DNA of 48,284 nt from Candidatus Doudnabacteria bacterium. Lineage in GTDB: Bacteria > Patescibacteriota > Dojkabacteria > J137 > JAEUSD01. The DNA lies in contig JAEUSD010000009.1 in assembly GCA_016788825.1 (NCBI GenBank), positions 1-48,284 on the forward strand, written 5' to 3'. The position numbers were made by a program, and so were the translations under genes. The notes under the pieces were generated by a model. The model made no database searches, had not been told where the DNA came from, and saw only the letters and a list, made by a program, of their open reading frames with translations. Of the stretch, positions 1 to 48,284 are shown one piece after another. Each line of letters starts with the position of its first letter. The stretch's first letter is position 1.

Positions 1-471
1 ATGAATATACTTCACAGAAATTCCATTAGCTGGCGAGAAAGTCTCATCTAGTCTCACAGTCTGCAATAAAGCAATTGTGTTTTCCGCATCTTGTGTGCCA
101 TAAACCATTGCCACAACCTGCGCATGTTTCCAAGGCTTTCCCTCTTTGTAGTTACTCTCTTGGATCTTGGCCGAATCAAGCAACAAAATTGGGACCAGTT
201 GTGCCGTATGAGGGGTGGCATAAATGGGACCATTGAAACCTCCTTTAACCAATTTGGGCAACATCCCTGAATGATCAATGTGAGTATGAGTCAGCAAAAC
301 GAAATCCACAGTCGCTGGATTGAAATTGAACTCTTCAAGATTCAACTTCTCTACATCCGGACCTTGCCACATTCCACAATCCACAATAAACCGCACATCC
401 CCTGCTGTAACTAAATAGCAAGACCCCGTGACCGTGCCAGCTGCACCCAAAAACTCAATTTGAAAATTCAT
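1..471 (-). CDS. RNase J/CPSF-like metallo-beta-lactamase-fold protein (3' end beyond window)
   Basis: The reading frame starts with ATG at 471 and stays open for 157 codons to the window edge, so the C-terminal part is missing. It opens with FLGAAGTVTGS, then D31CG, then the metal-binding signature HTHIDHSG at residues 62-69, as in metallo-beta-lactamase-fold RNA-processing enzymes of the beta-CASP type. These proteins usually act as zinc-dependent nucleases; the beta-CASP domain would lie in the missing part, so nuclease activity is inferred. The gene is 22 nt downstream of the propeller gene with no clear ribosome binding site and is probably the last member of the transketolase operon. 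Another metallo-hydrolase subtype remains possible. Confidence 0.85.
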   Translation of the reverse strand, partial: MNFQIEFLGAAGTVTGSCYLVTAGDVRFIVDCGMWQGPDVEKLNLEEFNFNPATVDFVLLTHTHIDHSGMLPKLVKGGFNGPIYATPHTAQLVPILLLDSAKIQESNYKEGKPWKHAQVVAMVYGTQDAENTIALLQTVRLDETFSPANGISVKYIH

Positions 472-493
472 GTGAATTTGATAAAAAATATTA

Positions 494-1630
494 CTACCGC
501 AAACTCAGATCACGATAGTTGTTGGCAAGTTGAATGTATTGTAACTTAAGAGGGTCTAAATCGGCTAGATACCAACGGTATTCTAGCTCATCCTCATCCG
601 TACCTTCGATCACCGATATAACAGCTCTGGTTTCTGTACACATGGCATTAAACTGCGGATAAGCTTCATTTACCTTGCTTGCCAGCACATCCAACCTCTG
701 CCCACCCTCGAGACTCTTACGTGTATACACATATTTTTTCAGCAAAAATGCATCTACTTCCACCTCTCGCTGAACAAGCAAAATATTCCCTTCAGCCAAC
801 ACACAAAGAGGATAAAAATTACCATCATCACTAGGTAAAGTAAGCTGAACAAACTCCGGAGAATTGAAGTCCCAAGTAAACAAACCAGCATCAAAATCAG
901 CTAATACTACGTCCTCTCTATCCTTTGTATATATTGCTGCCAAACCTGGTCGGGTGACGTCGTCGAAGCGGATAATCTCTTCTCCCTTGAATGAGTAGAG
1001 AAAAAACTCGCGTGTAACAGGATCTTGCAAAACTAAGCGTTGACTACCCAAATGTACATCTAACAGATTTGCGCCAGTTTGAAACTCCTTACGTGTTTCG
1101 CTATTGCGATAATCAAACCTGTGCAACCAATGGTTATTCGACTCACCCTGGGTAAACATTAGACGCGAAGCGTCTAGCCATGCGTACCCATCTACTCCGC
1201 GCGGGAGAGAAGCGTAATCTGTAGCTTTGGTCCACTCCGCGCGGGAAAGATCATAGATAAATATATCGTAAACCTGACGGACATCATCTGTCATACCCAG
1301 AACGGCAAGCAACTTACCATCTGCCGACCACTTAGGCTGCTTCCATTTGCGATGCTCGAGGTTTAATACAATTTCATCCTGAGCAGTCGGATCAATTACT
1401 ACCACTGTGTCATCCGTTTTTACCCCAGCAACAAAATATTTAGCTGCTGTTTCAGGATTTTGTAATCCTACAAGTTGGGGAGGAATTGTCACTGTGGTTG
1501 AGGAAGTTGTTTGTCCGTTTCCGTTGCCATTCCCATTACCAGGCAAAGACCCCAGTAACAAGGAAGTTATAAATAATCCTACTATCAGCAAGAATATACC
1601 TATTACAACTGCATAAAGTTTACACTTCAT
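494..1630 (-). CDS. Membrane-anchored TolB/WD-like beta-propeller protein
   Basis: An N-terminal transmembrane segment (about residues 5-28 from the chosen ATG) is followed by a Gly-Asn repeat linker, a Thr/Ser stretch and about 320 residues with repeated W-x-x-D-G-K-type strands resembling TolB/DPP-IV propeller blades (for example PKWSADGKLLAV). The domain probably sits outside the membrane. An in-frame TTG at 1642 is an alternative start; ATG at 1630 gives a normal short lysine-containing cytoplasmic end before the membrane segment. It is 42 nt downstream of the transketolase C subunit and probably co-transcribed. The protein at 10044-10913 has the same architecture and may be a distant paralogue. 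No enzymatic residues are recognisable. Confidence 0.7.
   Translation of the reverse strand: MKCKLYAVVIGIFLLIVGLFITSLLLGSLPGNGNGNGNGQTTSSTTVTIPPQLVGLQNPETAAKYFVAGVKTDDTVVVIDPTAQDEIVLNLEHRKWKQPKWSADGKLLAVLGMTDDVRQVYDIFIYDLSRAEWTKATDYASLPRGVDGYAWLDASRLMFTQGESNNHWLHRFDYRNSETRKEFQTGANLLDVHLGSQRLVLQDPVTREFFLYSFKGEEIIRFDDVTRPGLAAIYTKDREDVVLADFDAGLFTWDFNSPEFVQLTLPSDDGNFYPLCVLAEGNILLVQREVEVDAFLLKKYVYTRKSLEGGQRLDVLASKVNEAYPQFNAMCTETRAVISVIEGTDEDELEYRWYLADLDPLKLQYIQLANNYRDLSLR
1160..1246. repeat. Hairpin and 13-bp direct repeat inside propeller gene
   Basis: TAGACGC, loop GAA, GCGTCTA (1160-1176) is followed by ACTCCGCGCGGGA at 1194-1206 and again at 1234-1246. The copies are 40 bp apart and are read in different frames. 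Confidence 0.7.
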
Positions 1631-1672
1631 ATTTTTGGGCAATTAACAACTCATATACAATATACCAAAGTT

Positions 1673-2653
1673 TCACCTCAACATCCCCTTCAGTACCTGA
1701 ACAATATTCTCCGCTGTCAGGCCGTGCAACTGCCATAGGTCTCTTGTTGTCTCGGCTGTATCGCCGAATTTATCGTTTACAGCTATGTGCGCGAAATCAA
1801 ACTGCAGGCCGGCGGCAAGCAGTTCCTTCGCCAGCAGTTCGCCCACCCCGCCGGCCGCCTGGTGCTCTTCTACCACGAGCAGTCTTTTTGTCTGGGCGAC
1901 ATTTTCAAGTATCGGGCGGATGTCCAAAGGCTTGATAGTATGAATATTCAGAAGTCCCCCATGTAGGCCGATCTCAGATACCGTATTTAGTGCTCGCCAG
2001 GCTTCCGCCACCATGTACCCATAAGTAACTATTGTGAAGTCAGAACCAAACTTCAGCTGCTGAGCTTCCCCAATTTTGAATCCTTTATCTTCGTATCCAT
2101 CTATCAGCCTAGACAATAAGGGAGTTTTCTCTCGGCCCAACCGAATGTAGATAGGCCCATCTATGCCGGCCGCAGACAATGCCATCTCTTTAGCTTGGTC
2201 CGCATCGGCCGGCACCCACACTTGCATATTGGGCAGGCTGCGCATAATCGCGATGTCTTCTAGCGCCTGGATTTGTATCCCATCTCCGGCGTAACTAAAA
2301 CCTGCGTGGCTGGAGACAATCTTGACGTTAGCTTTCTGGATACAAATAGAAGTTCTTATCTGGTCTAGGTTGCGGTAAGGTTGGAAACAAGCAAAGCTTC
2401 CGATGTAAGGAATAAACCCTTCTAGTGCCATTCCCGCAGCTACAGCCGCCATATTCTGCTCAGCTATCCCCACTTGTACAAATCGCTGGGGGAACTCAGC
2501 CTCAAACTCTTGCATCCTCACCGACTCGGTCAAGTCTGCCGATAGCCCAACCACCAGAGGATTAAGCTTTCCCACTGCCAAGAAGCCTTCCCCAAATCCA
2601 TCTCGTATACTCATTTCGGTTGGTGTTTGTGTTTTCGCTTGCTTGGATTTCAT
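1673..2653 (-). CDS. Transketolase, C-terminal subunit
   Basis: This 326-residue protein covers the pyrimidine-binding and C-terminal domains of transketolase. VGIAEQNM carries the conserved catalytic glutamate, followed by the family pattern around SFACF, DQIRTSI and SHAGFSYAGDG. With the N-terminal subunit it forms the TPP enzyme that moves two-carbon ketol units between sugar phosphates in the cytoplasm. Its ATG overlaps the stop of the N subunit by 4 nt, so the two are translationally coupled. Two-gene transketolases are known in archaea and many bacteria. 1-Deoxyxylulose-5-phosphate synthase is a relative, but that enzyme is normally a single chain. Confidence 0.93.
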   Translation of the reverse strand: MKSKQAKTQTPTEMSIRDGFGEGFLAVGKLNPLVVGLSADLTESVRMQEFEAEFPQRFVQVGIAEQNMAAVAAGMALEGFIPYIGSFACFQPYRNLDQIRTSICIQKANVKIVSSHAGFSYAGDGIQIQALEDIAIMRSLPNMQVWVPADADQAKEMALSAAGIDGPIYIRLGREKTPLLSRLIDGYEDKGFKIGEAQQLKFGSDFTIVTYGYMVAEAWRALNTVSEIGLHGGLLNIHTIKPLDIRPILENVAQTKRLLVVEEHQAAGGVGELLAKELLAAGLQFDFAHIAVNDKFGDTAETTRDLWQLHGLTAENIVQVLKGMLR

Positions 2654-3528
2654 GATTGATTGGCTGTCAATTCTGCTAAGGCTATATCTAGTTGTTTTTT
2701 ATCTGGAACTTTGCCGTGCCACTCCCACTTATTCTCCATAAAGCTGACTCCTTTGCCAGGAACCGTATTCGCTATAATAATTGATGGTTTTCCAGAGACC
2801 ATTTTGGCTTTACTAAATGCAAAAAGTACTTGGGGAATATCGTTACCATCGACTTCAATTACATTCCAATTAAATGCTTTCCACTTATCTACAACTGGGT
2901 CTAAGGGCATTATCACGTCGGAGGTTTCGGAGAGTTGAATGTGGTTGCGATCACAAACTACGCATAGATTATCCAACGAATACTTGGCTGCTAGCATCGC
3001 AGCTTCCCATACACTGCCCTCATTACTTTCGCCATCCCCGATCACACAGTACACCCGATAGTCAACCAACTCATCGGGTTTGGACTTCTTTTTGGTTGGC
3101 CTTCCCATCGTTGCATGGAGTTTTCCGGCCAACGCCATTCCCACTGCTATCCCAATACCTTGCCCCAAGGAGCCCCCGGTTGTTTCCACCCCAATATCTA
3201 AGTCTCGGAAAGTATGACCTTTGAGGCGCGAATCATTTTTGCGTAGCGTCAGGAGTTCCGATTGAGAGATAAACCCTCGTTCGATCAATGTGGCATACAA
3301 GACCGGCACCATATGGGCCGCGGAGAGTACAAACCGGTCTCGATATGGGTCTCGCGGATGTACTGGGTCGACGTTCATTACGGAGAAATATAGCGCAGCC
3401 AGTACATCCGCAATCCCTAGCGGCCCACCAGTGTGCCCTGACCCTGCCGCCCCCAACATTTTGAGGGTATTTATTCTAATCTGGTTCGCCACCCCGACCA
3501 GCTGTTGTGCTGAAAAATTCTTGGGCAT
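2650..3528 (-). CDS. Transketolase, N-terminal subunit
   Basis: From ATG at 3528 the product has 292 residues, the usual size of a stand-alone transketolase TPP-binding domain. It shows GSGHTGGPLG near the N-terminus, GGSLGQGIG, and the TPP/Mg motif beginning GDGESNEG and ending with CDRN. The open frame continues upstream to 3639, but that extension would run through the divergent promoter and into the neighbouring plus-strand gene. A start at 3555 cannot be excluded. It opens an operon with the C subunit (4-nt overlap) and two further genes. Its promoter must lie in 3529-3610, which is AT-rich. Confidence 0.93.
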   Translation of the reverse strand: MPKNFSAQQLVGVANQIRINTLKMLGAAGSGHTGGPLGIADVLAALYFSVMNVDPVHPRDPYRDRFVLSAAHMVPVLYATLIERGFISQSELLTLRKNDSRLKGHTFRDLDIGVETTGGSLGQGIGIAVGMALAGKLHATMGRPTKKKSKPDELVDYRVYCVIGDGESNEGSVWEAAMLAAKYSLDNLCVVCDRNHIQLSETSDVIMPLDPVVDKWKAFNWNVIEVDGNDIPQVLFAFSKAKMVSGKPSIIIANTVPGKGVSFMENKWEWHGKVPDKKQLDIALAELTANQS

Positions 3529-3575
3529 GCTTACAGCATAAGGGAAAAGCGGCATAAACTCAAGGAAGGGAGGAT

Positions 3576-3605
3576 TTGTTATAGGGTATATAATTATGAT
3601 ATAAT
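3576..3605 (+). promoter_or_regulatory. Sigma70-like promoter of a probable leaderless mRNA
   Basis: TTGTTA (3576-3581), an 18-bp spacer and TATAAT (3600-3605) precede the ATG at 3611 by only 5 nt. Transcription would start at or next to the start codon. A second TATAAT at 3589-3594 would allow a leader of about 10 nt. Confidence 0.6.
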
Positions 3606-3610
3606 ATAGC

Positions 3611-4180
3611 ATGTCCGAAACAATCACCTCTCTTTCCATACTTGGCCAAAGCCCCCTATTACACGTTTTAAATGGTATTAAGGTCGGATCATATTCCTAC
3701 CTAAATGTACTTGGTGAATTACTCCGTCAAAAGCTAATTGTCGCCAATCAAGAGTATAATTCGAACCCGACTGAAGTTAACCTTATTAATAAGGCCCGAA
3801 TTCAGGCCGCCCAAACTGTGACGTTGGGTACACTACAGTATAAAGTCTACAGCCAGGAAAAAGGTAAAGTAACCTTGTTGATGTTAGACGATCAAAACAA
3901 CCTCGTGAAGACTACGTGGATAGCAAAAGCTACAACCCCCGCTAAACACATAGCGAGCGCAGTTAACCATCTCGTACTCCCTATCACTAATTTTCGAACC
4001 CTTCATCTTATGTACATTGACCAAAGTGACGAGGCTCAGCTTTCAGAGGCCAAAGCAAAGATCACAACTTTCACGGAAACCTATACAGAAACTGTTCGAA
4101 ACCTTTTGTCTACTGGAGAATATGCCAAGATCCTGGAAGACTTTGAAGAAAACATTGCATCTTTAAACAAAGAAAGCTAA
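3611..4180 (+). CDS. Hypothetical protein, 189 aa
   Basis: I do not recognise this family. The product has no clear membrane segment or signal peptide. It has a mixed alpha/beta first half (GKVTLLMLDDQNN looks like two strands) and a Glu/Lys-rich, probably helical C-terminal third. The start is supported by a TATAAT box 5 nt upstream. The stop is 3 nt before the next gene, so the pair forms a two-gene operon flanked on both sides by minus-strand sugar-phosphate genes. Codon use looks like its neighbours, but the two genes are noticeably more AT-rich. Confidence 0.6.
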   Translation: MSETITSLSILGQSPLLHVLNGIKVGSYSYLNVLGELLRQKLIVANQEYNSNPTEVNLINKARIQAAQTVTLGTLQYKVYSQEKGKVTLLMLDDQNNLVKTTWIAKATTPAKHIASAVNHLVLPITNFRTLHLMYIDQSDEAQLSEAKAKITTFTETYTETVRNLLSTGEYAKILEDFEENIASLNKES

Positions 4181-4183
4181 CAA

Positions 4184-4666
4184 ATGACAAAGCTCTCAAT
4201 AAATACTTTTTTGGAAGATATTCTAAACTCATTACTAGGGGGTAATACTTTGGAGGCTCGTAAGAAACTAACCTCATTAAATGATTTGATTCACGATGCG
4301 GAAATCGAATGGGAAGATAGTACTATTACCGCGCTTTACTCCCAATTCTTAGTTGGGCTCTGTGGTTTTGTGGAAAGATTTAGCGGCAATAGCGATTGGG
4401 AAGCAAGAGTTAACTCCTGCTTGATCAGTCATCTATGGGGGAATTATTTTAGTCTAAAGCTCAGACAGTATAATGATGGGAACAGAGATCCTAATCGCGA
4501 CCTTGAAGAATTCGGCTTTTTAGTAAGTCAGCCGGGAGTACAAAATATACTAAAGAAATATAAATGCGATTCTGAGGGTACAGAATTGACAGAACTCATA
4601 GCGATACTTGCCTCAAAGCTACCCCTTAATCAGGGGAAAGACGAAGTACGCCTAATACCAAGGTAA
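4184..4666 (+). CDS. Hypothetical protein, 160 aa
   Basis: Unrecognised. The product is acidic and looks mainly helical, with no membrane segment. It follows the 3611 gene by 3 nt and probably shares its leaderless transcript. Its stop codon directly abuts the stop codon of the convergent LOG/methyltransferase gene (TAA at 4664-4666, next stop from 4667). Function cannot be inferred; the pairing with the upstream gene suggests that the two products work together. Confidence 0.55.
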   Translation: MTKLSINTFLEDILNSLLGGNTLEARKKLTSLNDLIHDAEIEWEDSTITALYSQFLVGLCGFVERFSGNSDWEARVNSCLISHLWGNYFSLKLRQYNDGNRDPNRDLEEFGFLVSQPGVQNILKKYKCDSEGTELTELIAILASKLPLNQGKDEVRLIPR

Positions 4667-5944
4667 TTAGACTTTCTTAAACACCCCAACTAACCATTCG
4701 TGGCTACGAGTAACTTGCTCGATCTTGACCATTTCTAGACTAGCTTTCTGAGTTCTATCCAGCAGCTCTTGTTCGGTAAAATAATGGTAAAACTTCTCTC
4801 TCTCTTCCCCCGCTTCAATGTCAATCTCGTAACCTTCCCCCTGCCCTTTGCGTACAATCATGTACAAAATCCCCCCATCAACCAACCCTGCGGAGATCTT
4901 ACCAAACATCTCATCCATTTTTGCTTCGGGAATATGGTGCAACACGTCGCGTGACCAAATACCTTTGTATGTATTCTGCGGCATCTCAAACTCCAACACA
5001 TCTGTGAGCAAGATATCTACTCCAGGATTCTCAAGTTTTGTAATCTCCACCGCTTCGCGCGATTTATCCAACGCAGTCACAGAGTACTTATTTGCCAAAA
5101 ATACTGTATCGTGGCCAGTTCCACATCCAATTTGCAAAACTTTTGCCGGAGGTTGAACAAGATTTATAAAGTCTTCCAACTGTGCTTTCGCTACTACATT
5201 GGTTACTCGTTGCTTCTTCTGTAATTCTAGAATCTTACGCTTTTGAGCCGCATCTACAGCAGGTGAAAGTACAAAAGCCTTCTCATCCCCGTTATAAACT
5301 TCTTTGACACGCGTTTGAACTTCCAGTTCAAACGCTTCAACCAATTCCAAAACCTCTTCTGGTGTAGTCGCATAATGCAAAACACCAAGCTCGTTATCAT
5401 CCAAAATCATTGCTTTTTGGAAGGCGTCGATCAGGGCAGGCCACTTATCCCCAAACAAGATCACAGGCTTATGTTTACCGTAATACAACTTTGCCAGAGC
5501 CCACACCATACCGAATTCAGAAATCGTCCCAGTTCCACCTGGACAGACAATATACACATGCCCCTTCTCGATCAAACCAAGAGTACGCATCATGTAGTTT
5601 GAGTAAGTACTCGATTCATCAGTAATATTGGTAATGTTTTTACCTTCGAACAAAGAAGCCAGCCTTGGTTCCCAGTAAACTGCGGCGGTGTGTCCCTCTA
5701 CAGATTCTGCTCCATCGGTTGCTGCTTTCATAATTCCGGGACCACCGCCGTCGACAATTGCAAAGCCGTTTTCGGCTAATAGCTTGGCAGTTTGCATTAC
5801 CACTCGATAGATCTCGCTATCTTCTGGGATGGCGGAGTCTCCAAAGAAAGTAATGTACTGAATAGCACGGCTCGTGTTTATCTTTATCTCTGGTAACTCA
5901 CTAGTTTCAGGACGGTTAGGAAGTTTTACAACACTTTTTGGCAT
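4667..5944 (-). CDS. LOG-family nucleotide phosphoribohydrolase-like / SAM methyltransferase fusion
   Basis: Residues about 25-215 form a LOG-type Rossmann domain, with GGGPGIM at 66-72, the M-R pair at 119-120 and the signature PGGTGTISE at 135-143. LOG enzymes split nucleoside monophosphates into base and ribose-5-phosphate. Residues about 255-425 form a class I SAM methyltransferase, with motif I VLQIGCGTG at 269-277 and SRDVLHHIP further on. The whole is one uninterrupted 425-residue frame. It is third in an operon behind rpiB and the epimerase-like gene (12-nt gap). The ribose-phosphate neighbours fit LOG chemistry; the methyl acceptor is unknown. The alternative for the N-terminal half is an uncharacterised nucleotide-binding LOG-like protein. 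Confidence 0.82.
   Translation of the reverse strand: MPKSVVKLPNRPETSELPEIKINTSRAIQYITFFGDSAIPEDSEIYRVVMQTAKLLAENGFAIVDGGGPGIMKAATDGAESVEGHTAAVYWEPRLASLFEGKNITNITDESSTYSNYMMRTLGLIEKGHVYIVCPGGTGTISEFGMVWALAKLYYGKHKPVILFGDKWPALIDAFQKAMILDDNELGVLHYATTPEEVLELVEAFELEVQTRVKEVYNGDEKAFVLSPAVDAAQKRKILELQKKQRVTNVVAKAQLEDFINLVQPPAKVLQIGCGTGHDTVFLANKYSVTALDKSREAVEITKLENPGVDILLTDVLEFEMPQNTYKGIWSRDVLHHIPEAKMDEMFGKISAGLVDGGILYMIVRKGQGEGYEIDIEAGEEREKFYHYFTEQELLDRTQKASLEMVKIEQVTRSHEWLVGVFKKV
5311..5335. repeat. Perfect hairpin inside LOG/methyltransferase fusion, 11-bp stem, 3-nt loop
   Basis: GCGTTTGAACT, loop TCC, AGTTCAAACGC. It encodes residues 204-211, at the end of the LOG domain just before the linker to the methyltransferase. 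Confidence 0.9.
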
Positions 5945-5956
5945 AGTTTTTTAAGC

Positions 5957-6604
5957 TTAGTTATTCAGTTTATCAAACAATTGACGATATGCCACTTGCT
6001 TATCTGCGCTTTTCTGTAAATATGAACCCACGCTTAACCTTTGGATATCTACCTCTTTGAGATAATCGACAGACTCCATGTTTATCCCTCCATCAAGACT
6101 GATACCCCCACGAAAACCTTTGTCTCGAATACCTTTCACCTTATCCAACACGCTCGGTTGAAATATATTCCCTTGTTTGCCGGCCTGAATAGTCATCAGT
6201 TGAATCTCTGAGAAATTTTCGAGTAAAGAAATTTCGGGTACGGGAGTTTCTAGTTTGAGTACTAAACCGAAGTTGGCTAAGTTGTAGTTATCAGATAGGG
6301 CAAATTCATAATCGGCCTCTGCATGGATATAGATTTTGGCCATCCGCTCTCCCATAGTCTGAATAATCTTCTTAACTGCCTGTTCAGGAGAGGCATACAT
6401 CAAATGAAAACCCAGACAAGGCAGTTCGAGATATCTACTTATAACTTCGAGCCCTTCATCTATGGGTACAGTGTCGTTACCCACGAACTGAGCTTCGCAG
6501 AAGTCGATATCTATCTGTTCAACTGGCAATAGAGCGTATTCAAGTAATACAGCCTCAAAAGTTTCTAGATCAGGAGTCAGTAATGCTGGTGTAATTTTGA
6601 CCAT
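5957..6604 (-). CDS. Ribulose-phosphate 3-epimerase-like TIM-barrel protein (divergent)
   Basis: The 215-residue length and order of motifs fit ribulose-5-phosphate 3-epimerase: an N-terminal ITPALL (usually PSIL), a DID...QFVGN segment aligned with the HxD...HFVPN motif, FHLM with the second metal histidine, and SLDGGIN with the catalytic aspartate. Unlike typical enzymes, the first serine is alanine and the first metal-ligand histidine appears to be aspartate. Location between rpiB (3-nt gap) and the LOG fusion supports a role in pentose phosphate interconversion. A changed substrate or loss of activity is possible. Confidence 0.72.
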   Translation of the reverse strand: MVKITPALLTPDLETFEAVLLEYALLPVEQIDIDFCEAQFVGNDTVPIDEGLEVISRYLELPCLGFHLMYASPEQAVKKIIQTMGERMAKIYIHAEADYEFALSDNYNLANFGLVLKLETPVPEISLLENFSEIQLMTIQAGKQGNIFQPSVLDKVKGIRDKGFRGGISLDGGINMESVDYLKEVDIQRLSVGSYLQKSADKQVAYRQLFDKLNN

Positions 6605-6607
6605 CCT

Positions 6608-7060
6608 CTATCTTAAATGTTGAGCCTCATATCTGGCAATCTGTTGCAAGCGTCTGGTATGGCGTCCAGCATCAAATGTAGAGTTTAGGAAGTTGCGCAC
6701 GATCTCAATGTGCATGGACTCACTTTGGTAATCTGCGTCTAGAACCAAGATATTGGCATTGTTGTGGTCCCGCGCCTTTTGAGCATGAGCAGGGGTAAAG
6801 CACACAGCGGCACGGACATTTTTGACTTTGTTTGCGGCAATGGCCATGCCATTGCCGGATCTACAGATCAAAATCCCTATATCATCGGAGTTTTTGGCTA
6901 CCTTCTCGGCCAGCGGGAAAGCGTACACAGGGTAATCATCTTCCGGGTCCAAAGCCGCTGGCCCCATATCCACCACACTCTTCCCTTGCTCTGCCAACCA
7001 CCCCACAATTTTCTTTTTTAATTCAAACCCTCCGTGGTCGGAGGCGATGTAGATTGTCAT
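6608..7060 (-). CDS. rpiB: Ribose-5-phosphate isomerase B
   Basis: This 150-residue protein has the RpiB/LacAB fold signatures: IASDHGG near the N-terminus, ILICRSGNGMAIAANK with the catalytic cysteine C66, and DHNNANIL with the ring-opening histidine H99. It interconverts ribose-5-phosphate and ribulose-5-phosphate in the cytoplasm. The start overlaps the upstream stop by 4 nt (ATGA). The conserved active-site loop is encoded by a perfect 10-bp hairpin (6835-6857). Assignment to RpiB rather than a galactose-6-phosphate isomerase rests on neighbouring pentose phosphate genes. Confidence 0.92.
   Translation of the reverse strand: MTIYIASDHGGFELKKKIVGWLAEQGKSVVDMGPAALDPEDDYPVYAFPLAEKVAKNSDDIGILICRSGNGMAIAANKVKNVRAAVCFTPAHAQKARDHNNANILVLDADYQSESMHIEIVRNFLNSTFDAGRHTRRLQQIARYEAQHLR
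6835..6857. repeat. Perfect hairpin inside rpiB active-site codons, 10-bp stem, 3-nt loop
   Basis: CGGCAATGGC, loop CAT, GCCATTGCCG. It encodes the conserved GNGMAIA segment. Confidence 0.9.
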
Positions 7061-8040
7061 GCTTCGATTATTTGATTTACTGGCCTATAAGCAATAGTAT
7101 ACACCCCATCTCCTTTAAAGGTTATCTCGAAGCTCGCCTTTGAGAATGGGCCATCAGGAACAGCTTGAGGAAACCGAATATCTATAGTTGCTTTACCACC
7201 CAAAGGTAATTCGATAGTTTCCTGGTTTTCATTCAATTTAACATAGGCTGCATTTTCAGAAACCCTTAAAACACCGTCTAGTCCCACGATTAGTTTTACA
7301 GGGTGCGGGAATTCATTGGGTGCAAAAGGTGCGACAACAAATATATCTGCCCCCCTCGTAGCACCATTAGCCATACTAGGAAATATTGTTAACCTAGAAT
7401 CGTCTTTTCCAACAGAGAAATTGTCAGGCTTGTCCTTTGTAACAGTAGCAACAGATAAATCAACAGCTTCAGTTGTATAAGGAAGTGTAGTCGTAGCCTT
7501 GTTCATCGCCAACATTCTTTGTGATTCAACATTACCTAAAGAATCAGTGACAGTGCCTAGGCTATTTATAATCTCTTTAAGTAGAAAACCATGAATTGAA
7601 GACCTCCCTACGACAGCCATATTCATAAGAGAAAGTAGTATTTGGGATATCAAAGATAAGTCTACTACAACTATGCAATCACTAAGTTCAACTATCAAGA
7701 GTTGCTTTACCAGCTCTCCTCGATACTGAGTAACTACTAGCGGGCACCGTATAGCCTCTGACTCTTCAAACATGCTCGCAGAGAAGCCGTTAACCATGAC
7801 CCTCTCACCAGTACTTGAATTTAAATCTTTAAACTTGTCAACTTCTAAGCCGGCCTTATTCCCTTTTATCCAGATAACACCATTCCCTAATACATCGGCA
7901 GGCGTCTTTTCTAAGGCTTTTTTGGAAAGGATCAGAACTCCTTGCTCTGCTAACTTTTCCAGGTGAGGAGTAAAAGCAGCATAACCTAATGCGGGCTTTG
8001 TAGTTGAGCCATCAGCGTGTTTCAATTGATTGAGTCCCAT
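7057..8040 (-). CDS. Hypothetical protein, 327 aa, first gene of rpiB operon
   Basis: I do not recognise this protein. Its N-terminal half carries short alpha/beta segments and one hydrophobic stretch around residues 117-140 that may be a buried helix. The last 100 residues look like a beta-rich domain with alternating strands and a PLGGKATIDIRFP segment, similar in texture to immunoglobulin-like or pilus-chaperone folds. There is no signal peptide. A -10-like TAAGAT lies 6 nt upstream of the ATG, so it probably leads a leaderless operon mRNA with rpiB, the epimerase-like gene and the LOG fusion. Confidence 0.6.
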   Translation of the reverse strand: MGLNQLKHADGSTTKPALGYAAFTPHLEKLAEQGVLILSKKALEKTPADVLGNGVIWIKGNKAGLEVDKFKDLNSSTGERVMVNGFSASMFEESEAIRCPLVVTQYRGELVKQLLIVELSDCIVVVDLSLISQILLSLMNMAVVGRSSIHGFLLKEIINSLGTVTDSLGNVESQRMLAMNKATTTLPYTTEAVDLSVATVTKDKPDNFSVGKDDSRLTIFPSMANGATRGADIFVVAPFAPNEFPHPVKLIVGLDGVLRVSENAAYVKLNENQETIELPLGGKATIDIRFPQAVPDGPFSKASFEITFKGDGVYTIAYRPVNQIIEA

Positions 8041-8046
8041 AGTACT

Positions 8047-8052
8047 ATCTTA
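8047..8052 (-). promoter_or_regulatory. -10 element, probable leaderless start
   Basis: TAAGAT on the minus strand lies 6 nt from the ATG at 8040. No convincing -35 box is visible. The call rests on the same spacing recurring at other operon heads in the window. Confidence 0.4.
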
Positions 8053-8123
8053 CTTACCAACCCTAAATTTTAGCACGCGAGGGGAAAACGTTCAGGAAGC
8101 TTACAGCAGGGCCTTATCAGGAA

Positions 8124-9242
8124 CTATCTCCCCGTAGCCTGTTTAACCAAGGCTATTAGTTCTTGGGAGTCTTTGTCGGAGAATCGCTCGCGAGCGGGGG
8201 CAAGGATATCGATTAGGTGTTTGGCAACTGCATTTTTGAGATCGAGAGGGAATAGATCCCCGCTCGCGTAGGCAGCTTCTAGTTCTGGGTAGGATTTGAA
8301 AGTGACATTACCACCGAATCGTTCCTCTCTTTCAATCACAACTTCGCCAATGATTGGGAATAGTAAGTGTTGAGTCCAGTCCAAAATTGGATTGAACTTC
8401 GTCTCCTTCTCAGGAGCATACGCTTTGCGAATCTTGTCTTGGATCTCTTCAGGGGTGTCATGGATAAACACAGCTGACCCAGGAACCGATTTACTCATCT
8501 TCATCGCAGTTGTCAGCTCAACTTTATCCATAGACTCATCAGGAGCAGTAGCCGGCTTTTGCAACCCCATTACCAAATGATGGTGAATCGCGATCGGCTT
8601 CATTATATTTCCAGCACCGTCTCTTAATGGGTTAATTTTCAACTTCTCAGCAACTTCCAGAGCAATTACATGGCATTTGCGCTGATCCATTCCCGCATGT
8701 GCGATATGGTTACCCATTTCAAAAATATCTGCAACTTGCATCGGAGGATAGATAAGTAAGGCAAAATTCATATTTTCCGACTCTTGACGGCCTAAAATAG
8801 TCGTAGATTTCATCACTCTAGACAGGGTTAGATTCTTTGATACCTCGACCAAACTCTGCCAGTACCGGTCATTATTGTGATAAAGCTCAGAACCAAATAT
8901 TGGAGCAATCTTCTCTGGATCGGCGCCTGCGATTTCGCAAGAAACCTTCATCGCAGGCATAAAGTATTCAAGCGCCACACGCTTGATCAACTCGTGATCA
9001 CCTCCTAGTTTATTATTTATCCAGGTATGCCAGTCCGCAAGAAAGATTCTAGTATCTACACCTAGCTTTTGTAGTTCACGAATCACGAGACCAGTCATTA
9101 AGCCTGAACCGAGATGGAGGATACCCGAAATTTCAAAGCCGATATAATGCTTCAACTGCTCACCTCCATCGAGCATAGAACTCAATTTCTCTTCCCCTAA
9201 AATTTCTTCCGTAACTTGTTTTAGACTTGTAAGGTCAGCCAT
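8124..9242 (-). CDS. tyrS: Tyrosyl-tRNA synthetase, archaeal/eukaryotic type
   Basis: This class I synthetase has HLGSG (residues 43-47) as its HIGH motif and KMSKS at 248-252. It keeps the tyrosine-pocket residues of archaeal TyrRS: Y33, Y165, Q169 and D172, with AHAGMDQRK shortly after. The C-terminal pattern TPEEIQDKIRKAY, RFGGN and LDLKNAVAKHLIDIL closely matches archaeal TyrRS, and the bacterial S4-like domain is absent, which explains the 372-residue length. It charges tRNA-Tyr. It follows the arogenate dehydrogenase-like gene by 2 nt and is probably co-transcribed. Confidence 0.9.
   Translation of the reverse strand: MADLTSLKQVTEEILGEEKLSSMLDGGEQLKHYIGFEISGILHLGSGLMTGLVIRELQKLGVDTRIFLADWHTWINNKLGGDHELIKRVALEYFMPAMKVSCEIAGADPEKIAPIFGSELYHNNDRYWQSLVEVSKNLTLSRVMKSTTILGRQESENMNFALLIYPPMQVADIFEMGNHIAHAGMDQRKCHVIALEVAEKLKINPLRDGAGNIMKPIAIHHHLVMGLQKPATAPDESMDKVELTTAMKMSKSVPGSAVFIHDTPEEIQDKIRKAYAPEKETKFNPILDWTQHLLFPIIGEVVIEREERFGGNVTFKSYPELEAAYASGDLFPLDLKNAVAKHLIDILAPARERFSDKDSQELIALVKQATGR
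8185..8268. repeat. Palindrome and 11-bp inverted repeat at 3' end of tyrS
   Basis: CGCTCGCGAGCG (8185-8196) is a 12-bp palindrome, and CGCGAGCGGGG (8189-8199) pairs with CCCCGCTCGCG (8258-8268). All coding. Confidence 0.6.
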
Positions 9243-9244
9243 GG

Positions 9245-9985
9245 TTAATTATTTAATTCACTTTCTATATCTTCTAAAGCCTTTTTGAACTTTTTGCGCA
9301 TTTCAGTAGCAAAAGGGTTATACAAATTCATATCTTTAAAAAGTTGCCAGCTGTCATTTACAACATATTGTTGAACTTCCAGTAACTTTTCAAAGCCCTT
9401 TGTATCAATACCCGTAGTCCCTACTTCCATTTGCTGCCCAATTCTACCAACCAAATGTGTATACAACAATGAGTAAGCCATCTTTCGATCATGCTCCTCC
9501 GGCGACATCTCCTTCAAAGACACCCCCAATTTATCCACAAACACCCCCTTAAGAAAGCTTTCACTCTGAGCAGAAAGCCGAACCGGACAGAAAACCAAAG
9601 GCAACCCAGCCAAGCTATCCCCATTGTTCCGTACACTGTCCGGTCCAAATATTGGATGGGTAGCGCAGATTTCACACCCCTCAGGTAAAATCTCCAGCAT
9701 CCATTCCGCAGGAAGCATCTTTACCGAGCACACATCAACCACAACCGTTCCTTTGGTTATAATGGGGTCAATTTGCTTCAACACAGACCTCAACTCAGAA
9801 ATTGGTACACAACAAAATACAACCCGAGAATCCAAAACATCCTCCAGCTTATTCGCTTCAGGCAACTTCGCATCAAAAGCTTTCACCCTAACATCAGGAC
9901 CCAAAGCACGCTGAAGCTGCTCGTAAAGAAGCCCCCCAAACCTACCCCGCCCAATAATTCCGATCTCCAGTTTACCTGTGTTCAT
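9245..9985 (-). CDS. Arogenate/prephenate dehydrogenase-like protein
   Basis: From ATG at 9985 the 246-residue product starts with a Rossmann nucleotide-binding loop GIIGRGRFG. It contains VDVCSVK and the TyrA-family motif ATHPIFGPDS. The pattern is closest to arogenate dehydrogenases (plant or cyanobacterial style), which oxidatively decarboxylate arogenate or prephenate toward tyrosine with NADP or NAD. The open frame extends to 10141, but that would cover the divergent promoter region; a TATAAT lies 10 nt upstream of 9985. It is followed 2 nt later by tyrS, linking it to tyrosine supply or sensing. No other aromatic biosynthesis gene is present. Confidence 0.78.
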   Translation of the reverse strand: MNTGKLEIGIIGRGRFGGLLYEQLQRALGPDVRVKAFDAKLPEANKLEDVLDSRVVFCCVPISELRSVLKQIDPIITKGTVVVDVCSVKMLPAEWMLEILPEGCEICATHPIFGPDSVRNNGDSLAGLPLVFCPVRLSAQSESFLKGVFVDKLGVSLKEMSPEEHDRKMAYSLLYTHLVGRIGQQMEVGTTGIDTKGFEKLLEVQQYVVNDSWQLFKDMNLYNPFATEMRKKFKKALEDIESELNN

Positions 9986-9995
9986 AGTAGACAGG

Positions 9996-10001
9996 ATTAT
10001 A
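9996..10001 (-). promoter_or_regulatory. -10 element of the tyrA-like/tyrS operon
   Basis: TATAAT lies 10 nt upstream of the ATG at 9985, giving a leader of about 3-4 nt. The 13 bases from ATATAATCC to TGTC are also found at the secD promoter (17103-17115). Confidence 0.5.
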
Positions 10002-10021
10002 TAACAAAATTTACCCCAAGC

Positions 10022-10027
10022 TATGAT
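10022..10027 (+). promoter_or_regulatory. Possible -10 element of the 10044 gene
   Basis: TATGAT lies 16 nt upstream of the chosen ATG at 10044, divergent from the tyrA-like promoter. No clear -35 box is seen. Confidence 0.3.
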
Positions 10028-10043
10028 TGTGATAGATTTATAT

Positions 10044-10913
10044 ATGGCAGAAAGATTGACACTCAAACTCGACCCCCTTGAAAAGAAGCCACGTCGCTTC
10101 TCACTAATGGGCATAACTATCGCCACGTTCGTAATTTTCACCGTCGGACTCTTTCTCGCAGGGATCTACTTTACCAACTTCGTATCCAGACTCGAGTCAC
10201 AACTAAAAGTAACCACCATCACCCAGGCAACATGGACGATAAATGAGGCCACCATGAATCTAGAAAAACCAGGAACTCGCAACCTCAAACTAGTCAGTTC
10301 AATCGGCAATATAAGAAACTATAATAACATCCGTGCCTACGGATTATCTCGAGATGGTAAAAAACTGGCCGTCACCACCGGTGACGGCCTAGAAGTCATT
10401 ACACTAGCCTCAAATGACTCACTCAAATTATCTCTGCCATTTGCCATCACAGGCGATGCAGGAGAACTGATCAATTGGGACAATTCAAGCAAGTACTTTG
10501 CTTTTCCGGTACTGAATAATTCAGACCAGCAGTCCAATATCATTTTGGTCGACACCCAAAAAGAAGAAGTGAGAACATGGAATGCACCATTGCATGCAAA
10601 TCAGGGAGCGTTCTACCCTGTGCTGTTCCATCCATTGCGAGAGCTGCTATTGACAGTAAACTACGATGACACGGAAACAGCTCTCGCAGATACATCCGCC
10701 CGCTCCCTCATGCTAACCATATATACCAAGCAAGGCGAGAAGATCTGGGAGAAGGTTGCCCGTCCCGCCAAAGATACACGCGGGATATTGTTCAAATGGG
10801 ACGAAACAGGAACCTATGTGGAGTACCGCCTTACCAACGCCACAGATACCAACGGAATAGAGAAAGACTACCTCTTCAGCAAGCTAGCCTGGGAGACAGA
10901 GATGATGGAATAG
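10044..10913 (+). CDS. Membrane-anchored propeller-like protein
   Basis: A short basic cytoplasmic end (KKPRRFS) is followed by one transmembrane helix at about residues 21-45 and an extracytoplasmic domain of about 240 residues. Repeats such as LSRDGKKLAVTT and FKWDETGTYVEY resemble WD40/TolB-type propeller blades. I chose ATG 10044 because an upstream ATG at 10023 lies on the possible -10 box. The architecture matches the protein at 494-1630. It is a single plus-strand gene between minus-strand operons, ending 4 nt before the convergent phasin-like gene. No catalytic motif is visible. Confidence 0.65.
   Translation: MAERLTLKLDPLEKKPRRFSLMGITIATFVIFTVGLFLAGIYFTNFVSRLESQLKVTTITQATWTINEATMNLEKPGTRNLKLVSSIGNIRNYNNIRAYGLSRDGKKLAVTTGDGLEVITLASNDSLKLSLPFAITGDAGELINWDNSSKYFAFPVLNNSDQQSNIILVDTQKEEVRTWNAPLHANQGAFYPVLFHPLRELLLTVNYDDTETALADTSARSLMLTIYTKQGEKIWEKVARPAKDTRGILFKWDETGTYVEYRLTNATDTNGIEKDYLFSKLAWETEMME
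10367..10389. repeat. Perfect hairpin inside CDS, 10-bp stem, 3-nt loop
   Basis: GGCCGTCACC, loop ACC, GGTGACGGCC. It lies within the propeller-like gene. No T-run follows on either strand, so it is not an intrinsic terminator. Confidence 0.85.
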
Positions 10914-10917
10914 GCTA

Positions 10918-11238
10918 CTAAGCAGCTTCTGTCGTAGGCTGGGTATTTTGAGCTGAGCTTTCTTCAGTTGGAGCTACGTTCGCATCAGCTTGAGACTCTG
11001 TTTTCTTGTTCAACCCCATCTCATTCATAGCTTTTCTCACCTCTTCTTTTACCTGTCTGCTGATTTCGCCTGCTTTCTCTTCGCTCTTCACCAACATCTG
11101 TTTGACCAACTCACGTCCTTCTTCTTCGTTCAAAGCGCCTTCCTTCTTGAGTTCTTCAACAAATTGCACTGTTTTGTCTCGAGTGATGGAAGCTGCCCCA
11201 ACCATAAATAAAATTGCTTTCTTGAGTATTGGATTCAT
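10918..11238 (-). CDS. Phasin-like coiled-coil protein (COG3937 type)
   Basis: From ATG at 11238 the product has 106 residues. Its pattern of short helices, with KTVQFVEELKKEGALNEEEG and VKEEVRKAMNEMGL, resembles the small 'polyhydroxyalkanoate synthesis regulator phasin' family, which is widespread in bacteria that make no polyhydroxyalkanoate. The C-terminus is a low-complexity Thr/Ala/Gln/Glu tail. No PHA synthase is nearby, so the family name should not be read as a function. An upstream in-frame ATG at 11262 would begin only 7 nt from the trxB stop. It lies 30 nt downstream of trxB, probably in the same transcript. Confidence 0.65.
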   Translation of the reverse strand: MNPILKKAILFMVGAASITRDKTVQFVEELKKEGALNEEEGRELVKQMLVKSEEKAGEISRQVKEEVRKAMNEMGLNKKTESQADANVAPTEESSAQNTQPTTEAA

Positions 11239-11268
11239 AAATTTGTAATTAATATTTAACACTATATT

Positions 11269-12198
11269 CTACACCACTTCCTTCATTTCCAGATACTTTA
11301 TTGTTTCCAAGGCGGCCCGGCAGCCCATGCCGGCAGCAGTTATCGCTTGACGATAAACTTGGTCTTGGACATCTCCACATACGAAAATGCCGGGCCGCGA
11401 GGTGTGTATACCATCGGCAGAATCGACATAGCCTTTATCTGTTAGCTTTATGGTGCCGCCCAGGAACGCAGTCACTGGTTCATGGCCAATAGCCAAGAAA
11501 AACCCATCCAGAGGTTGGTCATAAGTACGATTCTCTTGGTTATTGAAAAGTACTGCATGTGAAAGTTTATTCTCTTTACCTACGATCTCTTTGACTTCCG
11601 TGTTCCACACAATCTCAATCTTTGGGTCATTGGCCACGCGATCCGCCATTATCTTACTAGCGCGGAATTTGTCACGGCGGTGGATCAGGTAAACCTTACT
11701 TGCGTGGTGTGTTAAGTAAGTTGCTTCCTCCATCGCACTGTCCCCACCACCAACCACCGCTACCACTTTGTCTTTGTACAAAGCCCCATCACATGTTGCA
11801 CAAGTAGATACCCCACGCCCGTAAAGCTCTGCCTCACCCGGCACATTTAATCGCTTTGGGGTAGCCCCTGTGGCGATGATTACGGCTGATGTAGTGTACT
11901 GCTTGTCATGAGTCCTCACCACGTAATCATCGCCCTCGATTTCAATTGCAGTCGCATCCACAAACTCCACAAGTGCTCCGAAGCGCTGCACCTGTTTGAG
12001 CATATTATCCATCAACACGGGACCATCTATACCGTCTACAAATCCAGGAAAATTCTCAATCACAGTAGTGTTCATTAGTTGCCCCCCGTAGGTATACCCA
12101 CCGAGAACTAAAGTCTTCAGACCGCCACGCGCTGTGTACAGCGCGGCAGTAAGTCCCGCAGGACCTGATCCAATTATGATAACTTCGTATTTATCCAT
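11269..12198 (-). CDS. trxB: Thioredoxin reductase
   Basis: This 309-residue flavoprotein has the FAD-binding GSGPAGLTAALYTAR at the N-terminus, the redox pair C133ATC136 and the NADPH-binding GGGDSAMEEA. The C-terminal FAD motif GIFVCGDV is also present. The length is typical of low-molecular-weight thioredoxin reductase. It transfers electrons from NADPH to thioredoxin, whose gene ends 1 nt upstream, so the pair forms a cytoplasmic thiol-reducing operon. Confidence 0.96.
   Translation of the reverse strand: MDKYEVIIIGSGPAGLTAALYTARGGLKTLVLGGYTYGGQLMNTTVIENFPGFVDGIDGPVLMDNMLKQVQRFGALVEFVDATAIEIEGDDYVVRTHDKQYTTSAVIIATGATPKRLNVPGEAELYGRGVSTCATCDGALYKDKVVAVVGGGDSAMEEATYLTHHASKVYLIHRRDKFRASKIMADRVANDPKIEIVWNTEVKEIVGKENKLSHAVLFNNQENRTYDQPLDGFFLAIGHEPVTAFLGGTIKLTDKGYVDSADGIHTSRPGIFVCGDVQDQVYRQAITAAGMGCRAALETIKYLEMKEVV
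12128..12145. repeat. Near-palindrome in trxB, 8-bp arms, 2-nt centre
   Basis: CGCGCTGT, centre GT, ACAGCGCG, close to the 5' end of trxB and overlapping codons of the FAD-binding region. Confidence 0.6.
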
Positions 12199-12199
12199 A

Positions 12200-12586
12200 T
12201 TATGCAGCTAGTGGCAACTCTGAATTTGAACTATCTCCGACACCAGAGAGAACTTTGTCAATATGACTACGAATCATTGGCTCAGGAATCGCTCCCAGAA
12301 TATCTGTCCCCATCCCCATGTACTCACCCTTGTTGAAAAATTTGAGGTTAGGAATAGACATAATTCCGTATTGCCCAGCAATCTGTGGATACTCATCAAC
12401 ATTTAGCTTAACGATCTTTAGCTTACCTTCCAGCTCTGTAGATAATTTCTCCAATGTTGGGGCAATTCGCAAACAAGGTTGGCACCAAGAGGCCCAAAAA
12501 TCTACTAGTACTGGAATATCGCTCTTCATTACTTCTGTATCAAAGTTTTCTGCTGTTGCAGTTACAATTTTGCTATTCGTATCCAT
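12200..12586 (-). CDS. trxA: Thioredoxin with WCQPC active site
   Basis: The thioredoxin fold is clear from DFWASWCQPC (active-site cysteines C35 and C38), LNVDEYP and the cis-proline segment SIPNLKFF. At 128 residues it is somewhat longer than a standard thioredoxin, with a tail ending in SNSELPLAA. The residue after the first cysteine is Gln instead of Gly, which may shift redox potential or partner choice. It has no signal peptide and lies directly before trxB, its likely reductase. It could serve general disulfide reduction. Confidence 0.92.
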   Translation of the reverse strand: MDTNSKIVTATAENFDTEVMKSDIPVLVDFWASWCQPCLRIAPTLEKLSTELEGKLKIVKLNVDEYPQIAGQYGIMSIPNLKFFNKGEYMGMGTDILGAIPEPMIRSHIDKVLSGVGDSSNSELPLAA

Positions 12587-12648
12587 AATATGTAATCAGA
12601 AAATTAAGGATTTAATTGTACCATCGTTGGCAAGAGGCCCAGAGATAA

Positions 12649-13452
12649 TTACCCGCCTTTGCCTATCGGCAAAGGCTCATTTCCAATCGGACCTGCGGAA
12701 GTACTTGTGGAACTGGAACTTGACGATTGTTGAGGTAAAGGAAACGTTACTTGAGCAATATCATAAAGCTCATCCTCCGACGCAGATGAACTTACTGTAA
12801 TCGTAGCTGAACGACTTGATGTTGGAGTTGGAGTACTACCCGGGACAGACGTGGTAGAAGTACGGCTCGAGGAACTACGCGAAGTACTGGATCCAGTCGA
12901 GGTACTCCCACCATAATCTCCACCAATATCAACATAGTTAATAAACTGACGAGTTGTATCATTGTAAACTAGACGAATAGTCAGAAAGACTTCGAAGTTG
13001 GCAAATGGTGGCAGCAAAGGACTGCCTGTGATTAGGTTGCGATCTCCTCTTCCGTCAAAGAATGGATTAACCTGCGCATTACCATAAGAACTATCAATAT
13101 TTAGTATGGTAAAGGTATTCAAGGAAGTGTCGTTAAACCAACTGCGCAAGAACACGTTGTTTACAGGATAATTCCCAGCATGATTGATCACGTAGCGATA
13201 AGTGATTGTATATACACCATTACCCTCATCTACGAGGTTAAATATCTCATTCGTGATAGTAAGATCGTCTTCAACACCAGCAACTGAAGTGTCTGTAGAG
13301 GTCACTGTGGTACCTGGTTGTGTTGGGGTTAGTCCGGGGATTAGGCCTGCGTAAATAGCTACAGCCAAGGCTACCGCTAACAACAATATTACAACAATTA
13401 TTGAACCTATGACTTTGTTACGCAAGTATGTTTTTATAACTCCCGCCATCAT
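12649..13452 (-). CDS. Membrane-anchored Ser/Thr-rich surface protein
   Basis: A transmembrane helix at about residues 13-36 anchors an extracytoplasmic beta-rich domain (about 60-180). This domain contains NEIFNLVDEGNGVYTITY and resembles DUF11-like 'conserved repeat' domains. A long Ser/Thr-rich, probably disordered segment follows (about 180-230). The C-terminus is PLPIGKGG. Two adjacent ATG codons (13452 and 13449) can serve as start. It follows radC by 21 nt and precedes trxA by 62 nt. I do not recognise a specific family; a structural or adhesive envelope role is inferred. Confidence 0.65.
   Translation of the reverse strand: MMAGVIKTYLRNKVIGSIIVVILLLAVALAVAIYAGLIPGLTPTQPGTTVTSTDTSVAGVEDDLTITNEIFNLVDEGNGVYTITYRYVINHAGNYPVNNVFLRSWFNDTSLNTFTILNIDSSYGNAQVNPFFDGRGDRNLITGSPLLPPFANFEVFLTIRLVYNDTTRQFINYVDIGGDYGGSTSTGSSTSRSSSSRTSTTSVPGSTPTPTSSRSATITVSSSASEDELYDIAQVTFPLPQQSSSSSSTSTSAGPIGNEPLPIGKGG
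12655..12676. repeat. Perfect hairpin, 9-bp stem, 4-nt loop, at 3' end of CDS
   Basis: GCCTTTGCC, loop TATC, GGCAAAGGC, just before the stop codon of the Ser/Thr-rich protein. It is not followed by a T-run on the minus strand, so termination is doubtful. Confidence 0.7.
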
Positions 13453-13473
13453 ATTCTGAAAAAGGCTCAGACG

Positions 13474-14151
13474 TCAACAAGCTACCTCGCCCCCCTGCCG
13501 CATGCTGTACCAGCCATTGTTTTTTGTAATAATGATGTGATCATACACAGGGATACCCAACAGTTTACCTGCTTCACACATGGCCTTGGTTACGCTTTTG
13601 TCCTCACCGCTTGGTATACAAATATTGCTCGGATGATTGTGTACCAGGATCACGCAGGCTGCTCGATCTGCCACCGCATCTGCAAAAACCTCGCGCGGAT
13701 GTACTAGTGTATTTGTTAACGTCCCCAGGCTTACAAGTCTCTTATTTAGCAATCGAAAAGCGCCATCGATGGTAATCAGTACTAAGTTCTCTTGCTTTGC
13801 ACCGGCTATATCCGTCACCAAGGGCAAAACTTTAGCTGGGGTGTCTAACACTATTTGCTCGTTTAAATGATAGCGGTGCGCAAATTCCATGGCCGCCAGA
13901 ATGGCGGCCACCTTTGCACTACTTAAGCCTTTGATACCAACCAGACTATGGATACTCGTATACAGGTATCCTGAAGATTTGATTCGATCAAGAACTTGGC
14001 CGGCAATATCCGTTACACTATGGCCTTTTACCCCACTTCCAATGATAAGTTGCAAAAGTTCGAGATCGGTAAGCCTGGCCGCGCCTCCATGGATCAATTT
14101 TTCGCGCGGCCGGTCAAGTCTTGGGAGTAGTTTTGGTGATGCAAGTTGCAT
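13474..14151 (-). CDS. radC: RadC family JAMM-motif protein
   Basis: The 225-residue length is typical. A helix-hairpin-helix-like segment (VGIKGLSSAK at 71-80) precedes the JAMM metalloprotease-like motif H171-N-H173-P, S181 and D184. A role in DNA repair or recombination is traditional, but the biochemical activity of RadC is unsettled. A TATACT lies 6 nt upstream of the ATG, implying a leaderless mRNA. Codons 81-87 sit in a perfect 9-bp hairpin (13890-13910). Confidence 0.93.
   Translation of the reverse strand: MQLASPKLLPRLDRPREKLIHGGAARLTDLELLQLIIGSGVKGHSVTDIAGQVLDRIKSSGYLYTSIHSLVGIKGLSSAKVAAILAAMEFAHRYHLNEQIVLDTPAKVLPLVTDIAGAKQENLVLITIDGAFRLLNKRLVSLGTLTNTLVHPREVFADAVADRAACVILVHNHPSNICIPSGEDKSVTKAMCEAGKLLGIPVYDHIIITKNNGWYSMRQGGEVAC
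13890..13910. repeat. Perfect hairpin inside radC, 9-bp stem, 3-nt loop
   Basis: TGGCCGCCA, loop GAA, TGGCGGCCA, within the helix-hairpin-helix region of radC. Confidence 0.85.
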
Positions 14152-14157
14152 ACCAAA

Positions 14158-14163
14158 AGTATA
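14158..14163 (-). promoter_or_regulatory. -10 element of radC
   Basis: TATACT lies 6 nt from the radC ATG (14151). The predicted transcription start coincides with the start codon. Confidence 0.5.
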
Positions 14164-14250
14164 TGCAGCAATTCTTAAATTTTTCTTAACGCAATCCGAA
14201 ATCTTGCCATCGAATGCTTTGGCAGTGAGACTTAGAGGGATTCTCAGGTT

Positions 14251-14324
14251 TCAGGGATACTGGACTCGAACCAGCAGTCTTACCGTCCCGAACGGTACGC
14301 TTTAACCAATTAAGCTAATCCCTG
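14251..14324 (-). tRNA. tRNA-Pro (anticodon CGG)
   Basis: The minus strand folds into a full cloverleaf. The acceptor stem CAGGGAT pairs with ATCCCTG and discriminator A. The anticodon stem TACCG/CGGTA encloses loop TTCGGGA, and the T arm contains GGTTCGAGTCC. The anticodon CGG reads CCG proline codons, and G37 follows it as usual for proline tRNAs. The 3' CCA is not encoded. It lies in the gap between the SecF operon terminator and radC. Confidence 0.95.
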
Positions 14325-14360
14325 TTGACGAATCATTTACTGGTAAATTTGACATGGCGC

Positions 14361-14366
14361 ATTATA
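14361..14366 (-). promoter_or_regulatory. -10 element, probable tRNA-Pro promoter
   Basis: TATAAT on the minus strand, about 36 nt upstream of the mature tRNA 5' end. It directly abuts the T-run of the preceding terminator. No clear -35 box. Confidence 0.4.
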
Positions 14367-14404
14367 ACAAAACAAAAAGGCGCCCCGACTCTGTCGGGGC
14401 GCCT
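14367..14404 (-). terminator. Rho-independent terminator of the secD-secF operon
   Basis: A perfect 12-bp stem (AGGCGCCCCGAC, loop of 3, GTCGGGGCGCCT; 14378-14404) is followed on the minus strand by TTTTTGTTTTG. It sits 18 nt after the stop codon of the 14423 gene. It is the only strong intrinsic terminator I see in the window. Confidence 0.9.
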
Positions 14405-14422
14405 AGATAGCACTCAATCAAC

Positions 14423-14926
14423 TTATGCCCAGAAAATCTGGATCAGTTCTGTTGGGAAGCTGAATACAAACACCTGGTTTAGAATTGCCACTAACACAGC
14501 AGCAATCACAAGTCCTACAACAGCAGAGATTACTACGCTCTGAAGGCGGATCTGGCCAAGGGCTAGCTCCTCTGCATCAAAAGCGCGGAACATCCACAAA
14601 GACAAGAATAATGCAAAAGCAAATACCACAATTCCCACTACTACAAAAGCCAACCCCTGATTTGCATTTAACTTAAACAATACATCACTATAAAAGCCAG
14701 ATAGTTGAAAATCTGGTAATACAGCTGCGATCTGGTCAGCATTTGAAGTTAAAAAAGCTTCGATCGTAGCCAACTTGGCAGACAATCCAAAAACCAACCA
14801 GTGAGCAGCCCACAATAAAATTGTAGGAATCACTAAACCAAAAGTCAGTAAACGGGTCTGTTCGTTTACTTTTACACCCCTGAGGGCACTTAAGCTTATA
14901 CTTGGCCTCTTTACTTTAAGCTGCAT
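14423..14926 (-). CDS. Small multi-pass membrane protein downstream of SecF-like
   Basis: The 167-residue product has an N-terminal basic stretch and three predicted transmembrane helices (about 27-50, 90-112 and 130-153). I do not recognise a family. It is last in the operon after SecD-like and SecF-like proteins (26-nt gap) and just before the strong terminator, so an accessory role in the Sec membrane complex is a reasonable guess, based on context alone. Confidence 0.6.
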   Translation of the reverse strand: MQLKVKRPSISLSALRGVKVNEQTRLLTFGLVIPTILLWAAHWLVFGLSAKLATIEAFLTSNADQIAAVLPDFQLSGFYSDVLFKLNANQGLAFVVVGIVVFAFALFLSLWMFRAFDAEELALGQIRLQSVVISAVVGLVIAAVLVAILNQVFVFSFPTELIQIFWA

Positions 14927-14952
14927 ATAAAAAAATTAATAATTAAATAAAA

Positions 14953-15822
14953 CTATTTCCTGGGCAGGATAAATTTGGGCAGACGGGACTTTAATATTGC
15001 AGTTATGTTTAATAATACATGATAAAACTCTTGTTGCATATAGGAGAAGCCTGCGATCAATACTACACAAAGTGCCAAATCTAGTAGATAAGTCCCCCCC
15101 AACACAGCTCCTAACACAACAAAGAACAGCACAAGCCACCTTCCATTTTCCACAAACACTTTATTCCAGTAGGCAGAATGAGCATCGAGAGCTTTTTCCA
15201 AAGATTTCTGACTTATAATAGTCCAAAACGCCAACTGACTGTGCCAGATTACCCAAAGTCCAGCAATCACCAAAGCACTAAAACTCAGCATAGATAATTT
15301 GTAAACCAAAGACAATAAGCTCATCAGCCCTAAACCGATAACCAAACTCGCAACCACTGTAAGCATATTAAGCCTCCACAATTGGGAGTACAAAGATTTT
15401 GAGCTAAATTGCTTACGTACCCCCAAAAAGTTCCAGCCCCACACCGCAATCGAGATTATAAGTAACGATAAGCCAATATCCAAAACTGTCCTGCTGGAAA
15501 TAACAGTGCTGGAGCTAATAAACTGCGCTTTTTCCTCTGGAAAAAGCGCATCCAATTCCCCTTTCAACTCATTCAAAGATACATCATCCACATCCTGAAG
15601 CTCCATTCGCTTATCCCCACGGTCTAATGCCGCTACAAATGGTCTATTTAGGAAACTATTCAGAACTTGCTCATCCACTGACTGTGGAAACTGAACCACC
15701 CAAGTCTGCTGATAGAACGAAAACTTGAAACCATCGTTTAACCATAATACAAGCCCACTCAGCACAATTGCCAATACCAATAGCCACCTTAGATTTGTTT
15801 TCTTAAATTTGAATGTCCTCAT
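14953..15822 (-). CDS. secF: SecF-like protein export membrane protein (divergent)
   Basis: The 289-residue product has one N-terminal transmembrane helix, a small periplasmic-like domain of about 90 residues, then five hydrophobic helices. This is the SecF layout. The usual SecF sequence motifs (GxDFxGG and others) are not recognisable, so the call depends on topology, length and position after the SecD-like gene, whose stop overlaps its ATG by 4 nt. SecDF uses the proton motive force to help pull secreted proteins through SecYEG. An unrelated six-helix protein cannot be excluded. Confidence 0.6.
   Translation of the reverse strand: MRTFKFKKTNLRWLLVLAIVLSGLVLWLNDGFKFSFYQQTWVVQFPQSVDEQVLNSFLNRPFVAALDRGDKRMELQDVDDVSLNELKGELDALFPEEKAQFISSSTVISSRTVLDIGLSLLIISIAVWGWNFLGVRKQFSSKSLYSQLWRLNMLTVVASLVIGLGLMSLLSLVYKLSMLSFSALVIAGLWVIWHSQLAFWTIISQKSLEKALDAHSAYWNKVFVENGRWLVLFFVVLGAVLGGTYLLDLALCVVLIAGFSYMQQEFYHVLLNITAILKSRLPKFILPRK
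15524..15550. repeat. Perfect hairpin inside secF-like CDS, 12-bp stem, 3-nt loop
   Basis: TGCGCTTTTTCC, loop TCT, GGAAAAAGCGCA. The stem length and loop size equal those of the operon's terminator, but this one is internal and encodes part of the periplasmic domain. Confidence 0.9.
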
Positions 15823-17102
15823 TTCTGTTTATCTTTCCAAACAATGTAAGAATTGACCATCAACATCAAAGCTGACACCAGCGCCCACATTCCATTTATA
15901 TTTAGCATTGTCATTACCTCTGGTACAACATAGCCACTGTTTCCCAACAGCCAAACAAGAGCGAAGATTCCCAAGAATGTATTGCGCAACATCGTGTATG
16001 GAAATTCAGCCATATCCGATTTCCACTTGTATACCCCCCAGTTTATTAGTAGCCAGAGCACACAAGATACAAAGAAAGACACGGACAATTCAGCCCCTAC
16101 AAACTTGCTTACAAATAGCCCCGAAACCATCACAGAAAACAGAGACCAGAACTCCATCAGTTTTTTCGTCCTCCTGTAGCTCGAAAACCCCAATGCAGCA
16201 GAGAGAATCAGTGCCGCACCTACCACCAGCCAGAGCGAACTAAGCGGAAGTTCCGCAGGAACTTCCGCAGATACCACACTGCCATAACTACCTAGCATAC
16301 TGCCTTGCACAGTCAGATAAGTGGTCAGTAGCTTTAATTGCTCACTATCACTGTAAAGTAGAGGAATAGCCAATACATCACTTGTAGAAGTGAATAAGTT
16401 TAGGATAAATCCGGGTTGGTCATCGATAGCCAGCACAGCTGGGAAGTTTCCATCTTGGACCTGGATAGTAGTCAGCACCCTAGTCTCAGCTTCCTGTTTA
16501 AATCGCAACCGCCAAACCGCCCCAGTTACAAACTCGCTACCGTTTGAGAGATTTGAGCGAGTTTCTACTGCCACGCTATTTAGATCAGAGGTGCTAATCT
16601 GCGCTATTGCTGCTTTGTAATCTGGAGAAATCTGAGCAAGTAAGAAACTCTGAATCAGCTGATCTTCAGTCGCTTCGGGAGTATGTGACCAGAATCGAAT
16701 CACCCCTGGAGCACTCGCAAGCTGAGCAATAGTCTCAGCATTAAATCTATTCGTATAACCTGGGAATTCAAAAACTATCAAGTATTCATCCCCTTTCACC
16801 TGCGTTCGGACTCCTACACTACCAAAACCACTGGCGTCTAACCTTTGCCTCACAAGTTGGGCGTCTCTCACTAACGCAGCTTGCTTTTCCGCCTCAATAG
16901 TCAGAACTCCGAAATCGGCTTTTACACTTACTTCTAGACTACTTCCAAAAGGTTGACTCAATTTGAAGTTGGCAAGATTCGTAGGCAAACCAAAGCTTAA
17001 CCCACTCCAAGACAGATCTCCGACCTGGAAATTGGGAAGTAAAAATACCACCGCAACTGTCAAAAATATTGTGAGCAAAAGAACACCTACGCGTTTGAGC
17101 AT
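15819..17102 (-). CDS. secD: SecD-like protein export membrane protein (divergent)
   Basis: From ATG at 17102 the product has 427 residues. It has one N-terminal helix, a first periplasmic domain with the SecD-like pattern VRQRLDASGFGSVGVRTQ...EFPGYTN, a head domain with FPAVLAIDDQPG, and five C-terminal helices. It lacks the classic GLDLxGG motif, so it is a strongly diverged homologue. The frame continues to 17270, but 17102 has a TATAAT exactly 6 nt upstream and the extension would enter the DUF2207 gene. It starts the secD-secF-membrane protein operon. Confidence 0.72.
   Translation of the reverse strand: MLKRVGVLLLTIFLTVAVVFLLPNFQVGDLSWSGLSFGLPTNLANFKLSQPFGSSLEVSVKADFGVLTIEAEKQAALVRDAQLVRQRLDASGFGSVGVRTQVKGDEYLIVFEFPGYTNRFNAETIAQLASAPGVIRFWSHTPEATEDQLIQSFLLAQISPDYKAAIAQISTSDLNSVAVETRSNLSNGSEFVTGAVWRLRFKQEAETRVLTTIQVQDGNFPAVLAIDDQPGFILNLFTSTSDVLAIPLLYSDSEQLKLLTTYLTVQGSMLGSYGSVVSAEVPAELPLSSLWLVVGAALILSAALGFSSYRRTKKLMEFWSLFSVMVSGLFVSKFVGAELSVSFFVSCVLWLLINWGVYKWKSDMAEFPYTMLRNTFLGIFALVWLLGNSGYVVPEVMTMLNINGMWALVSALMLMVNSYIVWKDKQK
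16244..16268. repeat. Perfect hairpin inside secD-like CDS, 11-bp stem, 3-nt loop
   Basis: GCGGAAGTTCC, loop GCA, GGAACTTCCGC, at the junction between the head domain and the second transmembrane helix. Confidence 0.9.
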
Positions 17103-17108
17103 GACAGG

Positions 17109-17138
17109 ATTATATATACATGTATAGAAATTGCACAA
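17109..17138 (-). promoter_or_regulatory. Promoter of the secD operon, leaderless
   Basis: TTGTGC (17133-17138), an 18-bp spacer and TATAAT (17109-17114), then 6 nt to the ATG at 17102. The expected transcription start is the A of the start codon. This is one of the clearest leaderless promoters in the window. Confidence 0.65.
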
Positions 17139-17178
17139 GTGGAAACCGCGTCTGGACCACAAAAATTTCTTCCGCAGC

Positions 17179-19194
17179 CTAGAAAGCCCCCCTGCTTCCG
17201 CCACCGCCTCCACCACCAGAGAAGCCCCCAAAAGAGCCTCCCCCACTGGTCCAACCTGATCCACGAGCACTACCAGAACCGCTGCTCATGACACTTGTGG
17301 TCATACTCTGACTGAACCCGCGTGAAAATCTACTTATCCAGTAAATATCTGTAAGTGTGTTGACGTTTGAGCTCTCCAACCACTCTGGTTGGCCTGTATA
17401 GATATCCTTAAATTTTTCTGCCCACTCCTTCTCTATCCCAAACACAACTGCATATGAAAGGTACCGTTCAAACTCATCCGGACCAAGTTTTTGAAGACGA
17501 AATCGCTCAGCAGTATGCAGATACATTTTGAAACCTAAAATATCTGCAAATGTCTTGCTACCCAATGATGTCTTGGCTGGCATGTGTGGGGCAACACCCA
17601 GGTACCCTAGCCCGAAAACAACCAATGCCAGCCCTAGTAATACCGGACCGGGAATCCCCAAAGTAGCCGCTCCCAAGATACCTGTACCTATCGCTCCAGC
17701 AATGCCCAATATAAAAAGTCCGATACCGTAACCATAGAATTTATTGCGAATCGCCTCGGGAGACTTTGTGAAATAACCCTTGGTAACCATTTCTTGATAA
17801 ATCTTCTTCTCAAGCATCTTGTACTTAAGTGCAAACGTAAGCCCTAGGGCTTTTGTCTCCACTTCATCGTTATCACCAAATAAATCAGTCATCAATTGAG
17901 ACTCAATCTCGTTCAAAGGTTTAGCTTTTGCGCCAGGCTCCTGACGGTGCAAGGAATAATTTGTGTTAGGCGTCACTTCTTTGATCTTAATATATCCTCG
18001 GTAGGCAAGATCAATAATACTGCCAGTCACATCCTGGAAATCTACCTTCTCATCTTTGATACTTCCCAACAGATACGGCGCTACACCTTCAGGTGGGGAG
18101 TAAAGAGGAATAATTGTTTGAGGCATATCTTTATCTTTTCCTTCTCTGCGCCATTTCGAGTACACGAACCACCCGACAAAAGGAATTGCTACTAGCCCAG
18201 CTAGGTTGAGAAGGACGTTGAGCACGATCAAAATCAAGGTACCCGCTTCCGGCTGCAAACTCACATCAATATGCACAACTTGGCCACTGGCTACATCAAT
18301 CTCGTTCACCTGATTTACGTAGCCTGGGAAGTAAAATTCCACTTTATGCTTACCCGCGGGGACACCATCCAACGCCCCCTCTAGCCCAGAACCCAAGTCC
18401 ACACCATCCAACTTTGCTCCTAAACCCCAAAACGGTAATCTTCCCGTAAATGTCAGTTTGCCAGGTTGCGATATCCCTATCGCGGACAAGTCATATGCAA
18501 CAGTGAGATCTCCAACAGAAGGGACATCCTCTACTTCAATCGTAATTGTTTTCCCCTGCTGAGCAGCATCATAATAAATCGTCGAAGATGAATAAACCTC
18601 GAGTAGATCGAGATCTGGCGTCTTTGGGAAAACAATATCAACCCTTCCTGATTTTATCTGTCCACCACGCTCTTCTGCCAAAGCATTCCAATAGAAGTAT
18701 GGGCGCTCGTTTATCCACCCCAATGAGCCGTACAACCGATACTTAAACTCAAACACAACAGGCTCAGTTCCATCGAACTCGCGCCCATCAGGCCACAACT
18801 CGCGCTCTATTGTGAAATACGAAATCTCAGTGTCTTCATCCACCTCCGTGTACAAACTATATTGATCAGCTGACAACTGTTCACCTTCGGCGTCGAAGAC
18901 GCCGAGAAGAGCAATGCGGCCGATCCCGCCACAGGTCAAGCCATTCTGAAGACAATACTGATCCCGGTTGGGATCGGCCAACTTAATCTGTGCTCTGACC
19001 CCTCTGTATTCACCAGTGAAAAGATAGGTTAACCTTTCTGTAACATCGAAAGTTGAATCTTCATTTATCTCGATCGTGACTCGGTAGTCGGGATAATAAA
19101 AGCTGCGAGCTTCAGCTATTTGTGGTTGCACCACAAGTAGCACGCCCCACAGGAACAAACCCAAGATAAACGTAACTAGATAGCGAATTTTCAA
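17179..19194 (-). CDS. DUF2207 membrane protein with PEGA-like insert and Gly-rich tail
   Basis: The product has 671 residues. An N-terminal signal-like helix leads to the DUF2207 extracytoplasmic beta domain (about 30-235). A PEGA-like module follows (about 250-300; LDGVPAGKHKVEFYFPGY). Next are a transmembrane helix (about 305-330), a cytoplasmic region, two or three more helices (about 490-535) and a Gly/Ser tail ending in SRGAF. DUF2207 proteins regularly pair with LemA, whose gene lies 5 nt upstream here. Their joint role is envelope-related but poorly defined. Confidence 0.85.
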   Translation of the reverse strand: MKIRYLVTFILGLFLWGVLLVVQPQIAEARSFYYPDYRVTIEINEDSTFDVTERLTYLFTGEYRGVRAQIKLADPNRDQYCLQNGLTCGGIGRIALLGVFDAEGEQLSADQYSLYTEVDEDTEISYFTIERELWPDGREFDGTEPVVFEFKYRLYGSLGWINERPYFYWNALAEERGGQIKSGRVDIVFPKTPDLDLLEVYSSSTIYYDAAQQGKTITIEVEDVPSVGDLTVAYDLSAIGISQPGKLTFTGRLPFWGLGAKLDGVDLGSGLEGALDGVPAGKHKVEFYFPGYVNQVNEIDVASGQVVHIDVSLQPEAGTLILIVLNVLLNLAGLVAIPFVGWFVYSKWRREGKDKDMPQTIIPLYSPPEGVAPYLLGSIKDEKVDFQDVTGSIIDLAYRGYIKIKEVTPNTNYSLHRQEPGAKAKPLNEIESQLMTDLFGDNDEVETKALGLTFALKYKMLEKKIYQEMVTKGYFTKSPEAIRNKFYGYGIGLFILGIAGAIGTGILGAATLGIPGPVLLGLALVVFGLGYLGVAPHMPAKTSLGSKTFADILGFKMYLHTAERFRLQKLGPDEFERYLSYAVVFGIEKEWAEKFKDIYTGQPEWLESSNVNTLTDIYWISRFSRGFSQSMTTSVMSSGSGSARGSGWTSGGGSFGGFSGGGGGGGSRGAF
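18887..18905. repeat. Hairpin inside DUF2207 CDS, 8-bp stem, 3-nt loop
   Basis: TCGGCGTC, loop GAA, GACGCCGA. Just downstream is a second intragenic inverted repeat, GGCCGATCCC (18918-18927) against GGGATCGGCC (18970-18979). Confidence 0.7.
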
Positions 19195-19199
19195 GTTAA

Positions 19200-19781
19200 T
19201 TAAGCTGAAAAGTCTACTTTTACATTTTCCCTCTCGGCAGCATCTGCAACCTCAAAGAATTCACGCTTCTTCAATCCCAAGAAACCAGCAACCACATTGT
19301 TGGGGAAAACAATAATCTTGGTATTTAGATCACGTACAGCTCCATTGTAGTATCTACGTGCACCTTCAAGCTCATTCTCGATCTCTTGCAAGGAGTCCTG
19401 TAACTTCAAGAAGTTTTCATTTGCTTTCAATTCTGGATAGCTCTCCGCTACAGCAAACAAAGTCTTCAAGGTAGCACGCAACTCCCCCTCCATTTTGCCC
19501 AATTCTTCAGGACTCTTGGTACCCATCATTCCTGAGCGCAATTCTGCGATCTTCTCAAAGGTCGCATTCTCGTGTGTGGCGTAACCTTTAACTGTCTCTA
19601 CCAAGTTTGGTATTAAGTCAAATCTTTTCTTCAGCTGCACATCTATTCCGCTCCAGGCTTCATCCACTAGCACGACCAATTTTTGGATGCCGTTATACAA
19701 ACCTATTACAAACAGTACTCCCAGCACGAGTACAACAAGGAAAATTACGATACAAATGAGAAGTATTGCCCCTACGTCCAT
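19200..19781 (-). CDS. lemA: LemA family protein
   Basis: The 193-residue length and LemA pattern are clear. An N-terminal transmembrane helix (about 5-28) is followed by VDEAWSGIDVQLKKRFDLIPNLVETVKGY and helical segments ending with the typical PELKANENFLKLQ and YNGAVRDLN. The bulk probably lies on one membrane face as a helical bundle. It is first in an operon with the DUF2207 gene, a common pairing. A TATAAT lies 34 nt upstream. Confidence 0.95.
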   Translation of the reverse strand: MDVGAILLICIVIFLVVLVLGVLFVIGLYNGIQKLVVLVDEAWSGIDVQLKKRFDLIPNLVETVKGYATHENATFEKIAELRSGMMGTKSPEELGKMEGELRATLKTLFAVAESYPELKANENFLKLQDSLQEIENELEGARRYYNGAVRDLNTKIIVFPNNVVAGFLGLKKREFFEVADAAERENVKVDFSA

Positions 19782-19815
19782 GGTTTTTATGGTAAGAATT
19801 AATATGCCTTGAGGT

Positions 19816-19844
19816 ATTATAGATCAATCGTCAATAATATTGAA
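19816..19844 (-). promoter_or_regulatory. Promoter of the lemA-DUF2207 operon
   Basis: TTCAAT (19839-19844), a 17-bp spacer and TATAAT (19816-19821) lie upstream of lemA, leaving a leader of about 28 nt. This is an exception to the leaderless pattern. Confidence 0.45.
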
Positions 19845-19860
19845 GGAGCTGCAGCAATTG

Positions 19861-20295
19861 TTAGCTTTTGCCAGTCGAGCCGAAGCCGCCACGATCAGCG
19901 TTACCCATAGAATCAACCTCCACGACTTTCACTTGTTTGGCCGAGATAATCAGTATCTGGGCAATTCGAGTTCCACGCTCAATAGTCACCACTTTGTCCG
20001 TAAAGTTGAGAGCAAGAAAGCAACACTCATCATTATCCCCGCGAAAATCCGAATCAATAATTCCAACCCCATTTGCCGCTGTAATGCCGAGTTTGTGGGC
20101 AGAACTCCGACTAACCAGCAATCCAAAGTAATCCTGCGGAATTTCGATCGCAACATTTAGTGGAATCAACTTCACCTCTCTTGGTTGAATAATCACCTCT
20201 GTGCGTGCGTAAAGGTCTAGCGCCGCAGCCCCCGCCGTTTTGTATTCCGGCAGAGGTAACTCTTTGTCGAAACGTTTGATTTTAACAGTAGGCAT
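19861..20295 (-). CDS. dut: Deoxyuridine 5'-triphosphate nucleotidohydrolase (dUTPase)
   Basis: All five trimeric dUTPase motifs are present in 144 residues: AALDLYA, SRSSAHKLGI, GVGIIDSDFRGD, RIAQILI and the C-terminal P-loop-like RGGFGSTGK. The enzyme hydrolyses dUTP to dUMP and pyrophosphate, limiting uracil in DNA and supplying dTMP synthesis. It begins 10 nt downstream of tRNA-Leu with no separate promoter in that gap, so it probably depends on processing of a tRNA-containing transcript. Confidence 0.96.
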   Translation of the reverse strand: MPTVKIKRFDKELPLPEYKTAGAAALDLYARTEVIIQPREVKLIPLNVAIEIPQDYFGLLVSRSSAHKLGITAANGVGIIDSDFRGDNDECCFLALNFTDKVVTIERGTRIAQILIISAKQVKVVEVDSMGNADRGGFGSTGKS

Positions 20296-20305
20296 AGTTT
20301 AGATT

Positions 20306-20390
20306 TACCGGGAACAGGACTCGAACCTGCACACCTTTAACAGGCACTACGACCTGAACGTAGCGTGTCTACCAATTCCACCATCCCGGC
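20306..20390 (-). tRNA. tRNA-Leu (anticodon CAG)
   Basis: This 85-nt class II tRNA has a long variable arm (TGCCTGTTAAAGGTG region). The anticodon stem CTACG/CGTAG encloses loop TTCAGGT, and the T arm contains GGTTCGAGTCC. Anticodon CAG reads CUG leucine codons. The acceptor stem GCCGGGA pairs with TCCCGGT, so pair 1-72 is G-U instead of the usual G-C; the discriminator is A. CCA is not encoded. It sits between the peptide-binding protein gene (13 nt) and dut (10 nt). Confidence 0.94.
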
Positions 20391-20403
20391 ATAAAAAATA
20401 CCC

Positions 20404-22308
20404 TTACAGCGCCCAGCTCGCGACACTACGAAAACGTTGTTCGATCGCTGCTGCAAGGTTTAAATCCATATTCTTCACTCGAGAATTCAGCATGTAAATG
20501 AACTGCGGATGGTACAAGAATACCACAGGCGCATCGGCCGCCAACAATTCTTGAAACTTAACGTAATCCTCTTTGCGCTTATCCTTAGCCAATAGCGGGT
20601 CGAAACTGCGAGCCTGCTCCAAAAGTCTGTCTACCCTCGGCAAATTCACTTTTTTACCCTCTTCGATTTTAACTGTCTCTTCACTACCCACATACGAGGA
20701 GAGGTTTAAACGTAACGCTTGCTGGCTATGAAACAATTCAAACCTATCTGGGTCAATGAATGTGTTCATTCCATAAAGCAAAGTATCAAACTGTTTTGGA
20801 GTCACAACTTGAGTGGTGAGGTCGGCCAAAGTTCGAGGCTCTGGAACCAGTTCGATGCCAACCCTGCTAAGATCCTGTTTAATCACTTCTACTACTCTGT
20901 TGCGGTCTAGATTGTCCACGTAGCTAAGCTTGAAACTCAATCTAGCCCCATCTTTGAGTCGAATCCCATCTCGACCTTTGGCCACCCAACCGGCTTGCTC
21001 AAGTAGTTGAATAGCTCTTTGCTGGTCGTATGTGTACCAGCCAGCCGTTTGTGCATAGAACTCACTGGTATCTGGAATCGGTCCTTTCGCTTCTTTGCCA
21101 ATTTGCGAAAGGACCTCAAGTATCTCGTCCCGGTTTACCGCAGCGGAGATTGCCCGTCGTACATTCACATCTTGCAGAAATGCTGGTCCAATGGGGGTAC
21201 CGTCTGGAGTCTTGCGTAGATTGAAGTACAGCGCCCAATACTGGTTTACCAGCACAGGACTTGTTTGGGCTACTAGCTGAGGATATCTTTTCACATCTAT
21301 TAGATTTTCAGTGCTTGAAGTTGCGTAGCCATGGACCTCCCCGTTCTTTAGTGCCGACACCGCTTCGGTTTCATTTCTATACAACCTAAACTGGACATTC
21401 TTTAGATTTGGTTTACCTCCATGGTATTTATCATTCGCCACCAACGTGATTGTATTGCCTTCGGCACCAGCAAATTTGTATTTTCCGGTGCCGATCGGAA
21501 ACCTATTCAACAGTGGCTCTGGTTTATCTATTGTACGTGCGTTTATATCCCCTGCCAGATGAGCCGGAATAATCTTGATACTGATCAGCTCTAGGAAGTT
21601 GGCAAGAATCGGTTTTTCCCCACTCACACCTGTACATTTGTTTTCTAGTGCGGCAATCTCTGCCCGGTCTCGCACAGTACATATGAGCAGAGAGCGTTCC
21701 CCTGTTTTTTCCCATGCCATTTGTTTAACGGCCTGCACATAGCTGTTCGCGTTGTTATCGTCTAGCTGAGAAACAATTTCTAAACTACGAATCACGTCGT
21801 CAACGCCAAAAAGCATGCCGTCATGCCAATAAACGTTTGGCCTCAATACAAACTCATACTCTGCCCCTTCTTGAACTCGTACAATACTCTCTGCCAGTAT
21901 CAAGGAAATAGATGCATTTTGCTCGTACCGAATAAGTGGCTCATAAATTAACTCACTGATATCCTTCTCCAATTGAATAGCTGTAGGTAACAAGGGACTT
22001 ACCTTTGAAAGTGTTTGTAAATTCCCGTTTTGGTCTACACCAGTTACTACACCTTCTATAAACGAGTCTGTCTGGATAGCGAACAGTGGAACTGTGTTGG
22101 GAGAAAAAGCCACCACAACCAAAACGAGTACCAAAATACTGGTAGACACGAAATGTGAAAAAGGCCGTGTCCCCTCATAAACCCTGGCAACCTTGGCTGC
22201 GTAAGCAGAACGACTAAAGAAGAAAGTGTCTGGGTAAGCCCACAAAGCTCCACGAGCTGTAGCGGACCACTGGATAATCTTTTGGCGGATTTTGCTAATT
22301 GAGAACAC
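20404..22308 (-). CDS. Membrane-anchored peptide/oligopeptide-binding protein (SBP family 5)
   Basis: A cytoplasmic N-terminus of about 50 residues and one transmembrane helix (about 52-76) precede a family 5 extracellular solute-binding domain. That domain has typical elements: LIYEPLIRY, LRPNVYWHDG, DVNVRRAISAAVNRDEI and a C-terminal DAPVVFLYHP. The start is GTG at 22308, 2 nt after the secG stop. No ABC permease or ATPase gene is in the window, and the lipoprotein cysteine is replaced by a membrane anchor, so the transporter partner is unknown. It may act as a general peptide-binding or chaperone-like surface protein. Confidence 0.85.
   Translation of the reverse strand: MFSISKIRQKIIQWSATARGALWAYPDTFFFSRSAYAAKVARVYEGTRPFSHFVSTSILVLVLVVVAFSPNTVPLFAIQTDSFIEGVVTGVDQNGNLQTLSKVSPLLPTAIQLEKDISELIYEPLIRYEQNASISLILAESIVRVQEGAEYEFVLRPNVYWHDGMLFGVDDVIRSLEIVSQLDDNNANSYVQAVKQMAWEKTGERSLLICTVRDRAEIAALENKCTGVSGEKPILANFLELISIKIIPAHLAGDINARTIDKPEPLLNRFPIGTGKYKFAGAEGNTITLVANDKYHGGKPNLKNVQFRLYRNETEAVSALKNGEVHGYATSSTENLIDVKRYPQLVAQTSPVLVNQYWALYFNLRKTPDGTPIGPAFLQDVNVRRAISAAVNRDEILEVLSQIGKEAKGPIPDTSEFYAQTAGWYTYDQQRAIQLLEQAGWVAKGRDGIRLKDGARLSFKLSYVDNLDRNRVVEVIKQDLSRVGIELVPEPRTLADLTTQVVTPKQFDTLLYGMNTFIDPDRFELFHSQQALRLNLSSYVGSEETVKIEEGKKVNLPRVDRLLEQARSFDPLLAKDKRKEDYVKFQELLAADAPVVFLYHPQFIYMLNSRVKNMDLNLAAAIEQRFRSVASWAL
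21080..21115. repeat. Intragenic inverted repeat, 11-bp arms, 14-nt loop
   Basis: GGTCCTTTCGC (21080-21090) and GCGAAAGGACC (21105-21115) inside the peptide-binding protein gene. Confidence 0.75.
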
Positions 22309-22310
22309 CT

Positions 22311-22541
22311 TTAAATGCTAACAATAGCTATTAGTATAGCGGAAATTGTCAGGACAATGCCCAAAACAATCGTCATATTGTATAGAAAGGCTTCCAAGCC
22401 ACGCTTAGAGCGATAGGCTTCTCCTCCACTTCCTCCAAACACAGCCCCCAATCCGCCACTGCGGTTTTGCAAGACTGTTGTAACAATCAACCCTGCGGCT
22501 GAAATAGCGCAGATGTATTTTAAGATAGTTAGAATTTCCAT
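22311..22541 (-). CDS. secG: Protein translocase subunit SecG
   Basis: The product has 76 residues with two transmembrane helices (about 5-24 and 53-75). The connecting loop QNRSGGLGAVFGGSGG is characteristic of SecG, the small accessory subunit of the SecYEG channel. The gene lies 1 nt after the small membrane protein gene and 2 nt before the peptide-binding protein gene, so the three are one transcription unit. Confidence 0.93.
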   Translation of the reverse strand: MEILTILKYICAISAAGLIVTTVLQNRSGGLGAVFGGSGGEAYRSKRGLEAFLYNMTIVLGIVLTISAILIAIVSI

Positions 22542-22542
22542 A

Positions 22543-22938
22543 TTATTTTTTGCCTAGTTGTTTCAAACCTACGCTGAGAAGGGCAATCAATACAGATAGG
22601 AAGAGTAAGCTAGAGATAGCGTCGTTTATGGCGATCACAAGTCCCGGTAGTCCGAGATCAATCACAGCTGCCGCAAATACAGCAATTCCTAGGGTGGACA
22701 AGATGAATAGGAATATAAATGACAACATGATACTCAAAAGCAAACTTGCCCAAGTATTTACATTGATCTTAAAGAAACCTAGCATCTGTGGGACTGCTGC
22801 CATCAACACCCCAAATACAATTCCAACAATGATGGTAGAGAGCAAATTACCCTCACGGATAGTAACCCCATTGATTACAGAGGTTACAAAATAAAATAAC
22901 AGTAAATTGATGATGACTTCGTATATGCGTGTGTTCAT
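22543..22938 (-). CDS. Small four-helix membrane protein (phage holin 4/YvlD-like)
   Basis: The 131-residue product is almost entirely hydrophobic with about four helices. It resembles the small membrane proteins often labelled phage holin family 4 or YvlD (N-terminal helix then GxxFGVLMAAVPQML). I am not certain of the family. It leads the secG operon, with TAAAAT 5 nt before the ATG. The family name does not imply phage origin. Confidence 0.55.
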   Translation of the reverse strand: MNTRIYEVIINLLLFYFVTSVINGVTIREGNLLSTIIVGIVFGVLMAAVPQMLGFFKINVNTWASLLLSIMLSFIFLFILSTLGIAVFAAAVIDLGLPGLVIAINDAISSLLFLSVLIALLSVGLKQLGKK

Positions 22939-22943
22939 ATTAG

Positions 22944-22949
22944 ATTTTA
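22944..22949 (-). promoter_or_regulatory. -10 element of the secG/dut operon
   Basis: TAAAAT lies 5 nt from the ATG at 22938; a leaderless start is implied. Confidence 0.45.
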
Positions 22950-22985
22950 GCGCATTTGCCAGAGGGAGCCAAGTAAGCTAATGAA

Positions 22986-23702
22986 TCAAGAAATGATTGT
23001 GCCGGTAAACTCTTCGTTTTCTAAAGCAGCTTGGATATTCTTTAGCTCACTGCCAATTACTTTGAACACGAAGCTTTGGTCTGCTGCGGCACGGGCAGTG
23101 AGCGGGTCGATGGGATAACTCGCACCTGGCTCGTGAGAGTCAGGGTTTCCGATAATATCCAGGTACTCTTGCCAAGTTAATTTAGGCAAAAATTTAGCCT
23201 CGGGGTTGTCTTTCGGATTTGCACTGTAGACACCGTCAACGTTTTTGATATCTATCACGGTATTTACCCCTAGTTTTGTGGCCAACTCCATGGCATTCCA
23301 GTCGTTGCTGCGGCCTGGGATGGCGGCGCTGGCGATGAGGACTTTGCCTGGGGGGATCTCCAAGCCAGCGCCGCCATCCACAAACTCGGTGTATTCGTCG
23401 TAACGTAAAACTTCTGGCACAGCGATATCGCTTAGGACAGCATGAAGAAGCTCTGCATTTAAATTTGTAGCCGCTACCCCTATTTTGTGGAGATCGATCT
23501 TATCCGATTCGCCGTGAGTTGCTGCATCTTGTTGGGACTTGCGCGCGAGATAGCCTCCCCCTACGCAGATTACCATACCCCGTGCGCCCAGCCAGTCAAT
23601 CAAAAATTTGCGCAAACTTGCTGCGTAAGCGTAATTAAACAAATTTTGAGCGTTGGGGGAAAGTATAGAACCTCCTATTTTGATCACATGAATTTTGGGC
23701 AT
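22986..23702 (-). CDS. pyrH: UMP kinase, archaeal-type
   Basis: From ATG at 23702 the product has 238 residues with the amino acid kinase fold: VIKIGGSIL, VGGGYLARK, NLNAELLHA, the segment IPGRSNDWNAMELA and NVDGVYSANPKDNPEAK. Order and spacing match the archaeal/alternative UMP kinase subfamily better than E. coli PyrH. It phosphorylates UMP to UDP for pyrimidine nucleotide supply. An upstream ATG at 23717 would overlap the -10 box. Codons in the middle are part of a 16-bp perfect inverted repeat. Confidence 0.85.
   Translation of the reverse strand: MPKIHVIKIGGSILSPNAQNLFNYAYAASLRKFLIDWLGARGMVICVGGGYLARKSQQDAATHGESDKIDLHKIGVAATNLNAELLHAVLSDIAVPEVLRYDEYTEFVDGGAGLEIPPGKVLIASAAIPGRSNDWNAMELATKLGVNTVIDIKNVDGVYSANPKDNPEAKFLPKLTWQEYLDIIGNPDSHEPGASYPIDPLTARAAADQSFVFKVIGSELKNIQAALENEEFTGTIIS
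23318..23379. repeat. 16-bp perfect inverted repeat inside pyrH, 30-nt spacer
   Basis: GGATGGCGGCGCTGGC (23318-23333) and GCCAGCGCCGCCATCC (23364-23379). This is the longest perfect intragenic stem in the window. Both arms are coding, in different residue contexts. Confidence 0.9.
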
Positions 23703-23709
23703 AGAACAT

Positions 23710-23715
23710 ATTATC
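23710..23715 (-). promoter_or_regulatory. -10 element of pyrH
   Basis: GATAAT lies 7 nt from the ATG at 23702 (an overlapping TAATAT lies at 5 nt). Implies a leaderless mRNA. Confidence 0.45.
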
Positions 23716-23769
23716 ACTAATATTTGTCGCCGTCGGCGGACTCAAAACTATCCCAATCGGCGTAATTCC

Positions 23770-23775
23770 GATAAT
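23770..23775 (+). promoter_or_regulatory. -10 element of the cohesin-like gene
   Basis: GATAAT lies 7 nt from the ATG at 23783, divergent from the pyrH -10 box with the same hexamer and spacing. Confidence 0.45.
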
Positions 23776-23782
23776 ATATATT

Positions 23783-24562
23783 ATGGATTGGCGTGAATTG
23801 AATCTAAACCTTATTCCTCAAGTTGGCGCAACTGGTGGGGATGCAAATTTGCAACCTACCTTTGGCAACCTAATTGGGATTACTTCGCAAGGCTCGACAT
23901 CTAGCATTGTGTTAACAGCAAGCAATACTAGCACCCAAGTAGGACAACAGATAAGTGTAGATGTAGAGATAAAAACAAATAGCTTTACCATAAACGAATA
24001 TCGTATTGTGGTAGATTTTGACCCCACGAAACTGCAAGTGGTCGATGCTGCACCTTCTACCGCAGGAACACAGATCACCTTTTTGGATACTGTATTTCAA
24101 GTTACTGGGACAAATAACACTGTGTCCCCTGCCGGCCGAATCACCTTGATAGCAAAAACCCCTGGAGGTAATGCCTTGCAGGTAAATAGAAAAGTCGCCA
24201 AGATTACATTTCAGGCCCAAAACCCTGGAGTAAGCAATATTCAGACTGTGACAGGAGCAACTGGTAGTCAATTGATAAACCAAAATGGGGTAGCGATCGC
24301 AAGCAGCGTTAACAATGTATCTATCAACATCGGCAATCAGGTATCCAGCTCAAGCACAAATACAGCCGGATCAAGCTCTTCGGGTGGTGCTGGTTCATCG
24401 TCTTCGGGCGGTGGCGGTAGTAGCTCTTCCGGAGGGGTAGGCCAAATCCCCGACACCGCCCTACCTGATGATGTAGTCGCAGTTGTAACCGTGCTCCTAG
24501 GTATGGGGCTTGTGGTACTCGGACTTAGATTACGCAAAGCTCGTCGTGACTTCCTCTCGTAA
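23783..24562 (+). CDS. Cohesin-domain-like surface protein with C-terminal anchor
   Basis: Residues about 42-183 resemble a cohesin/dockerin-interaction beta-sandwich (VGQQISVDVEIKT, YRIVVDFDPTKLQVV, VAKITFQAQ). A Ser/Gly linker (about 187-220) follows, then IPDTALPDD, a hydrophobic helix (about 231-250) and a basic tail RLRKARRD. The end looks like a cell-wall sorting or tail-anchor signal, although the motif is not a standard LPxTG. No N-terminal signal peptide is visible from the ATG at 23783. The frame is closed by an in-frame TAG at 23701-23703 with no ATG, GTG or TTG in between. Residues 155-162 read TVTGATGS. The apbE gene starts 22 nt downstream. Confidence 0.7.
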   Translation: MDWRELNLNLIPQVGATGGDANLQPTFGNLIGITSQGSTSSIVLTASNTSTQVGQQISVDVEIKTNSFTINEYRIVVDFDPTKLQVVDAAPSTAGTQITFLDTVFQVTGTNNTVSPAGRITLIAKTPGGNALQVNRKVAKITFQAQNPGVSNIQTVTGATGSQLINQNGVAIASSVNNVSINIGNQVSSSSTNTAGSSSSGGAGSSSSGGGGSSSSGGVGQIPDTALPDDVVAVVTVLLGMGLVVLGLRLRKARRDFLS

Positions 24563-24584
24563 AATTATTCAGTCGCAAGAGTTT

Positions 24585-25535
24585 ATGAAGACAACCATCA
24601 CGATCACCGTGGTGAAACATTCTGAGCACTCTACTGTGGAAGTAAATGATGCAATTACAGAAGCTTTTGGGGAATTTGACCGCATTGTAAAGCAATACAC
24701 CCGCTTCAACGAAAATAGTGAATTGAGTAATTTAAATCGGCGTAGTGGGGAATGGACTACTGTAACTTCTGAATTTTTGATGCTGATCAAAAGGATGTTA
24801 GAAATTTCAGCGAAAAGCGATGGCGCTTTTGATCCTACAGTAATAGATTATCTTGAGACGTATGGCTACGATCCCAATTACGATTTTTCGAAGCTAGATA
24901 ATCCTGACCTGGATAATCACGTTAAGAAGCTCGCTGAAACGCGCAAAAGCTGGAAAGAGATTGAATTAAATGAAGCTGAGTCGAGTGTGAAGCTAGCAGC
25001 GGGTCAAAGGATCGATCTGGGAGGAATTGGAAAAGGCTACGCAATTGACTGTGCTTACGAGAAACTGAATAAGTACCCAGATTTTCTGATCGACGCCGGA
25101 GGAGATATTCGGTGCAAAGGTTTAAACGATGAGGGAAAACCTTGGAAACTAAACCTCTTGCACAAGGCCAAGGATAGATCAGGCGATGGCCAAGGTGATC
25201 AAAATCTAAAGGAAAGTTTGAAGAACCCAAATGCTGGAAGCTCGATCGGTTACGTCGAAATATCTGACTTGGCCATCGCCTGCTCTGGATCGTGGGCGCG
25301 CCGAGTGAAACAGTTCCATCATATCTTAGATCCCCGTACCGGCGCGCCAGTTGAGTCTATGCAGACTGTGTACGTCTCGGCGACAGATGCCACCCTGGCG
25401 GATAGCTGGGCCACTGCTCTGTTTGTCGCCGGCCGAGATCTGCTCGGGAAACTTCCCGCAGAAATGGGAGCCATTTTGATCGACGAGCACAACAAGGCTA
25501 TAATCGCGGGAAGTTTCCCAGAACTTAAAAATTAA
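24585..25535 (+). CDS. apbE: FAD:protein FMN transferase (ApbE)
   Basis: The 316-residue product has the ApbE signatures: DLGGIGKGYAID, LIDAGGDI, HHILDPRTG and ATLADSWATALFVAG with the Mg-binding aspartate. ApbE transfers FMN from FAD to a serine or threonine of target proteins, usually outside the cytoplasmic membrane. From ATG 24585 there is no signal peptide or lipobox, so the protein may work in the cytoplasm. The frame extends upstream into the cohesin-like gene and is not used. It carries two long inverted repeats (25180-25282 and 25446-25519). Confidence 0.9.
   Translation: MKTTITITVVKHSEHSTVEVNDAITEAFGEFDRIVKQYTRFNENSELSNLNRRSGEWTTVTSEFLMLIKRMLEISAKSDGAFDPTVIDYLETYGYDPNYDFSKLDNPDLDNHVKKLAETRKSWKEIELNEAESSVKLAAGQRIDLGGIGKGYAIDCAYEKLNKYPDFLIDAGGDIRCKGLNDEGKPWKLNLLHKAKDRSGDGQGDQNLKESLKNPNAGSSIGYVEISDLAIACSGSWARRVKQFHHILDPRTGAPVESMQTVYVSATDATLADSWATALFVAGRDLLGKLPAEMGAILIDEHNKAIIAGSFPELKN
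25180..25282. repeat. 15-bp perfect inverted repeat inside apbE, 73-nt spacer
   Basis: CAGGCGATGGCCAAG (25180-25194) and CTTGGCCATCGCCTG (25268-25282). Confidence 0.85.
25446..25519. repeat. 13-bp perfect inverted repeat at 3' end of apbE, 48-nt spacer
   Basis: GGGAAACTTCCCG (25446-25458) and CGGGAAGTTTCCC (25507-25519). Each arm is itself nearly palindromic. Confidence 0.8.
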
Positions 25536-25542
25536 ATAAACC

Positions 25543-26169
25543 ATGAACATTCGCCAATATTTCGCCAAAACCCAAAACGCCAAACTCAAACGCTACCAGA
25601 AGATGGTTGAATTATCCGGTCTCAAGCCGCATCACCGCGTACTCCATGCCGGCTGTGGTCACGGTTATTCATTCGAGTTTTATAACAAAGAAAACGAAGT
25701 AGTCGGGCTAGACATATTCCCCGCTGAGGAATGCGACATCGTGCGCGACAAATTCACCTACATCCAAGGTGATGGAACCAACATGCACATGTTCAAGGAC
25801 CAAGAATTCGACCTGGTCGTAAATGTAGGGACTTTGGAACACATTCGCCCGTATGAAAACTTACAAAAGTTCGCTAGTGAAATCCGCCGTGTCGGTAAAG
25901 GTTATGTGGTTATCGTACCTCACAACTGGACCCCGATCGAACCCCATTACCAACTACCATTGTGGCAACATTACCCGATGGCTGTGAAGAAGTGGCTAAG
26001 CAACCATTTCAGCATCGGTAATTATCCGAAGGGGGAGTTCGAAGATCTGCAATACTTCACCAAAGCAGGTTGGAAGAAATTATTCCCAGACGCGGAGATT
26101 TATGACTATAATCATATTAGATTTGGGATTGTACGGAATTTTATAATTTATAAAAGAATACCTGAGTAA
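25543..26169 (+). CDS. Class I SAM-dependent methyltransferase
   Basis: The 208-residue product has motif I as VLHAGCGHGYS, an acidic residue at VVGLDIF, GDGTNM, and VVNVGTLEHIRPYENL, typical of small-molecule methyltransferases of the Methyltransf_11 type. The C-terminal YYNHIRFGIVRNF-like end is common in surface-polysaccharide methyltransferases. It follows apbE by 7 nt and its stop overlaps the next ATG by 1 nt. The acceptor is unknown; a glycan or lipid substrate is inferred from the neighbouring GT4 gene. Confidence 0.85.
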   Translation: MNIRQYFAKTQNAKLKRYQKMVELSGLKPHHRVLHAGCGHGYSFEFYNKENEVVGLDIFPAEECDIVRDKFTYIQGDGTNMHMFKDQEFDLVVNVGTLEHIRPYENLQKFASEIRRVGKGYVVIVPHNWTPIEPHYQLPLWQHYPMAVKKWLSNHFSIGNYPKGEFEDLQYFTKAGWKKLFPDAEIYDYNHIRFGIVRNFIIYKRIPE

Positions 26170-26480
26170 TGGATTCCAAAGCTTCAGAAACTGTAGACAA
26201 TTTGACTAACTACCTACAATCACAAGGTGTATCTGACACAGACTCAAACGTAGAGATGAGCTCAGAGCAAATACTATCTGCTTTATCGGCTACAAAAGAT
26301 ATTCAGCAATATTTGCAACCTTACCAACCAGGCACTGGTGGTTTTTTGAAACAGAAGTTAGCCGGGGTTGTGAGCAATATTGTAGCGTCAATGTTGGCTG
26401 AGCCTCTGGCGAAGCAACAGAAATTTAATAACCTAGTGTTCAAATATTTGCAGCAATTGGCTGATCGAGAAAGGAAGTAA
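26169..26480 (+). CDS. Hypothetical protein, 103 aa
   Basis: Unrecognised. The N-terminal half is polar and acidic. The C-terminal half has an amphipathic helix with Ala/Val/Leu (KLAGVVSNIVASMLAEPLAKQ) that might contact a membrane or partner. Translational coupling is likely: its ATG shares one base with the methyltransferase stop, and it ends 1 nt before the GT4 gene. Confidence 0.6.
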   Translation: MDSKASETVDNLTNYLQSQGVSDTDSNVEMSSEQILSALSATKDIQQYLQPYQPGTGGFLKQKLAGVVSNIVASMLAEPLAKQQKFNNLVFKYLQQLADRERK

Positions 26481-26481
26481 T

Positions 26482-27558
26482 ATGCACATCGCAGTTATCA
26501 CTCCGATCCATACCCCTGATGGGATTTCCCGCTATTCAGAGAAACTTTATTCCGAAATCTCGCGTGAGCATCAAGTAACCTTCTTAGCTAACCAAGATAT
26601 TGCTCGGCTGACATTACCTGATGGCGCCAATGTACAGAGACTCTGGATAGCTAGTAATAAGAATTTCGAGGCTGTGGGCGCTTGGATCCGAGAGAATAAG
26701 GTTGATATGGTTCACATCCAAGCGCACCCAGAGTACTTCCCGCCAGCTGCGCTGGCGGCATTACTCAAAGAGATTGAAGCCCCAAAAGTGATTGTGACTA
26801 TGCATTCCTTCGGCCCTTGGCATACGGCTTATGCAAATATTTTGAATCAACCCAAAGTAACCAAAGTTCTCATCCACAACCCTGACGCGATCGCGTCCGA
26901 GCATATTCACTCAACGCAGCTCGAACTATTCCCGCTCGGGTACGACACATACCCTCGCTTCGACAAACAAGAATTACGCCAAGTACTGAACATTGAAGAT
27001 AACTCACCCGTCATCGTGACTCATGGCCTGATCACAGAAAGCAAAGGGCTGCTCGAAACTGCAGAAGCTGTGAAAATCTTAACCGCAGACTTCCCAAAGA
27101 TTTCTTGGCTGGCTGCAAATGCTCTAAATGGGAATAATCCCGCTTCGGCGAAAGTAGTGAATCAATTCAAGAAACGGATTACCGAACTAGGGCTAGAGCA
27201 TCATATAACCTTAATCACAGATTTCTTGTCCAGCGCAGCCGTCGCAGGGCTCATCCAGGCGGCGGATATTGGCGTGCTCCCCTACCAGGAGGTAGGAGAA
27301 GGCGCCAGCGCCGCCGCCCGCAAGTTCATCAGCTGCGGCATCCCCACGATCGTCACTGATATTCCTGTGATGCAGGAATTCACCACGGAGGCCTACAAGA
27401 TCGCCGACAACTCTCCCGCAGCAATTGCAGAAGGAATCCGTCAGCTCTGGGGGAATGAAGTGTTGCGAACAGACCTCTCGCAAAACAGTGCAGCCACAGC
27501 CGAAAGATTAAACTGGCCGCACGTGGCTGCCCAATTAATTCAAATTTACAATTCCTAA
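26482..27558 (+). CDS. Glycosyltransferase family 4 (GT-B)
   Basis: The 358-residue GT-B protein begins MHIAVITPIHTPDGISRY. It contains VHIQAHPEYFP in the first domain and VIVTHGLITESKG with IGVLPYQEVGEGASAAARKF in the second. The E-x7-E-like donor loop of GT4 is atypical here (EGASAAARK). An AAAGGAAG upstream of the ATG is one of the few Shine-Dalgarno-like sequences in the window. It probably transfers a nucleotide-activated hexose in surface glycan assembly. Confidence 0.85.
   Translation: MHIAVITPIHTPDGISRYSEKLYSEISREHQVTFLANQDIARLTLPDGANVQRLWIASNKNFEAVGAWIRENKVDMVHIQAHPEYFPPAALAALLKEIEAPKVIVTMHSFGPWHTAYANILNQPKVTKVLIHNPDAIASEHIHSTQLELFPLGYDTYPRFDKQELRQVLNIEDNSPVIVTHGLITESKGLLETAEAVKILTADFPKISWLAANALNGNNPASAKVVNQFKKRITELGLEHHITLITDFLSSAAVAGLIQAADIGVLPYQEVGEGASAAARKFISCGIPTIVTDIPVMQEFTTEAYKIADNSPAAIAEGIRQLWGNEVLRTDLSQNSAATAERLNWPHVAAQLIQIYNS
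26740..26758. repeat. Hairpin inside GT4 CDS, 8-bp stem, 3-nt loop
   Basis: CCGCCAGC, loop TGC, GCTGGCGG. An adjacent 10-bp inverted repeat, GCGCTTGGAT (26678-26687) and ATCCAAGCGC (26716-26725), lies just upstream in the same gene. Confidence 0.7.
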
Positions 27559-27559
27559 C

Positions 27560-27838
27560 ATGGCACATCGTCCCGCAACCGAGTTAATTCAACTTTTGGC
27601 TGAGGCAAAGACCAAAGTGGAAATGGAGGCAACCTACTTCCACTACAAGCACCCAGAGCAACTTTATACACTTGTTGATGTGATAATTATCGAAGCCACT
27701 GAGGAAATCGGAGTCTGTTACCGCGCTGAATATCCGGAACTCCAAGGCGTAACTTTCATGCGACCAATTTCAGATTTTTTAGCCTTTGTCGAGAAAGACG
27801 GGAAAAGTGTCCCAAGATTTACGAAGGTCGCTGCTTAA
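27560..27838 (+). CDS. DUF1653 domain protein
   Basis: The 92-residue product matches the DUF1653 pattern: YFHYKHPEQLY near the start, an acidic EATEEIGVCYRAEYP segment, the FMRP motif and the C-terminal DGKSVPRF. The function of this family is unknown; small size and lack of membrane segments suggest a cytoplasmic protein. It follows the GT4 gene by 1 nt, and its last 20 nt overlap the 3' end of the convergent gtrA-like gene. Confidence 0.82.
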   Translation: MAHRPATELIQLLAEAKTKVEMEATYFHYKHPEQLYTLVDVIIIEATEEIGVCYRAEYPELQGVTFMRPISDFLAFVEKDGKSVPRFTKVAA

Positions 27839-28295
27839 AGACAACTAGCTTGTACAACAAGTAGCTTGTCACCATTTGCACGGCAGTTACAAAAACCTTT
27901 GAGATACCCTCTGTAATTCCATGATTAACTACCAAAAATCCGAATAAAATATTTGTATACAAATATGTGAATCCCACCACCAAGATGTAACGATAAAGTT
28001 GGTGCCGCATTTCCCCTCCGTTAGCATTGAATGCCCAACTGCGTTGTAAAAAGAAACTGTAGGCGATCGCTATAAAAGCTGAAATGGAGTTTGCTACCGA
28101 TATGTCTATGTTGAAAGGAAAGTCCAAAACAGAAAAGCTTACCACGAAAAAAGGACTAAAGTTCAGGACATAAACCATACTTATCAAAAGGCTTAAATCT
28201 ATTAGTGTTGCCGACACTCCTACTATGAAGAATCTCACAAACTGACGAGACATCAGTAACTTTCGCATCTTTAGAATATTTTCTTTCATCTGCAT
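27819..28295 (-). CDS. GtrA family membrane protein
   Basis: The 158-residue product has four transmembrane helices, with FIVGVSATLIDLSLL in the first and the family signature FLQRSWAFNA between helices 2 and 3. GtrA-like proteins are proposed to flip polyprenyl-phosphate-linked sugars, or bind them, for surface glycan modification. Alternative starts exist at codons 3 and 10. The gene is divergent from a DPM1-like GT2, its usual functional partner, across a 50-bp gap. Confidence 0.88.
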   Translation of the reverse strand: MQMKENILKMRKLLMSRQFVRFFIVGVSATLIDLSLLISMVYVLNFSPFFVVSFSVLDFPFNIDISVANSISAFIAIAYSFFLQRSWAFNANGGEMRHQLYRYILVVGFTYLYTNILFGFLVVNHGITEGISKVFVTAVQMVTSYLLYKLVVFKQRPS

Positions 28296-28333
28296 CGTGG
28301 TACTTAAGCTTATGGTATATTGAGAAACGTGCT

Positions 28334-28339
28334 TATAAA
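28334..28339 (+). promoter_or_regulatory. -10 element of the GT2 gene
   Basis: TATAAA lies 6 nt upstream of the ATG at 28346, consistent with a leaderless mRNA. Confidence 0.45.
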
Positions 28340-28345
28340 CTGACT

Positions 28346-29080
28346 ATGTCTTTGCTATCAATCGTAATCCCAATATACAACGAACAGGCTACCTTAGAAC
28401 CGATTGTTAGGCAAGTACAGTCAGTTAATTTCCCCCCTGGTTGGAAGATTGAGTTAATCTTGGTCGATGATGCTTCATCTGATACTACCCCTAAAATTAT
28501 ATCTAAACTAAATAAAGAGTTTACCAATATCTCGAACCTGAAGAATGAAAGAAATTTGGGGAAAACGCAGACAGTGAAGCAAGGAATACTGAAGTCGCAA
28601 GGGGATTTCGTGATTGTTCAAGATGCAGACCTTGAGTATGACCCGCGTGAAATCTCCGAAATGCTTCAAAAAGCGATTAACGAAAATTTAGACGTTATTT
28701 ATGGAAACCGTTTTGGACACAGAAATAAAGTAATTTATTGGCAAAATTTTATCGGGAATAAGTTTGTTTCCCTTGTTTCTAATCTCTTTACTTATCCTCG
28801 AATTGGAACTTGGATTCCAGATATGGAAACTTGTTACAAGCTGATCAAAGGCGATGTCGCGCGCGACATCGCCACCCAAATAACTGCTACGAGCAACTTT
28901 GGTTTTGAACCCGAAGTTACTGCCCGACTTGCTCGTTTCCACCGATCGGGAGAACATCTGCGGTTTGGAATCTTACCCATTCATTACAATCCACGCACGG
29001 TTAGCGAAGGCAAAAAAATAAAAGTACTACGCGATGGGACAAAAGCGGTTTGTGAGGTCATCTACTACAACCTATTCTAG
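28346..29080 (+). CDS. GT2 glycosyltransferase, dolichol-phosphate mannosyltransferase-like
   Basis: The 244-residue GT-A protein starts SIVIPIYNE. It has VDDASSD, the acidic metal-binding motif VQDADLEYDP and GNRFGHRN, all as in DPM1/polyprenyl-phosphate glycosyltransferases without C-terminal membrane helices. It probably loads a sugar from a nucleotide donor onto undecaprenyl phosphate. Residues around 169-176 are encoded by a perfect 24-bp palindrome. Its 3' end overlaps the convergent membrane protein gene by 9 nt. Confidence 0.88.
   Translation: MSLLSIVIPIYNEQATLEPIVRQVQSVNFPPGWKIELILVDDASSDTTPKIISKLNKEFTNISNLKNERNLGKTQTVKQGILKSQGDFVIVQDADLEYDPREISEMLQKAINENLDVIYGNRFGHRNKVIYWQNFIGNKFVSLVSNLFTYPRIGTWIPDMETCYKLIKGDVARDIATQITATSNFGFEPEVTARLARFHRSGEHLRFGILPIHYNPRTVSEGKKIKVLRDGTKAVCEVIYYNLF
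28850..28873. repeat. Perfect 24-bp palindrome inside GT2 CDS
   Basis: GGCGATGTCGCG followed directly by CGCGACATCGCC, encoding GDVARDIA. No flanking T-run. Confidence 0.92.
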
Positions 29081-30424
29081 TTCCCTAGCCAACATCAACA
29101 CCACCAAATTGATATACATGTAATTCCAAGACACACGGTTGAACATGCAGAAAGTTAAAAGTAACAAACACATGTACATCAAAGTTCGTGGGAAAGTAAT
29201 TGGCTTGCGAATAAACAGCAAAAAGACTGCTGCACAGCTAGCAACCAACAGTGGGATAGCAAACCTCGTCAGACCAAGTAAATTCAAAATAGGAGTCAGA
29301 TACATCGGGTATACCCCAGCTACTTGGTCGTAAGAGCTGGCATTCCCATAGATTCCAAATACATTATGCATGTATCCGCTGAAATTCGGCAAGGCAAACA
29401 GCGCTATTAGCACTCCACCAATTGCCACCGCGCCCAAAAGATAAGTTGCGGCAGTCTTAGACCCCCATTTTTTGATCAGGTAAATCCCCAGAAATGGGGT
29501 GAATACCCAACTCCAAACCTGTGTGGCGATCCCAATTCCCCAAGTTATCATCCACCATTTTCTATAGTTTCTTACAAGCAGCAATAAGCTCAAGGCAAGC
29601 ACAAACCAGTAGGAAGGTTCGTACAAGTCGTGACGGAGCAACCGATAAGGGAAAAGTAGCCACGCTACCAGGAGAATGCAGGTGAAGAGAAATTTCGAAT
29701 CCAGCTTGAGAGAATTTGTATTGGGGTAGATCCCTTTAAATAAAACTGCAGCAACTCCTAGGTGAAACAATAAAGACATAAACCGAATGTCGATATTCAA
29801 AAGGTAAGCCGGCAAAAAACTTAGTGCGCTGAGTGGCTGACGCACGGCTGCCTGCCATACACCATTGTCAAGCAAATAAACTTGATAGATGCTCTGTCCC
29901 TGTATAAACGATTCTATTTGCTTAAGAATGGCAGGCAACAGGTCCGAGATTTTGGCTGTAATCGGGAAATATATTATCGGCAAAAGGCTAATCAAAATAG
30001 TACTGACGGCCAAACTACCAAGTATAAGCTTGGGCTTGCGAGAGAATAAGGCTATGCTAAAAACAAGGAGAGAGACGAGCCCGACACCTAGCATAACCCA
30101 ATCATTCCAAGTATTTATGCCAGGAAAATACGTGCTAGTGAGTCGCATCAACACTAGACCGAGGACGATGCTCACGCTGAACAATGTGACTAGCAGTGTA
30201 GTCAGAACCTTAGGTGAAATACTCTGTGGCCGGGAAGTTCCCTTGAAATACCAGATGACAACTCCGTACAAGAAGACTACGGATAGCAACGTATAAATAG
30301 CGATAACAATCGGCGAGACTCCATTATTGAAAGGGAAATTGCTGTCTCGCCTAAAAGTTAAAAACAGTGTAAGTAAAACGATTGGTAGAAAAGACGCAGT
30401 CGCAAGAGGTGTTAAGTACTTCAT
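29072..30424 (-). CDS. Polytopic membrane protein, GT-C/GT87-like
   Basis: This 450-residue protein has about ten to twelve transmembrane helices and a re-entrant-looking region YRLLRHDLYEPSYWF. This layout resembles GT-C membrane mannosyltransferases (GT87/DUF2029), but the canonical acidic motif in the first loop is not clear (only TWNDW in a later loop). An export or polymerase role is an alternative. Its start overlaps the GT4 stop by 4 nt, making it the last gene of the galE operon. Confidence 0.65.
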   Translation of the reverse strand: MKYLTPLATASFLPIVLLTLFLTFRRDSNFPFNNGVSPIVIAIYTLLSVVFLYGVVIWYFKGTSRPQSISPKVLTTLLVTLFSVSIVLGLVLMRLTSTYFPGINTWNDWVMLGVGLVSLLVFSIALFSRKPKLILGSLAVSTILISLLPIIYFPITAKISDLLPAILKQIESFIQGQSIYQVYLLDNGVWQAAVRQPLSALSFLPAYLLNIDIRFMSLLFHLGVAAVLFKGIYPNTNSLKLDSKFLFTCILLVAWLLFPYRLLRHDLYEPSYWFVLALSLLLLVRNYRKWWMITWGIGIATQVWSWVFTPFLGIYLIKKWGSKTAATYLLGAVAIGGVLIALFALPNFSGYMHNVFGIYGNASSYDQVAGVYPMYLTPILNLLGLTRFAIPLLVASCAAVFLLFIRKPITFPRTLMYMCLLLLTFCMFNRVSWNYMYINLVVLMLARELE

Positions 30425-31497
30425 AGTTGGTTAATTAAAGTCTTAGCACAGTTGGCCCAGTTAAATTTCTTTATCAGTTTATTATTTCCAAAACTTGTAT
30501 TTAACTGAGACAAGTTCGTCAATCCTTGAGCGATACTCTGCACATCTTGAGAATCAACGAATATAGCATCATTCGAAGTGAGAATTTCGTGAAAAACAGG
30601 GATATCGGATACTAGAACTGGGATTCCGCGATAGGCAGCATTTAATGGCGGAATCCCAAACCCTTCGTAAATACTGGCATAGAGAAACCCTTGGCTAGCA
30701 TCGGTAAGTGCTGCTAACTCAAAATCTGGAAGATAATCTAGAAATTTAACTTTATCTTGTATTTGCAGCTTCTCAACTTCGGCAAATACTTCGGCATATT
30801 TCCAACCTTTTTTGCCTACAATCACGTAATTGAAATCTGGGTGGGATTTGGCGAATTCTCCAAATCCCTTGATCATATTTACATAGTTTTTACGCGGCTG
30901 GATTGTACTTACAGACAAAAAGAATTTTTCAGGCAATTGATACTTACTTCGGATTTCAGCTCTTTCAGTTTCAGAAGTTTGAGGGGATAAAGCCCAATCA
31001 TTAACAGATAGCGGAATTACGCCTATTTCTTTTTTGTACCATGGGAATTTTTGTTTGATCTCATCGGCTACTGCCTGGGAGATTGCAACAACCTTCCATG
31101 CGCGCAAAAGTGCGACCCAAAGGGTCAAAGTAAACATTATACGATGCTTGATTGTGACTGTTTCTGGGAGGACCATGGGTGATAAATCTGGCACTATTTG
31201 GATGGTCCTAGGAAACAAGGCCGCGGCGGTGAAGGTCCAAGTAGAGATAAAGACATCAACGCCGCGGCCACGCATATCTCTACTCGCTTTGAAATACCAT
31301 CGTAAGCCAGAAAAAAGACCCTTAGGCTTCGCAATCCGTACCCACCCTTCTGGGGTTTCACCGAGATATTTATCTGTGGTGTACGGGATCAATTCATGTT
31401 CAGGAAAAGCCTTAAATCCCTGGATTATCCCTTCGGTCATGAAGTCTAATCCTGTCTTAGCTCCTGTTAAATTACTGGCATCAATTGCGATTCTCAT
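30421..31497 (-). CDS. Glycosyltransferase family 4
   Basis: The 358-residue GT4 protein starts MRIAIDASNLTGAKTGLD. It shows VVAISQAVADEIK, FFLSVSTIQPRKNY and the donor-binding pattern FLYASIYEGFGIPPLNAA with the conserved glutamates. This resembles mannosyltransferase B/WbdA-like enzymes of O-antigen clusters. Its 5' end overlaps the upstream GT2 by 17 nt. A pair of interleaved inverted repeats (31219-31284) and a quasi-palindrome (30843-30868) lie inside it. Confidence 0.9.
   Translation of the reverse strand: MRIAIDASNLTGAKTGLDFMTEGIIQGFKAFPEHELIPYTTDKYLGETPEGWVRIAKPKGLFSGLRWYFKASRDMRGRGVDVFISTWTFTAAALFPRTIQIVPDLSPMVLPETVTIKHRIMFTLTLWVALLRAWKVVAISQAVADEIKQKFPWYKKEIGVIPLSVNDWALSPQTSETERAEIRSKYQLPEKFFLSVSTIQPRKNYVNMIKGFGEFAKSHPDFNYVIVGKKGWKYAEVFAEVEKLQIQDKVKFLDYLPDFELAALTDASQGFLYASIYEGFGIPPLNAAYRGIPVLVSDIPVFHEILTSNDAIFVDSQDVQSIAQGLTNLSQLNTSFGNNKLIKKFNWANCAKTLINQL
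30843..30868. repeat. 26-bp quasi-palindrome inside GT4 CDS
   Basis: GGGATTTGG (30843-30851) and CCAAATCCC (30860-30868) flank cGAATTCt, so 12 of 13 symmetric positions pair. Confidence 0.7.
31219..31284. repeat. Two interleaved 10-bp inverted repeats (pseudoknot-like order)
   Basis: GGCCGCGGCG (31219-31228) pairs with CGCCGCGGCC (31260-31269). AGTAGAGATA (31240-31249) pairs with TATCTCTACT (31275-31284). The order is A-B-A'-B', all inside the GT4 gene. Confidence 0.75.
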
Positions 31498-32452
31498 GTT
31501 TGGGGAATATCTGAGCTTGTTTGGCTACAACTTTGTCTTTGATTCTGGCAAAATACCAAGGTGCAAAAAGGTGCATAAACGCATATTGTAGCTTTTCAGA
31601 AAGTCGTAGTAACACTCTACTGATCTTGCCTAAAATAAACATCTCGTTTGTGAATATAGCCTTAGCTTCAAGCGGAATATGCTTTGCATGCTGGGCAATA
31701 GCAGCAAAAGACTCTAGGTGGACATCCGCCCTGTTTAACCGTGTTTTCGTCTGGTCATGTAAGCGGGTGGCACTCAGCACCTCTGGTACAAATCTGAACT
31801 TATACCCGCGGTGGAAAAGTCTCAACCACAATTCATAGTCAAAAGAGTTTCTAATCGCTTCGTTGAAGCCGCCTTCTTTATCCAAAACCTCTTTCTTCAC
31901 AAACGCAGAAGGCTGGCTGATCACACAATTTACGTATAGCGACTTTTTGGCAATATCTTGTGGCGGATACATACCAACGACTTCGCTTTTCTCATCGATA
32001 TACAATGAGTTTCCGTAGATTACATCGGCCTCAGGATATTTCTCGAAGTATTCCAAAATGTTATCTAGGGCATGTCTGTAGTAAATATCATCCGTGTTTA
32101 AATAAGCAAAGACATGCCCTTTAGCCATCGCCAATCCTTTGTTTATTCCATCAGCCGTTCCATTATCTTTCTCACGGACCCACCGCACACTCACGCCTTT
32201 GCACTGGATAACACTACCTTCGCCTTGAGGAGAAAAGAACTCCAACCCTTCTCTACTTTCGACACGAGAATCAACCTTTAATTTCTCGATCACCTTCTCG
32301 ATCTCCTCACTCGTATTATCATCAGACAGCGCGTCTACGATGATATAGTCCAACCAGAAGTCACCCTCCTGGGAAATCACCGAATGCAGGGTCTCAGCAA
32401 TGTATTTGCCCTGGTTATATGTCGAACTTACAATACTGATTATTTTGTCCAT
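31481..32452 (-). CDS. GT2 glycosyltransferase
   Basis: The 323-residue GT-A protein starts ISIVSSTYNQGKYI. It has YIIVDALSDD, an insert of about 45 residues before VRWVREKDNGTADGINKG, and the metal motif YLNTDDIYY. Its closest relative in the window is the GT2 at 40399-41322, which has the same insert and a LNSDDYY motif; they appear to be paralogues with different acceptors. It lies 4 nt after galE in the same operon. Confidence 0.88.
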   Translation of the reverse strand: MDKIISIVSSTYNQGKYIAETLHSVISQEGDFWLDYIIVDALSDDNTSEEIEKVIEKLKVDSRVESREGLEFFSPQGEGSVIQCKGVSVRWVREKDNGTADGINKGLAMAKGHVFAYLNTDDIYYRHALDNILEYFEKYPEADVIYGNSLYIDEKSEVVGMYPPQDIAKKSLYVNCVISQPSAFVKKEVLDKEGGFNEAIRNSFDYELWLRLFHRGYKFRFVPEVLSATRLHDQTKTRLNRADVHLESFAAIAQHAKHIPLEAKAIFTNEMFILGKISRVLLRLSEKLQYAFMHLFAPWYFARIKDKVVAKQAQIFPKHENRN

Positions 32453-32456
32453 AGTT

Positions 32457-33449
32457 TTATTTCGTTATATTTTGATACCACTTCCAAGCGGACACAAGCA
32501 TATCTTCAAGAGATTTTTCAACCTGCCAACCTAAAAGCTCTTGTGCCTTCTTGTTGCTGGCTATCGATCTTACTACATCTCCTGGACGTCTATCTCCATA
32601 AGCATATTTCAGATCTCCCCCAGAAATTTTAATAAATGTATCAAATACCTGCTTGATTGTGTATCCATTTTGAGAACCTAAGTTGATGACCTCAAAGTTA
32701 TTATGCATGCTATCCAGTTTCTCCAGACCCAGCCTGTGAGCAGATACTAAATCTAATACATGGACAAAGTCACGAATAGTGGTACCGTCAAGAGTGTCGT
32801 AATCCTTCCCCAATATCTTAAACTCTGTATCTCTTTTCCCAAGAGCTGTAAGCATAATATTAGGAATCAAGGCTTGCGATTTTAAGTCGGCATCACCAAT
32901 TTTTCCGTCAAGTTCATTCCCTGCAACATTGAAGTATCTAAAAGCAATCGCTTTTGTACCGGAAGCGAAGCACATATCAGCAATCGCTTGCTCTGCGAAG
33001 TACTTACTCTTCCCATAAGGAGAGGCAGGAGTGATTCTTGCCGTTTCATCTGTGGGAACCTCGACGTCATCTCCGTAAACTGCTGCTGTCGAAGAGAAAA
33101 TCAACCGCTTTATGCCTCTAGTCTGCATCCAAGTCAACAAACTAAATACACCCTGTGTATTGTTCTTATAGTACTTCAATGGATCAGTGACTGATTCGGG
33201 AACTAATTTGAATGCAGCAAAGTGAACTACTCCATCGATATTCCCCACCACCTTTTCTAGATCATACAGGACATCACCTTCGATAAACTCAAGCTTCTTT
33301 CCGATCAGTGATTCGAGCCGCTTAATCTGCTGCAGAGAAGATTTAGATAAGTTATCCAGCACTACGACTTCGTAGTTATTCTTCACTAACTCTAAAACCA
33401 TATGGGAACCGATATACCCAGCTCCACCAGTAATAAGTATCCTTGCCAT
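32457..33449 (-). CDS. galE: UDP-glucose 4-epimerase
   Basis: From ATG 33449 the product has 330 residues with the extended SDR pattern: GGAGYIGSH at the NAD site, SSTAAVYGD with the catalytic serine region, and YGKSK. It also has [13 protein letters not shown] and a C-terminal RRPGDVV typical of GalE. It interconverts UDP-glucose and UDP-galactose (or the N-acetyl forms) for glycan assembly. A TATAAT lies exactly 6 nt upstream of the ATG. It leads the operon galE-GT2-GT4-membrane protein and is divergent from gmd. Confidence 0.94.
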
Positions 33450-33455
33450 ACAATG

Positions 33456-33461
33456 ATTATA
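33456..33461 (-). promoter_or_regulatory. -10 element of galE operon, leaderless
   Basis: TATAAT lies 6 nt before the galE ATG. The divergent gmd promoter lies about 70 bp away, so both operons share one control region. Confidence 0.6.
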
Positions 33462-33526
33462 ATCTATAAACAAACTTCGTCATACCCATTATGTGTGCGT
33501 CCTCGCATTATCTCAAGGTATTCTGG

Positions 33527-33532
33527 TACAAT
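33527..33532 (+). promoter_or_regulatory. Probable -10 element of gmd operon
   Basis: TACAAT lies 28 nt upstream of the gmd ATG (33561), giving a leader of about 20 nt. No strong -35 box. Confidence 0.35.
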
Positions 33533-33560
33533 CTTACACATCTTTAAAATTAAAACTACT

Positions 33561-34604
33561 ATGAAAAAAGCACTCATCACCGGGATCACTGGTCAAGACG
33601 GTTCATACCTTACAGAGTTACTACTTGAAAAGGGTTACGAAGTGCACGGTATTGTCCGTCGCTCTTCTAACTTCAATACTGACCGGATCGATGAGGTGTA
33701 TCGGGACCCGCACGAGAAACCAAACATGCTGCTGCACTTCGGGGATCTTACTGATTCTTCCGTCATAGACAAACTAGTTCGCGAGATAAAGCCTGACGAA
33801 GTATACAACCTAGGTGCTCAGAGCCATGTAAAAGTAAGTTTTGAGATTCCTGAGTACACCGCAAACACAGTAGGAATTGGAACTTTGCGTGTATTAGAGG
33901 CTATTCGCAACTATGCCCCAGAGGCCAGGTTCTACCAAGCATCTTCTAGCGAAATGTTCGGAAAAGTTTTAGAGACTCCTCAGAAAGAAACAACTCCATT
34001 CTACCCCCGTTCACCTTATGGTGTGGCAAAGGTATTTGGTTACTGGATCACTGTAAACTATCGGGAGAGTTACGATATGCATACAAGTAACGGAATACTG
34101 TTTAACCACGAGTCTCCTCGCCGTGGTCGGACGTTTGTAACCAGAAAAATCACCCGTGACTTGGCTTTGGTTAAACTGGGGAAACGGGAAGCGTTATATC
34201 TAGGCAATCTTGATTCTAAGCGGGATTGGGGACATGCTAAAGACTACGTAGAAGCTATGTGGTTGATGCTGCAACAAGATAAAGGCGACGACTACGTCGT
34301 CGCCACAGGAGAAATGCACTCTGTGCGCGAGTGCGTTGAATTCGCCTGCAAGGAACTTGAGTTTGACCTGGAATGGGAAGGCGAGGGAGTAAACGAGGTT
34401 GGTATTGATAAGAAATCTGGCAAAGAAATTGTTAAAGTGGACCCCAAATACTTCCGCCCAGCAGAGGTTGACCTACTGCTTGGAGATTCAACAAAAGCAA
34501 GAACTAAACTGAACTGGCAACCTAAGTATACATTCGAAAGTCTAATCCGCGAAATGGTAAAGTTTGACCTTGAGAACGAACAAACTCATAAGTACAACTA
34601 CTAG
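33561..34604 (+). CDS. gmd: GDP-mannose 4,6-dehydratase
   Basis: From ATG 33561 the product has 347 residues: [11 protein letters not shown] at the NADP site, the Gmd-specific [21 protein letters not shown], and [12 protein letters not shown]. It also has FNHESPRRG and [14 protein letters not shown]. It converts GDP-D-mannose to GDP-4-keto-6-deoxymannose, the first step to GDP-L-fucose, and the next gene encodes the second step. The frame extends upstream to 33402 but overlaps the divergent galE. A 9-bp hairpin lies at 34284-34304. Confidence 0.97.
34284..34304. repeat. Perfect hairpin inside gmd, 9-bp stem, 3-nt loop
   Basis: GGCGACGAC, loop TAC, GTCGTCGCC. The loop and outer bases match the hairpin at 43227-43249. 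Confidence 0.85.
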
Positions 34605-34620
34605 TTCTTAAAAAGTTACT

Positions 34621-35565
34621 ATGAACAAAGATGCCAAAATCTATATCTCAGGTGCACGCGGACTTGTTGGTAGGGCTTTAGTCAAAAGGCTCCAAGATGA
34701 AGGGTTTACCAACCTCATTACCCCTACTCATACCGAGTTGGAATTACTTGATCAAAGGGCAGTACATGACTTCTTTGCCAAAGAACAACCAGAGTATGTT
34801 TTTCATCTTGCTGCGAAAGTGGGTGGGATCATGGGGAATAAAACTTTTCCAGCCGACTTCACATATGAAAACACCGTAATGAATTCAAATGTAATTCACG
34901 CGGCACATGAGAATAAAGTTAAAAAGCTTCTCAACTTCGGCAGTATCTGCATCTATCCTGTAAAAGCTCCTATACCTGTCAAAGAAGAATACCTACTTAC
35001 GGGACCATTGGAATACACAAACGAAGGATACGCGCTATCCAAGATCACCAGTTTGATGATGTGCAAGAAATACAAGGAGCAATATGGGGATAATTTCATT
35101 TCTGTGATGCCTGCAAACCTTTATGGGCCAGGGGATAACTTCAATCCGCAATACGCACATGTAACTCCGATGTTGATGGGAAGGTTCCATGAAGCCAAGT
35201 TGGCTAACGCAAAAGATGTAGTGGTATGGGGAACTGGAAAACCAACTAGGGATTTCCTTTTCTCTGAAGACCTGGCTGACGGCCTCATTTTCTTGATGAG
35301 TAACTACGACGGACTCGAGCATATCAATATCGGACCAGGAGAAGAGACTTCTATCCTAGAACTTGCTACCATACTAAAAGAAGTCATCGGGTTTGAAGGT
35401 GAGCTGGCTTGGGACACTACAAAACCAGATGGAACCCCACGCAGATATTTGGACACCACAAAAATAAACAGCTTGGGATGGAAAGTAAAAACGCCGTTGA
35501 AAGAGGGTCTGACTAAAATGTATAAATGGTATGTCGAAAACCAAGACACTATCCGCAAAAATTAG
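34621..35565 (+). CDS. fcl: GDP-L-fucose synthase
   Basis: The 314-residue SDR protein has ISGARGLVGRAL, HLAAKVGGIMGN, the catalytic region FGSICIYP and the Y-x3-K pair in NEGYALSK. It also has the GDP-sugar motif NLYGPGDNFNP followed by HVTPMLMGRFHEA. It epimerises and reduces the Gmd product to GDP-L-fucose. The second serine of the usual GSSCIYP is Ile, but the catalytic serine, tyrosine, lysine, cysteine and histidine positions are kept. It lies 16 nt after gmd. Confidence 0.95.
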   Translation: MNKDAKIYISGARGLVGRALVKRLQDEGFTNLITPTHTELELLDQRAVHDFFAKEQPEYVFHLAAKVGGIMGNKTFPADFTYENTVMNSNVIHAAHENKVKKLLNFGSICIYPVKAPIPVKEEYLLTGPLEYTNEGYALSKITSLMMCKKYKEQYGDNFISVMPANLYGPGDNFNPQYAHVTPMLMGRFHEAKLANAKDVVVWGTGKPTRDFLFSEDLADGLIFLMSNYDGLEHINIGPGEETSILELATILKEVIGFEGELAWDTTKPDGTPRRYLDTTKINSLGWKVKTPLKEGLTKMYKWYVENQDTIRKN

Positions 35566-35572
35566 CTTTTTA

Positions 35573-35578
35573 TATACT
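35573..35578 (+). promoter_or_regulatory. Possible internal -10 element, leaderless
   Basis: TATACT lies 5 nt upstream of the ATG at 35584, in the short gap after fcl. It could provide a second, leaderless transcript for the polyprenyl-phosphate GT genes. Confidence 0.4.
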
Positions 35579-35583
35579 AGCCG

Positions 35584-36507
35584 ATGGCCGATTTCAAAGT
35601 CTCTATAATTTTGCCTGCCCACAATGAAGCTGATAATATTCCAATCGTGTCTGAAGAGCTAAAGAAGGTATTGAGTGCTTATCATAGCTACGAGATCATC
35701 TTTGTGGACGATGGGAGTAAAGATACTTCGCGGGAAGTATTGAAGAATTTGGCTAAGAATGACTCGCATATAAAATTTATCTCCTTTTCACGTAATTTTG
35801 GCCATCAGAACGCGCTTCGCGCGGGACTAGACCATGCTACAGGAGATTGTGTAATCTGCATGGATGCAGATATGCAACAGCCACCGACACTGCTTCCCGA
35901 GATGATTTCGTTATGGCAACAAGGCTACGAGATTGTGTATACCTTGCGGGATGCCAATGAAAAAGTGTCGTTCTTTAAAAGATTCACTTCCAGTTTCTTC
36001 TATTGGCTGATAAATACATTGTCAGATATTCACTTGGAGACTGGGGCTGCCGATTTCCGCTTGATGGATAAGAAGGTAGTGGCGGCCCTCAGACAGTATA
36101 AGGAAGTTGCCGTGTTCTACAGAGGAATTATTGCCACTATGGGATTTAAAAAGATTGCAGTTCATTACACTGCCAAGCCCCGGCTACACGGCAAGACTAA
36201 GTATTCTCTACGTAAGATGTTAAACCTATCGATCAGTGGAATTACTGGCTTTAGTACCCTTCCTTTACATTTATCTACCATGCTGGGGGTTGTCATCTCG
36301 GGTTTTGCCTTCTTGTACGCAGCTTATGCCGTTGTTGTAAGGCTTACGGGCAACTCGGTCGAAGGTTGGTCTTCTCTATTATTCGGAATTTTCTTCTTGG
36401 GTGGCGTGCAACTGTTGATGATTGGAATATTGGGAGAGTATATTGGTAAACTATTCTTTGAAGTTAAGCAACGCCCCAACTACATTATTTCTGAAAAAAA
36501 CATCTGA
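35584..36507 (+). CDS. GT2 polyprenyl-phosphate glycosyltransferase (GtrB-like)
   Basis: The 307-residue protein has an N-terminal GT-A domain (SIILPAHNEADN, VDDGSKD, CMDADMQQPP, ETGAADFRLMD). Two C-terminal transmembrane helices follow (about 232-258 and 268-292), the layout of GtrB/undecaprenyl-phosphate glucosyl- or aminosugar transferases. It attaches a sugar to the lipid carrier on the cytoplasmic face. Its stop codon overlaps the next ATG, which encodes a putative flippase, so loading and flipping are coupled. Confidence 0.9.
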   Translation: MADFKVSIILPAHNEADNIPIVSEELKKVLSAYHSYEIIFVDDGSKDTSREVLKNLAKNDSHIKFISFSRNFGHQNALRAGLDHATGDCVICMDADMQQPPTLLPEMISLWQQGYEIVYTLRDANEKVSFFKRFTSSFFYWLINTLSDIHLETGAADFRLMDKKVVAALRQYKEVAVFYRGIIATMGFKKIAVHYTAKPRLHGKTKYSLRKMLNLSISGITGFSTLPLHLSTMLGVVISGFAFLYAAYAVVVRLTGNSVEGWSSLLFGIFFLGGVQLLMIGILGEYIGKLFFEVKQRPNYIISEKNI

Positions 36508-36830
36508 TGCAGTATGCGCTCCTATTTATCCCAGTTGTATTCTCTGCTGGTGCTCAGATTTTAGTTAAGTGGGCAGCACAGTTTGAAATAAAAACGGTCA
36601 ATTGGTTCATCTTCATTGGACTCAGTATGGCTTCGTACGTGGCCGCTTTTGTCCTCTACTCCTTTACCGTTCGACAATTCCCGATAAACATTGCCAGCCC
36701 TGTAAATACAATTGCAGTGATGGTAATCGTATTCCTAGCTGGGTACCTGATGGGCGAAGCTGTGAGCGCACGCCAGTTGCTGGGAATTGTATTTGGGCTG
36801 ATAGCGATCGTACTTATTGTGATTAAATAA
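36507..36830 (+). CDS. SMR/EamA-type small membrane carrier (ArnE/F-like)
   Basis: The 107-residue protein has four transmembrane helices of the small multidrug resistance type: FSAGAQILVKWAA with the conserved lysine in helix 1, and SPVNTIAVMVIVFLAGYLMGE in the third. In glycan operons such proteins act as flippase subunits for undecaprenyl-phosphate aminosugars. The overlap with the GtrB-like gene and with the GT-C-like gene on either side supports this. Acting as a drug exporter is less likely here. Confidence 0.85.
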   Translation: MQYALLFIPVVFSAGAQILVKWAAQFEIKTVNWFIFIGLSMASYVAAFVLYSFTVRQFPINIASPVNTIAVMVIVFLAGYLMGEAVSARQLLGIVFGLIAIVLIVIK

Positions 36831-38482
36831 TGCAAGGTCTCCAAGATATTTTGAATACAGCGAATACGTGGATCTCTGCGGGCGAACAGCGGGTGAAAGC
36901 TCTCACTCCGCCAAAGCTCGTGCCGCTGTTCGCCCTGATCGTATTTGCCATCTTTTGGGGTGGGTTACTTAGTTACACAGGAACATTAAATTCAGGATTC
37001 CACTTCATCGATGATCACGAGATGGTGAGAATTGATGCTGACTTGGACCAAAAAGGATTTTTCCCTACTACATCTGAGTGGCTCCAGCGCGACCTCGGTC
37101 TGCGTTTCCGCCCTTTCTATTACATTCATCGCGTCACCAGTGTCCAGGTCTTTGGAACCGACTTCCAGGCATTATCCTTACAAAATTTGGGATTGGCTAT
37201 TCTGACCTCATGGTTATTATTTATGTTTGTAAGGCGTCTCGGTTATTCCAATGTGAAGTCTGCTGTCTTCTCTTTCATGACTCTTTTAGGTGCCCAGGCG
37301 GCAATTTGGTGGCGTCTCGGGCCAAACGAAACTATTGGGATGTTCTGCCTTAGTCTGAGTTTATTCCTGCTGGCAAACAGTCTTTTTGGAACTCGTTACT
37401 CGAGACTACAGAAAGTTCTGTCTATCTTATTTATGGTGTTTGCCAGCCTGACAAAAGAAGCTTTTGTGGCATTCATCCCTGCATATTTATTCTTAAACTG
37501 GTGGCTGATTCAGACCAAAGAAAATATCTCGCCTATCAAAGCTATTTGGGCAAATATTAAAACGAATGTTTTGCTTTTGGTGATTATGGCGATCGAAGCT
37601 GTGTTCATTTTCTTTGTGGTAGGTGTGAACAAGATCGGATATGCTGGCGCGGGACAAGAGACATTAAACCCAAAAACATTACTCGCAACCTTCAATACTT
37701 TGGCCGAAGAAGGTAGCCTGCGGATCATTGGGATTTTGTTGGCTGCATCAATTGTATTGGTAGTTATCAAAGCATTGCGAAGCGGATTGGATAAACAGAG
37801 GCTCCAATACAGCGCTAAGATCTTTTTCTACTCCTTGTGCTTGTTTGGCCTGATTGTATTCCCTCAAGTGATTCTTTACGCCAAATCTGGGATTTATGAG
37901 CGATATTTGGTACCTGGGACGCTAGGCTTCGCCTTCTTGTTTATCTTTGTATGGTACTGGGGACAAAATCTGCTAAATAACAAGATTGCAAAGTACGCGC
38001 TTACGCTATTGGCGTTCGTATTGTTACTACCCGTGATGCGGATAGATGCCAAGAACGCCCTGATGGCCGCGAAAGTGTTTGCTGTCGAAGGAGAAAATAT
38101 CAACGCGGCCTTGCAGACAGCTGCTTCCAACAGTGAACCTACCGACCCAATTGTTGTTGTCGCCGAACCGCTCTACAACTTCGAAGAAGGCTATTCACTC
38201 AAAGCGTACATGACAATTGCGGCTAAACGACCAAACTTGTATTTTGAAGTTATCAATCTAGCCTCTGCTAAAAGCGATTTCGAAGATGACCTTATCAATG
38301 GGTTCACCAGTTTCTTGGAGGCCAAACATGTGAGTCTATTGGAAGATAAGTCTTCAGTACCGGTGGTATTTGTGTTCAAGACTGTGGATGAGCTTTTCCT
38401 AGAGAAATCTACTTGGTTCGACGCCAGCAACTACGAGAAACAGGCGTTCGAGAAATATATTGTGTACTCTCTCAAAGACTAA
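36830..38482 (+). CDS. Polytopic GT-C-type membrane glycosyltransferase
   Basis: This 550-residue membrane protein has about ten helices, followed by a soluble C-terminal domain of about 130 residues. The first extracytoplasmic loop contains HFIDDHEMVR, the acidic motif expected for GT-C enzymes that use polyprenyl-phosphate sugars (as in ArnT or PMT). It follows the GtrB-like and SMR genes, completing a load-flip-transfer set. Its ATG overlaps the preceding stop by 1 nt; its 3' end overlaps the convergent methyltransferase by 4 nt. Confidence 0.8.
   Translation: MQGLQDILNTANTWISAGEQRVKALTPPKLVPLFALIVFAIFWGGLLSYTGTLNSGFHFIDDHEMVRIDADLDQKGFFPTTSEWLQRDLGLRFRPFYYIHRVTSVQVFGTDFQALSLQNLGLAILTSWLLFMFVRRLGYSNVKSAVFSFMTLLGAQAAIWWRLGPNETIGMFCLSLSLFLLANSLFGTRYSRLQKVLSILFMVFASLTKEAFVAFIPAYLFLNWWLIQTKENISPIKAIWANIKTNVLLLVIMAIEAVFIFFVVGVNKIGYAGAGQETLNPKTLLATFNTLAEEGSLRIIGILLAASIVLVVIKALRSGLDKQRLQYSAKIFFYSLCLFGLIVFPQVILYAKSGIYERYLVPGTLGFAFLFIFVWYWGQNLLNNKIAKYALTLLAFVLLLPVMRIDAKNALMAAKVFAVEGENINAALQTAASNSEPTDPIVVVAEPLYNFEEGYSLKAYMTIAAKRPNLYFEVINLASAKSDFEDDLINGFTSFLEAKHVSLLEDKSSVPVVFVFKTVDELFLEKSTWFDASNYEKQAFEKYIVYSLKD
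36880..36935. repeat. 13-bp perfect inverted repeat inside GT-C gene, 30-nt spacer
   Basis: GGGCGAACAGCGG (36880-36892) and CCGCTGTTCGCCC (36923-36935), just before the first transmembrane helix. Confidence 0.8.
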
Positions 38483-39516
38483 TCCACATGCATGAACTGC
38501 TTCATGTGCAGCATGTCGCTAAAGGTTTTGCTCTGCAATGTCGGCACTACAAAGCTCTTTTGCAGATAATTTGCTTGCACAAGCAGAGAGATAAAGGCTT
38601 GGCTCAAAGAGTCGGAATTGAAGAGCGACTGTAATTCCTCTTGTTTTGCACCGTCCAAGCTTTCTTGCAGCCAAACATATTTACCGTACAGTCGCTCGCG
38701 GTATTTGTTTGCTAAGACATGCTTCACGTTCTTCAATGAAGCTGGCTTCGATTTATATGCTTCTTGCAACAGCTTCTTGTTCGTTGCTGATTGTAGAAGT
38801 TTATTAAACACTCCAATTTCTAACACCTTAGGTAGCAACTTCTCCTTACTGAACATATGGAAATCTCCACCGTTTGTATAGAGTGTAAGCCCAAATTTCT
38901 GAGCAATGAACTTCAAGGTGTTCACAGTGTAAAGTGCAGTGTGCTGACCATGTTCGCGGCCGTAGTACCACCACTCCTCAGGGTCTGGAACTAATTCCGG
39001 CCGCATATTGGTCGAAAATATGATGGTGTCTGACATTTCCAACATTTTTTCCATTTCGGGCATCGGGGTAACGAAATGTTCGAAGGTTTCGAATGCCGTG
39101 AGGGCTTTCAGCTCGCCCATGTCTGGTTGGTATTCGAAACCGCGAGCAACTAGGTTTGTAGTGTAAATATCTTGCCAGTAGAAGTCGTAGCCAAGGTCGC
39201 GCATTAACCTGGTAAATATCCCGTAGCCTCCAGCGTAATCCAGATATTTAGCTTGTGGATCTAGTAGTAATGAAATGATCACAGACACAAATACAGAGTA
39301 ATTCAGGTTCCTGGAAATGATTCCTGTGTCTGTGAGATTGATCGGCGAAGCGTAAGCTTCGTCCAGCCAATATGGCTCTTCTACCTGCATGAATTCGCAG
39401 TGATCACATACGTAATATTTCACGTCATGTTTTTTCATCACCTTGGTCGTGAACACGTAACGGGAGTCTTGTCCGCATACGCGACAAGGTATCGAATTAT
39501 TGGAAGAGTTTGCCAT
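38479..39516 (-). CDS. Methyltransferase-like protein with N-terminal zinc ribbon
   Basis: The 345-residue product starts with a four-cysteine knot (CRVCG...CDHC, residues 11-40). It continues with a class I SAM-methyltransferase-like domain (KYLDYAGGYGIFTRLMRDLG at about 92-111) that includes FETFEHFVTP. A C-terminal helical region follows. This layout matches sugar C- or O-methyltransferase families in glycan clusters. It is the last gene of the right-hand minus-strand operon and overlaps the preceding gene by 20 nt. Confidence 0.8.
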   Translation of the reverse strand: MANSSNNSIPCRVCGQDSRYVFTTKVMKKHDVKYYVCDHCEFMQVEEPYWLDEAYASPINLTDTGIISRNLNYSVFVSVIISLLLDPQAKYLDYAGGYGIFTRLMRDLGYDFYWQDIYTTNLVARGFEYQPDMGELKALTAFETFEHFVTPMPEMEKMLEMSDTIIFSTNMRPELVPDPEEWWYYGREHGQHTALYTVNTLKFIAQKFGLTLYTNGGDFHMFSKEKLLPKVLEIGVFNKLLQSATNKKLLQEAYKSKPASLKNVKHVLANKYRERLYGKYVWLQESLDGAKQEELQSLFNSDSLSQAFISLLVQANYLQKSFVVPTLQSKTFSDMLHMKQFMHVD

Positions 39517-40420
39517 AGAATCTGGTTAATAAGCTAGGTTTTGAATTAGATATGCCAAATATGTGTTTGGCTGTGAAAGAATCTGCCGCTGCATCTGCCA
39601 AAACAAATTTAGGATGTTGCAGCGGCATGGTCATCGGCTGTGTAGGAAGGTTTGCGACCTTGGTGTCCACACCGGTGGTGTGAGTAGCGTCTGGCGCAAA
39701 CCCAATATTTGAAACCAGGTTCACGTTTGGCATCACGCACAAGCCGTTATTTCGCACAATATTGAAAATATGTTGGAAGTCCCAAGTATCCAAGCGATTT
39801 TGGTGCACTAGTTCAAAATTATTGAGCCAAAATCGCTGCTCGGCTACATCTGAAAATACATTGGCAATCTGATTTGTTCTGGTAAATTCAGGGAGATCTT
39901 GCACTGTCACATCGTATTTCTCCCACACGCGCTTCCATGTAGCCCAGCCCCAGATGTGAGCGTATTTACTGAAATAGTAACTAGCCTCACCCCGACGCTG
40001 CCCGGCTTGGAAATTATCCCCACTGATATGCATCACACGTTCATCGTCTCGGTATCTGCGCAGCATTTCCTCACAAAAGAAAAAGAACGAAGGCTCTGGC
40101 AGACAGTCATCTTCCAAAATAATCCCTTCGGCTTCCTGGCCGAAAAACCACGAGATCGCTTCACTCACAGCTACTTTGCAACCTAGGTTTTGATCACGGA
40201 AAAGGGTTTGTACATCACATTCCCAATCAACTTGCTTCACAATATCTCTCACCGCTGCAACCTTCTCCGCTTCGCCGACCTTGTCGGCTCGCGGTCCATC
40301 AACCGCAACATACAACTTGGCTGGTTTCACCTCACGGATCACCTCGAACACTTTTCGAGTAGGCTCAGGCCTATTGAATAGTACAAACAGTACCGGAGTT
40401 AAGAGATTTTGCGTTTCCAT
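39497..40420 (-). CDS. GT-A glycosyltransferase-like protein (HlpA-like nucleotide-diphospho-sugar transferase)
   Basis: The 307-residue product has LFVLFNRPEPTRKVFEVIR, YVAVDGPR, and the metal-binding ILEDDCLPEPSFFFF. Further on are FSKYAHIWGWATWKR and DFQHIFNI. This pattern is typical of the family annotated as hemolytic-protein-like or nucleotide-diphospho-sugar transferase, a GT-A fold found in surface glycan clusters. Substrate unknown. An 11-bp inverted repeat (39793-39803 with 39827-39837) lies within it. It overlaps both neighbours. Confidence 0.83.
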   Translation of the reverse strand: METQNLLTPVLFVLFNRPEPTRKVFEVIREVKPAKLYVAVDGPRADKVGEAEKVAAVRDIVKQVDWECDVQTLFRDQNLGCKVAVSEAISWFFGQEAEGIILEDDCLPEPSFFFFCEEMLRRYRDDERVMHISGDNFQAGQRRGEASYYFSKYAHIWGWATWKRVWEKYDVTVQDLPEFTRTNQIANVFSDVAEQRFWLNNFELVHQNRLDTWDFQHIFNIVRNNGLCVMPNVNLVSNIGFAPDATHTTGVDTKVANLPTQPMTMPLQHPKFVLADAAADSFTAKHIFGISNSKPSLLTRFYGKLFQ

Positions 40421-41322
40421 CCGATGATTCGATTCAAAATATCCTTAATTGGGCGAGGTAAAAACTTTCCACCTAGATCATAAAGTCTTCTGAATACCCT
40501 TTCCTTGATAAGTTTGAGTGGGTAGTAATACTGTCTCCAACCTAAGCGTTTACGGTATTCTTTTTTCATAGCTTTATCCTCCGGCTCAAACACTTGCAAC
40601 CAGTACTCCCCTTGAGTACTCTTTGCAGCATCATGATAAACCTGTGCTGCCACAAACTGGTGCAGCTTAGCAAATTTAGCGCCAGCAAATAGGAATTTTA
40701 GCCACAGGTCGATATCCATCACGTAATGCAGATTCTCGTTCACCCCCCCCACACGATCAATAAGTTCCTTGGTATAAAATATTGCCGGCTGTTGGGGAGC
40801 AATCTGCTCATACAACATTGAATAAATAGATGGAATGTTGTGAGATGCACGCCAAATTTCCTTGCCATCTCCGTCATAACCCACTGTATCTCCCACCACC
40901 ACATCAGCACCTGTGGATTGAAAAACTCTCAACATAGAAGAAATCACTTGGCCAATATAGTAATCATCTGAGTTCAGCCATGTTGTATATTGCCCAACTG
41001 CTTTCGCAAAACCCTGATTGATAGCATCAGATTGACCTTTGTCTTTCTTGCTCTCATATCGAAAACTGATCCCAAGGTTTTTGTTAAAACGCGATTTAGG
41101 TTTGTAAAACTTTAGGCCTGCTTCCTCTGCCACCATATCCCCCGCTAAGACTTCAGCCTCATACTTTTGGATTATTCCCACCGTCTGATCTGTCGAAGCG
41201 CCATCCATGATTATATAGTCTATAAAAAAGTCACCTGCTTGACCTAGAATACTTTCGATAGTCTTGGAAATGAATTTACCTTGGTTATATGTGGGAGTGA
41301 TTATTGAAAAGATTGGTTTCAT
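40399..41322 (-). CDS. GT2 glycosyltransferase
   Basis: The 307-residue GT-A protein starts FSIITPTYNQGKFI. It has YIIMDGASTDQT, an insert of about 45 residues before YESKKDKGQSDAINQG, and the metal motif LNSDDYY. It is a clear paralogue of the GT2 at 31481-32452. It overlaps the next gene by 22 nt and lies 34 nt after the GT4 at 41357. A transfer step in the same polymer is likely. Confidence 0.88.
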   Translation of the reverse strand: MKPIFSIITPTYNQGKFISKTIESILGQAGDFFIDYIIMDGASTDQTVGIIQKYEAEVLAGDMVAEEAGLKFYKPKSRFNKNLGISFRYESKKDKGQSDAINQGFAKAVGQYTTWLNSDDYYIGQVISSMLRVFQSTGADVVVGDTVGYDGDGKEIWRASHNIPSIYSMLYEQIAPQQPAIFYTKELIDRVGGVNENLHYVMDIDLWLKFLFAGAKFAKLHQFVAAQVYHDAAKSTQGEYWLQVFEPEDKAMKKEYRKRLGWRQYYYPLKLIKERVFRRLYDLGGKFLPRPIKDILNRIIGWKRKIS

Positions 41323-41356
41323 GACTTATGGTTCTTAATAAATTTGGGAACTTATT

Positions 41357-42523
41357 TTACACTATACTCTCGTAAATGCTTCTTGTCTGCTCAGCAGTTT
41401 TGCGCCAAGAGAAAAGTTTTGCCCTTTCGGTTCCTTTTTGTATAAGTTGTTTTCTAGTGTCTGTATTATATATCACATCAGAAATGGCGACTTTCATAGC
41501 TGCGAGATCTTTGGGATCGAAATAAACTGCCGCATCGCCGCCAGCTTCGGGAGTGGAACCAGTATTACTTGCTACTACAGGACAGCCAGCTGAAAACGCT
41601 TCAATCACGGGAATGTTGAAGCCTTCATAGTAAGTTGGTGTTATTAGTGCCAATGCTTTTTTATAACAAGTCGCAATTGAGGCATCGTCGGAGCCAGCGA
41701 AAATTATCTTTTCTTTCACACCCAATATATCAAAGAACTCTAGTTCATTTGGTTTAAACCCTCCCCCACCCGCGCAGACTAACCGTAATTCCGGGTCGGC
41801 CTCAGCAAGCTTCGCAAACACGCGGGCGAAAAAGTAGAAGTTTTTATAAAACTCTCGATTCCCCACGTGTAGGATGAACTTCTCCGGCAAGTTCAAGGCT
41901 GGATTTTCTGCCATCGTGTCGAGCGAACTTGCCAGGTGGGTAACTACAATTTTCTCAGGATCAATGTCATAGATTTTCACAAGATCATCTTTAGTCTTTT
42001 GGGAGATCGCAATTATCTTTGCCGCATTTTCGGCAAGCTTACGACGTGGCACATAAGACGTATCCCACATCATCAATTCGGGAAATATCTCATGGATTAG
42101 ATCATAAAATGTGATCACATAAGGTTTGTTTCCAATGTGATCGAGAAAATATGGATCGTAGTTAGTGCAATGAAGTACATCAAAATCCCCCTTCTTTATT
42201 GCCGCAATACTCACTGACCTATTCTCTGCCCAAGTATCTACAAACTTGTTGTTGATCAGTTTACTGTACAGACTGAAAAGTCTTCCCTTGCCACGGAATT
42301 GCATGGTGGGCAAGAAATCTTTAATTGTCATCGTATCCGGATCAATCGCCTTTTCAGCCGCAAATGTGGAATTTTTCAGGTAAAAGTTGGGGCTGTATTT
42401 CAAAGCGAGTTCAAAATCCAATCTACCTGTTTCTTTATGATCTTTCATCAGTTCATAGAAATACCTGGAGATGCCTCCGTATGCTTGCCACTGAAAGATT
42501 TGGTAGTCGTAAAGTACTTTCAT
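41357..42523 (-). CDS. Glycosyltransferase family 4
   Basis: The 388-residue GT4 protein begins MKVLYDYQIFQWQAYGGISRYF, the pattern of WbpY/MtfB-like mannosyltransferases. It contains IIAISQKTKDDLVK, FILHVGNREFYKN and the donor loop LITPTYYEGFNIPVIEA with conserved glutamates. It is 2 nt downstream of the large GT2 gene. Given the gmd-fcl genes nearby, mannose or fucose are plausible donors, which is an inference from context. Confidence 0.9.
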   Translation of the reverse strand: MKVLYDYQIFQWQAYGGISRYFYELMKDHKETGRLDFELALKYSPNFYLKNSTFAAEKAIDPDTMTIKDFLPTMQFRGKGRLFSLYSKLINNKFVDTWAENRSVSIAAIKKGDFDVLHCTNYDPYFLDHIGNKPYVITFYDLIHEIFPELMMWDTSYVPRRKLAENAAKIIAISQKTKDDLVKIYDIDPEKIVVTHLASSLDTMAENPALNLPEKFILHVGNREFYKNFYFFARVFAKLAEADPELRLVCAGGGGFKPNELEFFDILGVKEKIIFAGSDDASIATCYKKALALITPTYYEGFNIPVIEAFSAGCPVVASNTGSTPEAGGDAAVYFDPKDLAAMKVAISDVIYNTDTRKQLIQKGTERAKLFSWRKTAEQTRSIYESIV

Positions 42524-42525
42524 GT

Positions 42526-44178
42526 TTATTCAAAAAGTATGTAAGCTTCTGAGAAATCTTCGGCTATGAAATAGTCAACCATCCCTGCCTTCTGAAGGTA
42601 AGGAAGAGATAGATAGAAATAATCGAAGTAACCGTTTTTCTGCACCTTTAATTCCAATCCGTATTGGTTTAAGTATTTATCCATATCGATAATTGCTGGG
42701 GCATACGTGCGTGTATCCGGGAAGATACGTGGCCCAAACTCAAAGCACAAAAATTTATGTCTTTGCCCTACTCCGATAATGTTATCGATCTTTACCGGAT
42801 AATCTTTATCTATCGGGATGCTGTGTGCTTTATCTTTTGTCGTCATTTTCATCAAAATTGGCCTTTGGGTACGCGAGACCGTCTTTCCGAAATCCGGGTT
42901 CTTATAATGAGAACCATCAAATGCTGCGATCAGCTCTCTGTTTGAATCAAACCACGAAGATTGGGGACGTAAGTCATATACTCCATAATCTGTTGGGTGC
43001 CACATATGATACATTTTTATCTTCTCATCCAACCACACAGTGTTGATACCTTGGCGGAACATTCGTTTATCTAGCTCCAAATCCTCTGCACCCCAGTAAA
43101 ATATGTTCTCGTTGAATCCACCTAGGTCACTGATCTCTTGGCGATAAATCATCTGAAATCCTCCTAATTGGTTTTTATCTCCCAGCCAAGCATCTGCGGC
43201 ATTTCCATTTTCCTTTAACCACCAAGGGCGACAGTGTACCACTGTCGCCGGTTTCAACTGCGCAAATGCCGTGCCTAAGATGTCATCCATGAAGACCATG
43301 TCCATATCTGTAGTTACTACTACATCACTCTCAGCATTCCGTATCCCAATATTTAACGCCCAGGCCCGGCTCCATGGTCGGCCTTGAGTTTCTGTGCGGA
43401 TCAACTTTAGTCCATATTTATTGCAAATGGTTCTGATCGACTGGGCTTGCTTGTCTTTGCTTCCATAATCCACTACGAGTACTTCGAACCCTACGGAGGA
43501 ATACTTTGCCAAAGACTTGACCGAAGTGATCAGGCGCTCTGGTTCGCGATCGCGTAGTGGATAAACCACGCTAAGTTGCACGTCTTTGTTCAATTTGCTG
43601 GCTTTGATATCCTCGTCTGAAAATTGCAAAAGCTCTTCAAAGCCAACTGCGAGGTTGATGCCAAACTTGTCTTCTTTGCTTTCCAACTCCTCATTGTTTA
43701 TCTTTTGAGTGGAAAGCAATAAGTACACTCCGTTCTGGAAGTCAGCTAGGTGTTTGGCCAACACTTCGTGACCATTTTGTGGGTCGACGATTTCATTTAC
43801 ATTGCCAAGTCCTTTGATGACTGAGTATAAACTGTGTTCCATTTCCAAGTAAGTCTTGAGGACTTTCTGTTGCTGATCTTTGTGGATCGAAAGTCCGTGG
43901 AGATCTGACTCGGTGAGGTGGTCTATATTGCGATTTATGCTGGAGATAAGGAAGGCTAAGATGTCTTTCTTTTGCTCAAGCGTCACGTCTTTGCGCAGCG
44001 CGTACTTGGCTAGTGACTCGTTGAGCCGCTCGGCTGCATCGATGTAGACTTCGATTACTTTATTTACGTCTGCTTTGCGAGCGACGAGTGTCTCAATCTT
44101 ATAGGTGAGTAATTTATTACTCAGTAATACCCAGAGTTTGAAAATATTTAAGAGTACTATGTTCTTGATGAAGTTCAT
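42526..44178 (-). CDS. Large GT2-type glycosyltransferase with helical N-terminal domain
   Basis: In this 550-residue protein the first 190 residues look helical and are unrecognised. The GT-A domain starts near LSVVYPLRDREPERL, with VVDYGSKD, the metal motif TTDMDMVFMDD and WGAEDLELDKRMFRQG, a galactosyltransferase-type C-terminal motif. The last 110 residues are another unknown domain. The motif set resembles chondroitin-polymerase-like or GalNAc-transferase-like GT2 enzymes. A 10-bp hairpin lies at 43227-43249. It is 2 nt downstream of a GT4 gene. Confidence 0.83.
   Translation of the reverse strand: MNFIKNIVLLNIFKLWVLLSNKLLTYKIETLVARKADVNKVIEVYIDAAERLNESLAKYALRKDVTLEQKKDILAFLISSINRNIDHLTESDLHGLSIHKDQQQKVLKTYLEMEHSLYSVIKGLGNVNEIVDPQNGHEVLAKHLADFQNGVYLLLSTQKINNEELESKEDKFGINLAVGFEELLQFSDEDIKASKLNKDVQLSVVYPLRDREPERLITSVKSLAKYSSVGFEVLVVDYGSKDKQAQSIRTICNKYGLKLIRTETQGRPWSRAWALNIGIRNAESDVVVTTDMDMVFMDDILGTAFAQLKPATVVHCRPWWLKENGNAADAWLGDKNQLGGFQMIYRQEISDLGGFNENIFYWGAEDLELDKRMFRQGINTVWLDEKIKMYHMWHPTDYGVYDLRPQSSWFDSNRELIAAFDGSHYKNPDFGKTVSRTQRPILMKMTTKDKAHSIPIDKDYPVKIDNIIGVGQRHKFLCFEFGPRIFPDTRTYAPAIIDMDKYLNQYGLELKVQKNGYFDYFYLSLPYLQKAGMVDYFIAEDFSEAYILFE
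43227..43249. repeat. Perfect hairpin inside GT2 CDS, 10-bp stem, 3-nt loop
   Basis: GGCGACAGTG, loop TAC, CACTGTCGCC. It encodes PATVVHCR in the catalytic domain. Confidence 0.88.
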
Positions 44179-44180
44179 AA

Positions 44181-45371
44181 TTATGACTTATTAAATTCTT
44201 TTATACTCTCTTCGTAAAATTGTACAACTTGCTTCACGATGACCTCCGGTCTCAATAACTCAATTCGTTTCTGAGCGGCTGACCCAATATTCTGGATTTC
44301 CTTTTCACTCAATGTTAGCACCTTATTTACTACCCTTGCCAAATCTGAAGCATCACCTAACTTGCACAAAAAGCCACTCTCCCCATCTGTAATCAGTTGA
44401 TCGAAACTAGCCCCTCGCGTGCCTACTACTACCTTTCCAAAAGCCATTGCCTCGATGCAGGTGTTTGGGAAGTTGTCGTACAAAGATGGTAAGACTATGG
44501 CGTATGCATTCTGGATAACTGGAAAAAGTTGTTCGTGAGGAAGCCGATTGTAATGAAGGACTCTATCACTTCCTATTTCTTGAATGTGTTCTAAGATACC
44601 AGGCTCAGGTTTACCTATAAATACAAAATTTAGATCTTTATTTTCTTCAAGTAGTTGGGGTAGCATTTCAACTATTACCCGTACACCTTTCAACCTAGAA
44701 ACTGTTCCCCAATAGAGAAGATACTTCTTTCCTTTTAAGTTGTCGTTATAAAAAGAATTGTCTAGTTCTTTTGTCTCTAGTATGAAAGGTGTTTCAATTA
44801 TTTTCACACTCAGCCCCAGATCTTTCTCAACTGCTTGAGCAGTGAGCTTACTTGGCCCAAATATAGCATCAGCTCTTTTGAGCGCTTGCTTCTCATTTAG
44901 TTCAACTTGTACTTCATCCGCAGAAGGAGCAGTTATTCCACGAGCTGCCCTAAATAATGGCTCGTAACTAGACAGCCTTGTAATGGACGGAATATTTTGA
45001 GGGCGGAAATAGCCCATTGCTCCATAACTAGAATGCTGCACAATATCGAAGTGCTCAACCTCATTTACCTCTTTTACACGGTTATTTAAGGTCTTTCCCA
45101 TCTGCAGCCACATAGACGCCAGTCCTGGTTTTTGGCCAACAAGGAGCCCTTTGAATTTGCTAAAAAGATCTTCAGATTCCGGGATAACTCGATAGACTTT
45201 GATTCCTTCAAAGTCTAGAACCTCTTCCTTATCCGATCCAACAAATACATAGGGTTGATGTCCCTGTGAAATAAGCGCTAACGAGATGCGATATAAGTAA
45301 TTTGCTAACCCGCCATCATAAGTCGCTTGTTCAGTTATAAATTCAGGGGTTACGAAGGCGATTTTCATCAT
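44181..45371 (-). CDS. Glycosyltransferase family 4
   Basis: This 396-residue GT4 protein starts KIAFVTPEFITEQATYDGGL. It has IFGPSKLTAQAVEKDL, YLLYWGTVSRLKGV and the donor loop IVLPSLYDNFPNTCIEAMAFG with conserved glutamate. Two consecutive ATG codons (45371, 45368) overlap the stop of the preceding methyltransferase gene; either may be used. This part of the window is more AT-rich than the housekeeping region. Confidence 0.9.
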   Translation of the reverse strand: MMKIAFVTPEFITEQATYDGGLANYLYRISLALISQGHQPYVFVGSDKEEVLDFEGIKVYRVIPESEDLFSKFKGLLVGQKPGLASMWLQMGKTLNNRVKEVNEVEHFDIVQHSSYGAMGYFRPQNIPSITRLSSYEPLFRAARGITAPSADEVQVELNEKQALKRADAIFGPSKLTAQAVEKDLGLSVKIIETPFILETKELDNSFYNDNLKGKKYLLYWGTVSRLKGVRVIVEMLPQLLEENKDLNFVFIGKPEPGILEHIQEIGSDRVLHYNRLPHEQLFPVIQNAYAIVLPSLYDNFPNTCIEAMAFGKVVVGTRGASFDQLITDGESGFLCKLGDASDLARVVNKVLTLSEKEIQNIGSAAQKRIELLRPEVIVKQVVQFYEESIKEFNKS

Positions 45372-46090
45372 TTTTTCTGAAATATATATACATATTTGGG
45401 AATCTTTTCGTTGTACTTTTTTCCCAGAATACTCACAACTTCAAAACCTGCCACACCTGCAGCCGTTTTTACGTCGCTTTCGGAGTATCGCTTCTTGTAT
45501 TCACTCACCGCCCTCTCCTTCTCCGGCTTATGGAGATCAGAAGTAAGATACTGATTATTCTCTACTTGATCATATGCTTTATCTATTATGTCTATTAACA
45601 TAAAGCCGCCTTTGGCCAAATGCGTACTATAAGTTTCTAAAAACTTTGTGAGGTCAAAACTTTCCACTAAAAATGTCCAGTTTAGAGAAATGATTGCTTT
45701 GTAATCTGAACGTGGGAACTCTTTGGGTTTCAAGCCGTCCTCATGCCAAAGATGTATATTGCTACCCGTACTGTTATTTAGCTGTTTTGCTATGCTTAAT
45801 AATTTATCGTCAATATCAGTCCCATATAGCTCTGTAAATCCCTGTTGTGCAAACCAGATCAAATTAGACGCTATTCCGCAACCTGTTTCTAAAATAGGAT
45901 CAGACGCTGCTAACCTGCTAGCTAGCCAGAAAGATGATTCCCATACATCCCACCTATTTGGTCGTTCCTTCACTATGTAAGAAAACCAACTATGCACACC
46001 TTCTTTTTCAACCAAGGAATCAACCAGTTTTTGGTCAATTTGAATTTCCCGTTTGTTTAGAAACTTTGCAATTTTTCCTTTAATACTCAT
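45368..46090 (-). CDS. Class I SAM-dependent methyltransferase
   Basis: The 240-residue product has motif I as ILETGCGIASNLIWFA, the acidic YGTDIDDKLL, and AIISLNWTFLVES. These fit Methyltransf_11/25-type small-molecule methyltransferases. It lies between a GT4/deacetylase-like fusion (22-nt gap) and a GT4 gene (4-nt overlap), so a sugar O-methylation or lipid-carrier modification is likely. The acceptor cannot be told from sequence. Confidence 0.85.
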   Translation of the reverse strand: MSIKGKIAKFLNKREIQIDQKLVDSLVEKEGVHSWFSYIVKERPNRWDVWESSFWLASRLAASDPILETGCGIASNLIWFAQQGFTELYGTDIDDKLLSIAKQLNNSTGSNIHLWHEDGLKPKEFPRSDYKAIISLNWTFLVESFDLTKFLETYSTHLAKGGFMLIDIIDKAYDQVENNQYLTSDLHKPEKERAVSEYKKRYSESDVKTAAGVAGFEVVSILGKKYNEKIPKYVYIFQKK

Positions 46091-46112
46091 AGAATTTAAT
46101 TAACATTTAAAA

Positions 46113-47693
46113 TCACTTTCTTGATAAGGCTTTGCTCAACTTATCCAGAGATAGGTCGTAGTAGTCAAACTTGCTTTCAGGGTAGAATCGATGATGGTGA
46201 TACCTATAAGAATTACCTTTCTTTATTACCACCTTTTCTAGTTCGTCTTCCAGATGAACACCAGATGCAGCAAGTACTTCTAGCTTCATCTCTCTGCATA
46301 CTTTGTAAAGGCTTTCATTTGTACGGTTAAATGGCGCAATAAAATACCTCACTATTTTGTCAGGGAAGAGTTCATCTAAAATTTTTAATCCTTCTTCTAT
46401 ATGCTGTCTTTGCTCCTTTTCTGACATCTTTGAATAGTCCGTGTGATACAGACCATGTAACGCTACTTCATCTTTAGAAGCATTTAAAAATTGGACTATG
46501 TCTTTACGCTTCCGGAAATCTTTATCCTTAGATAAATTTATTATTTCTTCGTTTTCTAGTTTTGCTACACTTGGATGTCCCTCATACTCAACAGCATCCT
46601 CTCCATACTTATACAAAGTATTGCTGTTTCCATATACTGTAACTCCGTGGATCTGACTATACCCATTCTGCCAAAATAGCTCGCAAAACTTTTTCAGATT
46701 GCCCAAATCTGTATCAAAGGAAATATCGTCATTGCGGAACTTAGGAGCGTTTTTACGTTCTAGGGTTTCATTGAAACACCTCCTAAAGTAAGGGATAAAT
46801 ATTTCCCACCCCCTGCTATCTCGCATCAGCTGAGCGTTTTGCTTTCCTTTTGCCCTCACTACGTCTATGTTCTGATTACACCATATTAGTGCTTTCTCGA
46901 ATGCCTCAGGAGTTCTCTCATCAACAATTATCCCATTATCATAGTTTTTGATAAGCTCAGTTGTTAGTCCCACGTTTGTGCAAACAGGGAAACACCCTGC
47001 TGCCATACCCTCTATCAAGGTAAGCGGCTCCCCTTCATTCCTTGAAGAAACCAAAATGATGTCAATATCATTGTAGAAACCATTTATCTGCTCTCGCGTG
47101 ACGTTCCCTGACGCTGTATTCAGTTTGAAACCGTGTTTTTGAATCGGAGGCATCAGAATATCGTGATACCCTTTCACAGGATCTGTAATATTACCCACCC
47201 AGCCTAGCTTCATTTCTCCGGACCTCCTATTCAGGTTATAGAACATCTTTTTATCGTAGCCATTCCGAGTCACATATACATGAGGGTGACTTTCCTTGAC
47301 TTCCTCGAATAATCTCATCGATACACATGCTACAGAGCTCGCATCTCTCAAATATCTACGTGCAAACTGATGTGGGGTTAAAGTTGGATAGTTCTTATCC
47401 TCGGGATCTTCCCAGCGGTGGCTAGATACAAACTTAATGATCTGATCACTCTGAAACCCGTAATAAGAATAAAGTTCTTCCCCCCAAAAATAGACCCAAA
47501 TAAGATCATATTCATTTTTATCAACTACTGGATTTTCAACTACATACTTCAAGTGGAACTCGAACTCACTTTCCAGCTCCTTAGCTATCTGCTTGGCATA
47601 GTAATCAAATGCCCAATTAGGCTTATCCACTAGCATTAATATTCGCGGCTTTTGCCGAGACAATGACTTAAGTATGTTTCTTATTCTATTCAT
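46113..47693 (-). CDS. GT4 glycosyltransferase / polysaccharide-deacetylase-like fusion
   Basis: Residues about 17-320 form a GT4-like GT-B domain, with YVTRNGYDKKMF, LGWVGNITDPVKGY and ILVSSRNEGEPLTLIEGMAAG. Residues about 328-520 resemble a NodB/DUF2334-type carbohydrate esterase: FRNDDISF with paired aspartates, VALHGLYHTDY with a histidine pair, and RYFIAPFN. One continuous 526-residue frame joins them. A combined transfer and deacetylation (or formyl removal) step on one sugar is plausible. The first ATG overlaps the preceding stop by 4 nt. Confidence 0.78.
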   Translation of the reverse strand: MNRIRNILKSLSRQKPRILMLVDKPNWAFDYYAKQIAKELESEFEFHLKYVVENPVVDKNEYDLIWVYFWGEELYSYYGFQSDQIIKFVSSHRWEDPEDKNYPTLTPHQFARRYLRDASSVACVSMRLFEEVKESHPHVYVTRNGYDKKMFYNLNRRSGEMKLGWVGNITDPVKGYHDILMPPIQKHGFKLNTASGNVTREQINGFYNDIDIILVSSRNEGEPLTLIEGMAAGCFPVCTNVGLTTELIKNYDNGIIVDERTPEAFEKALIWCNQNIDVVRAKGKQNAQLMRDSRGWEIFIPYFRRCFNETLERKNAPKFRNDDISFDTDLGNLKKFCELFWQNGYSQIHGVTVYGNSNTLYKYGEDAVEYEGHPSVAKLENEEIINLSKDKDFRKRKDIVQFLNASKDEVALHGLYHTDYSKMSEKEQRQHIEEGLKILDELFPDKIVRYFIAPFNRTNESLYKVCREMKLEVLAASGVHLEDELEKVVIKKGNSYRYHHHRFYPESKFDYYDLSLDKLSKALSRK

Positions 47694-48284
47694 TTTATTG
47701 CGGACACATACATCTTATACTCGCGGTTAAACTTACTAAGAAATTTTGTGATACTTGGTTTTTGGATAAATCTTTGAAAAGGAACATCGCGAACCTTGAA
47801 CTCTTTAAATTCAAAACCTTTAGGATAATTCACCTGAAGATTCACCTGCGAAGGTTTCCAATCCAAATCTTGATAGAAGGTCACATCTTTAAAACCTGCC
47901 TCCAAAAGAAGACTTCGGAGTTTATTTTTAGTAATAAAGTTTATTTCATTTACAAACTTAGTATTAAACCCGTGTAACCTCACCCAAAGTTTTCTAAACC
48001 ATTTACTTTTTATAGGTGGTAAGAACATTCTGTAATGAGCATCAAAGAATGAGTCATAGTTACATGTGGCAATAAATACCTGTCCGCCAGGCTTCACTAC
48101 CCTATACATCTCAGCTGTGACTGACTCAGTGTTTTGTACATGCTCCATTACCTCATGGCTAATTAGATAATCAACCGAATCTGTTTCTAAGCTTAAATGT
48201 TCGCCAAACTCATTCAAAGCAGTGTACTTGTACTCAGGGTTTGCATCTTGGAAATCAGTTATTGCTTGTGCTATTCCGGAATAT
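47690..48284 (-). CDS. SAM-dependent methyltransferase, 5' end beyond window
   Basis: The frame is open to the right window edge, so the N-terminus with SAM motif I is missing. The visible part starts YSGIAQAITDFQ and contains DYLISHEVMEHVQN, MYRVVKPGGQVFIAT and LRSLLLEAGFKDV, all of the Methyltransf_11 type. An in-frame TTG at 48217 is internal and not the start. It overlaps the GT4/deacetylase fusion by 4 nt and continues the glycan operon. Confidence 0.82.
   Translation of the reverse strand, partial: YSGIAQAITDFQDANPEYKYTALNEFGEHLSLETDSVDYLISHEVMEHVQNTESVTAEMYRVVKPGGQVFIATCNYDSFFDAHYRMFLPPIKSKWFRKLWVRLHGFNTKFVNEINFITKNKLRSLLLEAGFKDVTFYQDLDWKPSQVNLQVNYPKGFEFKEFKVRDVPFQRFIQKPSITKFLSKFNREYKMYVSAIK

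Follow-up and report, generated by a model that had tools for sequence, protein, structure and literature searches.

A LOG-family gene in the pentose phosphate operon of CPR bacteria, fused to a methyltransferase gene in Dojkabacteria

In many CPR bacteria the pentose phosphate operon regularly includes a gene for a LOG-family protein, and the window analyzed here (the whole stretch of 48,284 nucleotides, contig 56 of a 1.09 Mb genome) carries a local, partly broken version of this widespread operon. The genome belongs to the Dojkabacteria (WS6), as do its named relatives (Dojkabacteria/WS6). The best explanation, which we hold with a confidence evenly poised between acceptance and doubt, is that the LOG of this operon is a putative phosphoribosyl hydrolase feeding ribose 5-phosphate to RpiB, the epimerase and transketolase. 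Among the open-licence papers searched, we found no earlier account of LOG as part of pentose phosphate operons in CPR. How carbon and ribose reach CPR bacteria whose upper glycolysis is minimal is an open question (PMC7304191).

Results

The locus in the window comprises the following features:

1673-2653, minus strand: transketolase C-terminal subunit (tktC), PF02779/PF02780
2650-3639, minus strand: transketolase N-terminal subunit (tktN), PF00456 1.1e-51; the true start may be further in
3611-4180 and 4184-4666, plus strand: two ORFs of 189 and 160 aa, between the fusion and the transketolase genes
4667-5944, minus strand: LOG-methyltransferase fusion, 425 aa; LOG at about residues 25-210, SAM methyltransferase at about residues 255-425
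5957-6604, minus strand: ribulose-phosphate 3-epimerase (RPE) family protein (rpe-like), PF00834 8.5e-18, 64.9 bits (cut-off 21.1)
6608-7060, minus strand: RpiB, ribose-5-phosphate isomerase B, PF02502 3.4e-48; NF004051 177.8 bits (cut-off 135)
7057-8040, minus strand: orphan ORF, 327 aa, with no Pfam/NCBIfam match; overlaps the rpiB start by 4 bases

The original prediction placed an unknown protein, rpiB, an epimerase-like gene and a LOG-domain fusion together, and this gene set was recovered at the coordinates above, with families assigned by Pfam and NCBIfam. The gaps between the orphan ORF, rpiB, rpe and the fusion are -4, 3 and 12 bases, so the four minus-strand genes fit one transcription unit. 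The rpe gene is the sole PF00834 match in the genome, and rpiB is likewise the sole copy. A two-subunit transketolase had also been proposed nearby: it is indeed present at 1673-3639, but as a separate neighboring unit, since the two opposite-strand genes lie between it and the fusion. These ORFs (3611-4666) split what other lineages keep as one operon, and the transketolase just beyond them fits its usual position. The orphan ORF at 7057-8040 is outside the conserved system: it was considered as a conserved component and rejected, because no homologue was found in the 85 other genomes of the class.

A search with a profile of the fusions brought up stand-alone LOGs across Patescibacteria. In 20 loci picked by score alone, the LOG gene lies beside rpe every time (19 in a same-strand run, one divergent), and five of the 20 encode a single RPE-LOG protein. 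Over 380 sampled Patescibacteria genomes the scores of a LOG profile are bimodal, with 51 matches at 220-305 bits and the rest at or below 113 bits; a distinct LOG subfamily is present in 51 of the 380 genomes. All 48 subfamily LOGs outside the window's class, from 16 families of the sample, have an RPE gene at a distance of no more than ~2.5 kb (39 loci were read and nine placed by coordinates), and 28 of these 48 took no part in building the profile. In contrast, among the other, weaker CPR LOG matches with a listed RPE, 0 of 59 lie within 3 kb of it.

The usual gene order is rpiB-rpe-LOG-tktN-(X)-tktC-pfkB. Partners in the 39 loci read are RpiB (33), TktN (29), TktC (24) and PfkB (23), and a tktN homologue directly follows the LOG gene in most of the distant operons. 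RPE-LOG fusions were seen at loci L128-L132 and L165. The PfkB-family kinase is ribokinase-, ribose-1-phosphate kinase- or nucleoside kinase-like, with none of these matches above cut-off. Thus the proposed tie between LOG and pentose phosphate genes holds well outside the class, in most cases together with rpiB and the two halves of transketolase, and the search for the fusion and its neighbors in related genomes revealed a LOG-rpe link far more general than one locus.

Within the window's class, a LOG-methyltransferase homologue occurs in 16 of 86 genomes: 10 of 10 in the window's order and 6 of 6 sampled genomes of one other family (f5). All copies are intact except that of G003, which is cut by a contig end, and that of G016 (OLB20), the sole case with a frame break in the methyltransferase half. 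Full-length homologues with 49-56% identity are found in independent genomes, so the fusion is not an assembly or frameshift artefact; a viral origin was also rejected, as no relative was found among viral contigs. In the window's order, rpe lies directly upstream of the fusion wherever the contig shows it, so that the fusion is not restricted to sites away from pentose phosphate genes. Within the class this adjacency is found in one order only, and in family f5 the fusion is sited away from both rpe and rpiB. RpiB adjoins rpe in the window, as it does in several further families of the class, but not in family f2.

The C-terminal half of the fusion has a class I SAM methyltransferase fold (PF13649, 1.3e-13; Foldseek match 3sm3, E 7e-13) and a glycine-rich SAM motif, with Gly273 and Gly277 invariant. 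Among solved sequences it comes closest to phosphoethanolamine N-methyltransferases (4mwz, 5.5e-18), its nearest folds are of mixed small-molecule, TehB and tRNA types, and it matches small-molecule-type methyltransferases, with no clear substrate. Where homologues of the methyltransferase domain stand alone (L148-L156), there is no rpe linkage. The methyltransferase is fused to LOG in the Dojkabacteria branch only, and the LOGs of other lineages lack it; it is therefore a Dojkabacteria add-on that cannot be central to the system. The idea of a system built around the fusion was abandoned on this ground, together with the location of the fusion away from rpe in f5.

The LOG half matches PF18306 (49.5 bits) and PF03641 (41.7 bits), both above cut-off, and its model (pTM 0.78, with 0.54 for the full-length fusion) matches 9us2, 1wek and 5wq3 in Foldseek (E ~1e-9), indicating a LOG-type Rossmann fold. 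It scores below the curated NCBIfam cut-offs (TIGR00730, 49.3 vs 96.35 bits; NF058542, 29.5 vs 300), and the subfamily forms a separate clade with an SH-aLRT of 100 in a quick tree with long stems.

To compare active sites we used the numbering of Cg1261, a LOG of C. glutamicum, with Arg155, Thr175 and Glu178 as reference residues (PMC5379747). The equivalents of catalytic Arg155 and Glu178 and of phosphate-binding Thr175 (in the GT pair) are kept in 55 of 55 subfamily LOGs; in the window these are Arg120, Glu143 and Thr140. AMP cleavage by Cg1261 depends on two adenine-contacting residues, Asp177 and Lys156: K156A abolished it, and D177A almost did so (PMC5379747). Both are replaced in all 55 subfamily LOGs, Asp177 by Ser (Ser142 in the window) and Lys156 by Thr, Met or Val (Thr121 in the window). 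Phe152 is replaced by Tyr, and Pro170 mostly by Lys, Asn or Arg, with Pro kept in the window's own copy. Twenty other CPR LOGs retain Lys156 in 15 cases and Asp177 in 15 (with Leu in the other five each time), and Pro170 and Phe152 in all 20. Since the catalytic and phosphoribose residues are kept and the adenine contacts replaced, phosphoribose binding and N-glycosidic chemistry are likely retained, and adenine recognition is likely not: judged by these residues, the subfamily LOG is most likely a phosphoribosyl hydrolase whose leaving group is altered. The proposal that the LOG frees ribose 5-phosphate from nucleoside monophosphates stands in part, favored by the invariant phosphoribose-binding and catalytic residues but opposed by the loss of the adenine contacts in every member.

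In the epimerase, the acid/base residues Asp37 and Asp177 are kept in 105 of 105 CPR RPEs, including the window's, where the metal ligand His35 is replaced by Asp and His68 is kept. CPR RPEs often lack His35, and many have Gln there; this is so with the LOG and without it. We rejected the loss of His35 as a LOG-linked co-adaptation: Gln also occurs in 19 of 55 RPEs from genomes without the subfamily LOG, and independent pairs give no support.

The original prediction set the locus apart from the AMP phosphorylase/RuBisCO route, and accordingly neither AMP phosphorylase nor RuBisCO was found in the window's genome; RuBisCO was found in 0 of 10 genomes of the window's order. In tests that ignore relatedness, AMP-phosphorylase-like genes occur in 0 of 16 fusion genomes of the class vs 57 of 70 others (Fisher 7e-10), and in 0 of 51 subfamily-LOG genomes of the phylum vs 46 of 329 others (p 0.002). 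Most of these matches fall under the curated cut-off, which is exceeded in only 2 of 380 genomes, so that other nucleoside phosphorylases may be among them, above all among those without the N-terminal 80 positions. The exclusivity is also clustered by family, and thus reflects few independent events. The mutual exclusivity of LOG and AMP phosphorylase is therefore suggestive only.

Discussion

The gene content, the conserved linkage, the gene fusions, the conserved catalytic residues and the absence of AMP phosphorylase and RuBisCO are observations, and they pose a question: What would a LOG do in such an operon? The reaction, its direction, its substrate and the role of the methyltransferase we infer as follows. 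The LOG probably acts on a scavenged phosphoribosyl compound, such as a nucleoside monophosphate or something akin to one, and frees ribose 5-phosphate from it. RpiB would then convert ribose 5-phosphate to ribulose 5-phosphate, the epimerase would convert this to xylulose 5-phosphate, and the split transketolase would hand the carbon to glycolysis; in other lineages the gene that follows is often that of a PfkB-type kinase, which may provide phosphorylated substrate. In Dojkabacteria the LOG would have gained its C-terminal SAM methyltransferase, which may act on the freed base or have a reaction of its own. The conserved operon and the fusions are most simply read as a LOG hydrolase that feeds RpiB, RPE and transketolase from a substrate that we infer.

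The same residues that suggest an altered leaving group could also mean that the LOG domain no longer cleaves nucleotides at all, and that its role, with a free pentose phosphate bound (ribose, ribulose or xylulose 5-phosphate), is instead that of a regulator, a carrier, an anomerase or a subunit partnering the epimerase. The residues that contact the base are lost around an invariant phosphoribose pocket, LOG is fused directly to RPE in some genomes, and the molybdenum cofactor carrier protein (PDB 2iz5) is an example of a non-catalytic carrier with this fold. However, the equivalents of Arg155 and Glu178 are invariant in all 55 members, which pure binding would not need, and the mutual exclusion with AMP phosphorylase speaks for nucleotide catabolism; we consider pentose phosphate binding unlikely, though worth serious attention.

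The conserved linkage bears on two further readings. The LOG might instead do housekeeping work, clearing damaged or modified nucleotides such as those of cytokinin type from tRNA decay, and be co-transcribed only because its by-product is ribose 5-phosphate, with the methyltransferase modifying the released base. LOG-family enzymes do free bases from modified AMP (PMC8234997), and Rhodococcus fascians carries methyltransferases upstream of its LOG-bearing fas operon, though they act on the prenyl precursor. Such a role nevertheless seems improbable to us, given the scores far under the NCBIfam LOG cut-offs (TIGR00730, NF058542) and given that the ordinary CPR LOGs, which are better candidates for clearing, were never found near rpe (0 of 59). 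That the LOG is a functionally unrelated passenger in an ordinary non-oxidative pentose phosphate operon gains something from the reshuffling of CPR operons, the operon being already split in family f2 and the fusion standing apart in f5, but the 48 of 48 linkage across 16 families and the RPE fusion, set against none of the 59 other LOGs, make this very hard to credit.

The putative hydrolase can be placed among known systems. Type-II LOGs (C. glutamicum Cg1261, PDB 5wq3; T. thermophilus TT1465, 1wek) are among the best sequence and structure matches of the window LOG and share its fold and its phosphoribose and catalytic residues (Arg155, Thr175, Glu178). The subfamily differs from them in its clade, in having Thr/Met/Val for Lys156, Ser for Asp177 and Tyr for Phe152, and in its pentose phosphate operon, with the window copy additionally fused to a methyltransferase. 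E. coli PpnN (YgdH) has the LOG-fold core in common, but its chains are ~460 aa and only this core matches the window protein; to our knowledge, its gene does not lie in a pentose phosphate operon. Metabolomics in E. coli reported that ribose 5-phosphate from this LOG-fold nucleosidase enters the pentose phosphate pathway (PMC10311079). The canonical non-oxidative pathway of rpiB, rpe and transketolase has the same three enzyme families in adjacent genes, whereas here an extra LOG gene lies between rpe and tktN, and RPE His35 is replaced (Asp in the window, Gln in many CPR). The route through AMP phosphorylase, R15P isomerase and RuBisCO in archaea and some CPR has the same proposed end, bringing nucleotide ribose to central carbon, but hydrolysis is proposed here in place of phosphorolysis.

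Tentatively, and with rather more doubt than conviction, we propose in full that a LOG with a rebuilt leaving-group pocket, a previously unrecognised operon member in many CPR, frees ribose 5-phosphate from a non-AMP compound as an alternative to AMP phosphorylase/RuBisCO, in Dojkabacteria coupled to methylation of the leaving group. The idea is open to direct testing, with small soluble proteins and with natural RPE-LOG and LOG-methyltransferase fusions. A conserved operon LOG that is absent where AMP phosphorylase was found would give scavenged nucleotides, or compounds related to them, a second way into central carbon.

Variation among LOGs and in the pentose phosphate operon

Among the 20 other CPR LOGs compared (those outside the rpe-linked subfamily), five sequences (L178, L180, L188, L193 and L194) form a second deviant clade, located away from rpe. 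Leucine replaces the adenine-contacting residue at the position of Lys156 (Cg1261 numbering) in five of the 20 rows, and at that of Asp177 likewise in five; these Leu-bearing rows are probably the second deviant clade, an agreement by count rather than row by row. Across 380 Patescibacteria genomes, the LOG profile also matched within ORFs of 444-470 aa in G336, G236, G205, G291, G351, G178, G321 and G192. A single 453-aa frame in G336 (family f80) contains two matches, suggesting that LOG domains occur in tandem among ordinary CPR LOGs.

At locus L169 of genome G368 (at 3970), a single fused ORF of 363 aa apparently combines RpiB and RPE, with LOG and TktN directly downstream; it appears to be an additional gene fusion inside the rpiB-rpe-LOG-tktN operon. 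Within the window's class, rpiB and rpe are adjacent in family f10 (G032-G039), where neither the LOG-methyltransferase fusion nor AMP phosphorylase was found in a search for both across the class genomes. The reading frame of the fusion gene in WS6 OLB20 (G016; L045/L096) is broken within the methyltransferase half; sequencing error and decay are both possible causes.

Other genes of the window

8124-9242, tyrosyl-tRNA synthetase
26482-45371, large glycosyltransferase cluster

The synthetase best matches NF006330/PRK08560 (385 bits, above cut-off), which we take to be the archaeal type. Besides glycosyltransferases, the cluster contains a methyltransferase and a gene of the GDP-mannose 4,6-dehydratase family; its role is probably in surface polysaccharide.
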